Source: Liolophura sinensis
Lineage: Eukaryota > Mollusca > Polyplacophora > Chitonida > Chitonidae
Length of the DNA stretch: 64,000 bases
NCBI RefSeq assembly: GCF_032854445.1
Contig: NC_088304.1
Span: forward strand, 7,699,704 to 7,763,703
Direction of reading: 5' to 3'
Shown: positions 1-64,000 of the stretch, piece by piece
Position numbering within the stretch: the first letter of the stretch is position 1
Layout: each line of letters opens with the position of its first letter
Made by a program: the position numbers and the translations under genes
Notes under the pieces: generated by a model
What the model was told of the DNA's origin: nothing
Seen by the model: only the letters and a program-made list of their open reading frames with translations
Database searches by the model: none

Positions 1-1479
1 TCATTTGTGCCTCAACTATTTCCTGTTGCCTAACATTTTCAACATTATAGATGATACAGTAGGACGTATTTAGTCTTTTACGACAAAAGTCCGATCTCCA
101 ATCTCCCCTAAATTCTTATAACATATGTGTGTATGTCTCCATGGTGCAAGTAGGACCGGCGATTGGTCGACAGCCTTGAAATAATCATCGATCTCGTTTT
201 TCAATTAATCATTCAGCATTAAGGAAAATTTCTGAATGCTCGGCAACAATTATTACGTTCATTCTCCTAACTGTGTTTAACGTAAGTGCAGAACACAAAG
301 TGCATTTAATCAGTGTGCGCTCTGAATAGGCCTATTCACAATATGGGATATAGACTATGGTGAGGGCGTTTTCAGAGTGTACAATACAAAACCAACCGTG
401 TATATAATTAGAATTAACTGAAAAAAACGCCAAAAGCTGATGGGGGGTGGGGAGGTCATATCCTTAGCAATGAAAGACAGATATATACTTTTCTGAACCG
501 TCTAATACTTGTTTCTGTGTGAAACAGAGTGTGTCATCTTCTCGTTATTGTCTTGTCGTCGTTTGGAGAGAAAAAAAACACACACACACTCACACAGGCC
601 TTTTAACGCTTATATACGTTACTGGCCATTGGAATGTCAAGCTTCTTTTGGGCAGGCGGTTAGTATAAATAAATCAAAAAGGGTGGAAAACTGAAAAACG
701 CAAAGGTTTCTTCACGGCCTGTGCTTACAGCTGACTGTGGAGTACTTAAGTCGTTTTTGTTCTTCATTTATTTCATCTGTTTTCCGCTCATTTTCTTTTC
801 CTCGTGTTATCACGACGTTTTTCTTTCGCCTCTCTCCGTTTTCCCCGTGGTGACCGCGACGTTGTATAGTATTTATAGACCCGCCTTAAAGCAGGGCCCG
901 AGGATTATGGACTTAGCATATAGACATATATTTTTTAAAAAAAAACACACACACATACACATACACACACAAATTAGCAAAATCATGAATAAATGAATAA
1001 GAAAGACGGTTAGCGGTTATATTTTATGCTAGATAGGTCTGACTAAAAATAATCCTACGTTCGGGTCACCTCCATTTTTATTTCCCCGCAGCCAAATTCA
1101 CGGCACTGCAGGCTGATGTCATAGCGCACAGAAGCGCGCGCACTGCTGCCTAACACACTTGGGTGGTACACTTCTTATATTTAAGAGTTTAGCCAGGCGT
1201 GCAACGCTTTAATTTATACGCTGGCTTTTGGAGGCTTGTAAAGTCAGCAGCATTTAACTGATGAACTACTTCACGGATGGCTGACGAGTTGTTAGAAGAA
1301 AATGATAAGAGGGGGAGGAAAAAAAGTATCAGTTCTTTATCTGTAATATTCATTGTATACGTATTGTTTGCTATGCTCTTGAAATAAAGCTTCAATATAC
1401 ATACACCAATAGAATCTGGGGACGAAATTCTTTATGCAAATTTTTTCTGCTCACGTGATAGGTGTGGCACGGCGGCAGG
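1..1479. other. Upstream intergenic DNA, no gene seen
   Basis: AT-rich DNA with short CA-rich simple repeats near 572-592 and 944-972 and a GGGGTGGGG run near 445. The reading frames here are short, contain no recognisable domain and lack plausible splice sites. It may hold distal regulatory DNA for the shell-matrix gene that follows, but nothing specific can be pointed to. Confidence 0.5.
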
Positions 1480-1482
1480 CTG

Positions 1483-1579
1483 CGGGATACAAATTGAGCG
1501 TGATCGAGGAGTTTGGGTAGTCCATCAGAGGTAGCCGTCGGTTAAAGTCGTCTCACAATCTGGATTTCGTTAATAGCAG
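1483..1579 (+). promoter_or_regulatory. Possible core promoter and non-coding exon 1 of the Pif-like gene
   Basis: The first coding exon of the downstream gene is preceded by a clear acceptor (TATTTCAG, ending 2398), so an upstream non-coding exon is expected. The best candidate ends at 1579, followed by a strong donor (AGCAG|GTGAGC). About 35-40 bases before a CCATCAG initiator-like site (near 1521) lies a TATA-like GATACAAAT (near 1486). This is inferred from motifs only. Cap-mapping or RNA reads spanning 1579 to 2399 would settle it. Confidence 0.35.
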
Positions 1580-2000
1580 GTGAGCTTTGCACGGTTGTTT
1601 TTAAGGTCAGGCAATAGCTACTCAACAAATTGTCTGAACTTGTCTTTAGGTTTATTCCAGTCGGTTGCCTTTAATATTCGTGGTACTCGAAATCTAATGT
1701 TTTTATACACGAATTTATAAGAAAAGATTTTGCGCGAAATCATTCACAGACAAGCGATAACAATTGCATGTCCACCAAAAGGCTTGGTGACGTTGATCTT
1801 AGTAAAATTTAGATCCTTATTTCAGACATCTTCGAACGGTTTTATAAGTTTATATTTTTATTTGATTGCTGTTCAAAAACACATACTTCACGATTTTTAC
1901 TCATACGAATGCGCTCAGAATTATGTATGGACAAAACCACCTCCCACCTCCCAGCTAACTGACAAACCTCTTCACTAAAGGCTACTAACGAACTCAAAGG

Positions 2001-2046
2001 AGCTGCCTGGATTCGAACCTGGGATCTCAATGGCTCAACACAGAAT
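2001..2046 (-). repeat. tRNA-like fragment (B-box half)
   Basis: On the minus strand GGTTCGAATCC is a perfect Pol III B-box in a context resembling the 3' half of a tRNA (pairing GGAGCT/AGGCAGCTCC-like arm). No A-box or cloverleaf 5' half is seen, so this is a tRNA-derived fragment or SINE remnant rather than a tRNA gene. Confidence 0.3.
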
Positions 2047-2410
2047 GCTTTAAAGAGGCCTCAAATAGGGGTGTCTTGCTCCAATAACGATTAAATACGG
2101 TTGAACAGTGTTATAACAAGTTTTTATTAATTTTCTTTTCATTTGAGTTTTGCGCATAATTTATATACATGTACACTGCATATCTCTGACTCCATTTTCC
2201 ACAGTCGATGCCGCTGCACTCCGGATTTATTTGGCTTCCTCCAATCATTGATTTCACCACCTTCGTGTAAATGCAATATTTCTGAATCAGTCGAAAAGCC
2301 CCAATAAATAACGGAATATAGTAGCGATCCAGATTATAATCAAACTGCATTTTGCTGTCTTTTGCCTCAGGTTTTATTTGGTTTATTTTGTATTTCAGGC
2401 TGCCGTCGAG

Positions 2411-4736
2411 ATGAAGCTCTATTTGGCTGTTCTGTTGGCCATTTTGCCTTTGGCACTGGGTCAAAAAGAACGTAAGTCTGAACATCTTGTTTTAATTCAA
2501 TACGTCTTGAACTAAAAGTGATTCGCTCACTTTGGTACATATGGCTTTGACAGCACATCATGTTCCAGTAATATGTGACTCGCTCACTCTGAGCTTTGAC
2601 AGCACATCATGTCCCAGTAATATGTGACTCGCTCACTCTGGGACACATGGTTTTGACAACACATCATGTTCCAGTAATATGTGACTCGCTCACTCTGAGA
2701 CACATGGTTTTGACAGCACATCATGTCCCAGTAATATGTGACTCGCTCACTCTGGGACACATGGTTTTGACAGCACATCATGTCCCAGTAATATGTGACT
2801 CGCTCACTCTGGGACACATGGTTTTGACAGCACATCATGTCCCAGTAATATGTGACTCGCTCACTCTGGGACACATGGTTTTGACAGCACATCATGTCCC
2901 AGTAATATGTGACTCGCTCACTCTGAGACACATGGCTTTGACAGCACATCATGTTCCAGTAATATGTGACTCGCTCACTCTGAGCTTTGACAGCACATCA
3001 TGTCCCAGTAATATGTGACTCGCTCACTCTGGGACACATGGTTTTGACAGCACATCATGTCCCAGTAATATGTGACTCGCTCACTCTGAGACACATGGCT
3101 TTGACAGCACATCATGTCCCAGTAATATGTGACTCGCTCACTCTGGGACACATGGTTTTGACAGCACATCATGTCCCAGTAATATGTGACTCGCTCACTC
3201 TGAGACACATGGCTTTGACAGCACATCATGTCCCAGTAATATGTGACTCGCTCACTCTGGGACACATGGTTTTGACAACACATCATGTTCCAGTAATATG
3301 TGACTCCCTCACTCTGAGACACATGGCTTTGACAGCACATCATGTCCCAGTAATATGTGACTCGCTCACTCTGGGACACATGGTTTTGACAGCACATCAT
3401 GTCCCAGTAATATGTGACTCGCTCACTCTGAGACACATGGCTTTGACAGCACATCATGTCCCAGTAATATGTGACTCGCTCACTCTGGGACACATGGTTT
3501 TGACAACACATCATGTTCCAGTAATATGTGACTCCCTCACTCTGAGACACATGGCTTTGACAGCACATCATGTCCCAGTAATATGTGACTCGCTCACTCT
3601 GAGACACATGGCTTTGACAGCACATCATGTCCCAGTAATATGTGACTCGCTCACTCTGAGACACATGGTTTTGACAGCACATGATGTCCCAGTTATATGT
3701 GACTCGCTCACTCTGGGCTCATGGCGTTCACAAATAACATAACAAAACTTGAATGCCAGATAATTTCATTTCAATTCATTAAAACGTGTCTTGATTTATA
3801 TCCATAGAATGCCCTTACAATCTGGATCTGGTGATCGTTTTGGATACGTCTGACACGAACATTCCCCGAGATGATCGACTGGGAGCTACCAAGAGAGCTT
3901 TGGCCAATCTTGTGGACATCCACGATGTGGGCAATCTTGCAGACCAGTCCAGGATCGCCCTGTGCACCTATGGAGACGACAGTGAGCTTGTGTTCGGCTT
4001 AAGCCAGTCAAATATGCAAACGTCGGCAATGATTAAAAACCTTATCGGAAACTCGGTGGACACAGGATTCGAGGGCCGCGGAGGCTTCGACAAGCTTCAC
4101 CTGGGTGTGGATTGTGGGCTGAACCAGATTCGACAATCATCCGGGGGACGACAGACGGCCATGCTTCTTATAGTTCTAGCCAACGATTTGTTTTCTCAGC
4201 CAACCACTCAGGCCGCCATCGACCGCGCCAGACAGGAAACGTATCTCTCCGTCATCACAGTTGGGGATAACTTTGTGGATAGAACCATCATTGAGAATTA
4301 TGCTACGAACCGCAATGCCCTCACCATCATTCCGACCTTTCGGGATTTTGTAGCGGATGCAGAGCGGTTCCGACCCAATTCGTTTGACTCTGTCTGTCCA
4401 AGTAAGTATTCCACGTGTGATTAAAATGTTTTTCTTTTTTTATGTAGATGCTATAGTTCAGACTTAAGCCTGTGTCAGTATGAGGATTTCTGCTGATGTC
4501 ATTTGTCTCTACTACTATACCATACAGAGTAATACATTCTTCTTAGAATTACTAACAGAAATTTAATTTAATGCAAAAAAAAAAAAAACACAAAATCTCA
4601 CAGGTATAATATGTTGCAGATGTGTCAGATGCCCCGAAAAAATATGCACATATAGCGCTCACAAATATGTTCCCTGAAGTAAAGTGTTTGTAGACCATTT
4701 GCTGTCAGCGATATCCACATAACATGTTTGTCTGTT

Positions 4737-4777
<41 letters not shown>

Positions 4778-7700
4778 CATGATTTTTTGCCATGGTCCGT
4801 GGCTTACTCCCGCATTACCAATGTTACATTTTACCACATTGCTAACTCTAAATTTTACCGCATTACCAATGCTACAGTTTAGCGTATTACCAGTACAAAA
4901 TTCTTCTTTCATTAATAGTAAATCAGATCGTCAGAAATTTTCTCTATTTCGGAACTGAATGATTTAATTCCTTAATTCCTTCCATAATAAAGACAAAACA
5001 GATCATTGTCAGCTTTACAGACTGAAGAAAAAAGAAGTCTATTTTGCTTGCTTTCGAATTTTCGAATTTCAAAATTTCTGTATATTGAAATTATGTTGAT
5101 ACTTTAAATGTTAAGATTTTCACAACGACCACCGTCAGATTCCTGTCGCAAGCAAATCAATAAATAACGTGCACTTGTGCACATCGGCTCAGTGTATATG
5201 ACCATGTTTTATGCACTCATGTGTCTGATAGTACCACACTAATAACACCCCAACTAAAGAATATACTATAATCTTAATACTTGTCATTTTTTCTACTCCA
5301 CTGGCGATCGATTTAATGCCTGGGTGTTAGGTGACTTAAATGTTTTTCGTATTTTCCCTTGTTTGATTCCTGCACACGGAGAATGTTGTTCGTATTTTCC
5401 CGTGTTTGACCCCTGCTCGTGGAGAATGTTGTTCGTATTTTCCCGTGTTTGACCCCTGCTCATGGAGAATGTTGTTCGTATTTTCCCGTGTTTGACCCCT
5501 GCTCATGGAGAATGTTGTTCGTATTTTCCCGTGTTTGACCCCTGCTCATGGAGAATGTTGTTCGTATTTTCCCGTGTTTGACCCCTGCTCATGGAGAAAA
5601 AAAACTATTACTACTAGTATTACTATTTGTTTATATTATACTTTGAACATCAAAAATAAAACTAGAAAGAAAAAAGGTCAGAACAGTGATGATATCAGTT
5701 ACGCTTTCGTTTATTTCCCGTGAATTCTCTTTATTAATGATTCCTTTGAATCTGTCTCGTAAATCAGAGAGCACAACTGAATGATCACACAAAGGGATTC
5801 ACCAAAATGTAAGAAAAACAAGTCGTGCACCTCATGGACCAGTTGTAGGCTCTACTTACTTTAATACAATAACAGTGATCCGCTGATGTTCCACCCGTTA
5901 CAAGATTTGCTTCCCTTTGTAGAGGTCTGGTGATCCCCAAAGTGCGAGTTACAAGGCTCAATGTACAATCATTTACACTTTCTTTCCCATCTCATCCACA
6001 GAGCGATGTTTGTCTCAGAGCTAAAGATATAATCCTCATCACACACAAAGTACCCTATTCAACCTCATACCTTTCTCTTTTTGAAAGTTTGAGATGTCAT
6101 ATATATTTACATTTCATTCACATGCCATCTGCCTGAAGTGATTTCCTTTTAGTACTGAGCATATATCTTTTGCTTTTCTTTTCAATAGTTGACCTTACCA
6201 CCACTACCACAACAACAACAACGACGACAACAACAACGACGACAACAACAACAACTCGCCCTCCTCCAATTGGCGATCCATGCGACAACTGTGTCGTCAT
6301 CAACGGTGTGGGATATGCGTCATCCGGCGACTGCTTTTCGTTCTTCCAGTGCTTCTTGCAGGAGGATGGTACCTATACCCAGATTCTGCGGCCACTTGCT
6401 GTCGGCACTTATTGGAACCCAGAGAGGCTGACGGGAGACAACCCACTCGACGCCAGGTGTCCGCAAGGTAGGCCTGCGTCATCATTTGAAAGGTGGCGGG
6501 AAAAAATATGGTAGCGATTTTCAATGTGCCGATAAGTTTGATCTCGCCTATCTGTGATCTGAAACCCATTGAAAGTCAGTTAGAGTCTGGTGTAATAAAT
6601 AAGCCCTCAGGCTACTGTCGTAAATGACTGGCGCTCATACTCCTTACAGCGCATGCATGGCTCTCTACATCCACATTACATTACTGCCACCACCAGGAAA
6701 TATTGTACAGAAATCTTGAGCAACGCCGAGGTCAATAGGTTCATGAGACAAGAAGTGATGTCAGAAATAACTAAAACTCTCTCTCTCTCTCTCAACCTTT
6801 GTTTTTGATAATAATTTATACACGTAGGGCCTACATTCTCCTTATTTAAAATATACATAACATGATTGTAAACAAAACCTGAAACCATTTTATTGAGGTA
6901 TGCTGATTAAATAGCTCCGTGCGAGAATACAAGTAGTGAAGCAAAGCCCAAACAGGCCTACGTGCCATGGGACTGGCCAAAAATGTCAAGCTTGTCTAGT
7001 GGTGGCAGTGATACAAAGCGAGTGTAAAGAGCGGCACATGCGCTGTGAGGAGTATGACTAGCGATGCGCAATATTGTGAGCTTCTCAAACTGCCTGATTG
7101 TGTCAAATCTATAATGATGTTTCCTATGTTTATTCAAACAGGAAACTGTATCTTCTCAGTCCACATTATCAAGAGACACCGTTTCACCCTTTATGCTGAA
7201 GTCTTGTATACTGTATTCCTGTATAAACCAACATTCTGCTGGTGGACTAAGCATCCCCGCGGCCTGGTCCCTGCTGGTGGACTAAGAATCCCCACGGTCT
7301 AGTCCCTCTGCATTGTTTTAAAGTGATTGTATACTCAGTGTGTGCCAAGTGTGCCAAGTATCACACTGTCGTTGCTGCTCCTTTTTTACCCTCTATGCTG
7401 TAGTCTTTTTATATCGGTATTTGTGAAAGGTATTTATCCTCTTCTCCACAGATCCTTGTAACGGCCGTGCTGACGGGACTGTCTTGGGTGGGTACAGCAA
7501 CTGCCGTGCCCGTATCACCTGTATTGGCGGAGTGTCCAGTGTTATCGAGTGCTGTCCCGAGGGGACGTCTCTACAAGGAGGCGAGTGTGTCAATGATCCC
7601 ACCTGCCAGGATTTCTGTGATCCTACCGTCACCAGCGAAGGCAGTAAGTATTGGGCGATGTGAAAAAAAAATGTTTCAACTGAAGTCGTTCGAATGATGG

Positions 7701-10340
7701 CTGTCGATATGCTTGAAAACATTAGCCCAGTAGCGCCTATACCTTAATGTATAGATCCCACCACTGTGTTGTCAAGTTTCAAATCGGTTTACTCGATATT
7801 TACGTTAATTCTTCGCGCTAATTGAGAACTAACCTTTGAGAGCTAACCTTTGAGAACTAATCTTTCAAAAGATGACAGATGCATTTTTTGTATTTTCTGT
7901 TGCTTATTCTTCGTAAATTCATTTGTGTTTTTTTGTTTCTTATTAGTCTGTTTCCTGGAGCCCACTGCAGATGACCGCAACCAGTACATCGTCCGAGATG
8001 GTGAATTCTCACAGGTCATGACATGTCCAATTGGAACCTTCTACGACGAAACCATCTGCGGTTGCAACCACGTCGAAGGAGAATTCGCACCCAGATGTAA
8101 ATATAGTTTGCATACTGTCCTTACAATCTAATGAATTATTTACTTCCAAAGCACTTGTGTATATTAAACCCTGGGACACAAAGCGCATGCTGACTTCAGC
8201 GTTTGGCCAACAATCTTCATTCTAAAGCTACACAGAATAAAAACAGGTTGCTTTTATTTTTCTCCTTCATTAACACTCTCCGCATGAAATAAGGCGTATG
8301 CAGTTTCGTAAACGTATATATACCCATTATTTTCTGCTCTTTTATTTTAGTGTGTGTAGAACATCCGGAAGTGGATTTGCAGTTTGGTCCCGACGGCTCC
8401 GTGGTTGATGTTGGCCGTAACAAATACTACATAACGACAGAGAACTTCAGCACCGAAGAAATTAATGGTCAGTGGGTTGGAGTATTCACTGGAGACTCAC
8501 TGGTCAGAGTGCAAATGTCCAACGCTGACCTAACTCAAGAAGTCACCATGGTGGTCGAGTATGAAACATCTCAGAACGTACCAAACGCCAATGTCGTGTC
8601 TGACGCCGAGTGCGTTGGTACTACCCGAACCATCGCCATCCTCGACGACAATTCGGCTCCACGAGGCTTTGTGCGGACGGTTCCAGATGGGACCATCACC
8701 GTGGACAGCGACAGATCTACCGTAAGTTCTGATGTCACTTCCGGAAAACTGGCCGATGATGAAGGTCACATGATCTCCTCGATGGCTGTATTACTCACCT
8801 TATTATCTGGACATAAATACATCCATTTCTTGGCGGATATGAGAAGTCGATAAAAGTTAGTCCTGTGCTCTGTGTTGTGGGGGGAAAAAGAGACATTCCA
8901 CGATTACTGTTTTGAATGTATCAATTTGGCGTAACGCCACACCAGAACCTCTTTGATTTATACATATACATTATATTAATACTGAACTGCTAATTGTCTT
9001 TGTTTAGGGTTTCAAAGAAGTGATTTTACAGTACACTACGGAGGAACTGCGAGTGGATAGCAACGGCAGACTTAGCGCTAACCCAGCTGGACGTAAGTGA
9101 CAGAGCTTTCTGTATTTTCACCCTAATACAGTGTCTAAGTTGTAGCGCAGTGGTCGATGGATAAGTCGTTTCAAGCAACCGAATACACGCTGACCAGTGA
9201 GGTCGGTGGTTCAAACCCAGCTCTCGTTTGTTCGGTTGCGGTTTTTAAGTCAGAAGGTTTGTCACCTGTAGACGAATTAACACCAGTTTTGTCCAGCCAT
9301 AAACCTGACGGTCGTCGCACCAAAGCAAACATCTTGAGTACGGCGATGAACACGAATGAAATGTGTGAATTTAATCCATAACTAAGGGTATAATTGTACA
9401 TTGTACATTTTGTACACTTTGGGTTTCTGATATTTTAAGGCAGACGCAATCGTCGTTGATTGGCTGTTGTGTGTGAGCCTTGTCCGCTTTCAACAAATCA
9501 GCGTCGATTACATCTGAACCACAGTCTACTAAGTAGTGCACAAAATGGACTTCTCATGTTTAGAAGATATCACTGTAATGTGTGATTTTTTTGATTTTCA
9601 GCTTTGTTAGTCAGTACACGATTCTGTGATGGCATTAAGCTCGGAAGATCGAACGAGGGACCTGGCTTCCAAGGCCGAATCAGGCGGGTGAGTGTGCGAT
9701 CTGTTTGTGTGACCTATGTGTGTGACGTCCGCATGCATATATGTATGCTTGGGGTTGTACGTCGTACTGCTGTGTTTGTCGTATGTGTGTGAATTATGTG
9801 GGGGAGCCATAAATCTTACTACGTTAACCACTTTGTGAGAACAGTCGACCGAGACTCTTGCTGGCTGATTCGCTGAAGGCGTTCGTCTCGTTTGCCATTT
9901 GTCTGTCACCAAAGAGGACAAAAGCGCGAATCCAGCTGTCTCCCTGTCGATCGCGGGATTAGGTCAGGGGGTTTTCAACTAAGCTACCATAGAGCAGGGC
10001 CAATGTGGTCTAATTAGTCTTGAAACTCTGGTTTTCTCCATCAGACAACTGACCGCCAGCGTATGACAAGTGAAAAACTCTATAATACGGTGTTAAACAT
10101 AAATCAAATGAATTAAAGAAAGTACAATGGGAATCTGTTACAAAGTCCTTTCGTTAACTGTAACGAATTATTAAGCCTACGTCAGCAATATTTCTAAGAG
10201 ATCGTGGAGATCAGCTTTAATGACTTTGTCTGTTTTTGATGAAATCTACATGTAGTTGCATGTTCCTTTTCCAGTTCTTGTTGTACAAGTGTTTATCTGA
10301 TGGACCACAGGATTTTGAGTCAGCAGCAGGAAGGAAGTAG
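2411..10340 (+). CDS. Pif/BMSP-like secreted shell-matrix protein (vWA, chitin-binding, LamG)
   Basis: Predicted secreted extracellular-matrix protein of the Pif/BMSP class, which binds chitin and calcium-carbonate mineral in mollusc shells. Coding exons: 2411-2471, 3808-4401, 6189-6467, 7452-7643, 7947-8096, 8351-8721, 9008-9092, 9602-9687 and 10275-10340; 1884 nt, 627 residues plus stop, all phases match. Residues 1-17 are a signal peptide (MKLYLAVLLAILPLALG). Residues ~22-215 form a von Willebrand A domain; its metal site reads DTSDT where DxSxS is usual. A Thr-rich linker (~220-240) is followed by two chitin-binding type-2-like Cys domains (~245-375), a third degenerate Cys segment (~376-425) and a laminin-G domain (~426-612) ending in the typical GFQGRIRR. 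Pif itself continues into an acidic Pif80 region; here a stop comes soon after LamG, so this is a short Pif-like paralogue. The start is the only ATG preceding the signal peptide. Large introns carry a 57-bp minisatellite (intron 1), a TA microsatellite plus a 43-bp minisatellite (intron 2) and a SINE-like repeat (intron 7). Confidence 0.85.
2516..3725. repeat. 57-bp minisatellite, about 21 copies
   Basis: Tandem array inside intron 1 of the Pif-like gene. The unit includes AGTAATATGTGACTCGCTCA. The 57-bp length is a multiple of three, so several frames stay open on both strands. Two unit types (GGGACACATGGTTTTG and GAGACACATGGCTTTG) largely alternate in the right half, giving a 114-bp higher-order period. 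Two units near 2600 and 2980 are truncated the same way (CTGAGCTTTGACAG). Confidence 0.95.
4738..4776. repeat. (TA)n microsatellite
   Basis: An uninterrupted TA run in intron 2 of the Pif-like gene. The rest of that intron up to 5340 is AT-rich, with a short array of CATTACCAATGYTACA-like units near 4815-4890, and shows no coding signal. Confidence 0.9.
5341..5598. repeat. 43-bp minisatellite, about 6 copies
   Basis: Tandem units containing TTCGTATTTTCCCGTGTTTG in intron 2 of the Pif-like gene. The leftmost unit is the most diverged (CACACGGAG for CTCATGGAG) and the last four are almost identical, as expected from expansion at one end. Confidence 0.9.
6195..6258 (+). repeat. Coding ACN triplet repeat (poly-Thr linker)
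   Basis: ACC/ACA/ACG codons at the start of exon 3 encode about 20 consecutive Thr residues between the vWA and first chitin-binding domains of the Pif-like protein. Mixed third positions show it is not a pure slippage tract. It is a likely O-glycosylated, length-variable linker. Confidence 0.85.
7236..7310. repeat. Two-copy 36-bp tandem repeat
   Basis: Two neighbouring copies of a unit with GCTGGTGGACTAAGMATCCC lie in intron 3 of the Pif-like gene. Confidence 0.7.
9138..9395 (+). mobile_element. tRNA-derived SINE-like repeat in intron 7
   Basis: An A-box-like TAGCGCAGTGGTCGATG (near 9145) and a B-box-like GGTGGTTCAAACCCAGC (near 9205) are followed by a tail resembling the common SINE of this window (CATCTTGAGTACGGCGATGAACACGAAT). 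The head differs from the main family, so this is either another subfamily or an old, diverged copy. Confidence 0.55.
10005..10115 (+). mobile_element. Diverged SINE tail
   Basis: The last intron of the Pif-like gene carries a worn copy of the SINE 3' region (GACCGCCAGCGTATGACAAG ... AATACGGTGTTAAACATAAA). No Pol III promoter boxes remain. Confidence 0.45.
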
Positions 10341-10568
10341 ATTAACTGCAGGGATTTTCACTCCTCTTGTACACCAATTTTATTCCAAGTCAGTCAAGAG
10401 TTATCTGCCCGTTAAAGACCTGGCCTGTCGATGCCACACAATTCGGACTACTAGGCCAGCAATTTTGGGAAAAAAAGTTGTTTAGAACATAAAATGTATC
10501 ACTGGACACCGCAAGAGCTGAACTTTAGAGACGATCGCAGACTTTCAGCAAAGTTCTGTTTTGTTCAC

Positions 10569-10574
10569 AATAAA
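10569..10574 (+). terminator. Polyadenylation signal AATAAA of the Pif-like gene
   Basis: The first canonical AATAAA after the stop codon, about 230 nt downstream, gives a plausible 3' UTR length. A downstream GT-rich stretch (TGTGATCG...GTTTTGTGTTTTG) would fit the cleavage region. Confidence 0.5.
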
Positions 10575-11105
10575 GCGCTCCGCGCATGTCAGTTGTGATC
10601 GTATACAAGTTTTGTGTTTTGTCAGTATGTTGTAAAAATCGGCCTTTGCATACGAAATATGCAAATAATAAGCACTTCTTTGGTCTAAGCTAATTGTGTT
10701 GAAATATCGGCAAAAGGTGAGGTCACAAAGATTGTGAAGTCACGTAACGTTGTTGACACCGTACGTGACACTGCGGAATGTGGGGTCTTGTGGAACCGCA
10801 CATTGAAAATGGGAAGAATTAAGATCCATTCCGATTTCCGAGTCCATTTCTACCATATACCAAACAGCTGCACTGGTCTTGTGATCATAATCTAATGGTA
10901 GGAAACCGGGAAACCGGGAAACTGGGATAATTCATCATATATTTGAAACTGGCTGCAATAAGCCCCGATCATTTACTTGATTGATGCTCAAGAATTTTTA
11001 CACTTTCAAGGCAGTAAGGAATATGGCTGGAGAAAACCGCAGTATTCGGCAAAAAAAAAAAGAAGAAAAAAAAGGTGGGGATATGAAACATAACTTCGTC
11101 TGATT

Positions 11106-11226
11106 TGGCAAACCTTAACTAAGCCACAGCGGAAACAGCACGAGCTAGATTTGAACGCACGGCCTCATGGATTAAGGTAGTCGAGGCGAACGAGCGCGTT
11201 TACCACCTCAGCACACGCGCCGCTCT
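11106..11226 (-). mobile_element. tRNA-derived SINE head, second family
   Basis: On the minus strand GTGCTGAGGTGGTAAACGCG (A-box) and GTGCGTTCAAATCTAGC (B-box) are correctly ordered about 45 bases apart. The flank at 11230-11320 (GAGAGAGTGGCGCGTGCG... GGAGTACGATTAGTATC) resembles 7025-7075 and, more weakly, 24660-24740, indicating a dispersed repeat family unrelated to the main SINE. Confidence 0.5.
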
Positions 11227-11399
11227 CTATATGTGAAACGAACGTAGAGAACGGAGAGAGTGGCGCGTGCGTTGTAGGAGTACGATTAGTATCATTGGCA
11301 GACTCTTCTTTCTTTGACTAGACTTGACCTTTATCCCTAAAAGAAAAAAAAATTGTGTTTTCGTGTTATATCAACAGTGCAAGAAACGCAGCATTTCTA

Positions 11400-11960
11400 G
11401 CTAGATAATAAGGATTCTACTTTCAGCGAAAATGATGAGCACTCTCCTGGCACTCTTAATGAAAGCGCTACACGAGGTACAGTCTTTTTGGAACAAGCAC
11501 TGTTGTACAATTGCCAAAAAAAAAAAAATCAGGCGTCAACTGCATGTGGATACTTAAAAACTCTAAACGTCTCACTGAAGAACAAGAGGCTCTACATACA
11601 CACACCGTATAATCCTCTCACGGATTTAATAGGTATAATTTCATCAGTAATTGTTTCGGCGTTTAATAAAATTGGTCAACGCCATATTAGCGTCAGAGGC
11701 AACAAAGCCTTCAAAGTCAGAGGGAACAAAATCCTTCAAATGGCGTGTACATATCTCGCCTAGTAGCATTAGTTTGATCCTGCATGTTGTGTGACGATTT
11801 CAATGAATATCACAAAATATTACTGCAAAAACTACTGTGTTTTTCCATCGTGTTGAATTAGGTCGCCACATTGGATATCTGAACAGTTGCAATCAAAGTG
11901 CAGCTGAAATACATATTTTGTTATCGACATCTGATATTCTATGATACTGCATGATTTTAC
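11400..11960 (+). pseudogene. Reverse-transcriptase relic, copy 1 (C-terminal part)
   Basis: Most of the segment 11730-11920 matches 12705-13020 closely (shared GTACATATCTCGCC, CTGCAAAAACTA, GTGTTGAATTAGRTCGCCAC, TTGAACAGTTGCAATC). Copy 2 carries recognisable reverse-transcriptase motifs, so this is a second, more decayed copy of the same element. No intact reading frame survives, and a poly-A tract interrupts it near 11517. Confidence 0.55.
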
Positions 11961-12194
11961 TTAGTCGCCTAGAACATACCTTGCGTCTTTCCAACATCAA
12001 TGAAAACTGTTGACGGCTTCTCTTTGCATGATTCCGCTTTATATACTTTCTTAGTTCTTTGGTAATTTGTGTTAAATGTCGTTTTGGAAATTGGCTTTGC
12101 GATTTTTGACCCGTGACGTCCTTTTTGGTTGACGGCTGGTATACGAATGTCTGTTTCGACGCACAGATTCTTCAGTTCCACTACATACACGAGT

Positions 12195-13070
12195 TACCAT
12201 TCATGAGGTGTTTCCAGATTCATGGAGATGCTTGAATTTCTCATTAACATCTATGTAAAATTCGGAGAAAGCATATCGCAACAGTGTATAGGTATTCCCA
12301 TGGGTACAAATTGTTCCCCACTTTTGGCCGAACTATACCTGTTCTCATATGAATACGACTATAAGCAGACAATCAAGGAGTAATCCTCACCAGGACCGAT
12401 CTTTCACATTCACTAAAGGGTATATTGATGATCTTCTGGCTTTAAGCAATCCATATTATAGCATAGGCTACTAAATGCTATACTGATGATCTGCTGGCTT
12501 TAAACAATCCATGTAAAAGGTATTTACCCACCTCCGTTAGATTTAAAGGAAACCACAGACTCCCCAGATGGTATATCTTATCTGGGCCTGTATTTCTTTA
12601 AAGACCAAAACGGTTTCCTCTCCCGCAGACTTTACGACAAGATGGATAGTTTCAATTTATACATTAAAATTATCCTTACTTGGACAGCAATATACCGAAA
12701 GGCCCTGCATATAGCGTGCACATATCTCGCCTTGTAGCATTCGTTAGATCCTGCGTGTTGTGTGACAATTTCAATCAACGTCACAACTTAATACTGCAAA
12801 AACTAGTGTCAATTCCTTTAAAAACCCTCACTCCAAGTTTCTTAAATTTTACAGTGAGTACAGTTCTCATGTAAGTAAATATGGACATAACATCCAGAAT
12901 CTCTGGCATTCTACGTCATGATTCTGTTTAATTCCGATTAACCCGTACTGCTAGAGGGTGCATATTCACTGTGTTGAATTAGATCGCCACGTTGGATATT
13001 TGAACAGTTGCAATCAGAGATCAACCGAGATACACAATTCATTGGTTGAATTCGATGTCATACATGGAAT
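12195..13070 (+). pseudogene. Reverse-transcriptase relic, copy 2
   Basis: Frameshifted translation shows IGIPMGTNCSPLLAELYLF, then the catalytic YIDDLLALSNP, then RRLYDKMDSFNLYI and YLDSNIPKGPAYSVHISRLV in order. This motif set belongs to a reverse-transcriptase family common in invertebrate repeats, possibly Penelope-like; I am not certain of the class. The frame is broken several times, and the YxDD region is locally duplicated (12420-12455 and 12475-12510) with the second copy reading YTDD. Confidence 0.7.
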
Positions 13071-13164
13071 ATCGACAATCTACATTGATAACGGTTGACT
13101 GCTCAATCCTTACATGATACCAATTGTATTAATTATTTACATATTATTCCTTACCCACTTCTTT

Positions 13165-13332
13165 GAGAACTGAGGTTATAGGCGGCCCAGGAAATGGGTC
13201 TTGCGATTATCGACTTAGTTTGCTCTCACCATAATGCTGACCGTTGTCCTATAAGTGAAACATTCAAGAGTAAGGCGTAAAACACTAATCATATAAATAA
13301 ATAAATGAATAAATAAATATCGACTCGGGACA
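13165..13332 (+). mobile_element. Diverged SINE 3' half
   Basis: CTCACCATAATGCTGACCGTTGTCCTATAAGTGAAACATTC...GTAAGGCGTAAAACACTAATC followed by AAATAAATAAATGAATAAATAAAT matches the SINE body and its A/T-rich tail. The tRNA-like head is missing or too diverged to see. Confidence 0.6.
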
Positions 13333-13537
13333 CCCTTTTATGGTTAAGGACGTTAACGTTTAGATCTTGTCAGTTTACTTCGGTTATGGTTTTATTATAA
13401 CTGTTTATCTAAATGTATCAGTAACCGTATCTTACACATCCCCTTGTGCCATGGCTTAGGCGGGACTTCTGTCGGCAAATGCAGTGAGAGTGCAGTAGTA
13501 ATTGATGGCAACGCAGACTGAATCAATTTCACTGAAC

Positions 13538-14075
13538 CTAAAACATTTTTACCTGTAACTTAATGCTGTGATTAGTCATATTACAGACACTTACTTTGAC
13601 AGTAGAGTGGCTGCCACAATTTAAGTGAACAAGTGTCTGGGTTACGTTCACGCTATCAGGACAAATTCCATCTATTATGGGTTCAAAGATACTATTGCAT
13701 GGCACATTAACAAGTTCAGTTCTCAAGAGATATTTACATGTCTGCTTTCACTAAATGGAGCAATCAAACTTTCCATAGCAATACACGCTACCAGTTTCAT
13801 CAGATTTCACCTCCTGTCCAACATTAACTAAAGCTTTAGCTTTATTTGCATCAACACTTAGAAATGAATTCTTCAGTACATTTAGTTTCACATTTTCATC
13901 TGACACACTATCTTTGAGATACCTTTCCATCACATTATACCCCATAAAAATGGTTTCTGCTTCTGGCAGTTCTGTAGCAAGAAACGGTACACACATTTCA
14001 TCTGATAACGAAAACGACGTGTCTACCCAGCCAATCCATGGTATGTTCAACTCATTTGCTACAAGAAAACTGACT
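13538..14075 (-). pseudogene. LTR-retroelement protease-region relic
   Basis: The minus-strand translation, in two frames, reads NIPWIGWVDTSFSLSDE, then a ValGlyTyrAsnVal-like FMGYNVMERYLKDSV segment, and downstream LVNVPCNS...HSTVKVSVCNMTNHSIKLQ. This order resembles the region between protease and reverse transcriptase in Ty3/gypsy-like pol polyproteins. At least one frameshift separates the two halves, and no reverse transcriptase follows at lower coordinates. Family assignment is from memory of typical motifs and is moderate. Confidence 0.45.
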
Positions 14076-14594
14076 GACTGACTATTACCAAACCCTTTGT
14101 TACAGTGAACTCGTCAGGGCATTGCTTCCGAGTAGCTTTCTTATTGGCGTTTGGCGAATCTCTCTTTAAATTTTGATGGATCAAGGCGTTGGGGAATCCC
14201 TCACTGGCATGACCGCACAGCGTCAGTTAAGCTACATGTAACAGTATCATCATTATTAGACCCATCCAGGTCGTGCATTAACAAAGTACGGAACGTAGAA
14301 TTTCAACCTAATCAAGCGGGTTGTTCGAAGGTTTGTTTGGATCACATTACCGCACTGGCCAACGGGATACGAAAAATCTCTATTTTGAAATTATTCCCTA
14401 CATAAATAAGGCCAAGGCGCCAAAGGCTCGGTTGACCTTTGACCTACTCTAGCTCCTCATTGCTTTAACGAAACTTTGGCATAATTTTACGGATGTTCAT
14501 CTCTGTACGCTATTTAATTCAAGTTATGCTACCATATATAATATTATTTATATCTTTATATCTGCTTTACGTGAATGTTTATATGAAGGCATTA

Positions 14595-15543
14595 TTTCAG
14601 AGGGCATGCCCTCTCAATTAAAGTGTAAATGGTCAATGCCAAAGAGTTTTGAACGTTTTCCCACTGCACGCGTTGTCATAGATTCCACTGAAATTACTCA
14701 GGACATACCCACACCATTACATGTAGAAAATGTTTGTTACAGTAATTACGAAAGCAGACATACTGTAAACTCTGTTACTTGTGTTGCGCCAAATGCAGCC
14801 ATCGTTTATACATCAGATTCATACCCAGGATCTACCAGTGATAAGGCAACAGTAGCACATTCAAAACTTCTTGGGGCCTCCGTGGCTCAGTCGGTTAGCG
14901 CGCTAGCGCAGCGTAATAACCCAGGAGCCTCTCACCAATGCGGTCGCTGTGAGTTCAAGTCCAGTTCATGCTGGCTTTCTCTCCGGCCGTAAGTGGGAAG
15001 GTCTGCCAGCAACCTGCGGATGGTCGTGGGTGTCCCCCGGGCTGTGCCCAGTTTCCACCCACCATAATGCTGGCCGCTGTCGTATAAGTGAAATATTCTT
15101 GAGTACGGCGTAAAATACCAATCAAAAAAAAAAAAAAATCAAAACTTCTTGTTCGGTTCAAGCCAGCTGATCGAATTAAAGCCGATAAGGGATTTACATT
15201 GTTTGATATATTACCACAGGCGGGCAGTTTAAATATTCCTGCCTTTTTAAGTAATAAAACCCACTTCACTAAGGACAGTGCACAGCTCTGCTTTAAAATA
15301 GCAAAAGCAAGGATCCATGTTGAACAGGATAATGAGCGTATTAAAAATTTTGAAATTCTAAACCATATTCCCCAGCACTATAGGTCATTCTCCACAAAAA
15401 TATTTGAATTGTGTAGTGCTTTAGTTAATCTTCAATCACCATTGATTAAGGAGGTTGCAGAAAAGTATAACATTTCAAATTATTTGTATCGCAATTTCGA
15501 CATGAGAAAAATGCAAACAAAGATTGGGAATCTACTGTGGTAA
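14595..15543 (+). pseudogene. DDE_Tnp_4 transposase (ISL2EU-like), split by a SINE
   Basis: C-terminal catalytic part of a DDE_Tnp_4 transposase. Left half 14606-14873 contains the first catalytic Asp (VVIDSTEI) and SYPGSTSDK. Right half 15139-15543 contains KADKGF (second Asp) and RIHVEQDNERIKNF (catalytic Glu), then the usual IFELCSALVN. Removing the 14874-15138 SINE and one target duplication restores an uninterrupted frame, so all three acidic residues were present before insertion. An acceptor (TTATTTCAG) just before 14596 suggests earlier exons, but no N-terminal DNA-binding domain is recognisable upstream. The convergent YqaJ relic at 16.2-18.3 kb is the expected partner in ISL2EU elements. 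Confidence 0.8.
14874..15138 (+). mobile_element. SINE (tRNA-derived) inserted in a transposase
   Basis: Full-length copy: A-box TGGCTCAGTCGG, B-box GAGTTCAAGTCC, a conserved body (ACCATAATGCTGGCCGCTGT), then TTGAGTACGGCGTAAAATACC and an A-tail. The 13-bp target duplication TCAAAACTTCTTG is perfect (14861-14873 and 15139-15151). It is the best-defined copy of the dominant SINE in this window, possibly a molluscan V-SINE such as RUDI; I could not compare it. Confidence 0.95.
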
Positions 15544-15756
15544 GTTTGGACCATATTAAATATGCCTTGGCACGATGATGTCATAGAATATTTATATCCA
15601 CAAAATGTGCTCCGATTATTACAACAAATACACAATAAATGCAATTAGTGATATGTTACTCGACAAAAACATTAAAATAAAAAATTTAGAGCCTAGGCAC
15701 ATTCAATATGGTCCAAACTTACCACATACCAATCTTTATTTGCATCTTTCTCATTT
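15502..15756. repeat. Inverted repeat, ~55-bp arms around 145 bp
   Basis: 15502-15558 (transposase C-terminal codons onward, including TGGTAAGTTTGGACCATATT) is matched in reverse complement by 15704-15756 with about 85% identity. The interior is AT-rich. Either a second transposase end sits head-to-head here, or this is a hairpin made by rearrangement of the element. Confidence 0.75.
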
Positions 15757-15895
15757 CAGAAATGCGACACAAAATAAACAAAAATATATTTAAAATCAGG
15801 AAATGGCTTTTAATTTCATCTGTTCTTCCTAAAAGTGTGGACTATACTTTTACTCGATTGATGGTACAATAAAAGACTTTAATCAATGATTTCGG

Positions 15896-16156
15896 AGGGC
15901 CCTCCATGGCTGGTTAGCGCGCTAGCGCAGCATAATGACCCAGAAACCTCTCACCAATGCGCTCGCTTTGAGTTCAAGCCCAGCTCATGCTGGCTTCCTC
16001 TCTGGCCGTACATAGGAAGGTCTGCCATCAACCAGTGGATGGTCGTGGGTTTCCTCCGGGCTCTGCCTGGGTTTTCCCCCACCAAAATGCTGAGTGCCAT
16101 CATATAAGTGAAATGTTTTTGAGCACAGCGTAAAACAGCAATCAAATAAATAAAAC
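15896..16156 (+). mobile_element. SINE (tRNA-derived), older copy
   Basis: Same family as 14874-15138. The flanking 15-bp target duplications 15881-15895 and 16157-16171 differ at one base (AATCARTGATTTCGG). The A-box has lost a few bases (GGCTGGTTAGCG). Confidence 0.9.
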
Positions 16157-16207
16157 AATCAGTGATTTCGGTGATAAATAAATTATAGCCTAGAAAAGGG
16201 TACAAAT

Positions 16208-18329
16208 TTACCTAGAACCCTTTTCTAATTTACTAAAATCTGTCAGCAATTTTAAATTATGTTCCCGCTCCATGTCCTTTCGAACTCTGACAACAATCAT
16301 ATCTGTGGTTGACCACACAACAAACTCACAACATGATTTGTTAGTAATAAGTAACTCCTCTTGCATTTGATGGTTGTAATCAGGACACTTCTTCAAAATG
16401 ACCTGACCATTTTCACCACTTCGAAGAAAAGAATAGTGGTCACTTATTTTTGAGTTTTACTTCTGAAGTAAAGTACATTCGATAAAAACAGTATTCCCAT
16501 TTACTCTGAAAGCACTTATGTTGGTATTTATTTTACATTAAAATCAATTTTAAAATGGTGTACAAAAAGCTCATTCCAAAGAGACGTGTCCCTAGTTAGG
16601 ATTTAGCTGATAACCTGAACCAAATTGAAATAATAACCCACTTTACAATACATGTTGCCACTTATAATTGTAAAAGTCAATGACAATTCCACATTTACCT
16701 AGAAAAGGGTCTTTCATCCCTGCTATTCGCTCCCGGATGTTGGAATGTCTGATTGAGAATGGACGTTTTACTTCTATGATCTCTGGTGGACAACTGTCTG
16801 GACCATACACTCGGACACCAGCTGAAGGGGGTTGTATCACTAAGCCATCTGGGGATGCTGCCAAAACCCCACACTCGTGCATCCACAAACCTAAGAGAAC
16901 AAAACAATGAGTTTCTGTATCATACATATCTGTAATTTGTAGAAAAATGAATTTGTTGGTTCATGCTGCGTCTACATCAGCAAAACTTTAACTATATTGA
17001 GGTGATGGCATGGCAATAAAATAGTAGAAAAATCCATCAGGAGACTTCTGTTTACCTTGCATAATTTGTTTGGTATGAAAGTGAGTGTGTCTACAAAATG
17101 AAATGACTACATGGGCCTTAAGCACAAGTCCTCCATACTTCCCCATCACAACACTGATTAGCATACCTGTCTGTTCCACTTTACCCCCACACATCTCATA
17201 CTGCTGTAAGGCACTTTTTTCATGAGTAACACCCCACTGAATGCTAGCCACTGTATCAAGCTTATAAGTGGACAACAACGTCTTCTTTAAAGATTCTGAT
17301 ATCCTTGCAAAACAACAGGAATAGCTTTGAAAGGCAAAACACACACAGTTAAAGGTAGAGAAAACATAAAAAAGTTCAGATGAAAGAGTGCGAAAAGTTA
17401 TTCCTAAATGTCGTCTTCAATATTTTTTCCAATTGTTCCTTAAGGAGAAAAAAAAGACACTTGAAAATAATTTTTGTAGGGTGGATATTTGGGACCACCT
17501 TTTGGTATTTATAGTATTTGTTTAATAATTTCATAAATGAGGACGTAACACAGGCTTAATAAATATTTTTGCACAAGAATTTGTTCTTTTCAGCTAACAA
17601 ATGTATTAAACCTCAATTTGGATCATATTTATATTTTTAATATGTTCATAAATATTATCATAATTTAGGTCAAATGCACATGTTTCAATATAAACAACAA
17701 ATTTACATTCAAATAAATTTATTAGAAAAGCATCACATCCTTATATAGAACATTATAATGCAACAATGATAAATACCAAAAGTTGGTCCCAAATACCCAC
17801 CATACCTAAAAATATTTTCAAATACCCCTTTCTCTTGAAAAAAAAATCCAAAAAAACATTAAAGATCATATTAAGTTTTGATGCTCTCTCATCTGATTTT
17901 GGCATAATTTTTATGTTTTCTTCTCCTTTAAATGAACTATGCATTGGTTAGAAGCAGGTATGTCAAACATGAAAATGTACCATGGCTATTACAAGTTATG
18001 TATAGTGTTATGCTTATTAGCAAATCAGGTACATTTTTTTTTTGCAACAAGAACGACTTGAATACGAGTGTAGGAACTTACCTATTTCAAAGAAGAGAAA
18101 CAAAATTTGACATGGTATATCTCATTTTACGTGCCATGCACCATAGTTGCTTTTCCCTTTGATTGATGGTATCACACACAAGTTGCTTCTGAATCTCTGA
18201 AGATACCTTTAGTCACTGCCGCAGCAAAGCTGTCTTCTTCCTCAAAAACGATAGGTACTCAGAACTTGGCAAGACTTCTGGAATTATTGGTACATCCAGA
18301 GATGGCTGGTTTGGCTTTGGGGCTAAAAT
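16208..18329 (-). pseudogene. YqaJ-type nuclease, transposon partner gene (degraded)
   Basis: Minus-strand exons of a YqaJ/lambda-exonuclease-fold protein. Near 18329-18130 are LDVPIIPEVL, FLRKKTALLRQ, then KQLWCMARKMRYTMSNF (the W..R..R.T.SNF motif before the domain). Near 17344-17130 is VASIQWGVTHEKSALQQYE (the WG..HE.A motif). Near 16900-16700 are CGVLAASPDGLV and IIEVKRPFSIR (catalytic D and E-x-K). Near 16396-16208 are CPDYNHQMQ and CCEFVVWS, in the usual order. A TGA at 18213-18215 interrupts the frame directly after LLRQ, and a MITE occupies the first intron. Such proteins are known second genes of ISL2EU-type DNA transposons, consistent with the convergent transposase at 14.6 kb. Confidence 0.75.
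17349..17931. mobile_element. MITE copy 1, TTAA-flanked long inverted repeat
   Basis: A 583-bp non-coding element with long terminal inverted repeats starting AAGGTRGAGAAAACATAAAA and ending TTTTATGTTTTCTTCTCCTT, flanked by TTAA on both sides. TTAA duplications are made by piggyBac and Kolobok transposases; which one mobilised this family cannot be told. Further copies lie at 30.4, 35.7 and 58.0 kb. It sits in an intron of the YqaJ relic. Confidence 0.85.
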
Positions 18330-18339
18330 CCAGTGCATA

Positions 18340-20450
18340 GCTTAATTTGAAAAAAAAAAACAACAACAAAGAATTAATATTTTAATGATAACACAAAATA
18401 GTTTATAAAAGAGGTACCAATTTTTATGCCATTGAAAGTTTGAAGTTCAATGATGTTTTCTGTGCTAAGTAGGCTGCTATCACAAATGATTTGATCTGAA
18501 TAACAATGGCAGGTATTTGGGAGAGAAATCATGAAGTTATAGGGATTTGTAAACAGAAAAATACACCTTTTGTTAAGGTATTATTACTGTTGTTGAAAAT
18601 ATGCTATTTACTTTTCCATTGGAACAAAAAAATATCTTCTCAGAACAAATTTGAGTGCATCGTTACATGTTCTCTGAATGATGTATAGACCATTATAAAT
18701 GTAGTCAGCAAAATTTTAAAATAAAAAAAAAAAATCACACATTAACTCAGTATGAAATATGGCTTTCAACACAGAAAGCATAAGGTAGCTATAAAGCCTG
18801 AGGTCATCAATAAAATATAATAAATCAAATAAAATCGAAAACAAACATAACCTCAACATGAGCACTACTACAGCATTTAGCCTGATTTATAAATGATAAA
18901 AACTGCAAAGCGCTTCCAAATTTTCAAACAAACATTTCGACATAATGTCCTAACAGTGAAACGACCTAAATTCCCTAGTTTATCATACAGATATTGCGGA
19001 TGGTCATCATTAAATGGGAGTCTTTAGAGCATTATAGAACAATGTGGTGGATGTGTTATATGGTTGTGATTTCAAGAGAAATTATCTATACCGATACCGG
19101 AAATCAGCAAAAAAAAAGAGAAAAAAACCCTATTACATGTACACATATAAAAAAAACTATTTTCCTTGCACCTGGAAAACAAAAATAAGATCAAACTGAC
19201 ACTATTCTGCAGAACTTCATCATACAACCAATGTCCAAATGTAAATCGATACTTACCTATACCTTGGTTTGGCATCCGGATATAAACTGTACCAGGCTGT
19301 TAGTCTCTCTCAGTGGCACTGACTTGGGCTGCTTCAACCAGCTGCACTTTAAGTCATTTTTTTTTTAAATTTTTGTACCTATTCACAGAAAAAAAATACC
19401 AAGACATGAAATTACCTGTAACAGTTTCAAAATTTGCCAAGTTATTCCTATTTTGAATGAAGAATAATCACTTTCTTTAAATCCAACAACATCCAAGATC
19501 CGCCAAAGTACTATGGTTATGTACTTCAGGTTACATATCAATGTGTGTGAAGAGTTATCCACCCTGCCTGCAAGGGGGCCGCTCTGGCCTGTTTTCGCTC
19601 TCTTCCTCTTGTGTTGTTGGACTGCGTTTGGTATTGTGCATTGTGAACGAAAATACAGCTCAACCTTACTGATACATGGTCATCTCGCTTGTGTTTTTAT
19701 CGCTGTAATATTGGGACTCCTCCTACCTCAACTGGCAATGCAAGTAAGGTTACATATTCCATTCATAAAAAAACTTTTGCTAGGTTGGACGTAATAAAAA
19801 AAATAATTACCCATACAACAATGCAGCGACCACCAGCTGGTATGAGCGATGCCAAATGAATCATCTAAGTCAATCTGTTAAAGAAAATTGATTTGCCTGT
19901 CACAACAAAAACATGCATAAGTTAACACCTGAGTTCAAACCATATGTTGACCATTAAAGTAGGGCTTATATCTTGAACTGGATTTCACTGATGATTAGTA
20001 ACCGATGTTTCTATAGGCGATGTTTCTTAAAATAGCCAGTTTTATCCAAGATTTCATTTTAGGACACCATCAAACAGAAAACAATCGATCTCGAACATGA
20101 CACAAGCAAAGTATAAAAATTACTTCTAATAAATAATAACAATGTACAGACTGTTCTTGAGTATGTTTGTTGCACGTGTGCACAATTTCATAGCAATACC
20201 ATGTAACAATTCGTAAATACTTTGACAGCATATCAAACAGATGACAGCGTCAAGTGAATAACATTAACAACAACACTGCGAAAGTCACTTTCACTCCTCT
20301 TGTCTCTTCAAGCGTTGCGGCGGGGCTTATATTTGAAGTTGTCTACAGTCTTATTTTAATTCAACACCTGGTAACGTTCACGCTATTGTCATAAATCTAC
20401 GTTTTCGCCTCGAACTTACACGGAAACCCATGCTATTGTTACACTAACTT
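18340..20450. other. AT-rich DNA, no convincing gene
   Basis: Several A-tracts and short reading frames with no recognisable domain. A minus-strand GCCAAACCAAGGTATAG|GTAAGTATC donor at 19251-19267 and an acceptor-like site near 19290 would delimit a ~38-nt exon that may belong to the 5' part of the YqaJ relic, but it cannot be linked with confidence. Confidence 0.4.
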
Positions 20451-20502
20451 ACAGTAGGCCTAAACTACATCAACACTGCAAAATGTACTACTGACCTTTG
20501 TC

Positions 20503-20720
20503 TTATAGGAACGATCACGCTGAGATAATTGCGCCACGGCCTCCACGTGCATGAAGTCGCGGTCGAAAAGAAACTCGGCTTTCCGTCTCAGCTTGCTGCT
20601 ATCGCTGGCGTACGAACAAAATACTGTATGGAAAATGCCACGTGGCGTTGTCGTTGTAACGCACTTTGTTTCCGTAAGTAGAATTTCTCGCACATTCTCG
20701 TGCAAGCGATTGCGAGACCT
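20503..20720 (-). CDS. Possible isolated exon, unknown protein
   Basis: A minus-strand open segment encodes about 70 residues including RKAEFLFDRDFMHVEAV and ends in a good donor (AGACAAAG|GTCAGT, exon end 20503). Base composition is more GC/CpG-rich than its surroundings, and codon usage looks protein-like. No in-frame ATG occurs at the front, so a 5' exon or a start outside this segment is needed. I recognise no family and found no phase-matched partner exon. It could be the remaining exon of a decayed gene, or part of the YqaJ element. Confidence 0.3.
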
Positions 20721-20759
20721 GGGAGCCCTAATAGGTTGAGTTCAAAGTTTTGAACACGC

Positions 20760-22080
20760 GTGTGTCAAATCTAGATGAGATATTTCCTCACTGCGTGAAC
20801 GAGACACACTCTCCTACACGTGGTATCAAAGCAAAGTAATGCCTCTAAAATGAGAATTCTCCAACGATTGTGCTCGCCATGGTAGTTCAAAGTTGTGAAT
20901 TCAGCACCTCTGTCTAGAGAATGACTAACCAATAAAACAGCGCCAGTTTGAGCAAATGAGGTAACCGGTACTGGATTCTATGTTGTTATAACAGAGGAGG
21001 TCAGAGGAGGTTATAAGTTTAGAGAGACTGGACTATCTCGAACTAAGCGGTGTTAAGGTTGTCGTAAGACAAAATGCTCGCTACAACTGGGAGATAACTC
21101 GTGTTCCCAGCGTCACAACACCGACAATTGTGTCCCTTGCGTCCATAATTCTACACTTTCAAAAGTATAGATGTAAAATTGGTTAACTCCAGATGTATAA
21201 AGACAAGTATCAGTATATCGATATGTTTGTCTCTTTACTTATACCTGATTCAAAATAACAAAAGTTTTTGAGATGATATATAAATTCCCACTGACTTCAT
21301 CATAATGACTTCAACTGCAATCCATGTCTACCATCTAAATACTCTGTGTAAGTGTTTTCGCACATCAGTTTATCAGACATGAAACATGCAAAGAAACTAA
21401 GACAAAAATGAGCCAAACTTGTAAGAATATGCGATGATCACAAACTTTAATGAGTTCCCTTTTTCAAAATCCAACAATGCCTGGAACATAGTGTAAATTT
21501 TGATTCAGTAAAATATGTCTGCACATTGCAATAGACAGAAATGAACAAATCACAGTGTTGAAATATATAAGGTGTATATAAGGTCACATCATGCCTAAGA
21601 TTAAAGCACATATAAAAGACATGAATTAAACAAAAAATACACCAAAGCCTACATTAAGATGGAAGAACACTTTTTTGTCACAATACATTGATGCATGTAA
21701 GAAAAACTGATACACTACATAATCACTTTACAAACAGAGTTTTCAGGTACACAACCTTTTGGTTTTCAGGAAGACACTTGCCAGCCTTGTTTAATTATGT
21801 ATAAAACAAACCAAATTCGACACTGACAATGTATGTTCAATGTCGGTAGCCAGCAGGATGAAAGTATGCAACATGTTTGTTTTTGTTTCTTTTGCACAAG
21901 AAAAAGACCATAATGTTAAAAAAACAATCTGTTCCTAATCCAATAACCTTCTTGCTTTTCAGAAAACATGAGACGTTGAAACTTGATTTAGCACCAGAAT
22001 CAGCTGTATAACACGTTCACAAATAATACAGATCAATCTACAATCTACAGACTGCTCTACGGTTATTGTACTGAAGAAAT
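20760..22080. other. Intergenic DNA, nothing recognised
   Basis: AT-rich sequence with no open frame of protein-like composition and no identifiable repeat. Confidence 0.5.
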
Positions 22081-22082
22081 TT

Positions 22083-22330
22083 TATTTATTCATTTATTTC
22101 ATTGTTGTTTTAAGCAGTACTCAAGAATATTTCACTTATACGATGGCGGCCAGCGTTATGGTGGGAGGGAACTGGGCAGAGCACATGGAAAACCCATGAC
22201 CATCCCCAGGTTCCTGGCAGATCTTCTCATGTACGGCCGTGGAGGAAGCCAGCATGAGCTGGACTTGAACACACAGCGACCGCATTGGGGACAGGCTCCT
22301 GGGTCATTGCACCGGGCTGGTGTGCTGTAC
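22083..22330 (-). mobile_element. SINE (tRNA-derived), minus strand
   Basis: The reverse complement shows the same body as the 14.9-kb copy (CTCATGCTGGCTTCCTCC, ATAACGCTGGCCGCCATCG, GTGAAATATTCTTGAGTACT) and an A/T tail facing 22083. The tRNA-like head near 22300 is diverged. Confidence 0.85.
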
Positions 22331-22339
22331 AAGTACGGC

Positions 22340-23340
22340 TTGAATGAAATGCATTCCATGACAGTGTGAGTATTGCATCTTCATGGTTTTACATCTTGAA
22401 AACAAAATATCCCTTTAAAATAAGGATTGTGTGAAGGACATTCAAAAATCAATCACTATGATTAAAACATATGTGTATGTATCATCAATTCCCATTTTCA
22501 ACATATTTGATAAGTTAAGATCTGTGCTAACATGTACAAGAAGTCATAAATGCAGAGAATAATATCACATGCAGACTTTTCCACATGCTGAAAAACAGAA
22601 AATTCTTCCAGAAAAGTCAGCTATTCACATCAAGATACTAACAATAATATATTTAATGGCAATTATTCACCTTACTGGAGCTTAATACCATGCTGAAGAA
22701 ATTTTCACTTACAAAAACTATCTGGTTTAGGATATATACATTACGGTAAACTTAATCTGATACATTACATTTATCACGATTTCACAAGGCTTACTTCCAT
22801 TTATGAGAAAACTTTCAAATAAAACCATTCCCAGTTATATTCAGAAAAAAAAATGATCAACAGGCAGCAGAAAAATTCCACTGGCAGGGTTACAATGATT
22901 TTCCAATGGGAAAAGAATAAAATTGAATAGAAATGGGTTCCTCAAAATGAAATCAATTTCAGGATAGAAAAAAAAATGAGAAGATGATGATGAAAGGTAA
23001 CATCACATTTGATTCCTTCTGATTTTGGCACAACTGGTTGAAATTCATAATTTTCCAGTGCAATATCATCCCATGTTCCAAGCAACTCTCAAAACACCTT
23101 TCCAAAATCAATAGAACTCTTACAATGAAAAAAAATGGGCAAGTTAGTCATGGACGAAATTCATGGTCATTTAGGGTACCTCATAGCATCTACACTGTCC
23201 TACAGCGTATTAAGGGATCTACATGTAAACTGTCCATCAAAATAATCAAATACAGAGTTTATCTGAAGATTTAAAAATTTTTCATCATAAAATTTATAAA
23301 CACTAGCATTACATATATTTCCTCAGAAATATATGTACTG
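22340..23340. other. Intergenic DNA, nothing recognised
   Basis: AT-rich, with A-runs near 22846 and 22970. No domain-bearing reading frame, RNA gene or repeat could be identified. Confidence 0.45.
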
Positions 23341-23344
23341 GTGG

Positions 23345-23620
23345 GTAATTCTGGCAAAGCATTGTTCCACCCACAACTGATCAGCCACTGACCCAAGAGG
23401 TCAGAGGTTCAAATCCTCCTCGCGTTAAACATGCTAACATTCACAAGATCTTTCCCATACACATGAATTCTAACAGATGAGTCATGAACAGATTGGTACT
23501 GTTCTACCCACAAGTGATCAACCATTGACACATTAGGTCAGAGGTTCCAATCCACCTCACCTTGCACACTCCAATATTCACAAGACCTTGACAATACACA
23601 TGAACCGAAACGAAACAAAA
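23345..23620. repeat. Two diverged copies of a tRNA-like repeat
   Basis: Segments near 23370-23470 and 23508-23608 share CCCACAASTGATCA, GGTCAGAGGTTCMAATCC (B-box-like) and TACACATGAA. They are probably remnants of a tRNA-derived SINE duplicated in tandem. A short TAACCAAGCTG array follows at 23720-23760. Confidence 0.45.
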
Positions 23621-23769
23621 GAAATCTGCAGAGAAGTGTTCCCACACACTAATCTGTGTGTTTATACCTTGGAGAAATTTGTTAGTCAATTACTTATGTT
23701 TTGATCTTGTTCAAAATTAAGCTGTAACCAAGCTGTAACCAAGCTTTAACCAAGCTGTGACTAACTGGC

Positions 23770-25640
23770 AGCCAATCAGTTGTCACTTGTAACATATATA
23801 GTTGTAACTTACAACTAACTAAAGGCAAGGCACAACTTGCTACCAGGCTGTGCAAAATAGACTGCAAACTTTTGGTCTTGGTCAGGGTGAGGTTTAAGAT
23901 ATGAACAACAAACCAGCTTTTATTGGATTCAAACCTGCAAATTCTCTAGCCAAGGGCCAGTGCACTTATGACACAACCCATTTTAACACTCAGTCAACAA
24001 AGACTTCTCACTGGAAGGTATTTGTTCAGTCTCTGCATTGCAGCCATTTTGTCGCATGTCTTCAATCCCTAATGTGCATTATTAAGAACAGCAACCAAAG
24101 CACTATTCATCAACTGGTCGATTTGAACGAATTTCTGTAACCAGTTGATAGCTGCCTGAGACACTGTGTTAACAAATTTCAGGTTTTGTACAGTTCAGAT
24201 TCCATGTTCAAACAGCAACAGCTTGGTAAGTGCTTCAGCATAAGCTACCAAAACATCACATTTACATCTACAGAAATATCTGCAAAATCTGTCGAAAGTT
24301 ATACAAGGAGTTGCATTGACATTTAGGTTGATTGTTTTTGGATGGCTTGTTTTTTAAATCCAGATTCCACGTCCAAACAACGCCAACTCGGAAAATAATA
24401 ATTCATGGAATGACACAAAAAAACAAAAAAAAAACAAAAAAAACAAAAAAAGCTCACCTCTAGGTGGAAACCATAGCACTTCACAGTCTGCACTTAATCA
24501 AATAAAAACTGTTGGTCTCAAGAAGTTGCACTGATAAGATACGCAGGCAACAAGGATAACAGACAGACAGAAAGAGATAGATGAGTTAATCACAGCATAT
24601 ATATACTACAGGACAGCAACATTCAGGCCAGGTTAACCTTGAACATCCTATGTATGTCGCTCACGCCCCAAAGGTCAAGCTTGTCTAGTGGTGTTAGTGA
24701 TGTAAAGTGAGCATAGAGAGTAACAATGAGTATGTATTTGAGACCTTTCTAAGAAAACATGTGTCACAAGACAAAGGGTTTAACATTGCTGATTGTAATC
24801 TGGATTCTCCTCAGACAGAAATGGTAACAATGGCCAATAAAGCCTGCCACAGGTCATAAAGAACACAACACAAAACAAGAGATTCATCATTTATCAGTAC
24901 ATGCAAGTTACCAGCAAAATCTGGAGACTGGTAAAAAAAAAAACACCACAAAAAAAAAAAAAAAACTAACATCATATCAGTAGTAATTAGTATTATAATT
25001 TTGACAACTTTGTTCAGTAATAACACAAAGTCAATGTACGATGATTTCAGCGCGATAAATCTTTTGGGCGTCACCTACATTGAAGATTGGAAGCAATTTT
25101 GAATCTTTAAAATAATAACTTGTGAGACACAAAAGCTACATGGGTTCGTTTGGCTAGCTCCATCGTGTTCACTATATTGTAGTTCTGAATATGCATATTC
25201 AATCTGTTTTACAGCATTGTATGTTTCCATGTTACACAACAAGCATTCTAGCTCAAAGCCATTACGTATTTAACTGTGAGTACAAAAATAATGCAATATA
25301 TACGAATCACCATTTTCATTATTTACACAGATATGTCCCCCAAAAAAGTTCCCCTCTGTGACATCTACTTTACCACAGGTACAGTTCTACTGCCCACAAT
25401 GCCCTATTTAATAGATCTTTCTCGCAACCCAACTATTAAATATACATTGTAAATCTACTATGTAAATGACCTAAAGTTTTGCCTGCCAACAGTGCATTTA
25501 TAGAAATAAATGTCATTAAATATCAATTTTGGTCCATACACTAGTAGAGCTTCGAGAATCAGGCAAAGTGTGCAACTTGGTTACAGTCATTTACCATATA
25601 CTGGCAAGTTATTAAAAAAGTTATAGGTATCCCTTTTGAA
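23770..25640. other. Intergenic DNA downstream of the minus-strand PPxY gene
   Basis: Mostly AT-rich, with A-tracts at 24417-24450 and 24930-24965. GTCAAGCTTGTCTAGTGGTG at 24668-24687 repeats 6985-7004 and marks another dispersed repeat copy. No coding segment with conserved features is visible. Confidence 0.45.
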
Positions 25641-25648
25641 TTCATCTC

Positions 25649-25654
25649 TTTATT
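25649..25654 (-). terminator. Polyadenylation signal AATAAA of the PPxY gene
   Basis: TTTATT on the plus strand reads AATAAA on the minus strand, about 160 nt after the stop codon at 25815, giving a plausible short 3' UTR. Confidence 0.45.
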
Positions 25655-25814
25655 CAAAATGTTCCAGCTCTCAACATTCTTACATCTCAGATCATATAAA
25701 ACAACTGTGATTTTTAAAAAATGCCTTTCCATAGTCAAACAATGAAAGCAACATGTACACTATACACAACCTCATACATGAACTGTATACAGATATGCCC
25801 CAGACCCTTAGTCT

Positions 25815-28800
25815 CTACACCCTGGGGGCTGACGGAGGTGGTGCACATGGCTGGTAGTCAGGGGGCGGCTGGCCGGCGGGTGGGGCAGTCGTCTGACCTT
25901 GGGACTGAGGCAGAGCCTGCCCCGGAGGTGTGGGGCCCCTCCACACGGCAGGTGGAGGCGGCAGAGCATAGGGTTGGTTTGTCACAGTACCTAGAAAAAA
26001 AAACATGAGAAACATGCAGTCAGGAAATGTACACCTCAAGTTATCTATGCAAAAGTTATGCATGCAGCAAGCTAGTTTTTGAACATGTAAAAGTCAGAAA
26101 TTAATCAGAGCACTTTTGTTAGAATTAGGCAATATTTGAAACAGGTATTGCACAGAAACCACTGGCTCCATGAGGGCCACAATTCATTAAACATGTTAAA
26201 TAACTTATGCACGCATCAAGGTGGTTGTCTAACTTGATGTTTTGTTACATAAAGCGTACACAATTGGGCAATGTTTTACTTAATTATTTATCTGATTGGT
26301 GTTTTGTGCCGTACTCGAGAATATTTCACTTATACAACCACAGCAAGCATTACTGTGAAAGTTATCCGGGTAGAGCTCGGGACAATCCTATGACCATCCG
26401 CCTGATGCTGGCTGACCTTCCCACACAATATTTTAGTACAGTTATTTAGTTGAAACTACAATGACCTATGAACGGACGATGAACAGGCAGACCAACAGGC
26501 CTAAATTAATATCCTTTGCTTTCTCTGAAGCAAGGAATAATAACTAACTGGTAACTTTGAAAACATCAAATGCACAAACAGTTTTAATAAACTTATTTGT
26601 TTTTTGCTTTACGCCGTACTCAAGAATATTTCACTTATACCACGACGACCAGCATTATGGTGGGTGGAAACCAAAGGGGAAACCCACGACCATTTGCAGG
26701 TTGTTAGCTAAACAATTTCAAGATGGTAAGGAAAAGTGTCTTCGTCTGGAAATTAACATTTGTCTTCAATGTTTTACAGATTGAGAACACACCTTATCTA
26801 TCAAAGAAAACAATTCATTTCTAAAACTTTACAGTCTAATTATGAAATAAATTGGATTCATGAAACTCTTTTGATACATAAAGCATGTGTTCAATATACA
26901 TACTTCATGCAGCATAACATGAAATCTCTGCATTGGCCAATTTAATATCCTTGTTTCATGACAGTCTGATACTTTCTCTAATCCTTACCTGGCTGTGTAG
27001 CATAGCCCGGTGGTGTATTGTAGCCTGGTGGGGAGTACGGGGGTGGGGCAGCTGGGGTTCCCACTGGGTAATTGTGATGGGCTGTGGAAGGGTGGCCCTG
27101 TCTCTCCGGAGCTACCACCTGAGGAACTGTCATGTGTTGGTCATGGGTGGCACGGTTCTGCACTAGCTGCCTATTGGCGGCCATTCTCTGCTGATCTCGC
27201 TCTGGAGTAACATACAAAACTTAAGTCTCAGTGCATTTGTTCTGTAAATCATGAATCATCATGGAGATAAACCCTGAGGAAATAAGACAATGGTGTTTCA
27301 TGAATTCAAGTATTCAACAGAGACATACCCTAATTCCTCAACCTTTTCGCATATGAAAGAGCAACTTCCAGTTCAACTCATGCACACTTTTAATTTTATT
27401 TTGGAGACAGAATACACAGAATAATGCCTTCAGAATATGCCTGAATAAACACCTTGCAAACATGTGAAAAGGTTGAAGAATTACAGTAATAATAATGTCA
27501 ACACCAGTTTCACAAAATGCACTTAGCGGCCCAAGCTCCTTAATAATTACCATAAAAATGTGTATGTACATGTATGTTGTGGAGACATGAAGTCCACTTA
27601 TCTGTGTAAGCCCATTAATAATTGCTACAAAAATCTGGGATGGACAAGATCTTCTTGTTTGGGATGGACATAATCTTCTTGTATAGCATGGACATGATCT
27701 TCTTGTGTGAGATGGACATAATCTTCTTGTGTGAGATGGACATGATCTTGTTGTGTGGGATGGACATAATCTTGTTGTGTGGGATGGACATAATCTTGTT
27801 GTGTGGGATGGACATAATCTTCTTGTGTGAGATGGACATGATCTTGTTGTGTGGGATGGACATGATCTTGTTGTGTGGGATGGACATAATCTTCTTGTGT
27901 GAGATGGACATGATCTTGTTGTGTGGGATGGACATAATCTTCTTGTGTGAGATGGACATGATCTTGTTGTGTGGGATGGACATGATCTTGTTGTGTGGGA
28001 TGGACATGATCTTCTTGTGTGGGATGGACATGATCTTCTTGTGTGAGATGGACATAATCTTCCTGGGTGGGATGAACATAATCTTCTTGTGTGGGATGGA
28101 CATGATCTTCTTGTGTGGGATGGACATGATCTTGTTGTGTAGGATGGACATAATCTTCTTGTGTGGGATGGACATGATCTTGTTGTGTGGGATGGGATGG
28201 ACATGATCTTCTTGTTTGGGATGGACATGATCTTGTTGTGTGAGATGGACATAATCTTGTTGTGTGAGATGGACATGATCTTGTGTGGGATGGACATGAT
28301 CTTGTTGTGTGGGATGGACATGATCTTGTTGTGTGGGATGGACATGATCTTCTTGTTTGGGATGGACATTATCTTGTGTGAGATGGACATAATCTTCTTG
28401 TGTGAGATGGACATGATCTTGTTGTGTGGGATGGACATGATCTTGTTGTGTGGGATGGACATGATCTTGTTGTGTGGGATGGACATGATCTTCTTGTTTG
28501 GGATGGACATGATCTTGTGTGGGATGGACATAATCTTGTTGTGTGGGATGGACATAATCTTCTTGTGTGAGATGGACATGATCTTGTGTGAGATGGACAT
28601 GATCTTGTTGTGTGGGATGGACATGATCTTGTTGTGTGGGATGAACATGATCTTCTTGTGTGAGATGGACATGATCTTGTTGTGTAGGATGGACATGATC
28701 TTGTGTGGGATGGACATAATCTTCTTGTGTGAGATGGACATGATCTTGTGTGGGATGGACATGATCTTGTTGTGTGGGATGGACATGATCTTCTTGTTTG

Positions 28801-31800
28801 GGATGGACATGATCTTGTTGTGTGGGATGGACATAATCTTCTTGTGTGAGATGGACATGATCTTGTTGTGTGGGATGGTCATGATCTTCTTGTTTGGGAT
28901 GGACATGATCTTGATGTGTGAGATGGACATAATCTTCTTGTGTGAGATGGACATGATCTTGTTGTGTGGGATGGACATGATCTTGTTGTGTGAGATGGAC
29001 ATGATCTTGTTGTGTGGGATGGACATGATCTTGTTTGGGATGGACATGATCTTGTGTGAGATGGACATAATCTTCTTGTGTGAGATGGACATGATCTTGT
29101 TGTGTGGGATGGACATGATCTTGTGTGGGATGGACATAATCTTGTTGTGTGGGATGGACATAATCTTCTTGTGTGAGATGGACATGATCTTGTTGTGTGA
29201 GATGGACATGATCTTGTTGTGTGGGATGGACATGATCTTGTTGTGTGGGATGAACATGATCTTCTTGTGTGAGATGGACATGATCTTGTTGTGTAGGATG
29301 GACATGATCTTGTTGTGTGGGATGGACATAATCTTCCTGGGTGGGATGAACATAATCTTCTTGTGTGGGATGGACATAATCCCTCTTGCTTGAGATGGAC
29401 ATGAAGTGTGGGATGGACATAATCTTCTTGGGTGGAATGGACATAATTTCCCTGAATGGGATTGTACATCACACACACAATTCCTACGTTTCTCACCTGG
29501 AATTAGCTCCACCACAAGGTTTCTTGCCAGAGGAGTGCGCATAATGATTGGAAGATTGAAGATCAGAGACTCATCCTTCACCGTGCAGGCTCGGTGTGTC
29601 TGAGAAAATAATCACAGAGCCACACATAATTTACTCTGCCCAGTTTCCTACCACCATAATGTTCTTGAGTAGGGCGTAAAACTCCCATCAAATAAATAAA
29701 GAAGAAACCATCATTCCCCAATGCTCTGCCTGGTTTCCTTCCTTGTCATATAAATGAAATATTCTTGAGTACGGCGCAAAACACCAACGAAATGAATAAA
29801 TGAATAATACATTTACTGTTTACACCGGAAATAATGTTATAAAGATCTCAGTGTTTGAACAATAACACTGAGAAAATAAAAGACAGGCTAATATTTTCTG
29901 GACAGTAAATGAGCCAAGTTAATTACTGTCCATGATGAAACATTGAAAACAACGGGGGCATCTGTTTTACTTCTGTGATTGAGCTTTATGCCATACTCAA
30001 ATATATATATGTGATTGTATATATTTTACTTACATGTACATTTGTACATTGGCAGTTAAGTTTATAGGTCAAAAGAATCCCTGTGGAGCACAGATAAAAC
30101 CGCAGCTCTTTTCCAGGCAAAATGGATTAGTCCATTGTGTGTCTCTTAGATAAGCTTTGTTGGGTGTATTTTTTCCTACAAATATAGCTTTCCTTTAGAT
30201 TTTCTTGCCCCAGTTTTCACAAAGAGCAGGTGTTTCTCGTTTAGCCACAAGCACGTGAAATTGCTATTCTGAATACACACAGTGTGACACCTGTACCAAG
30301 CATGCCAAGGAAGGCCACTCTACACTAACATCTACCACTGTTATTCCATCAACTTTAAAGGAGTAAAAAAACATGAAAAGGATCAAAATCAGATGAAAGA
30401 GCGTCAAAACTTATTTGCAAATATGATCTTCCTTTTTTCGACAGAAAGGGGTATTTGAAAATATTTTTGTATGGTGGAGATTTGGGACCAATTTTGGTAT
30501 TTATTGTTGTGGATAATAATGTTCTAAATAAGGATGTGATGCTTGTCTAATAAATTTATTTAAATGTAAATTTATTGTTTATATCTAAACATATGCATTT
30601 AACATAAATTATGATAATATTTATGAACATATTAAAAATATAAATATGATCCAAATTGAGGTTTAATACATTTGTTAGCTGAAAAGAACAAATTGTAGTG
30701 TAAAAATATTTATTAAACCTGTGTTACGTCCTCATTTATGAAATTATTAAACAAAAACTATAAATACGTAAAGGTGGTCCTAAATACCCACCATACAAAA
30801 ATCACTTTAAAGTGTCTTTTTCTCCTTAGGGAAAGAAATAAGGAAAAATATATTGAAGACCACATTTAGGAATAACCTTTCGTACTCTTTCATCTGAACT
30901 TTGTGTCATTTTTATGTTTTCTCCACCTTTAACCTCCTTCGCTACTTACCATATAACAGGGTGCAGAGAGAATCCAACAGGGAAGGCACAAAACACACCA
31001 GATGGCATTGCAATCAAAACAGTGCTGGTACTTGGACGAGTTGGTAATGTAGAAGCGGGCCTGTGAACTCTTTGTTGAAGTGTAGCACCCTTGAGCTCCA
31101 TCCAGCATTTCTGCATACCAATTCTCTATACAAGGTCCGAGGTCAAACTGTAACAGCAACAACAGGCATGCAACAAAGTTTAAATAATCAGGATAAGTGT
31201 CAAAGTGCACATTTTGTGATTGCATTACATACCCCAACTGATTTTTTACCATAAAAGTACCATAACCAAGAACTTTTCACTTCCTATACATTAGTGGTTA
31301 CTCATTAAGCATTGAGAAAACTGGTATGCCCGGAGAAAACTATTAAAACTGTTCACATGGGACATATGATATCATGTGCACGTAAGCACTGCTTACTGTC
31401 ACCCAGGCACCCAGAACAATGGAAGCACATGTACATGTAAGGCTAGGTGTTGACTGTTTTCTGTCACCCAGGCACAGAGAACAAGGGTAGCACATGTACA
31501 TGTAAGGCTAGGTGTCCACTGCTTACTATCACCCAGGCACCCAGAACAAGGGTAGCACATGTACATGTAAGGCTAGGTGTTGACTGCTTACTATCACCCA
31601 GGCACCCAGAACAAGGGTAGCACATGTACATGTAAGGATAGGTGTCCACTGTTTACTGTAGTACAAGGGTAGTACATGTACATGTAAGGCTAGGTTTCCA
31701 CTGCTTACTGTCACCCAGGCACCCAGAACAATGGAAGCACATGTACATGTAAGGCTAGGTGTTGACTGTTTTCTGTCACCCAGGCACAGAGAACAAGGGT

Positions 31801-34800
31801 AGCACAAATACATGTAAGGCTAGGTGTCCACTGCTTATTGTCACCCAGGCACCCAGAACAAGGCAAGCACATGTACATGTAAGGCTAGGCGTCCACTGTT
31901 TACTGTCACCCAAGCACCCAAAACAAGGGTAGTACATGTACATGTAAGGCTAGGTGTCCACTGCTTACTATCACCCAGGCACAGAGAACAAGTTTAGCAC
32001 ATGTATATGTAAGGCTAGGTGTCCTCTGCTTACTGTCACCCAGGCACCAAGAACAATGGAAGCACATGTTCATGTAAGGCTAGGTGTCCACTGCTTACTG
32101 TCACCCAGGCACAGAGAACAAGGGTAGCACATGTACATATAAGGCTAGGTGTCGACTCTTTACTGTCACCCAGGCACCCAGAACGAGGCAAGCACATGTA
32201 CATGTAAGGATAGGTGTCCACTGTTTACTGTCACCCAAGCGCCCAAAACAAGGGTAGTACATGTACATGTAAGGCTAGGTGTCCACTGCTTACTATCACC
32301 CAGGCACAGAGAACAAGGGTAGCACATGTACATGTAAGGCTAGGTGTTGACTGTTAACCGTCACCGAGGCACAGAGAACAAGGGTAGCACATGTACATAT
32401 AAGGCTAGGTGTCGACTCTTTACTGTCACCCAGGCACCCAGAACAAGGCAAGCACATGTACATGTAAGGCTAGGCGTCCACTGTTTACTGTCACCCAAGC
32501 ACCCAAAACAAGGGTAGTACATGTACATGTAAGGCTAGGTGTCCACTGCTTACTATCACCCAGGCACAGAGAACAAGGGCAGCACATGTACATGTAAGGC
32601 TAGGTGTCCACTGCTTACTGTCACCCAGGCACAGAGAACAAGGGTAGCACATGTACATGTAAGGCTAGGTGTTGACTGTTTACTGTCACACAGGCACAGA
32701 GAACAAGGGTAGTACACGTACATGTAAGGCTAGGTGTTGACTGTTTACTGTCACCGAGGCACAGAGAACAAGGGTAGTACATGTACATGTAAGGCTAGGT
32801 GTCCACTGCTTACTGTCACCCAAGCACCCAGAACAAGGGTAGCACATGTACATATATGGTTAGGTGTCCACTGCTTACTGTCACCCAGGCACCCCGAACA
32901 AGGCTAGTACATGTACATGTAAGGCTAGGTGTCCACTGCTTACTGTCACCCAGGCACCCAGAACAAGGCAAGCACATCTACATGTAAGGCTAGGTGTCCA
33001 CTGTTTACTGTAGTACAAGGGTAGTACATGTACATGTAAGGCTAGGTGTCCACTGCTTACTGTCACCCAGGCACCCAGAACAAGGGTAGCACATGTACAT
33101 GTAAGGCTAGGTGTCCACCACTTACTGTCACCCAGGCACCCAGAACAAGGCTAGTACATGTACATGTAAGGCTAGGTGTCCACTGCTTACTGTCACCTAG
33201 GCACCCAGAACAAGGCAAGCACATCTACATGTAAGGCTAGGTGTCCACTGTTTACTGTAGTACAAAAGTAGTACATGTACATGTAAGGCTAGGTGTCCAC
33301 TGCTGTCACCCAGGCACCCAGAACAAGGCAAGTACATGTACATGTAAGGCTAGGTGTCCACTGCTTACTGTCACCCAGGCACAGAGAACAAGGGTAGCAC
33401 ATGTATGTGTAAGGCTAGGTGTCCACTGCTGTCACCCAGGCACCCAGAACAAGGCAAGCACATGTACATGTAAGGCTAGGTGTCCACTGTTTACTGTCAC
33501 CCAGGCACAAAGAACAAAGGAAGCACATGTACACGTAAGGGGCTAGGTGTCCACTGCTTACTGTCACCCAGGCACAAAGAACAAAGGAAGCACATGTACA
33601 CGTAAGGGGCTAGGTGTCCACTGCTTACTGTCACTCAGGCACAGAGAACAAGGCAAGCACATGTACGTGTAAGGCTAGGTGTCCACTGCTTACTGTCACC
33701 CAGACACCAAGAACAAGGGAAGCACATGTACATGTAAGGCTAGGCTACTGTCACCCAGGCACCAAGCACAATGGAAGCATGCTTTGGACTGGGCCGGTGC
33801 ATCACTAGGTAAAGAGGATGATGTCTTAGATCAACCTTCCATTAAAGGGCTCTACAATAAAAGTTTTTATTGCGGTTTTGATTGAAAATATTTACTTTTA
33901 AAACCTGAATGATTTTCATTAGTGAGAATTAAATTAAATTACTCACAATATTTTATCTAACAGGGTTGGGTGATTCTCAACAAGACTTTTCTTAAGGTTG
34001 GCTTGATGTTTTCCCACAATGCTGTCTGATTCATTTATTTATTTATTTGGTTTTTTTACGCCGTAAGAATATTTCACTTATACAACAGCGACTAGCATTA
34101 TAGTGGGCAGAAACTGGGAAAAGCCCTGGGGAAACCTATGACCATCCACAGGTTGCTGCACGCCTTACCACGTAAGGCAGTGCAGTTTGGGCTATAGGAA
34201 CAGCTTTACAACAATCAATGGCAATAGTGTTTACCTCCAAGCAAAATTTGTCGCCGTTGGACATGTGTTCTCTGGCTTTACGGAATTCTTCTTCCATGGG
34301 TCTTCGAACAGCCGGGTTAAGAGGATTCAGTAACACAGCAAAATGACCTGGACAAAGCCAAACTGCCATTTACACATCAACTGTAGACAGATTTCATTTG
34401 ATATACACTAAATCACATCCTTCATGACTCCCTGAAGAAATGTGGATAGATTTCATTTGGTATACAGAAAATCACATCTCTCATGAAACTCTGAACAACT
34501 AAGAACAGATTTCATTTGGCATACAGAAAATCACATCTCTCATGAAACTCTGAACAACTAAGAACAGATTTCATTTGGCATATAGAAAATCACATCTCTC
34601 ATGAAACTCTGAACAACTAAGAACAGATTTCATTTGGCATACAGAAAATCACATCTCTCATGAAACTCTGAACAACTAAGAACAGATTTCATTTGGCATA
34701 TAGAAAATCACATCTCTCATGAAACTCTGAACAACTAAGAACAGATTTCATTTGGCATACAGAAAATCACATCTCTCATGAAACTCTGAACAAGTAAGAA

Positions 34801-37800
34801 CAGATTTCATTCGGTATACAGAAAATCACATCTCTCATGAAACTCTGAACAACTAAGAACAGATTTCATTTGGCATACGGAAAATCACATCTCTCATGAA
34901 AATCTGAACAACTAAGAACAGATTTCATTCGGTATACAGTAAATCACATCCCTCTTGAAACTCTGAACAACTACGGAAAATTTAATTTGGTATACAGTAT
35001 CTAAAAACACCCTGAACAACTCTGGACAGATTTCACTTGGTATATTCAACAAAACTAATCATGGATGTAGCAGATGAAAGAACATAAAATACTATCCATT
35101 AAGTAGAATTTATCACCACTTGAACAACAACATGTATGTACAAACTAACGTTTTTGTTTGCTCAGGAGCACTATTAACAGCCTGCAATGGCCCAAACAAG
35201 CATCTTGAAAGTTATGAAATGAACTGCATCCTTTGTGTTGCATCTAACAGAAAGTGAAATGGCCAACAGAAGGCGAATTGCCTCTGGCTGCAAAACTGCT
35301 GACAGAGAACACAAAAGAAGGACACTGGGTCTTTTACACACCATTTTTGATTAAAGCAAAAAATGCTAAAATATGAAGTAAGGTTCATCATACAGAGAAC
35401 TGAAAACAAAATATAAAAATACTTTCATTTACTTTTTTTTAGATTTGTTGTTGTGTTGAAAGGCATTCATATATCTGAATTCTATGGTGGGCTTTATCAA
35501 CCATATTGACTGTATCGAGGAATTCTGACGTCACATCATCTTTTTTTTTCCCAATGTTCATCAGAAGAAAGGAATTTTTGAGAACATTATTTCAGTAATA
35601 TTTTATTCTTTGGTAAAGAGACTCATTCCAAAATTCAATGTTGTAACGATAGTTGGAAAAACTTTCTGTGCCGCCAGAGTTCCTAAACTCTGATGGTATG
35701 GTCTATAAAGCCCACATTTGAATTCAAACATAAAAAAAAGAAAACATAAAAATGACATAATGTTCAGATGAAAGAGCACGAAAAGTTATTCCTAAATGTG
35801 GTCTTCAATATTTTTTCAGATTTTTCCTTAAGGAGAAAAGACACTTGATAATAATTAAACCTAATTTAGATCATATTTATGTTTTTAATATGTTCATAAA
35901 TATTATCATAATTTAGGTTAAATGCATATGTTTTGATATAAAAAACAAATCTACATTCAAATAAATTTATCAGGCAAGTATCACACCCTTATTTAGAACA
36001 TTACTATGCAACAACGACAAATAGCAAAAGTTGGTCCACAGACCCTTTTCCTTTGAAAAAAAAATCCCCAAAAATATTGAAGATCATATTTGCAAATAAG
36101 TTTTGACGTTCTTTCATCTGATTTTAGCATCATTTCTATGCTTCTTCTCCTTTAGCTCTCTTCCCAAAAACTTAAAAAAAAATACATGAAACTACATGTA
36201 TATTTATGCATAGTTTTGAATGTTTTTTTTAAATGATGCATACTTTGATTTTCAAAGATCTTTTCATTCACAATATTCCTCCAACTACGACTAAACTTTA
36301 AAAAAATTTGTCTGGAAAACTTACAAGTCTAAGACACCATTATTAAATTGAAAAAAGGTTTGACAGTCCACAAGAAAGAAAAACAGCCACACAAATTCTA
36401 AACTAAATCTATGTTGTTTTGAACTTGGCAGCAGTAGCAGTGCTTGATGTGACCTTACCCCTCCAGCGCGTTGTGACCCTGACATACACGTAGTTATCTG
36501 TCTTGGAATGAACAGCCATCATATCCAGCAACAGAGGTTTGGACAGCAAATCTCGCTCCCACGTTAATAGCTCCTCCATAGTTTCCACCTTTAAAGTCCT
36601 GAACGAAAGTGGAAAAAAAAAACACTTAAATAATCTTAAAAGAAATATATCAGAACATATCTGAAAATCTGATGAATATCACCTGAGATTGCATTTCACC
36701 AATATGACGTACATGTACATGTAAGCCTTGATCTTGTGCACTGAATGTACATCCTATAATTAGTAATAGTTGCCTGGCCTTGATTACTCTGGGCAGTCTG
36801 GTATGCCCCACTCATAACCCTGACCTCTGTCATATAAGCAACAAAAATCTTGTGTACGATATGTAGGATAAGCTAATTAATAAATAAATCAATGATCACT
36901 GACCAGCCATACAGTGTGGACATACATGTATTTCAGGGTTGGGGAAGCAAACCATGACAACTCGGCTAATATGCTCATGACTGCATGGATTTGATGTTCA
37001 TGACTGCATGGCTTTGATGTTCATGACTGCATGGTTAAAATGCTCATGACTGCATGGCTAAGATGTTCATGGCCACATGCCTAAGATGCTCATGACAACA
37101 TAGTTTTGATGTTCATGACCGCGAGGCTTTAACACTCATGACTGCATGGCTAAGATGCTCGCGCCCCATGCCTAACATGCTCATGACTACCTGGCAAAGA
37201 TCTTCATGATCGCATAGCTAACATCCTCGGGACTGCCTGGCAAAGATGCTCATGAGTGCCTGGCAAAGATGCTCATGACTGCATGGCAAAGATGCTCATG
37301 ACTGCATGGCAAAGATGTTCATGACTATTCAAGGGTAACATTTTCTGAACAGTAAATGTGCAAAGCTATTTACCCGTCCATGGTAAAGAAAATAAAACAG
37401 ACAGCATCTCTGACAACACAGACATGTACTCAAGTATAAACATGTGACGGTATATATTTAACTTGTGTCCCTACGAGGTGTATGAGAGCAAGAGAGTCCA
37501 CAAATTCCCTGCCCATGGCCAGTTTTGAACTCACACCTTGCCCAAGTCAAAAAAATCTTGTTAACCACTTGGCTATGGCCCACAGCCTCAGAGCTTGCAG
37601 TAAGGGCAAGTTAGAACTATGACAACATGGTCTCATAAGCTGAATCCACATTTCAAAAGGCCTCCGAAGTTCACGCAGGTTTAGGCGATGTGATTTACAG
37701 TAGTTGATAATGATGTCTTTTAAGCCGACAGGCCCAATTATGCAAGATGTTACTTATATTCTGTCTAGTAACTTCTGTAAAATCATGCCTTTTGGCCCCG

Positions 37801-39822
37801 TTGGTTTGCGAGAGTCCCCACATTGTCCAAATCATTGTGAACTCAGAACACTCTGAAATGCTCATTCTGCTCATTGTACATTGTTAAAATTTTGTTTAAA
37901 TTCATTAACAAATTTCTTACTTTTTCTGGATCACATAAATAAGCCCTTCTGTATGAGGAAACGTGCTTAACTCTGTCCACAGTACACATTGTACACTTTA
38001 AGGGCAAAACAGCACCTGGTTAAAACATATTTCCATCAAAAGCAGGATACTCAAGCTTTCTAAAAAATATCATGCTTTATTATTTTAATGTGATTTTTCA
38101 CATTTTCTACAAGCTTTTTCACCGAATAACATGTACAACAAAATGACAACACCGCAGAAATGGCTGGTGTCAATCGAGACAGACTTCTTAAGAATTTTCC
38201 CCAATAAAAAACATTGCTATCAGATTGTGTGGCCTATGCTATTATGTAACAACGATAAATACCAAAAGTTGGTCCCAAATACCTATCATACAAAAATATT
38301 AATTCACTGACTCCATGAAGTGATATATAACACAGAACTACTGTAGCCGAAGGGCCATTTCACGCAGTGTTGTGGGACAGGTCTGTATCAGTTACAAACC
38401 ACCACAGACGTAAAATCAGTTGATTTACAAGTCGTATAATACTCAACGACGGCATCACAAATTATGTCAGCCAGCAGCATACCGTCTCAGCTCCAAACGG
38501 CATTCATCTCCCAGTAGACCTTAGGCCTACTTTTTCAAATTATACAAATACATTTTTTGTCGTTCATGTTAGCGTTTAGTCAGCATGCAGTTGCTAAATA
38601 ACAAATATCAAAGTCAGTGAAAAATTATTTAGGGATGGCAAAGATTTATGGGAATGAGAAGACGTCATCTCATCAGACAATGCTTAAAATTAATTAAATC
38701 CTACGTAATGATATTTTTTTTCTCTGAATTTATTAGAACTGAAGAATTTAAATTTTGCCCTTTGTCTTTCTCTCATACAAGGAATGTTTTTTTCTGTTTT
38801 CTTTTATAAAATACATTGAAAGGCCCTGTTTACGCCGAGGTGCTTTCTCTGACTTCCGCAATAACTAGGTCAGCACTGTGCCCATCTTAGAAGCCACCAC
38901 AACAAAACTGAAGGATAAGATCCAGCGACACACGAATGCTTAGATCAGCCTCAGTGGTGCTTAGATTTATTTCCATTTGTGTCAGAATTGAGCATGAATC
39001 CAGTTGTACACGATCCTATTGTAACTTTGTAAACATTTAATAGGGGTCAGAATTACCCATACCAGCACAGCCCCTCTGGCGGCTACGACCTGAACCAGAA
39101 ATACCCCGGCCTTGTAAACTATACAGTAGGCCTCCTGTGTGAACAGTTCAAGAAGTGGAAGTAATGTCCTTCCAGTATGTCCAATTTGCTACAAAGCTAT
39201 TTATCACCTCGTCCTTCATTGGGGAAGTTCACAACTTTAATCTGCCCTAGGCTATTGCTTAAATCTATTACAGTACAGGAAATATCTTCCACGTTAGAGA
39301 GATACAAGTTCTTATTTGTTCCTTTTCATGGCCGTTGTCCTGAGGGGAATCCCCTTCCAACTCCACTATCGAATATCCATTGGCCGAGAAACACAGGATA
39401 AGACGGCCTTTGATACCGAAGATAAGTTACCACTGCGGTTAGTATCCAGCATAACACATCAAAACTACAATTTTATATACACGCTGTCTTTCAGTTCTGG
39501 GTAAAACTTTTTTCTTCATTTCTCGTTATCTTGTGTGTGTGTTTGTGTGTTCTTGGTGTTTTTCTTACCTGGAAGTGGAACTTGCCATTACATTGACGCG
39601 AGCAGGATCAAACTGAAACTGGCCCGACCTCGGATTCCTTGTAAACAAGTTGTACATCAGAGTTGGATCCGCCATGAATTCATTCCATGACACTATGGTC
39701 ACTGGGCTAATGCTCGCCATGTTAACGGTATATGTCACTACTGTCTTGACACAATCTTCGAAAACTTTGTCCGCAGATCTTCCGCTACTTGATTTCGCAA
39801 TGATCACATCCGCCTTTTCCCC
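25815..39822 (-). CDS. Unrecognised protein with Cys-rich segment and Pro-rich PPPY tail
   Basis: Seven minus-strand exons join with matching phases: 39569-39822, 36459-36598, 34235-34347, 30950-31147, 29497-29599, 26989-27201 and 25815-25990. They total 1197 nt, 398 residues to the stop; the 5' end was not found. All use GT-AG sites. I do not recognise the family. Residues 1-170 look like a soluble folded region (DPTLMYNLFTRNPRSGQF; NPLNPAVRRPMEEEF). Residues ~170-236 are Cys-rich, with CFDCNAIWCVLCLPCWILSA as a short hydrophobic Cys cluster that could be palmitoylated or membrane-inserted. The last ~130 residues are Gln/Pro-rich and contain PPPYSPPGY, a PPxY ligand for WW domains, and PPPDYQP. 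A membrane-proximal adaptor of WW-domain ubiquitin ligases is one possibility, inferred only from the motif. Introns are crowded with minisatellites, a MITE and SINE fragments. An in-frame stop lies just upstream of the first exon listed, so the start is in an earlier exon or at an internal Met. Confidence 0.7.
26282..26425 (-). mobile_element. SINE fragment
   Basis: In the last intron of the PPxY gene, GGTGTTTTGTGCCGTACTCG and GAATATTTCACTTATACAAC match the SINE 3' body in reverse orientation. The tRNA-like head is absent. Confidence 0.7.
26590..26705 (-). mobile_element. SINE fragment
   Basis: ACGCCGTACTCAAGAATATT and CACCATAATGCTGG (reverse complement of CCAGCATTATGGTG) identify the SINE 3' body. 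It is truncated before the promoter boxes. Confidence 0.75.
27640..29460. repeat. 24/21-bp minisatellite, about 75 copies
   Basis: A long array of GGGATGGACATGATCTTGTT + GTGT units (24 bp) with interspersed 21-bp units lacking one TTG. It fills the intron between exons 29497-29599 and 26989-27201 of the PPxY gene. Both unit lengths are multiples of three, and no common variant makes a stop, so frames of several hundred codons stay open on both strands. These are most simply a by-product of the repeat and are not annotated as genes. Confidence 0.95.
29630..29805 (+). mobile_element. Two SINE tail fragments in tandem
   Basis: CCACCATAATGTTCTTGAGTAGGGCGTAAAACTCC...AATAAATAAA and GAAATATTCTTGAGTACGGCGCAAAACACC...AATGAATAAATGAATAA are adjacent copies of the SINE 3' end, about 95 bases apart, without heads. 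Confidence 0.75.
30355..30932. mobile_element. MITE copy 2, TTAA-flanked
   Basis: Same family as 17349-17931, in the opposite internal orientation, about 578 bp and flanked by TTAA at 30355 and 30929. Its edge lies only 17 bases from the 5' splice site of the PPxY-gene exon 30950-31147. Confidence 0.85.
31383..33780. repeat. 65-bp minisatellite, about 36 copies
   Basis: Units contain TACATGTAAGGCTAGGTGTC and CTTACTGTCACCCAGGCACC. The array lies in the intron between exons 34235-34347 and 30950-31147. Shorter units (TTACTGTAGTACAAGGGTAG, which lacks the CACCCAGGCACC part) recur near 31660, 33010 and 33255. Each unit carries the self-complementary core GTACATGTAC or a close variant. Confidence 0.95.
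34035..34160 (-). mobile_element. SINE fragment
   Basis: TTTATTTATTTGG, TTTTACGCCGTAAGAATATTTCACTT and CTAGCATTATAGTGGGCAGAAACTGGG match the SINE 3' body in reverse orientation, with a small deletion in the GTACTCA segment. Confidence 0.75.
34382..35045. repeat. 59-bp minisatellite, about 11 copies
   Basis: Units contain AGATTTCATTTGGCATACAG and ATCACATCTCTCATGAAACT. Central copies are nearly identical and the two ends are degenerate. It lies in an intron of the PPxY gene and starts 35 bases from the acceptor of exon 34235-34347. Confidence 0.95.
35738..36154. mobile_element. MITE copy 3, internally deleted
   Basis: Both ends of the family are present (GAAAACATAAAAATGACATA ... CTATGCTTCTTCTCCTTTAG), but the copy is about 415 bp and lacks roughly 170 bp of the left interior. 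The terminal TTAA sites are eroded. Confidence 0.8.
36955..37330. repeat. Degenerate ~21-bp minisatellite
   Basis: About 17 imperfect units of the type TTCATGACTGCATGGCTAAG in the first reconstructed intron of the PPxY gene. Unit length varies, so copies are old or rapidly mutating. Confidence 0.85.
38232..38300. mobile_element. MITE fragment
   Basis: AACAACGATAAATACCAAAAGTTGG...CCCAAATACC...CATACAAAAATATT matches the right interior of the MITE family (compare 58390-58445). Neither end is present. Confidence 0.65.
38310..39560. other. Intronic DNA of the PPxY gene, nothing recognised
   Basis: No minisatellite, SINE or convincing exon was seen between the MITE fragment and the donor at 39568. 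Small plus-strand open frames around 39177-39504 have no domain and no good splice context. Confidence 0.4.
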
Positions 39823-40329
39823 CTGAAAACCACCGGCCTTTAAATATCAGAATCGACATAAGGTGTAAAACTAGGTTATGACCCTGTTTTAACTCCGTCT
39901 TACATGTCTTCAGCACTATGCCTGTACTGTAACGTTAGGGATGCGATCTTACGCTTCAGAAATTAACGGTTTGCCTAAATGGGGTAATGACACATAATAG
40001 GCTGTTGATTAAAATGCACTTTATTGTATTGAGGAGGGTACCGTGGGGAAGGTAGAAAACCTATTATTTCAGACATCTCCAGTATATAATATACCAGTAT
40101 TAGTATACGTGCCAATATTTAGTATATTTGGAGGTAGCCTACATCACCAAAAGACATTAATATATATATATTTGGTGTTAAATCACAAACTGGATGAAGA
40201 TGTCTCCTATGACGCACAGTAGACATGAATCATAGTTTATACGTAGATGAAACCAGTTAGAGCCTATAATTAAAGGAGAAACCAGGGCCAAAACTCGGAG
40301 GAGGAGCGAGTAAAGGATTGAAGGAAACA

Positions 40330-41790
40330 CATCAGAACCCAGAAGAGAAACCAGCCAAAACTTGGAGGAGGAACCAGTCTGAGCCAGGAGGAGAAACCAT
40401 GCAACCAAAACTTGGAGGAGGAACCAGTCTGTGCCAGGAGGAGGAACCATGCAACCAAAACTTGGAGGAGGAACCAGTCTGTGCCAGGAGGAGGAACCAT
40501 GCAGCCAAAACTTGGAGGAGGAACCAGTCTGAACCAGGAGGAGAAACCATGCAGCCAAAACTTGGAGGAGGAACCAGTCGGAGCCAGGAGGAGAAACCAT
40601 GCAGCCAAAACTTGGATGAGAAACCAGTCGGAGCCAGGAAGAGAAACCATGCAGCCCAAACTTGGAGGAGGAACCAATCTGAGCCAGGAGGAGAAACAAG
40701 CCAAAACTAGAAGGTTGAACCAGTCTGAGCCAGGAGGAGAAATCATACAGCCAAAAATTGGATGAGGAACCAGTCGGAGCCAGGAGAAGGGACCATGCAG
40801 CCAAAACTTGGAGGAGGAACCAATCGGAGCCAGGAGGAGAAACAAACCAAAACTTGAAGGTGGAACCAGTCTGAGCCAGGGGGGGAAACAAGCCAATTAA
40901 CTTGAAGGTGGAACCAATTAGAGCCAGGAGGAGAAACCATGCAGTCAAAACTGTCTGAGCCAGGAGGGAAACCACCCTAAACTTGGAGGAATAACCGAGT
41001 CACAGATTAAAGGAAACATCCTGGAGGAGAAAAACAATCTGAGCCTGAAGGAGAAAACAATCTGTCTGAAGGAGAAAAAATCTCAGCCTGGAGAAAAAAA
41101 AAGTCTGAGCCTGGAAGAGAAAACAATCTGGGCCTTGCATGAGGAGAAAACATTCTGAGCCTGGAGGAGAAAGCAGTCTAAGCCTGGAGAAAATAACACA
41201 GTCTGGAGTAGAAACCAATCAGGGCCAGAAAAAATAGTCAATTAAAAGGCTGGAGAAAACCAGCCAGATCATGGAGGAAAATGCAGTCTAAAACATAGAG
41301 GAGAAATCAGCCAAAGTCTGCCAGCTAGAGAAACCAGTCAGTCTGGAAAACCCCCATCAGAAACTGCCAGCAAAACCAGTCAATGTCTTGAGGAGAAACC
41401 ATGCATGCATGCAGGCAGAGCTAGCCTGACAGAATTAACAAATCGATCAGAGCCTGGATGAGAAACCAGTCACATCCTAAAGGAAACATATCAGAGCCTA
41501 GAGGAGAACCCAGTCTGAGTCTGGAAAAAATGAGTCAGAGCCTGGGAAAACCAGCCAGAGCCTAGAGGAGAAATCAGTAAGTCAAAGTCTGCAAGAAGCC
41601 AGTCGATCTGGTCATAGAGGAAACCATGGAATCGGAGCTTGGGTGACAAATGTCAAAGTCTATAGACAAGAAACCAGTCAGAACCAGAAGAAACCAGCCT
41701 GAGCCTGAAGGAGAAACCACCAATGTACTTGACAAACCAGCATACATGCAGAACCTGGATCTGGACACACAATCTCACTGACTGATCATC
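40330..41790. repeat. 50-bp minisatellite and degenerate extension
   Basis: From 40330 to about 40990 are ~13 units of 50 bp including AACTTGGAGGAGGAACCAGT and GAGCCAGGAGGAGAAACCAT. From 41000 to 41790 the same GAGCCTGGAGGAGAAACCAGTC-like words continue with irregular spacing. The strand bias is strong (purine-rich plus strand). Confidence 0.9.
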
Positions 41791-41799
41791 CCACATGAG

Positions 41800-43160
41800 G
41801 CATATCTTGTCTTTATTATCTAAGTAACACTATTAATAACATTGCATTTTCATACTGACCTTCTTTATTCAGACATAGCTGTATATAGATAATTAATAAA
41901 AGATTATATTGTTTTCATCCATTGATGAAGTTTGAGTAGAAAAATACTGCACATACATGTAAGTCAGAATGCCAAATTTTCATTAAACGGTTGGTGGTGT
42001 TTTATTCCAGGTATTGTGCAGGCTTCTTCCATGTAGGTGTGAAACGGATCACTGTCGTATTTTATAAATGTGGTGTCAGCTTTACTGCTGTTTTGCGAGT
42101 TTTGCGGGTGAAATGAAGACAAGGTCCCTCAATGTTGTCACAGAAGCATTATTACTCTTGTTGCCCCGTGAAACCAAGAAGAGTTACAAACAGGTCAGTC
42201 AGAATATATCATTCGATATAACATAAATTGTGTTAATGTTAACAACGAATTCTATGTCAATCATTCAGTTCGGAGGCAAATCTTGGACCCATTTACCTGA
42301 ATTGTGCATGTGTGCATAGCCTTCTCCAATATGGCTACCAAAACTAGGTCATGTAAACCCGAATTTCTGCTTGTACTCTAACAAATAGGGCCTACATACT
42401 ATACACAACTATACTATATATTACACAGATGTTTAAATATATGTAAGCCTACAGATTTTCTCTTCCCTTAACAAGTTAACAAGTCAAATTGAGGGGAAAC
42501 AGATGTGCCCTCTGGTTATAGAAATAGCACATCTGATTGGATAAAACTGATAACATGGCGGGCTCTTAACTGTTAAAATATTCATGTGTTTGCTTACTTT
42601 GAACTACGATATTTCAGTTGCCTTCTCTTTGAATTAAAGACTGCCCTCCATAATTAGGGTACTTTAGTGTTAGGAATAGTTCAGTCTTAGCTACACAACT
42701 GTTCTAAATGGTTGATAAGGCCAAAAGTATGATACATGTCGACATACATTGAGGACATGGAGTGGTAGGGCCTACAGAAAGCAGACTGGTACAGAAGTGG
42801 GTGAGATTACAGTATTTGCAGCCTTCACATGGAAAGACAATAAACATCAAAGGTGACTTATATCATGGTACAAGGATTAATACTTATATATGTACTGTAT
42901 CAGACCTAAACTTTTCCTTCAAGAAAAGATAAAATTGTAAGTTTCAGCACCAGCGTTAATTAATATGACCTTTAATATTTTTTTTTTCTTCTAAAAGTGT
43001 ACCTTTGGGGGCAAATGCAGTATATGGCAATGGCTTGCAGCTTTTGCCACCTCTGCATAGGTCTCTTTAGCACTGTTTAGTGGGTTTACCTTGAAAGGAT
43101 ACATGTGTACATTTTTACTTAAATATTCCTCTAATGGCATTCTGAACTAAAATCAGCAGA
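41800..43160. other. DNA upstream of the YR-DDE gene
   Basis: No repeat identified. A short plus-strand segment 42113-42193 opens with ATG, encodes 27 residues with a Leu run and ends in a donor (AACAG|GTCAGT). It could be a first exon of an unknown gene, or of the YR-DDE gene, but no acceptor was matched. Pyrimidine-rich TTTTTTTTTCTTCTAAAAG near 42977 is one possible acceptor. Confidence 0.35.
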
Positions 43161-43220
43161 TGCACGCATATGCGTCTGTTGATTAAGTTAGCTCCCTTTG
43201 TCCATCTGTCAAAAACAATA

Positions 43221-46200
43221 ATGGCGTCGCTAAAGCGATTCGCCGACACAACGGAGGAAGAGATTGAAGTAAAACGTATCAACATTAATGCCAAAAACAC
43301 CGTGAAGGCCAACGGCAAGTGCAGTCGAATATTGCGTGCATACCTCGTTGAAAAATGTCAGCCAGCAGACTTTGAAAGTTTTGGTGAGGCTGAGTTGAGT
43401 GAAGCGTTGTCGCATTTTTACGTCGATGCACGAAAACCGGACGGCGAACAATACAAGGCTGCATCGCTGGAAGCGATTCGCCATGGACTAAATCGCTATC
43501 TCAAAGCGCCGCCTCACAACAAAACATTCGACATCATCAAGGACCCAGCATTTAATGAGGCTAACAAGAATTTTAAAGCCGCTATGGTGGAGTTGAGAAA
43601 GGCAGGCCTGGGAGATACAACACACCATCTTCCCATTGGCGAAAATGACCGGGCCAAGTTATACAGCTCGCCACATATGTCCACGAAAACACCCACCGGT
43701 CTCCTCAATAAGGTTCAGTTTGATGTGAGACTTTATCTGTGTCGACGTAGAGCAGAAAATATGCGCTCCATGACCAAGTCAACATTCGTCGTCGACACTG
43801 ATCCCAAAACAGGACTTAAATTTGTGACCAAGAAACACCAAGGGCTGCATGGTGAAAAGGAGAGCGCTTGTGTCATGCCCGAAAGCCCAGGTGAATACAA
43901 ATATTAATGAATCTGGAGTCATGTGTCGTCAAATTTACAATATATCTCAATGTAAAAAAAATTCATATAAATTGATAATATGTAGGGGCCTATGGTTATT
44001 ATAAACAGATCAAGCCCTTAATTATATTAACTTTGCGTAAACATTGTGTTTTGTAAATAACACAAAAAGAGCACTTTGATTGTATTTCACAAGTTGAAAA
44101 TACGTATAATTATGTTTAACAATTGCATAGGTAGATCATCGAGAATAAAACAGTATACAGTAAAAATTATGAATTTTCTGTCACAAATGAAACATTATAA
44201 TGCCCAGTATATAATAATTGATTTACATGCATATATGTGAATATCATTGTAGCAGAATTATGTAGAATAATCAAATGCTGCATTCTTTCTAGTACAAGAC
44301 CGATTTTGTTTTGTAGGTTCGCCATTTTGTCCTGTAGCGTCATTTGAAGCTTATTTGGCGAAACTTCATCCTGGATGTGACAGCTTGTGGCAACGGCCTT
44401 TTGTTAAATTTTTGAATGAAGACCCCGTGTGGTACTATAATGTAGCCGTGGGTGAAAAAATGCTGTCATCTTTCATGACGAGACTTAGCGTGGCCGCTGA
44501 GTTATCCAAGGTTTATTCAAACCATTCCATCAGAACCACTGGGTCTGTTATTTTGTCAAAAGCCGTGTTTGGAGCAGATCAAGTAATTACTGTAACTGGC
44601 CTCAAGCCTGTTCAGGCACTGACAGTGTATCAGAAGGTTGACAGAATTATTATTCAGGGCATTATAGAACACCAATCAAGCATTGCAAAGGTTGACAATG
44701 ATAACACATCGAAAATGGCCAATACGTTGAGGACAAGCCTTTCGTCTGATCACCTGCAGCTTTCTCAGGTGACACAACAAGACGTAGCTTTACCCGAGTA
44801 CACTACAACTGAGGCTGCTACTACAAACCGCCATTCTTCATTCAACCAGGTATTCCTTGATGGAGCAAATATTCATGAACTTCTCAAAGATTTTAATTTA
44901 ACTGTAAATGGCTCTGTTTCCACTTCATTAAGACCACATGTTTTCAAAGGTTACATAAGTTACGTTGCAAAATCCAACCATACAGGAGGTCATTTGTATT
45001 TTAAGGATAATTGTATGTCCATCAAAAATGTAACTCATTACATTGTCATTTTAATTTAACTTCTACATACGCAGTTTCCTTGAACTTAAAGGTTATAACA
45101 TAATTATAACGTTGCCCACTGAATTTTAAAATTACAACGTTACTTTAATGTCTTATTTTGTGTTTTTTTTGTTTATTTTTGTCTTGTTTTTTTTTTTTTC
45201 CCCGCAGCATATTGCAGATGGAAAACCAACTGTAGAAAACCCAGATCCAGTATCTGATAATCCTTATGATCATCTTGTACCCGTACCAGACCTAGCAAGG
45301 GAGCCAGCACAAGAAATGGAGACTACAAGTATGAAGCAGGACGAAAACGAAATACAAAGTGGTAAGACATATTCATGAGTTTAATTAGGCTTTGTTAGCA
45401 AGGAAAGGTTTATATTAGCATAAGGACAGAGTTTATAACCTTCACCTAATTTGCCTGAGCTGAGATGTCGGATGAGGGACAGGCATCCTCTGCGTGTAAC
45501 TGTCATAAAACAACAAAAGCATCAAGCTGCTCTCTGCCAGCAGGACACAGTACAAATTGACTCCGGCATGAAATATGCAAATTTCATCTTTTTAAAAAAA
45601 AAGAAAACCAAAAAAAAAACCCCAGAATTTTGTGAATTTTCTGTTGTAGTAAGTGGCTAGAAAAGCACTGCATTGATCTGCCTGTGTTAATGGACAAATG
45701 GTGTATAAAAGTGGAACATTTTATTGGGTGAAGACATTAGACCCTCAGTTATTATGGTAAATGAATAAAAAATGTATAAAAAAAAAGTGTTTTGAGCTCT
45801 CTGACTTTCAGATGTTCTGGCTGGAGTTAATGTCATTTAGTACGATCAGAGTGTCACTCGTGGCCAATCAAAACATCAGTTGGGACTCATCCGTTCTAAA
45901 GAAATGTACTCTCGGTCATTTTACTCTGCATAGTTTCTGTATATGATATGTGCTTTTCTGATGTGTTTCAGGAATTTTGAGTAAGTTTGATATCCTCGCG
46001 TTAGCCGCTGGAAATAGAAAGGTTTCTGTTAAAGACGAAAGTCTTGAACTAAGCGACAGTGCCAAAAAGCCTGATATGATGGCGGAGATAGACAGACTTC
46101 GTGAGGAAATAGCTAGAGTATGTCTAGAAAAAGAAGACCTACAACGTGCTGTCGAATATCTTCAGCATGAGTTGCGTGCAAAAGAAGAAACCAAAGTTCA

Positions 46201-47134
46201 TTATTTTCGATTTTCTACACTGCAGCTGAAAGACTTTGAGTATTATACTGGGTATCTCTATGAAAGCTTTCTTGAGCTCAGTAAGTTTCTCATTCCCAGT
46301 GATGAAGCACCCTTCCAACACTCCAAACCCCTGAATTGTTTATCAGAGTTAACGTTTCAGGACCAGCTTTTGTTAGTTTTGATGAAGTTACGTCAAGACT
46401 TTGACTTTAGACATTTGGCAACATTGTTTGGAACTTCATCACAAGACTGCTGTGGTGTTTTCAGTGACTGGATGAATTACATGTTTTATAAGTTTGGATC
46501 TGTGCCCACATCTATATGGCCTCACAGGGATACAATCATTGAAAATATGCCAACTGAGTTTAAGCAGGACTTTCCAAACACTCTGTCCATTATTGATGTA
46601 ACAGAAGTCAAAATACAAAGACCACAGACTGTGAGGACAGAGAGCCAGAGTCAGTTTTACTCGGACAAGACCTGCACCACATTGAAAGGAATCATTGGTG
46701 TGGATCCTAGAGGAGCCATTACATTTGTATCTATGCTTCACTACAGTTCTATGTCAAATAAAGACTTGGTAAAGCTTTGTGGCTTCTATCGAATTTTGAA
46801 ACAGTTGCTGCAAAGTGGAGTGATGAAGGAAGGAGATGGAATAATGGCAGGTAAGGATTTCCCAATAGAAAAAGAAATTCAGAATTTAGGACTGGAACTG
46901 AATGTTCCTCCCATTGCTCCATCATCTACGAGTGAGATGTCTGCTTCTGATGTGACTCAAATGAACAAGATCGCTAAACATCATGTCCATGTTGAACAAG
47001 CCATCGCGCGTATTAAAGAGTTCAAAATATTGTCAAGCAAGTCGAGCCTAGGACTGTTTAAATCAGTGAATCAAATTTGGAGGGTGTGTTGTCTATTGAC
47101 TAATTTTATGCCATTCCTCACAAATAAGGATTGA
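43221..47134 (+). CDS. Crypton-type tyrosine recombinase fused to DDE_Tnp_4 transposase
   Basis: Four plus-strand exons with GT-AG sites and matching phases: 43221-43890, 44317-44849, 45208-45361 and 45972-47134; 2520 nt, 839 residues. Residues 1-~340 are a Crypton/DUF3504 (KIAA1958-like) tyrosine recombinase: an N-terminal SAM-like part, the Arg box CRRRAENMRSM (~175), NHSIR (His-x-x-Arg, ~293-296) and the Tyr in LTVYQKV (~328). The usual TGHK reads TGLK (~319), so the second active-site His is Leu. Residues ~400-455 are an acidic Pro-rich linker. Residues ~487-526 are a coiled coil, ~575-630 an HTH-like segment, and ~655-830 a DDE_Tnp_4 domain with IIDVTE (first Asp, ~661) and HVEQAIARIKEF (Glu, ~794). 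The usual ADRGF is AGKDF (~745), losing the second Asp at its normal place. In related transposases a THAP domain usually precedes the coiled coil; here a YR domain stands there. If the donor at 44849 is not used, the frame ends at 45059 and yields a 470-residue YR protein alone. MASLKRF was chosen as start because such proteins usually begin so; an in-frame ATG-like start also lies at 43170. Confidence 0.7.
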
Positions 47135-47172
47135 AAGCAGATTTTGTTTCATTGACTCTCTTTTACTTTGTT

Positions 47173-47217
47173 AAAAAAAAAAACAAAAAAAAACAATGCG
47201 ACTTGATTTCAATTAAA
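47173..47217 (+). terminator. A-rich tract and ATTAAA downstream of the YR-DDE gene
   Basis: An interrupted A-tract (47173-47194) is followed by ATTAAA at 47212, the commonest variant polyadenylation signal, about 80 nt after the stop. It would give a very short 3' UTR. Confidence 0.3.
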
Positions 47218-47589
47218 TCAACGTTGAGTAGGATATTTGTATTTGTTGGCGACACTGTGGTCAGGCTTTGAGTTTGTGTGGTTTGTTTATTTCTGCGTCC
47301 TGCATACAAGTTAGAACTGTAGCGTCACAGGCATCAGTCAAATGTAATCGTAGACACATAGGAAATGTACAGTAGCAAACTGAAAGCTTTTTTATGGCAG
47401 ATTGATCCAAGGTGACTTTCCGCTGCACCACCCCTCCAGCCGACGCTGGCAGAACATCTTCCAAACAGGTTTCCTCTGTGCTTCATTGCTGTACAGGCTG
47501 TCTTGAATGTCCAGAACTTCAATACATATATGAACCTGTACATCCATACTCTTAAGTGTAGATACGTGTATCATCAATATGGAGAGAGG

Positions 47590-47820
47590 CTTGTGTAGCC
47601 GAGTGTGTTAATAGCACAGTAAATCAGAAGCCTCTCACCAATGTACTCGCTGGCTTTCTTTGCGGTGGTATGTGAGAAGGTCTGCCAGAAACCTGCAGAT
47701 GGTAGTGGGGTTTTCTCTGGCCTCTGCGTGATTTCCTCCCACCGTCATGCTGGCCGCTGTTGTTTAAGTGAAAAATTCTTGAATACGGCGTAAAAATAAA
47801 TAAATACATGAATAAATGCA
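47590..47820 (+). mobile_element. SINE with decayed head
   Basis: AGCCTCTCACCAATG, GAAGGTCTGCCAGAAACCTG, CACCGTCATGCTGGCCGCTG and TCTTGAATACGGCGTAAAA plus AATAAATA tail match the family. The A-box region is diverged (TGTAGCCGAGTGTG) and the B-box segment is deleted. Confidence 0.8.
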
Positions 47821-48182
47821 AGAGTGGTAATTGACAGCTAGTGAGCGACTCCATTCCTGTTACTGAAGTAATTTTTATTACGCTGTAGTTTAAAGAGCGA
47901 AATTAACATATACAGCCAGTGTTTGGAATATACAACTACAACCTCAGGTTAGATGCAGCATTTGTGTTAGGAGTAAAAAGGCTATTATTTATTAGATCAG
48001 GGAGTGATTTGGTAATAATAACATGTCTTTCAGTTGCCGAGACAAAATGTGTGAGTTCAATCCCCATCTTTGACTTGGATTTTGTTAGTTGTTAATGCCA
48101 GTTTTCTTTCATTTTTAAAACTCATTGCCTTAGTGGAAGTGAAAATTCTGACGTCATGCCCTAACGATGAGAGCATGATTGA

Positions 48183-48461
48183 TTTTTTTTTTTTTTTTTT
48201 TTTTTTTTGATTGGTGTTTTACGCCGTACTCAAGAATATTTCACTTATACGACGGCGGCCAGCATTATGGTGGGTGGAAACCGGGCAGAGCCCGGCGGAA
48301 ACCCACGACCATCCGCAGGTTGCTGGCAGACCTTCCCACGTACGGCTGGAGAGGAAGCCAGCATGAGCTGTTCTTGAACTCACAGCGACCGCATTGGTGA
48401 GAGGCATCTGGGTCACTACACTGCGCTAGCGCGCTAACCGACTGAGCCACGGAGGCCCCTC
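48183..48461 (-). mobile_element. SINE (tRNA-derived), young full-length copy
   Basis: Complete minus-strand copy with a pure T-run (A-tail on its own strand) at 48183-48208, an intact body, B-box and A-box (CGACTGAGCCACGGAGGCCCC at its 5' end). The 14-bp target duplication GAGAGCATGATTGA is perfect (48169-48182 and 48462-48475). It is probably the most recent insertion in the window. Confidence 0.95.
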
Positions 48462-48479
48462 GAGAGCATGATTGAAGCC

Positions 48480-49215
48480 TGACACATTGTTTGTCAGATG
48501 CCAATACACTCCAACAAGAACAAGGCCATAGCCGACGGAGCCAGCGAGAACTCAAATCCATTACTAAACTGGACAACAAGTGCTTCAGCTTCTGTCCGCT
48601 ATCAATATGTGATGGTGTTTCCTGCCTAAAGGGATCGCCATTTCATTTCATTTTATTCACCATACCTGTATATGCAAATCATGAAATAAATACATAGATA
48701 TACATGTGGAAGACATCTGACAGGAATAAAGCTCATGGGAGCTTGTTCTGTTGCGTCGATAGTAGAATATTAATGGAGCACACAGGGAATATTTGTGTGC
48801 AGTGATAATATTTTAGTGTGTCACATATAGATATACATGGAAACAAAAAACATTAATACAAAAAAGACGTAAGAAACCTTATGAACCTTTATGTGTGAAC
48901 TAAATTACACCTTAATTAAATTGTTCCAAGGTAATTCAAGTCTGGATTGAAAACAGATGCGGAATTTGTACTATGAAGAGTGATTGGTAGTTTATTCCAT
49001 TCTCAAGGACAAATTGTTCTTAACGAGTGATGGGGAGCAGAGTGTTTTAACATAGGTTTCAAAGCTGGGAGGAATTAGTTTGGGATGATAGAAAGACTTG
49101 TATGGTCAGGTCTCACAATGGTAGGATACACAGTTGACGGATGGAGGGAGTGTTACCATTTCTTTTTGAATGAGAGTGTGAATGATGCATTTCTTCAGAA
49201 TCATCAAAGGTACAT
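48480..49215. other. Intergenic DNA, nothing recognised
   Basis: No gene or repeat family identified. The right end (from about 49190) grades into the degenerate first units of the following minisatellite. Confidence 0.45.
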
Positions 49216-49221
49216 GCTGTA

Positions 49222-50872
49222 GATACCTGACATGAAGCCTCTGCCAGTGCAGTGACATTAGGGAGATTGTTGCTTGGTATTATATTGCCTTATTGGCAAA
49301 CCATGCTGTGGACACCAGACATGACACCTGGGCCAGTATAATGACATTAGGGACATCAGTATTTGGTATTATATTGCTTTTTTGGCACACCATGATGTAG
49401 ACACCAGGCATGACACCTGAGCCAGTATAATGACATTAACGACATCAGTATTTGGTATTATATTGCCTTTTGAGACACCATGCTGTAGACACCAGGCATG
49501 ACACCTGAGCCAGTATAATGACATTAGGGACATCAGTATTTGGTATTATATTGCCTTATTGGCGCACCATGCTGTAGACACCAGGCATGACACCTGAGCC
49601 AGTATAATGACATTAGGGACATCAGTATTTGGTGTTATATTGCCTTATCGGCACACCATGCTGTAGACACCAGGCATGACACCTGAGTCAGTATAATGAC
49701 ATTAGGGACATCAGTATTTGGTATTATATTGCCTTATCGGTACACCATGCTGTAGACACCAGGCATGACACCTGAGCCAGTATAATGACATTAGGGACAT
49801 CAGTATTTGGTATTATATTGCCTTATCGGCACACCATGCTGTAGACACCAGGCATGACATCTGAGCCAGTATAATGACATTAGGGACATCAGTATTTGGT
49901 ATTATATTGCCTTATCGGCACACCATGCTGTAGACACCAGGCACAACACCTGAGCCAGTATAATGCCATTAGGGACATCAGTATTTGGTATTATATTGCC
50001 TTATTGGTACACCATGCTGTAGACACCAGGCATGACACCTGAGCCAGTATAATGACATTAGGGACATCAGTATTTGGTATTATATTGCCTTATTGGCACA
50101 CCATGCTGTAGAAACCAGACATGACACATGAGCCAGTATAATGACATTAGGGACATCAGTATTTGGTATTATATTGCCTTATTGGCAAACCATGCTGTAG
50201 ACACCAGGCATGACACCTGAGCCAGTATAATGACATTAGGGACATTAGTATTTGGTATTATATTGCCTTATTGGCACACCATGCTGCAGGCACCAGGCAT
50301 GACACCTGAGCCAGTATAATGACATTAGGGACATCAGTATTCGGTGTTATATTGCCTTATTGGCGCACCATGCTGTAGACACCAGGCATGACACCTGAGC
50401 CAGTATAATGACATTAGGGACATCAGTATTTGGTGTTACATTGCCTTATCGGCACACCATGCTGTAGACACCAGGCATGACACCTGAGCCAGTATAATGA
50501 CATTAGGGACATCAGTATTTGGTGTTATATTGCCTTATCGGCACACCATGCTATAGACACCAGGCATGACACCTGAGCCAGTATAATGACATTAGGGACA
50601 TCAGTATTTGGTATTATATTGCCTTATCGGCACACCATGCTGTAGACACCAGGCATGACACCTGAGCCAGTATAATGACATTAGGGACATCAGTATTTGG
50701 TATTATATTGCCTTATTGGCACACCATGCTGTAGACACCAGGCATGACACCTGGGCCAGTATAATGACATTAGGGACATCAGTATTTGGTATTATATTGC
50801 CTTATCGGCACACCATGCTGTAGACACCAGGCATGACACCTGAGCCAGTATAATGACATTAGGGAGATCGTT
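49222..50872. repeat. 89-bp minisatellite, about 18 copies
   Basis: Units contain CCAGGCATGACACCTGAGCC, CATTAGGGACATCAGTATTT and GGCACACCATGCTGTAGACA. Inner units are 95% or more alike. The outermost left units are diverged (AGGGAGATTGTTGCTTGG) and resemble the right edge (AGGGAGATCGTTACTATTTG). Each unit carries TTATTGG or TTATCGG in blocks, consistent with segmental amplification. Confidence 0.95.
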
Positions 50873-50879
50873 ACTATTT

Positions 50880-52770
50880 GAGGCTTTTTCAATACAGCAC
50901 TCGAGGACAGACATGGCAGATTGTGCAGTTCACATGAAGAAACTGAAAGGGCATGTGGTAGGGTTTTCTTATTCTTTATTCTACATTTCACTTGGAAAAA
51001 ATATGTTCATTTTGCACAAAACAAACTGCATAGCAGTTAAATAATGTCTAAGAGTAAGACCCAACATGTACACTATGAACACAGTGCATTAAACACTTTC
51101 TTCAATTCTTTCATTCAGTGAAAAGGTGTTTTTACAATCCCAAAAATGACAGAAGAACGGCTACATGTATGTACCAGTCATGACAGTATGGAAGAATCCA
51201 TCAGCACGTACCTGTCAGTTAATGGTAACCTCATGCTGTGACAGTGTGATACTTGCATTACATGAAAAAGGAAATGGCGTTTTATTTTATCAGTGGAATC
51301 CATTGACTTCCACACATTTCTTGCTGCAGTTGAAAAACATAGGCACACAAGTGGCGGTAATGTCATGGATAAAATGAGATCAAAACAGGAAAACTGACTA
51401 AACTTGTTATGGAACAGCTTTTGGAATTTGTCTTTCAATTTATATTTTGAGTGTTATCAAACGGGAATTAATTTTTCTGACAACCGGGCAGACCCCAGGG
51501 GAAACCCATGACCATTCGCAGGTTGCTGCCAGACCTTCCCACTTACGGCCGGAGAGGAAGCCAGCATGGACAAAAGTCATGATGACAAAGATAGGATAGA
51601 ACAGAATGTCACCAACTGAATACAAAAGAGACAGTAAGGCCTGTATCAAAAATTTATATGCATTTAAAGACATGGATAACAGTGATGCTTATATACCCTA
51701 CCAAACGAATATCACAATCAAGACAAATTTACTGGAATTCCACGTCTTAGGAAGTAACAGGAGGAGCCATTGTGCGAACAAGTGAGCGAGTTATTGCTTA
51801 AGGGTCAGAACTTTCTAATGCTGCAGATAATCAAATGGTCCTGCCACACAAAGTCCTAACAGGGAACAGCAGACGCTAGTGTGGATGTGAGGAAGACTGA
51901 AATCTGGAACAGTTGGACAAGCTATAAGTTATTTTGTGATGTCAGGACAAGTTGTATGAATACCCTGTTTTTTGAACAAGCAATGAACTAAATAATACGT
52001 TTAACATAATAAAGGTGATATCCCTTAGGTGTGTTATCGCTTATACACCGCTCTCATGATAATGGAATCAGGAAACCAGAGTAAACCAACCATCTGTACC
52101 AGGTACCAAGCCCCCAGCCCCCAGAATTAAAGCCATGATCGAAATTGAAAGTAATGGTGTGTGCAGCACTTATCTGCAGACATCTACAGAAATGGCTTTT
52201 CAAATCTGGCTTTGACATTACGTCGCACTAATTTGAAAATATTGATGTATCTGTAATTAACCTTCATTTCCACGGGAACGAAAAAGGCATGAATTGTACT
52301 CTGATTTCTTGCTGAGGACATCTGACAATAACAAAGCATAAAGTGTTATTCCGTAACTGTCAATCCACCCCTCCCCCTCCCCACCAAAAACTTTTCCCCG
52401 TTCGCCCCCCCCACCCCCCCACAAATTTCGAAATTCAAAAAACAGCAGATGACACCACAGCATTTATGCTAATTCTTGTGGTTGAAAAACAAAATTCAAT
52501 CTTTATACATTCCTACAGATAAAACATATACATAAATATTAACTGAGGTTTACATTAGCAAAATTGATTGTCAACTCACAAGTAGACTAGCAATCGTTGG
52601 GTCAGAATAGAGGGATTGACACGTGTGATCCAAAATGTAGACCTCAATTGCACAGTTGCACCCCCCCCCCCCCCAGTAATTGATGACTGACTGAGATCTA
52701 GCACTTCACATACATGTACTACCTTTTTCTTCTAAATTTTTGAAAACTTTAAAACACTTGCAATTTTGTA
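50880..52770. other. Intergenic DNA between minisatellite and SFSWAP 3' end
   Basis: Contains a SINE fragment (51478-51572, reverse orientation; GTTGCTGCCAGACCTTCCCA, GGAGAGGAAGCCAGCATG), a C-rich stretch at 52364-52430 and a run of 17 C at 52661-52677. No protein-coding segment was recognised. Confidence 0.5.
51478..51572 (-). mobile_element. SINE internal fragment
   Basis: ACCGGGCAGACCCCAGGGGAAACCCATGACCATTCGCAGG and the following GGAGAGGAAGCCAGCATG match the central SINE body in reverse orientation. Head and tail are missing. Confidence 0.75.
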
Positions 52771-52774
52771 CACA

Positions 52775-52780
52775 TTTATT
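52775..52780 (-). terminator. Polyadenylation signal AATAAA of SFSWAP
   Basis: TTTATT on the plus strand is AATAAA on the minus strand, about 66 nt after the SFSWAP stop codon. It is the closest canonical signal. Confidence 0.55.
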
Positions 52781-52845
52781 CTAATTTTGAACAGGTCAGA
52801 GTTCATGACTGAATGATCACGCTGCCCTGACACTGGAGGTCAAGG

Positions 52846-55800
52846 TCATAAGTCCAGGTCAACGCCCTCCTCCTTCAGAATGGCTTTCCTGCTGGCTTTT
52901 AACATGGCTTTCACTTTGGAAATCTTCTCCTAGAAAGATAAGGCACATATTTTAGTTCAGAGCAAAGAAAACACAGCACAACAGAACTTGTGCTAGCCCG
53001 GCCCAACAGAACCTGTCCTAGCCCAGCCCAACAGAACCTGTCCTTGCTCTGCCCAACAGAACTTGTCCTAGCCCAGCCCAACAGAACTTGTCCTACCCCC
53101 AACAGAACTTGTCCTAGCCCCAAACAAAACTTGTCCTAGCTCCCAAAAGAAAATGTTTATAGACAATACAACAAACCTTCGTTTTTTTCCCCTGCATCAC
53201 AGAGCAAAATTTGATTTGTCATTTTTGTAACATGCAACATTTTACACCTGGTCACATCTGTTATACATGTATGTTACTGACACACTTCACCACACATGGT
53301 TAACTATGTGACAAATATGTACAAAGCCATACTGGTTACTAATGGTGTTATTTTAGGTGTGTATAGAAGACCATAACTTATGCAAAAGATCATCACTGAA
53401 GTAGAAGCAACACACATGATATGTGTAAAATATTTCCAAAAGCAGGACAAAGAATAATTAGAACGATACAAAAAAGGAAAACTACAAAGCTAAATACTGT
53501 TTTTTTTTCCTTTCGTCACAATTTGCAGGCCTCAAAATTAAAACCAGTCCACTGGTCCACATGGCCAGTGAAATTTTGGTTGGGCTAGTAAAGTTTATTA
53601 AACAAGCATTTAATTCAGTTATAAAGATGCCGTATACACATTCATTAATAGAAATGCCATTATTTACTGGTGACATAACCCAGTTATCAACAAGACACAG
53701 CCCTCTACCCCCATCTTTTTCTACTGCTCAAACTGTCTGCACTTACGTCAGACACCTGGGAAAATGGTCGGCTTGTATCCACTTTAGCTGAAACATTGCC
53801 TCCTCTTATCATTGATGCTGCAGTCAGAACTTGTTCATAGCTTGTACAGTCCGCTAAACTGAAACAAAACACCATCAATACTATGATGAAGCTTAAGAGT
53901 AGGGTTTAGGACATCAATCTTTACTCCAATTACCTTAAAATTCACCCCCAAAAACTGCATTATTAAGTGGCCAATAAAGGTCAATATTACCGATGCTCAG
54001 CAGGTTTAGAAACATTAAAGCTTCAAGAACAGATGATCATAATATAGACTAGGCAAAAGCGACAATAGTTCAAAGGTCAGTCAATGTAATTTTGTCTCAA
54101 CCACTCAGCAAGGGCGCCATATATAAAGTTTCACTTAATTTGGCTGTGTTGACATGAAACTGTAGATCATATGTAAGCTGAGCTGACTAAAACAAAATTC
54201 AGCCAGCGGGATCCAGCAAGTGAGTCAACTTTTGTTTCACAGAGGTAATGAAGAATTTTGAGTCGACTTTGTAGTTTTTCTGATACGAAAACCATTTTGC
54301 ACACAGAAATAATGAGCTTAACTTCCTTGATACATATCTTCAAATTTTAAAGCTAAATGAAAAATTCAATTATTCAATTTTTATTTCGTAACGGTTGTGT
54401 TACTAAAGGGTAAGAGCTACTTTGTGATGATGTCTATCTGACAAGAATTACTTCCTTACCCCACACACTGTATTACTTTACAGCTGCATCATGGTGCAGT
54501 CTACTACATGGGAAGCACTGTACCTGTTAGTGTGTCGGACACCATTACTCCCCCTGCTGTTGTCATCACATGCTGAGTTACTCCCCTTGTTCACTGGCTC
54601 CAGATCTATGACTGTCACTGGATCTTTAGATTTTGCATCTCCATGACTACTCTCTTTGGATTTTGTCTTCCTACGCGGAGACCTGAGGAAATAAAACTAA
54701 AAATTATATTTAACTGTTTATTTGACTGGAAACTAACCCTGTATTGAAAAAGTGTTCTCGTTTGCAAGTGCAAGAAACACCAATGACAATCGGCAAGTAA
54801 GTTTCACTGCCGAACCATGTCACATTTGAGGTTTATAACTATTTATACCAGTGCTTAATGTTTGTGTGATATTGTATGGAGGCAAATACCTTCAACAAAC
54901 ACCACACAAATCCCAACACATAACAGTCTCTGGTCTGACTGTCAGATTACAGCTAACTTCCACAACCTTTCAATAAGACCGTTCTCTTAAGGATGGAAAT
55001 AATCTTCCCTGCTTTCATACTTTATTACTCATTTGCAGGATATCAATGCCTTTTGTAAGCATCACACAGTAACAAAATAATTCTGTGATTTTGCCTCAAA
55101 GATATTATGTCATGCTAGAACACACAAAATCAACCTGCAGTGAGGGAAAGCCAAATATCATGCTGTACCAATGATACAAGCTCGTCTTATCTCACATCAG
55201 GTGAACTGTACAGAAGCTACCAAAGACTGTTTATAAGAACACTTTAAATGTGTTATGCAAATAAATTTGTTTTGAACAAAACTGTCAGTCTCCCTTATGA
55301 GAAACTGCAACTCGAATTACGCCAATGTAGAAAAGTTAGTAAGTTTTCTTGTTTTTCTTATACATGGTCTCAACAATAATCCGGAAACTGGGCTTTTCAT
55401 GTGAACATACATATACACACACTGGCTCTGGGGCATTCTTTATACCACTTTCAAAATTCAATCTACCATTCTGTCAGAACTGTAGTAGCTCTTTAACTAT
55501 CACATAAAATGGGTGATAAGTGAAATCATGGATCCTTTCTGCAGATGTAGTACTTTGGCATAGAGGAGACACGGTGCAGGTAGAACAAAATCTTCCCATC
55601 TGCTACAGAATGTTCCATCAACCGGGATCTTGAGCGAGATTTCAAACCAACCTGAATCTTGAGCGAGATTTCAAACCAACCTGGATTTTGAGCGAGATTT
55701 CTTGTGTTTTTTCTTCTTCGACTTGGAATGTGATGGTGAACGTTTGGAACGCTTTGGTGATCTTGACCTGCTTCGTTTTGACCTCGCTTTCCTTCTGTCA

Positions 55801-58800
55801 AAGCCGGGAGATTTGGAACGCCCAGAGAATGATCTTGGGGGAGACGGTGATGCGCGTCTCGAGGTGCTGGATCGGTCAAAGCGTCGCGGGGATCTGTCTG
55901 ACCAGCGCATAGGACTGGACCCCCGAGGGAAACGCCTAGGCGAGCGTGACCGGGAACGGGACCTGTTTAACAGAGACATGTCATGATAGAGTCACCTATA
56001 AACAGCAACAACTGTAAAGCGATGACATAAGCAAATATACTGTTATGCAGTCAGAGTTTGTCCAAAAATGATTTCTCATTATACTATACTTGTTCCCATG
56101 ACAACAGAAAAAAAACAATTATTTTTATATTTAAGTAACTCTGATTTGACCCTGTCCTCCAGAATTATAACACTTTGGTCAAGCTTAACAGGTGAAAAGG
56201 AAAACAGGTGCACCCCACATAATACCCCTGATCTTCATCAGATATCACTAAATAAGTGCAAATTCAGAGAAGCTGCGCTATCCCCCTCACCTCCCCAACA
56301 GGAATTTGTGTCACCTTTCATCCAAGCCCCTCATTATGAGATTGGCACATAATAAAATATACAATATCAAAAATTGACAAACCGATTGGGGGATCAACCA
56401 GTTTAAAGAGCTGTTTGGTCGTAAACGTCATTACTATACCACAGACTTTGGGCAAGTTGATCAATCAAATTTTCCGTATGTCCCAAGAATTTATCAAAAT
56501 GATTCTAATGTTTCAAACAATTATGATGCAACCTGCTTTACAAATTTTATCAACTTTATTACTGATTTTGATTAGTTTATTTATTTGATTGGTGATTTAC
56601 GCTGTACTCAAGAATATTTCATTTATACGACAGCACCCAGCATTATGATGGGAGGAAACCATCCACAGGTTGCTGGCAGACCTTCCCACGTACAGTCGAA
56701 AAGGAAGCCAGCATGAGCTGGACTTCAACTCACAGCGACCTCATTGGTGAGATGTTCCTGGGTCATTAGGCTGTGCTGGCGCGTTAACCAACTGAGCCAC
56801 CGATTTTGAATAGTAACGCAGTCACAGGTGAGGTGGTATTTTGTTAAATGAAATTAATTAAGCTGTTATAAAATAATAGCAAAAATTTGGATTTGCACTG
56901 ATCACTTTTTTTGAAATTAAATTTCCAGTATGGCCTTGTTAAAGCAAGGGCTGGATTTTGGAAAACACAACCTCATAGGTCAAAGGTGAATAGCTATGGT
57001 GAATTGAGCTTGAATAACCCAGCAAAGTTGCCTGAAGGAATGATGACCTGTGGAACAGTGAGATCGGGTTGTCTTACCTCCAGCCTCTACTGTATGAGGA
57101 TGGTGGTGTGGGGGAGCGTGGGAAGCGTCGCATTGAGGCCGGAATCCCATAATATGCACGCGGCAGTGACCCTTTCGCTTTGGCTGTCTGGTTTTCTGAG
57201 GTAGGGGGTGGAGCTGTGGTCTCACCCGGAGAGACTGGACGGTCAGGGGAAGTCTTCCCAGACAGCAGGTCATACGGAGTGCAAGGTCGAGAGGAGGTTC
57301 TAGAGGGAGGTCCGCTACCAGCATCTCCCACAGTCACGTCAGGTTCTGCAACACATGAAAAGGGAAATGCTGAATACAAGCCAGTCATTCCTGTGTTATA
57401 TCCAAATATCATCTGCACTGTACGTATTACCACGTGTAGGGCCTGAAGGTCCAACCACAAACAATCGCTGTACAGACCTCATCGGAGCTGTCAATTATGA
57501 ACTCTTTTTTTTTTTTTAATGAAAATCCACACCTGATTCAATGAACAAATTTTTTTCATGTCCATACCATATATACTTATAGTTTCTTAAGTTATATGTT
57601 TGTTTGTTTGTTTGTTACATATTGTCATGTTTGATGCTTGTTCAACTTGTCATAGTTTATCAAACAATGTATAAGTGTCACACACATTGGTGAGACTTTG
57701 GGTCAAATTCTATCACTTACTGTCGTCTGTTGCCCCAGCTGCCTGGTTCCCAGACTTCAGTAGCGTAATAAACATGGCAGCCTTCCTCTTCCTCTCAGCC
57801 TTGATCTGTTCTTCCTTACTCGCCTGAGCCAGTTTCTCTCGTGCAGCAAGTGCCAGGCGATCCTTTAACTTCTCCTCCGCTGAAAAAATAAGGAATACAT
57901 GTAAATCACTGCCTTCTGAATTCTGAAAATAAATGCTAGAGTAGCAAATTTATCTATTTATTTATATGATCGTTGTTCAAGGTGGAGAAAACATAAAAAT
58001 GACATAATGTTCAGATGAAAGAGTGCGAAAAGTTATACCTTAATGTGGTCTTCAATATTTTTTCTGCTTTTTCCTTACGGAGAAAAAGACACTTGATAAT
58101 AATTTTTGTATGGTGGGTATTTGGGATCACTCTTTGGTATTTATAGTCTTTGTTTAATAATGTCATACATGAGAATGTAACACAGGTTTAATAAATATTT
58201 TTGCACTAGAATTTGTTATTTTCAGCTAACAACTGTATTAAACCTCAATTTGGATCATATTTATATTTTTCATATGTTCATAAATATTATCATAATTTAG
58301 GTTAATATGCATATGTTTCGATATAAACAACAAATTTACATTCAAATAAATTGATAAGACAGGCATCACATCCTTATTTAGAACATTATTATGCAACAAC
58401 GATAAATACCAAAAGTTGGTCCCAAATACCCACCATAAAAAAATATTTTCAAATAACCTTTTCTCTTGAAAAAAAAAATCCAAAAAAATATTAAAGATCA
58501 TATTTGCAAAATAAGTTTTGATGCTGTTTCATGTTTCAAGTTTGGCATCATTTTTATGTTTTCTTCTCCTTTAATGCCATACTAAAACATTTTTCCCTTA
58601 CATGTATATGTTGGCGTTCAGTTTTATGGATGTAGACAAATCAGAGAAAATCACTCACTCAACCGAATCAAGTTATCTCAATGTGGCTTGACAAAACAGA
58701 ATTTTCTTCCTTCATACAGAAATTTCTATAGGCCGGGAGTACTGTTACTGTATGAAGTACTTATATGGCAACATCAAACAAAAACACATTTTAAAAACTT

Positions 58801-61800
58801 TTCTTGAACACAATTAAATGTGCTGAAATACTGGAGTTCTACTATGGTAAAACTGAGAGGGTATCACCTAGAATATGTTTGATAAGTGTAACCTGAACAA
58901 CCCTTCAAAAAAGGTTCCTACCCTGAAGTTTATATTGGTATTTGGACGGAAGTATTTTTTTTTATTATTTTTATTTCTCTCTCAATGTAAATTGCTTTAA
59001 AATCCTTATCTTTTTCTATACTCAGAATAGAAATATGATATGGTTGGGCTATGTCCAACACAGAATATTTAAAGAATGGCCTAAATGACTTTATCTGTGC
59101 TGTACCCAGTACTCATAAATTGTTTCCTTTCATAGTGATAGTCATTCACTTTTGGATGGAAGAAACTTGAAGCCTCTGAGAAAACCAAGGCTTTCCAAAC
59201 TAACTTTGTAATGCCGCATCTGAATCAGTGAGGCTTCAATTTGATCCTCAGATCTCCCTGGTCAAGGCTTACATATCTTCTGTAAAAGTCTTTAGTCTCT
59301 TCAACCAAAAGCTGCCTGAACTATGACATTACCTTGGTGACATAACTCACCTTTCTTTTTCTCTATGTCTTCCTGGGTAGTTTGGTTAGGTTTCTCTGTG
59401 GGGACGACTGGGTCACGAGGCTCTGACGGGGACTGATGGCCTTCCTTCACCTTTTTATCTGTAGAGAACATGAATGAAGGGATAATTATGGCTTAACTCC
59501 ACTTCAGCAATACCTCAGCCATATCATGACAAAAGTGGATAATGACAAAACTGGATAATGACAAAAGTGAATAATGTCTAAATACAAAAGCAGCTAGTCC
59601 TGAATTGTCAACCGACTTCTTACAAACTGAAGATCTACATATCAGATAGGTCACGAGAGTCTATGTATATCAGAGACCCAAATTTTTCTGTACAAAACCA
59701 GGTTTATCACTCAAACACTTTCACTCATGACTTATGTATTATTTAAACATTTGTCTTTCTTTGGGGTTTCAGGCTGTACTCACGAGTGTTCACTTATATA
59801 ATAGCCAGCAGTTTTAATAAATGAAACCACAGAATAAACCTTCTGGCACAAAGAACAATAAACCATTCACTAGTGATCTCTACTGAAATTTAAGTAAAAC
59901 AATATCACCAGTCCTTCGGGCCCAGTTGATCATTTACTGTCAACAGCGTGCATGAACAGTGCAGACATGGGAATAATTCCCTGTCGGAAGCTGGGATTGA
60001 AGCCACATCTTCTAACTTCCAGTCATTAAAAACAAGAATCTTGTTAACTTAATATTCTAAGGTATGAAAGGTGTGGTTCAATAGTGAGATATGTTTACCT
60101 TCTTCGTCCTCATCGTCTGTACTCTCATAGTCAAAAGCTTTCCGTTTATCCAGCTGTGTGTTCTCTTGTTCTTTCGTTTTCAACTTGAAACTCACACCTA
60201 GGTACACAAAAATATTGGTAATATTTACATTACTTCAATATTTTCTTTTTACCTTCAATTAATTTCAATGACTTAATCAAGATTTCAATTAAAAGGTTGA
60301 TTTTTTTCTTCTTGTACAGGATGTGATGTTTTATATATATATAATTTTTCTCAGTTTTTAACTGCCAAAACACTGGGTTTTATTTTTTTTTTAGCACTTA
60401 ACACACAATTTGAGCTACTTAAACTTTTAAACAGAATAAAATTTAGAATACACAGATAATGGCATTTGCATTATTTTTTAGTAGTTTAAGATTGGCTAAG
60501 ATTTAACTGTACCGAGCAACCATACTTTGTCATCAACAGTGCAACGTCACAACTTTGCAATGTGACATCACAACTTTGCAATGTGACATGATTCTTAACC
60601 GTATTCTTAACTATATACAAAAAGCGATACATCACACACCTTTGCTGGAGTTTTGTCGATCATCATCTTCTGATTTTTCTTGTTCTAATTCCTTAAAGAA
60701 CAGAAAGATTTGTCATAATTATGAGTAACTTATTAACAATATCTAGTTCCAGAGTGAAGCACACTTTTTTTTTTTTTTGTTAAATGACTGATTGATGTAT
60801 TATTTAACATTCTATACTAATGAATATATCATTCATGTCATGGATCGACTGATTGACAGACTGGTGTTTAACATCCTGCTCAAAAAATTTTCACTTATGT
60901 GATGGGGTGATCATGTTTTGGGTGGAGGAAACCAGAGTGTCTAGAATCAACCTCAGACTGTGCAGAGGTTTACATTAGTATCTGACAAAACTGTTCCAAA
61001 CATTCACACAATATAGTAGAGTGTTATACTGGTGATCTCCAATGTGCTAAAAGTATAACCAAATGACCTAAAAGGCGCTGTTGGCCACTTACTGACTCAC
61101 AGACAGAGAGAACAGAAGAGTTACATAGATGCTATTCTTATAGCAAGGTCTGTGTTTTTTTCAAAATAGTAAAGAATTGCTTTATAACCATTCTTAGTTC
61201 ATGAAACCAGAACCAAGTTGTGAAATTAAGACATCACTAACCTCCAAATGTAGTCGTTTCCTGAAGTCGTAGTAAGCGTAGTGCATGTGCCCAGGGTTGA
61301 GAAAATCAAAACGAGTGTCATTTTTGCTCTTGACCACCGTCTCAAAGTCCACGCCATTCTTGGCCACGTACAGAGCCATCCTGTCAATGATTGGCTGAAT
61401 GTCTGGAGCAGGAGGGACAATCTGAGGGCCCATCACAGTTATCTCCCCTTGTCTGCAAAAAATACACAAAAGAGTGAGACCTGAATTCAAATTTATGTAA
61501 CAAAGTATTTCCTGTGCATGGACCTGAAAAGCATGTTTTTAAATTGGCTGCTATTTCACATCTCTCATTCCCGTTTATAAAATAAAAAAAAATTAAAAAA
61601 ATGAGCTCAAAGCTATTGTCCTGTTTGGTTTTATAGCTATACACGGAGGAGAGTGTATGGTCCCTCAAAAACATGCATCCCCAACAGTGAAGTGTACACA
61701 AAACTGTAAATGTATATACACTCCAATATGTAAATAATTTACAGAAAATACTGATCCTTTTTCTCTTGTACTTGAATTCAGATATGTGCTTTTTGATAAA

Positions 61801-64000
61801 TTTCTCCCACTTTCATCTGTCCTGAAGCCTCTTTTACAACACTTTCTAATCCTAAGGTGCACTCATTAAAATGTACACACATTTCTTGCTCGAGACATTT
61901 CCAATGTTGCTTACATATGCTTTTTGCTGGTGTTCTTCTTGCTGAACCCCTGCTGCTCATGCCCTGACAAGACCTCATGATCTGAGGAGTGAGGAAAGCC
62001 AGGGTTGGGCAGGGTGACTGGCTCTAGCCCCGGGGGTGGGGGAAGTTTCTTCTGAGAGGGGCCGTACACATCCTGCGCCATGAATGGTGGGAGGGGTGGG
62101 GGAGCCAGGGGTGGGGTCGTGTTCTCGGGCTGACTGCTGGTCAGGGAAACAGATAGACATCATTAGAGATTCATAAATACATGACCAGTTTAAAAAAGAA
62201 AACCATATTATTTGTTGACAAACTTGAAATTTGAAGGTGCAAACCTTGCCCAAAGCCACATGTATGTGTACAAAATACTGTGCAAAGCACTAAATAACAG
62301 GACACAAAAGCATTCCAAGAATTCCACCCATTTTTAAAATTCCCCCACTTGACTTTAAAAAAAAAAAAAAAAAACCCTTTTGATGGCCACAATGAGACCA
62401 TTGCTGTAGAAAGGCAGTCAACACAGCCCTTCCAGTTTAACATCATAATTCAAACATTGTAGTGCTTGTTCACAAAAAGTACTCGTTAAAACCAGAAGGA
62501 CAACACCAGTCTATAAATCAGGAGAATAAAATCCTCTTCTATGGGCTAACAGTACTTTTTAACAGTTCAATTTAACTTTGCCATATTTTATCTCGTAGGA
62601 AAACAACGAACCATTTACTTCCATCCTCTAATGGACTTACACTTTCTTACAACAAGGTCCGTGTTTCATTTCAGCCAACTTTAAATCTGTCTCAGCGACG
62701 AATAGTAACTCACAGGAGAAAGCAAGCTTCAGAGAGGCCATATGTTAATGTCATGTGTAGTCTTGTTTGCTTAAAAAAAAAAATGTTCATAAAACAAGCT
62801 TCAAAAGGTCTACTGGTCTTACTCAGAATTCTGCTGCACATCGTTCCTCATGCTCTTTGTAACAGACTTAATAAGATCTCCGTAGGGGGTTTCGTGGACA
62901 CGCACAACTGGCTTTGGCACAGGTTTGCTGGGTGCTGTCTGGAAATGTAAGCTTATCATCTAACAGGGTTCGTACAAGTATATGAACATGAAATTCAAGA
63001 AGTTTTCCAGGAGTTTTGTGTCATTTTCAAGGCTAGTTTAAACATACCATGGTGCAAATTATAGACTACAATTATAGATGCTTTAATTTGCATGCATGTA
63101 TACTGAACAGTACGCTTGCTTTTGCAAGAAATATCTGCCCTTCACGTCTGTAATGGGATACATTCTTTGACCCAGCCTTGGCTCAGTCAAAAATGAACGC
63201 TATATATCATTATGCAGCGCTTCCTCTGGGTCAGTATTTTTTTTAGCCAGTCACTTTAGCCACTGATCAGATTTTGAAGTGAATGCTATTTTTCTTTAGC
63301 CATACTTCCTTAGGTCTCCTTCTGTAATTCATTTTTTCTGCCTTGGTGTAGCTACTAGAATCAGTTTGGTCTTTTCCAGCTATATCTGGAGTACATCAAA
63401 AGTTACATTTAGCAAAAATCACCCTCAAAATAATGGACGAATGCTTGGCAGCATGTTTTGTTTTTAGGGGAAAAAAATCAATCCTTTTTTAAACCTATCC
63501 GTAGGATCCTAGTAAACTGCAATTTCCTCGGTCAGAAAAATTTGTTACGAAATTAATTTGTACATTCAATTTATCTAAATGCAACATTCTGATCATTACA
63601 CTGGAGTAACACAGTCTGACAGTAGAAAACCAGACCGCATACACATTTATCCAACGGCACATACTCTGAAACATTTAATTTACTTTGAATCCAAAAGAAA
63701 TAGTTTATTAAGTGGTCAAGTTTAAATTTTTCATGGGAGGTAACTTTCTACTATCTAAAAAGTAGATAATTTTTAAGAAACATTGCAAAAATCTGCTAAA
63801 AACCCCAGAAACCTCTCATGGTAGATTTTCTATAACCTTTGTATTTTTTCTTAAGTAAATAAATTTGTCGCCAAAAACATTCACATTTTTTCAGGTGGGG
63901 GTGGGGGGACAGACAAACAGACGGACGGAGTAACAGAAGAGGTGTTAACTTACAGTCCCCTAAACAAAGATGATACTGTAGTTCTTACCATGGTTATGGA
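52846..64000 (-). CDS. SFSWAP: SFSWAP, suppressor-of-white-apricot splicing factor (3' part)
   Basis: Nuclear SR-related regulator of alternative splicing. Minus-strand exons, all GT-AG and phase-consistent: 63989-(64000, cut), 62823-62938, 61915-62136, 61242-61452, 60640-60691, 60099-60197, 59351-59458, 57721-57879, 57078-57345, 55681-55962, 54524-54682, 53747-53858 and 52846-52929. From 62938 to the stop this gives 623 residues. The SURP/SWAP domain is in exon 61242-61452 ([20 protein letters not shown], then [20 protein letters not shown]), the second SURP of the family. Next come an acidic [11 protein letters not shown] stretch, a basic helical segment ([20 protein letters not shown], then [12 protein letters not shown]) typical of SFSWAP, and a strong RS domain in exon 55681-55962. 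The C-terminus ends [18 protein letters not shown]. The N-terminal DRY_EERY region and first SURP must lie beyond 64000. Introns hold a MITE, a SINE and short repeats. SFSWAP homologues are known to autoregulate by intron retention. Confidence 0.9.
52985..53140. repeat. ~25-bp minisatellite, about 6 copies
   Basis: Units of the form CCCAACAGAACTTGTCCTAG lie in the last SFSWAP intron, 55 bases upstream of the acceptor of the terminal exon. Confidence 0.85.
55624..55690 (-). repeat. 29-bp tandem repeat duplicating an exon-intron junction
   Basis: On the minus strand the unit TCGCTCAAGATYCAG|GTTGGTTTGAAA occurs two and a half times across the 3' end of the SFSWAP RS exon. Each full unit carries a potential GTTGGT donor (exon ends 55681 or 55652). 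Using the distal one adds 29 nt containing an immediate TGA. Confidence 0.75.
56565..56808 (-). mobile_element. SINE (tRNA-derived), minus strand
   Basis: Nearly full-length copy in a SFSWAP intron: A-tail facing 56571, body CCAGCATTATGATGGGAGGAAACC, B-box region, and A-box TTAACCAACTGAGCCAC at the right. An imperfect target duplication CYGATTTTGAWTAG is seen on both sides (56561-56574 and 56801-56814 approximately). Confidence 0.9.
57976..58574. mobile_element. MITE copy 4
   Basis: About 599 bp in a SFSWAP intron, ending in TTAA at 58571; the left site is mutated to TTCA. The inverted termini (AAGGTGGAGAAAACATAAAAATGACA and its complement) and interior are very similar to copies 1 and 2. 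Confidence 0.85.
58580..60095. other. SFSWAP introns, nothing further recognised
   Basis: Apart from exon 59351-59458 these intron stretches hold only A/T-rich DNA. A weakly SINE-like segment lies near 59760-59830 (GGCTGTACTCACGAGTGTTCACTTATATAAT), too diverged to call firmly. Confidence 0.4.
62940..63988. other. SFSWAP intron, nothing recognised
   Basis: This intron lies between the partial exon at the window edge and exon 62823-62938. No open frame or repeat family identified; a G-run (GGTGGGGGTGGGGGG) lies near 63895-63909. Confidence 0.5.

Follow-up and report, generated by a model that had tools for sequence, protein, structure and literature searches.

An open frame of four exons on the forward strand of the chiton Liolophura sinensis joins a Crypton-like tyrosine recombinase (YR) to a DDE_Tnp_4 transposase domain, and at roughly even confidence we read it as a single-copy host gene that was built from two unrelated transposons and whose halves are spliced together via exon 3 (table 1). 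The window, by which we mean the whole 64,000-nt stretch that was analyzed (contig NC_088304.1, positions 7,699,704 to 7,763,703), holds both sets of domains in this frame, which occurs once in the genome and has lost the second catalytic Asp of its DDE part; the gene would function as a DNA-binding host chimera. In the history that we propose, a Crypton YR unit, with homology from 43167 to 44985, would have come to lie 5' of an HTH-DDE exon from an ISL2EU-related transposase that lacks its THAP exon; the linker exon 3 would now splice YR to HTH-DDE. DNA binding is the likely mode of action, with the YR fold and the HTH both contacting DNA, the helical segment of exon 4 would pair two chains, and the disarmed DDE fold would serve as a scaffold rather than as a nuclease.

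Table 1. Features of the candidate gene in window coordinates (feature, position, strand, description)
Exon 1	43221..43890	+	N-terminus of the Crypton-like tyrosine recombinase (YR), including box I; ATG at 43221
Exon 2	44317..44849	+	Remaining recombinase core (HxxR and Tyr), then a fast-evolving tail
Exon 3	45208..45361	+	Linker exon, without relatives in its own genome
Exon 4	45972..47134	+	Helical segment, HTH_Tnp_4, DDE_Tnp_4, stop
Exon-2 run-on	44850..45059	+	Exon-2 frame read on to a stop; intron 2 if there is one gene, YR C-terminus if there are two
Crypton-derived unit	43167..44985	+	Limits of the homology seen: start against L021, end against L024
Gly codon GGT	46850..46852	+	Exon-4 residue 293, where relatives carry the second catalytic Asp
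ATTAAA	47212..47217	+	Candidate poly(A) signal 3' of the stop

The exons (670 + 533 + 154 + 1163 nt) sum to 2520 nt and give 839 codons and a stop in a single frame, and all three introns are GT-AG with phases that fit, which counts for a one-gene reading; the coordinates, sum and phases of the initial annotation are all borne out. As a sequence this frame is real, and it is unusual. The joined protein matches the Pfam models DDE_Tnp_4 (101.9 bits, cut-off 24.8), HTH_Tnp_4 (41.0 bits, cut-off 27) and DUF3504 (33.1 bits, cut-off 29.7), so that the three parts that had been assigned to one frame from the sequence alone each score above their cut-offs. Exon 2 by itself reaches 19.5 bits for DUF3504, which is below the cut-off, and exon 4 by itself gives 42.3 bits for HTH_Tnp_4 and 102.8 bits for DDE_Tnp_4. 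The QRICH1 domain model scores 29.2 bits on the joined protein, just below its cut-off of 30.8, and 31.6 bits on exon 1 alone.

Relatives of the recombinase half are common in the genome, with at least 66 matches to exon 1 (150 of 236 candidates scored) and at least 102 to exon 2 (150 of 234 candidates scored). Among the candidates scored, the nearest copy lies on contig C8, has 63% protein identity and one stop, and is also the nearest DNA match (75% identity over about 540 nt); eight of the next ten best exon-1 matches contain stops. The C8 copy and a C9 copy have the start of intron 1, donor included, in common with the window and further intron sequence in common with each other. In six distant copies (L023, L011, L012, L008, L007, and L018) no more than about 100 nt separates the exon-1 match from the exon-2 match, and intron 1 is therefore absent there. 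A tree of eight sequences separates the window and the C8, C10, and C9 copies from the four others with support 100, and within it the C8, C10, and C9 copies form a group without the window with support 97. The window YR keeps its active site, with the Arg of box I, the Lys, the His and Arg of NHSIR, and the Tyr, and the catalytic tetrad R-H-R-Y is thus present; an additional His is replaced, GHKS of the relatives reading GLKP. Boxes were assigned by motif, and we take the residues to have the roles that they have in tyrosine recombinases in general. Because the Arg, Lys, HxxR, and Tyr remain, the recombinase might still cut and rejoin DNA, though the usual second His is Leu. A sequence search of the PDB with the YR part returned QRICH1 at an e value of 0.12.

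Selection was assessed over 324 codons, drawn from exon 1 and from codons 1 to 109 of exon 2, in five sequences with stops masked, to which the C10 copy contributed 124 codons. When branch-specific omega was fitted without a clock, the three related copies gave 1.02, that is, neutral evolution, and the window branch gave 0.26, which is indistinguishable from 1 (2dlnL 1.28, dead tips separate) because the saturated outgroup leaves the root free; with all other branches under one omega, 2dlnL was 27.4. A clock that puts every tip at equal depth is permitted by the neutral lengths found for the three related copies, which by our sums run from 0.73 to 0.79 when measured from the node that they share. 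In the clock-constrained codon model omega of the window branch was 0.19 and neutrality was rejected (2dlnL 76.8); 2dlnL was 59.4 without the outgroup, 63.0 for exon 1 alone (omega of the window branch 0.16), and 13.0 for the exon-2 core alone. The tail of exon 2 has an omega near 1. The YR core thus seems to be under purifying selection, and it does so only under the clock assumption. Two features go beyond the initial annotation, namely the Gly in place of the second DDE Asp and a retained YR tetrad that looks selected under the clock.

Exon 4 has 58 matches in the genome, the nearest others being 39% identical. The exon is an open frame of 386 codons despite the lost second Asp; the first catalytic Asp and the Glu are present. 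All ten other aligned sequences with residues at the second position have Asp there, a count that omits an open reading frame (ORF) at 14453-14989 of the window that ends before this position. Together with a second ORF at 15103-15540, it forms another DDE_Tnp_4 gene on the forward strand (50.5 and 49.7 bits), and the 15103-15540 ORF keeps the Asp of ADKGF and the Glu of HVEQ. A low-confidence structural model of exon 4 (pLDDT 57) places the Gly just after a strand, as would be expected for the second Asp, and predicts helices at residues 34-49 and 53-73; Foldseek with this model found Mos1 as its best match (E 0.002), with none at an E of 0.001 or better, and the only match of exon 4 in a PDB sequence search was an unrelated one (E 0.015).

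Genomic relatives of exon 4 carry THAP, HTH_Tnp_4, and DDE_Tnp_4 according to Pfam, L017 in one frame and L016 in two, and a same-strand THAP hit precedes at least 21 of the 49 clustered DDE loci, in agreement with the earlier statement that related DDE_Tnp_4 proteins bear a THAP domain. The nearest relative, L002, adjoins an ORF that matches Viral_alk_exo (37.7 bits, cut-off 20) and, just under the cut-off of 22, YqaJ (21.6 bits), which fits ISL2EU elements (PMC4482050). THAP-HTH-DDE transposases of the ISL2EU-like kind are the relatives of the DDE half. The window itself gave no THAP match (150 of 248 candidates scored), and the C2CH pattern of THAP does not occur in 30000-48000, so that the idea of a more distant 5' THAP exon whose intron houses the YR found no support from either the profile search of the window or the pattern search of that interval. 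The suggestion that the YR fold replaced THAP as the DNA-binding module may hold.

The full-length gene matches only its own locus (nine DNA matches in all), and exon 3 matched only itself in the genome at E values up to 1; the gene is single copy and without close mobile copies, as is expected of a domesticated gene. When typed matches were clustered, we obtained 178 YR loci and 151 DDE loci, among which two YR-DDE pairs are no more than 5 kb apart where uniform placement predicts 0.44, and none of the matches found forms a second locus with YR and DDE on one strand within 5 kb. A pair on contig C9 (L018, C9:26666500-26673500) was considered as a single element and rejected, its DDE ORF being on the reverse strand and its YR relic on the forward strand about 3 kb away; its DDE copy and those on C6 and C12 match exon 4 equally well. 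The two halves are therefore separate families that meet at the window locus, and their adjacency alone could be due to chance. Separate occurrence of the halves elsewhere, which the initial annotation had held would speak against the join, does hold for the relatives within this genome; it makes the join specific to this locus, not false.

Whether there is one gene or two depends on the passage from exon 2 to exon 3. The main rival, which we regard as possible but doubtful, is a pair of adjacent genes on the same strand, a domesticated Crypton YR ending at 45059 and a transposase-derived gene that begins either at the in-frame ATG of exon 3 (45316) or within exon 4, and the separate location of YR and DDE relatives in the genome is in its favor. 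By a weight matrix with frequencies taken from general knowledge, the exon-2 donor at 44849 is weak, 8% of the GTs in 40-50 kb scoring the same or higher, and a donor-like site at 44768 outscores it, both of which count against one gene. The exon-2 frame also stays open past 44849 for 69 codons, to the stop at 45059, and the chance of these 207 open nucleotides is 0.006-0.022. Over 44850-45056 GC by codon position is 0.39, 0.29, and 0.23, a pattern possible for coding sequence, but the codon score is not coding-like and resembles that of non-coding DNA (P 0.73). Part of this run-on is Crypton DNA, since the C10 copy L024 shows homology to 44858-44985 (score 147 vs. a maximum of 95 in 400 shuffles), and this counts against the one-gene reading; no homology to L024 was found after 45060. 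GC falls after 44866 (interval 44831-44997), and because it also falls in the C10 copy (0.40 to 0.31) the change gives no separate evidence of splicing. The run-on was also considered as ancestral protein and set aside, its MAFFT identity to L024 of 0.63 being inside the shuffle range (maximum 0.643). Differences between the window and L024 over the run-on are flat by codon position (18/13/19), and protein-level matching gave a P of 0.027 for L024 and of 0.08 to 1.0 for the six other copies tried; because of these values the impression of a C-terminal motif shared with distant copies was dropped. A loose local alignment of the region exceeded shuffles against L024 and did not do so against L021.

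The signals at exon 3 argue for the single spliced gene. Its acceptor is strong, 0.13% of 750 AGs scoring at least as high, and requires an upstream exon, which would have to be a non-coding one if there are two genes; its donor has a score reached by 0.9% of GTs. Exon 3 is open over 51 codons in the frame that exon 4 needs (chance about 0.02-0.03) and has a codon score above that of nearby non-coding sequence (P 0.007). Exon 4 starts with a phase-1 acceptor, by our own reading within one codon of that in L002, and therefore needs an upstream exon. Neither AATAAA nor ATTAAA occurs between 44850 and 45763, whereas an ATTAAA follows the stop at 47212, which again counts for one gene. These signals predict that exon 2 is joined to exon 3 by splicing. 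The host-gene reading also gains from the clock-based selection on the YR core, from the loss of the second Asp in a frame that is open otherwise, and from the gene's full-length match being with itself alone; the clock-free selection fit counts against it. Exon 4 nevertheless contains the best donor-like site of the region, CAGGTAAGG at the Gly codon at 46850, which scores 11.44 bits and ranks first of 562 GTs in 40000-50000; it was created by the change of the second-Asp codon and is formed by the G-GT of the Gly codon within CAG|GTAAGG. Such a strong site within exon 4 counts against the one-gene model. Since the protein is collinear with its relatives across 46850 we read the region as coding, but an alternative transcript using this site is possible and the gene model is uncertain there.

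If the halves do form one host protein, a variant that we put forward tentatively is that the selected YR, with its catalytic tetrad, is a possibly active recombinase for which the HTH and the DDE part, disarmed at its second Asp, act as a DNA-binding and pairing module. That there is no host gene at all, but an intact Crypton copy from a late-active lineage without close copies that happens to lie beside a decaying DDE relic, we consider improbable. The window branch is indistinguishable from neutral when no clock is imposed, a functional mobile lineage would likewise give a low omega, chance adjacency is possible with two YR-DDE pairs seen and 0.44 expected, and the loss of the second Asp would suit a relic; against this, the nearest YR copy is only 75% identical in DNA, so that no recent burst is seen, and exon 3 is coding-like and in phase with exon 4. 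A composite mobile element carrying both enzymes has a precedent in a fungus (MarCry; PMC3212892), but here we disfavor it as very improbable, given a single-copy gene and a DDE part without its second Asp. A search of 41000-50000 for inverted repeats of at least 14 nt gave none that fits as a terminal repeat, the only ones that could bracket part of the gene being A/T runs and one 36-nt pair (72%), and this too speaks against a composite element.

MarCry-1_FO of Fusarium oxysporum is a Crypton-mariner composite transposon and, like the window gene, combines a Crypton YR with a DDE transposase in one unit (PMC3212892). Unlike the window gene it is mobile, with 16-bp TIRs, TA TSDs, and four copies that are more than 97% identical; its DDE transposase is of the mariner and not the PHIS type, and the consulted part of the source does not state that both domains are in one protein (PMC3212892). 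The initial annotation's remark that no element of this architecture had been described therefore needs qualification, as this composite is in print; the remark stands insofar as MarCry-1_FO is a TIR/TSD element and not a fused host gene. Animal DUF3504 genes (KCTD1, KIAA1958, ZMYM2/3/4, QRICH1, and WOC) resemble the window gene in having a Crypton-derived YR domain fused to other domains in a host gene, whereas they have lost the catalytic Tyr and the second Arg, both of which the window YR keeps, and in the part of the source consulted no DDE_Tnp_4 part is described for them (PMC3212892). ZMYM1/5/6 have hAT-derived C-termini and are without DUF3504 (PMC3212892). The YR in an intron of bird ATF7IP is likewise Crypton-derived, apparently selected, possibly catalytic, and possibly spliced into a larger protein, but its partner is not a transposase and a fusion transcript was unknown to its authors (PMC3212892). 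Transposases of ISL2EU, in the PHIS superfamily, share HTH and DDE_Tnp_4 with the window gene and differ from it in having THAP and an intact triad (PMC4482050), and domesticated PIF/Harbinger genes are likewise transposases of the same superfamily that became host genes (PMC9710019). Judged by titles and the beginnings of abstracts, we recognized no description of a YR-DDE fusion gene among the open-access papers listed.

On present sequence evidence the window gene would belong to the chimeric host genes derived from transposons, with a predicted join between its halves. If this is true, two recombinase folds of different chemistry can combine in one host protein, and the gene becomes a clear candidate for an animal tyrosine recombinase that was domesticated and is still active; the latter is significant because the described animal DUF3504 genes have lost the Tyr and the second Arg, with the bird ATF7IP YR as a possible exception (PMC3212892).

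The rest of the window contains several repeats and further coding matches. A dispersed repeat at 48190-48460 shares 93% identity with part of L024 and 91% with part of L021, and 47618-47795 together with 48217-48417 may be an inverted, diverged pair of this repeat. Long tandem arrays lie at 2595-3724 (period 57), 27636-29444 (period 24), 31387-33744 (period 65/130), and 49213-50869 (period 89), the second of which is inside a stop-free frame of 757 codons on the reverse strand (27341-29611). A VWA domain on the forward strand at 3795-4421 (37.3 bits, cut-off 23.8) adjoins the 57-bp repeat array, and a Surp module on the reverse strand at 61197-61538 (53.4 bits, cut-off 21.1) is presumably an exon of a splicing-factor-like gene.
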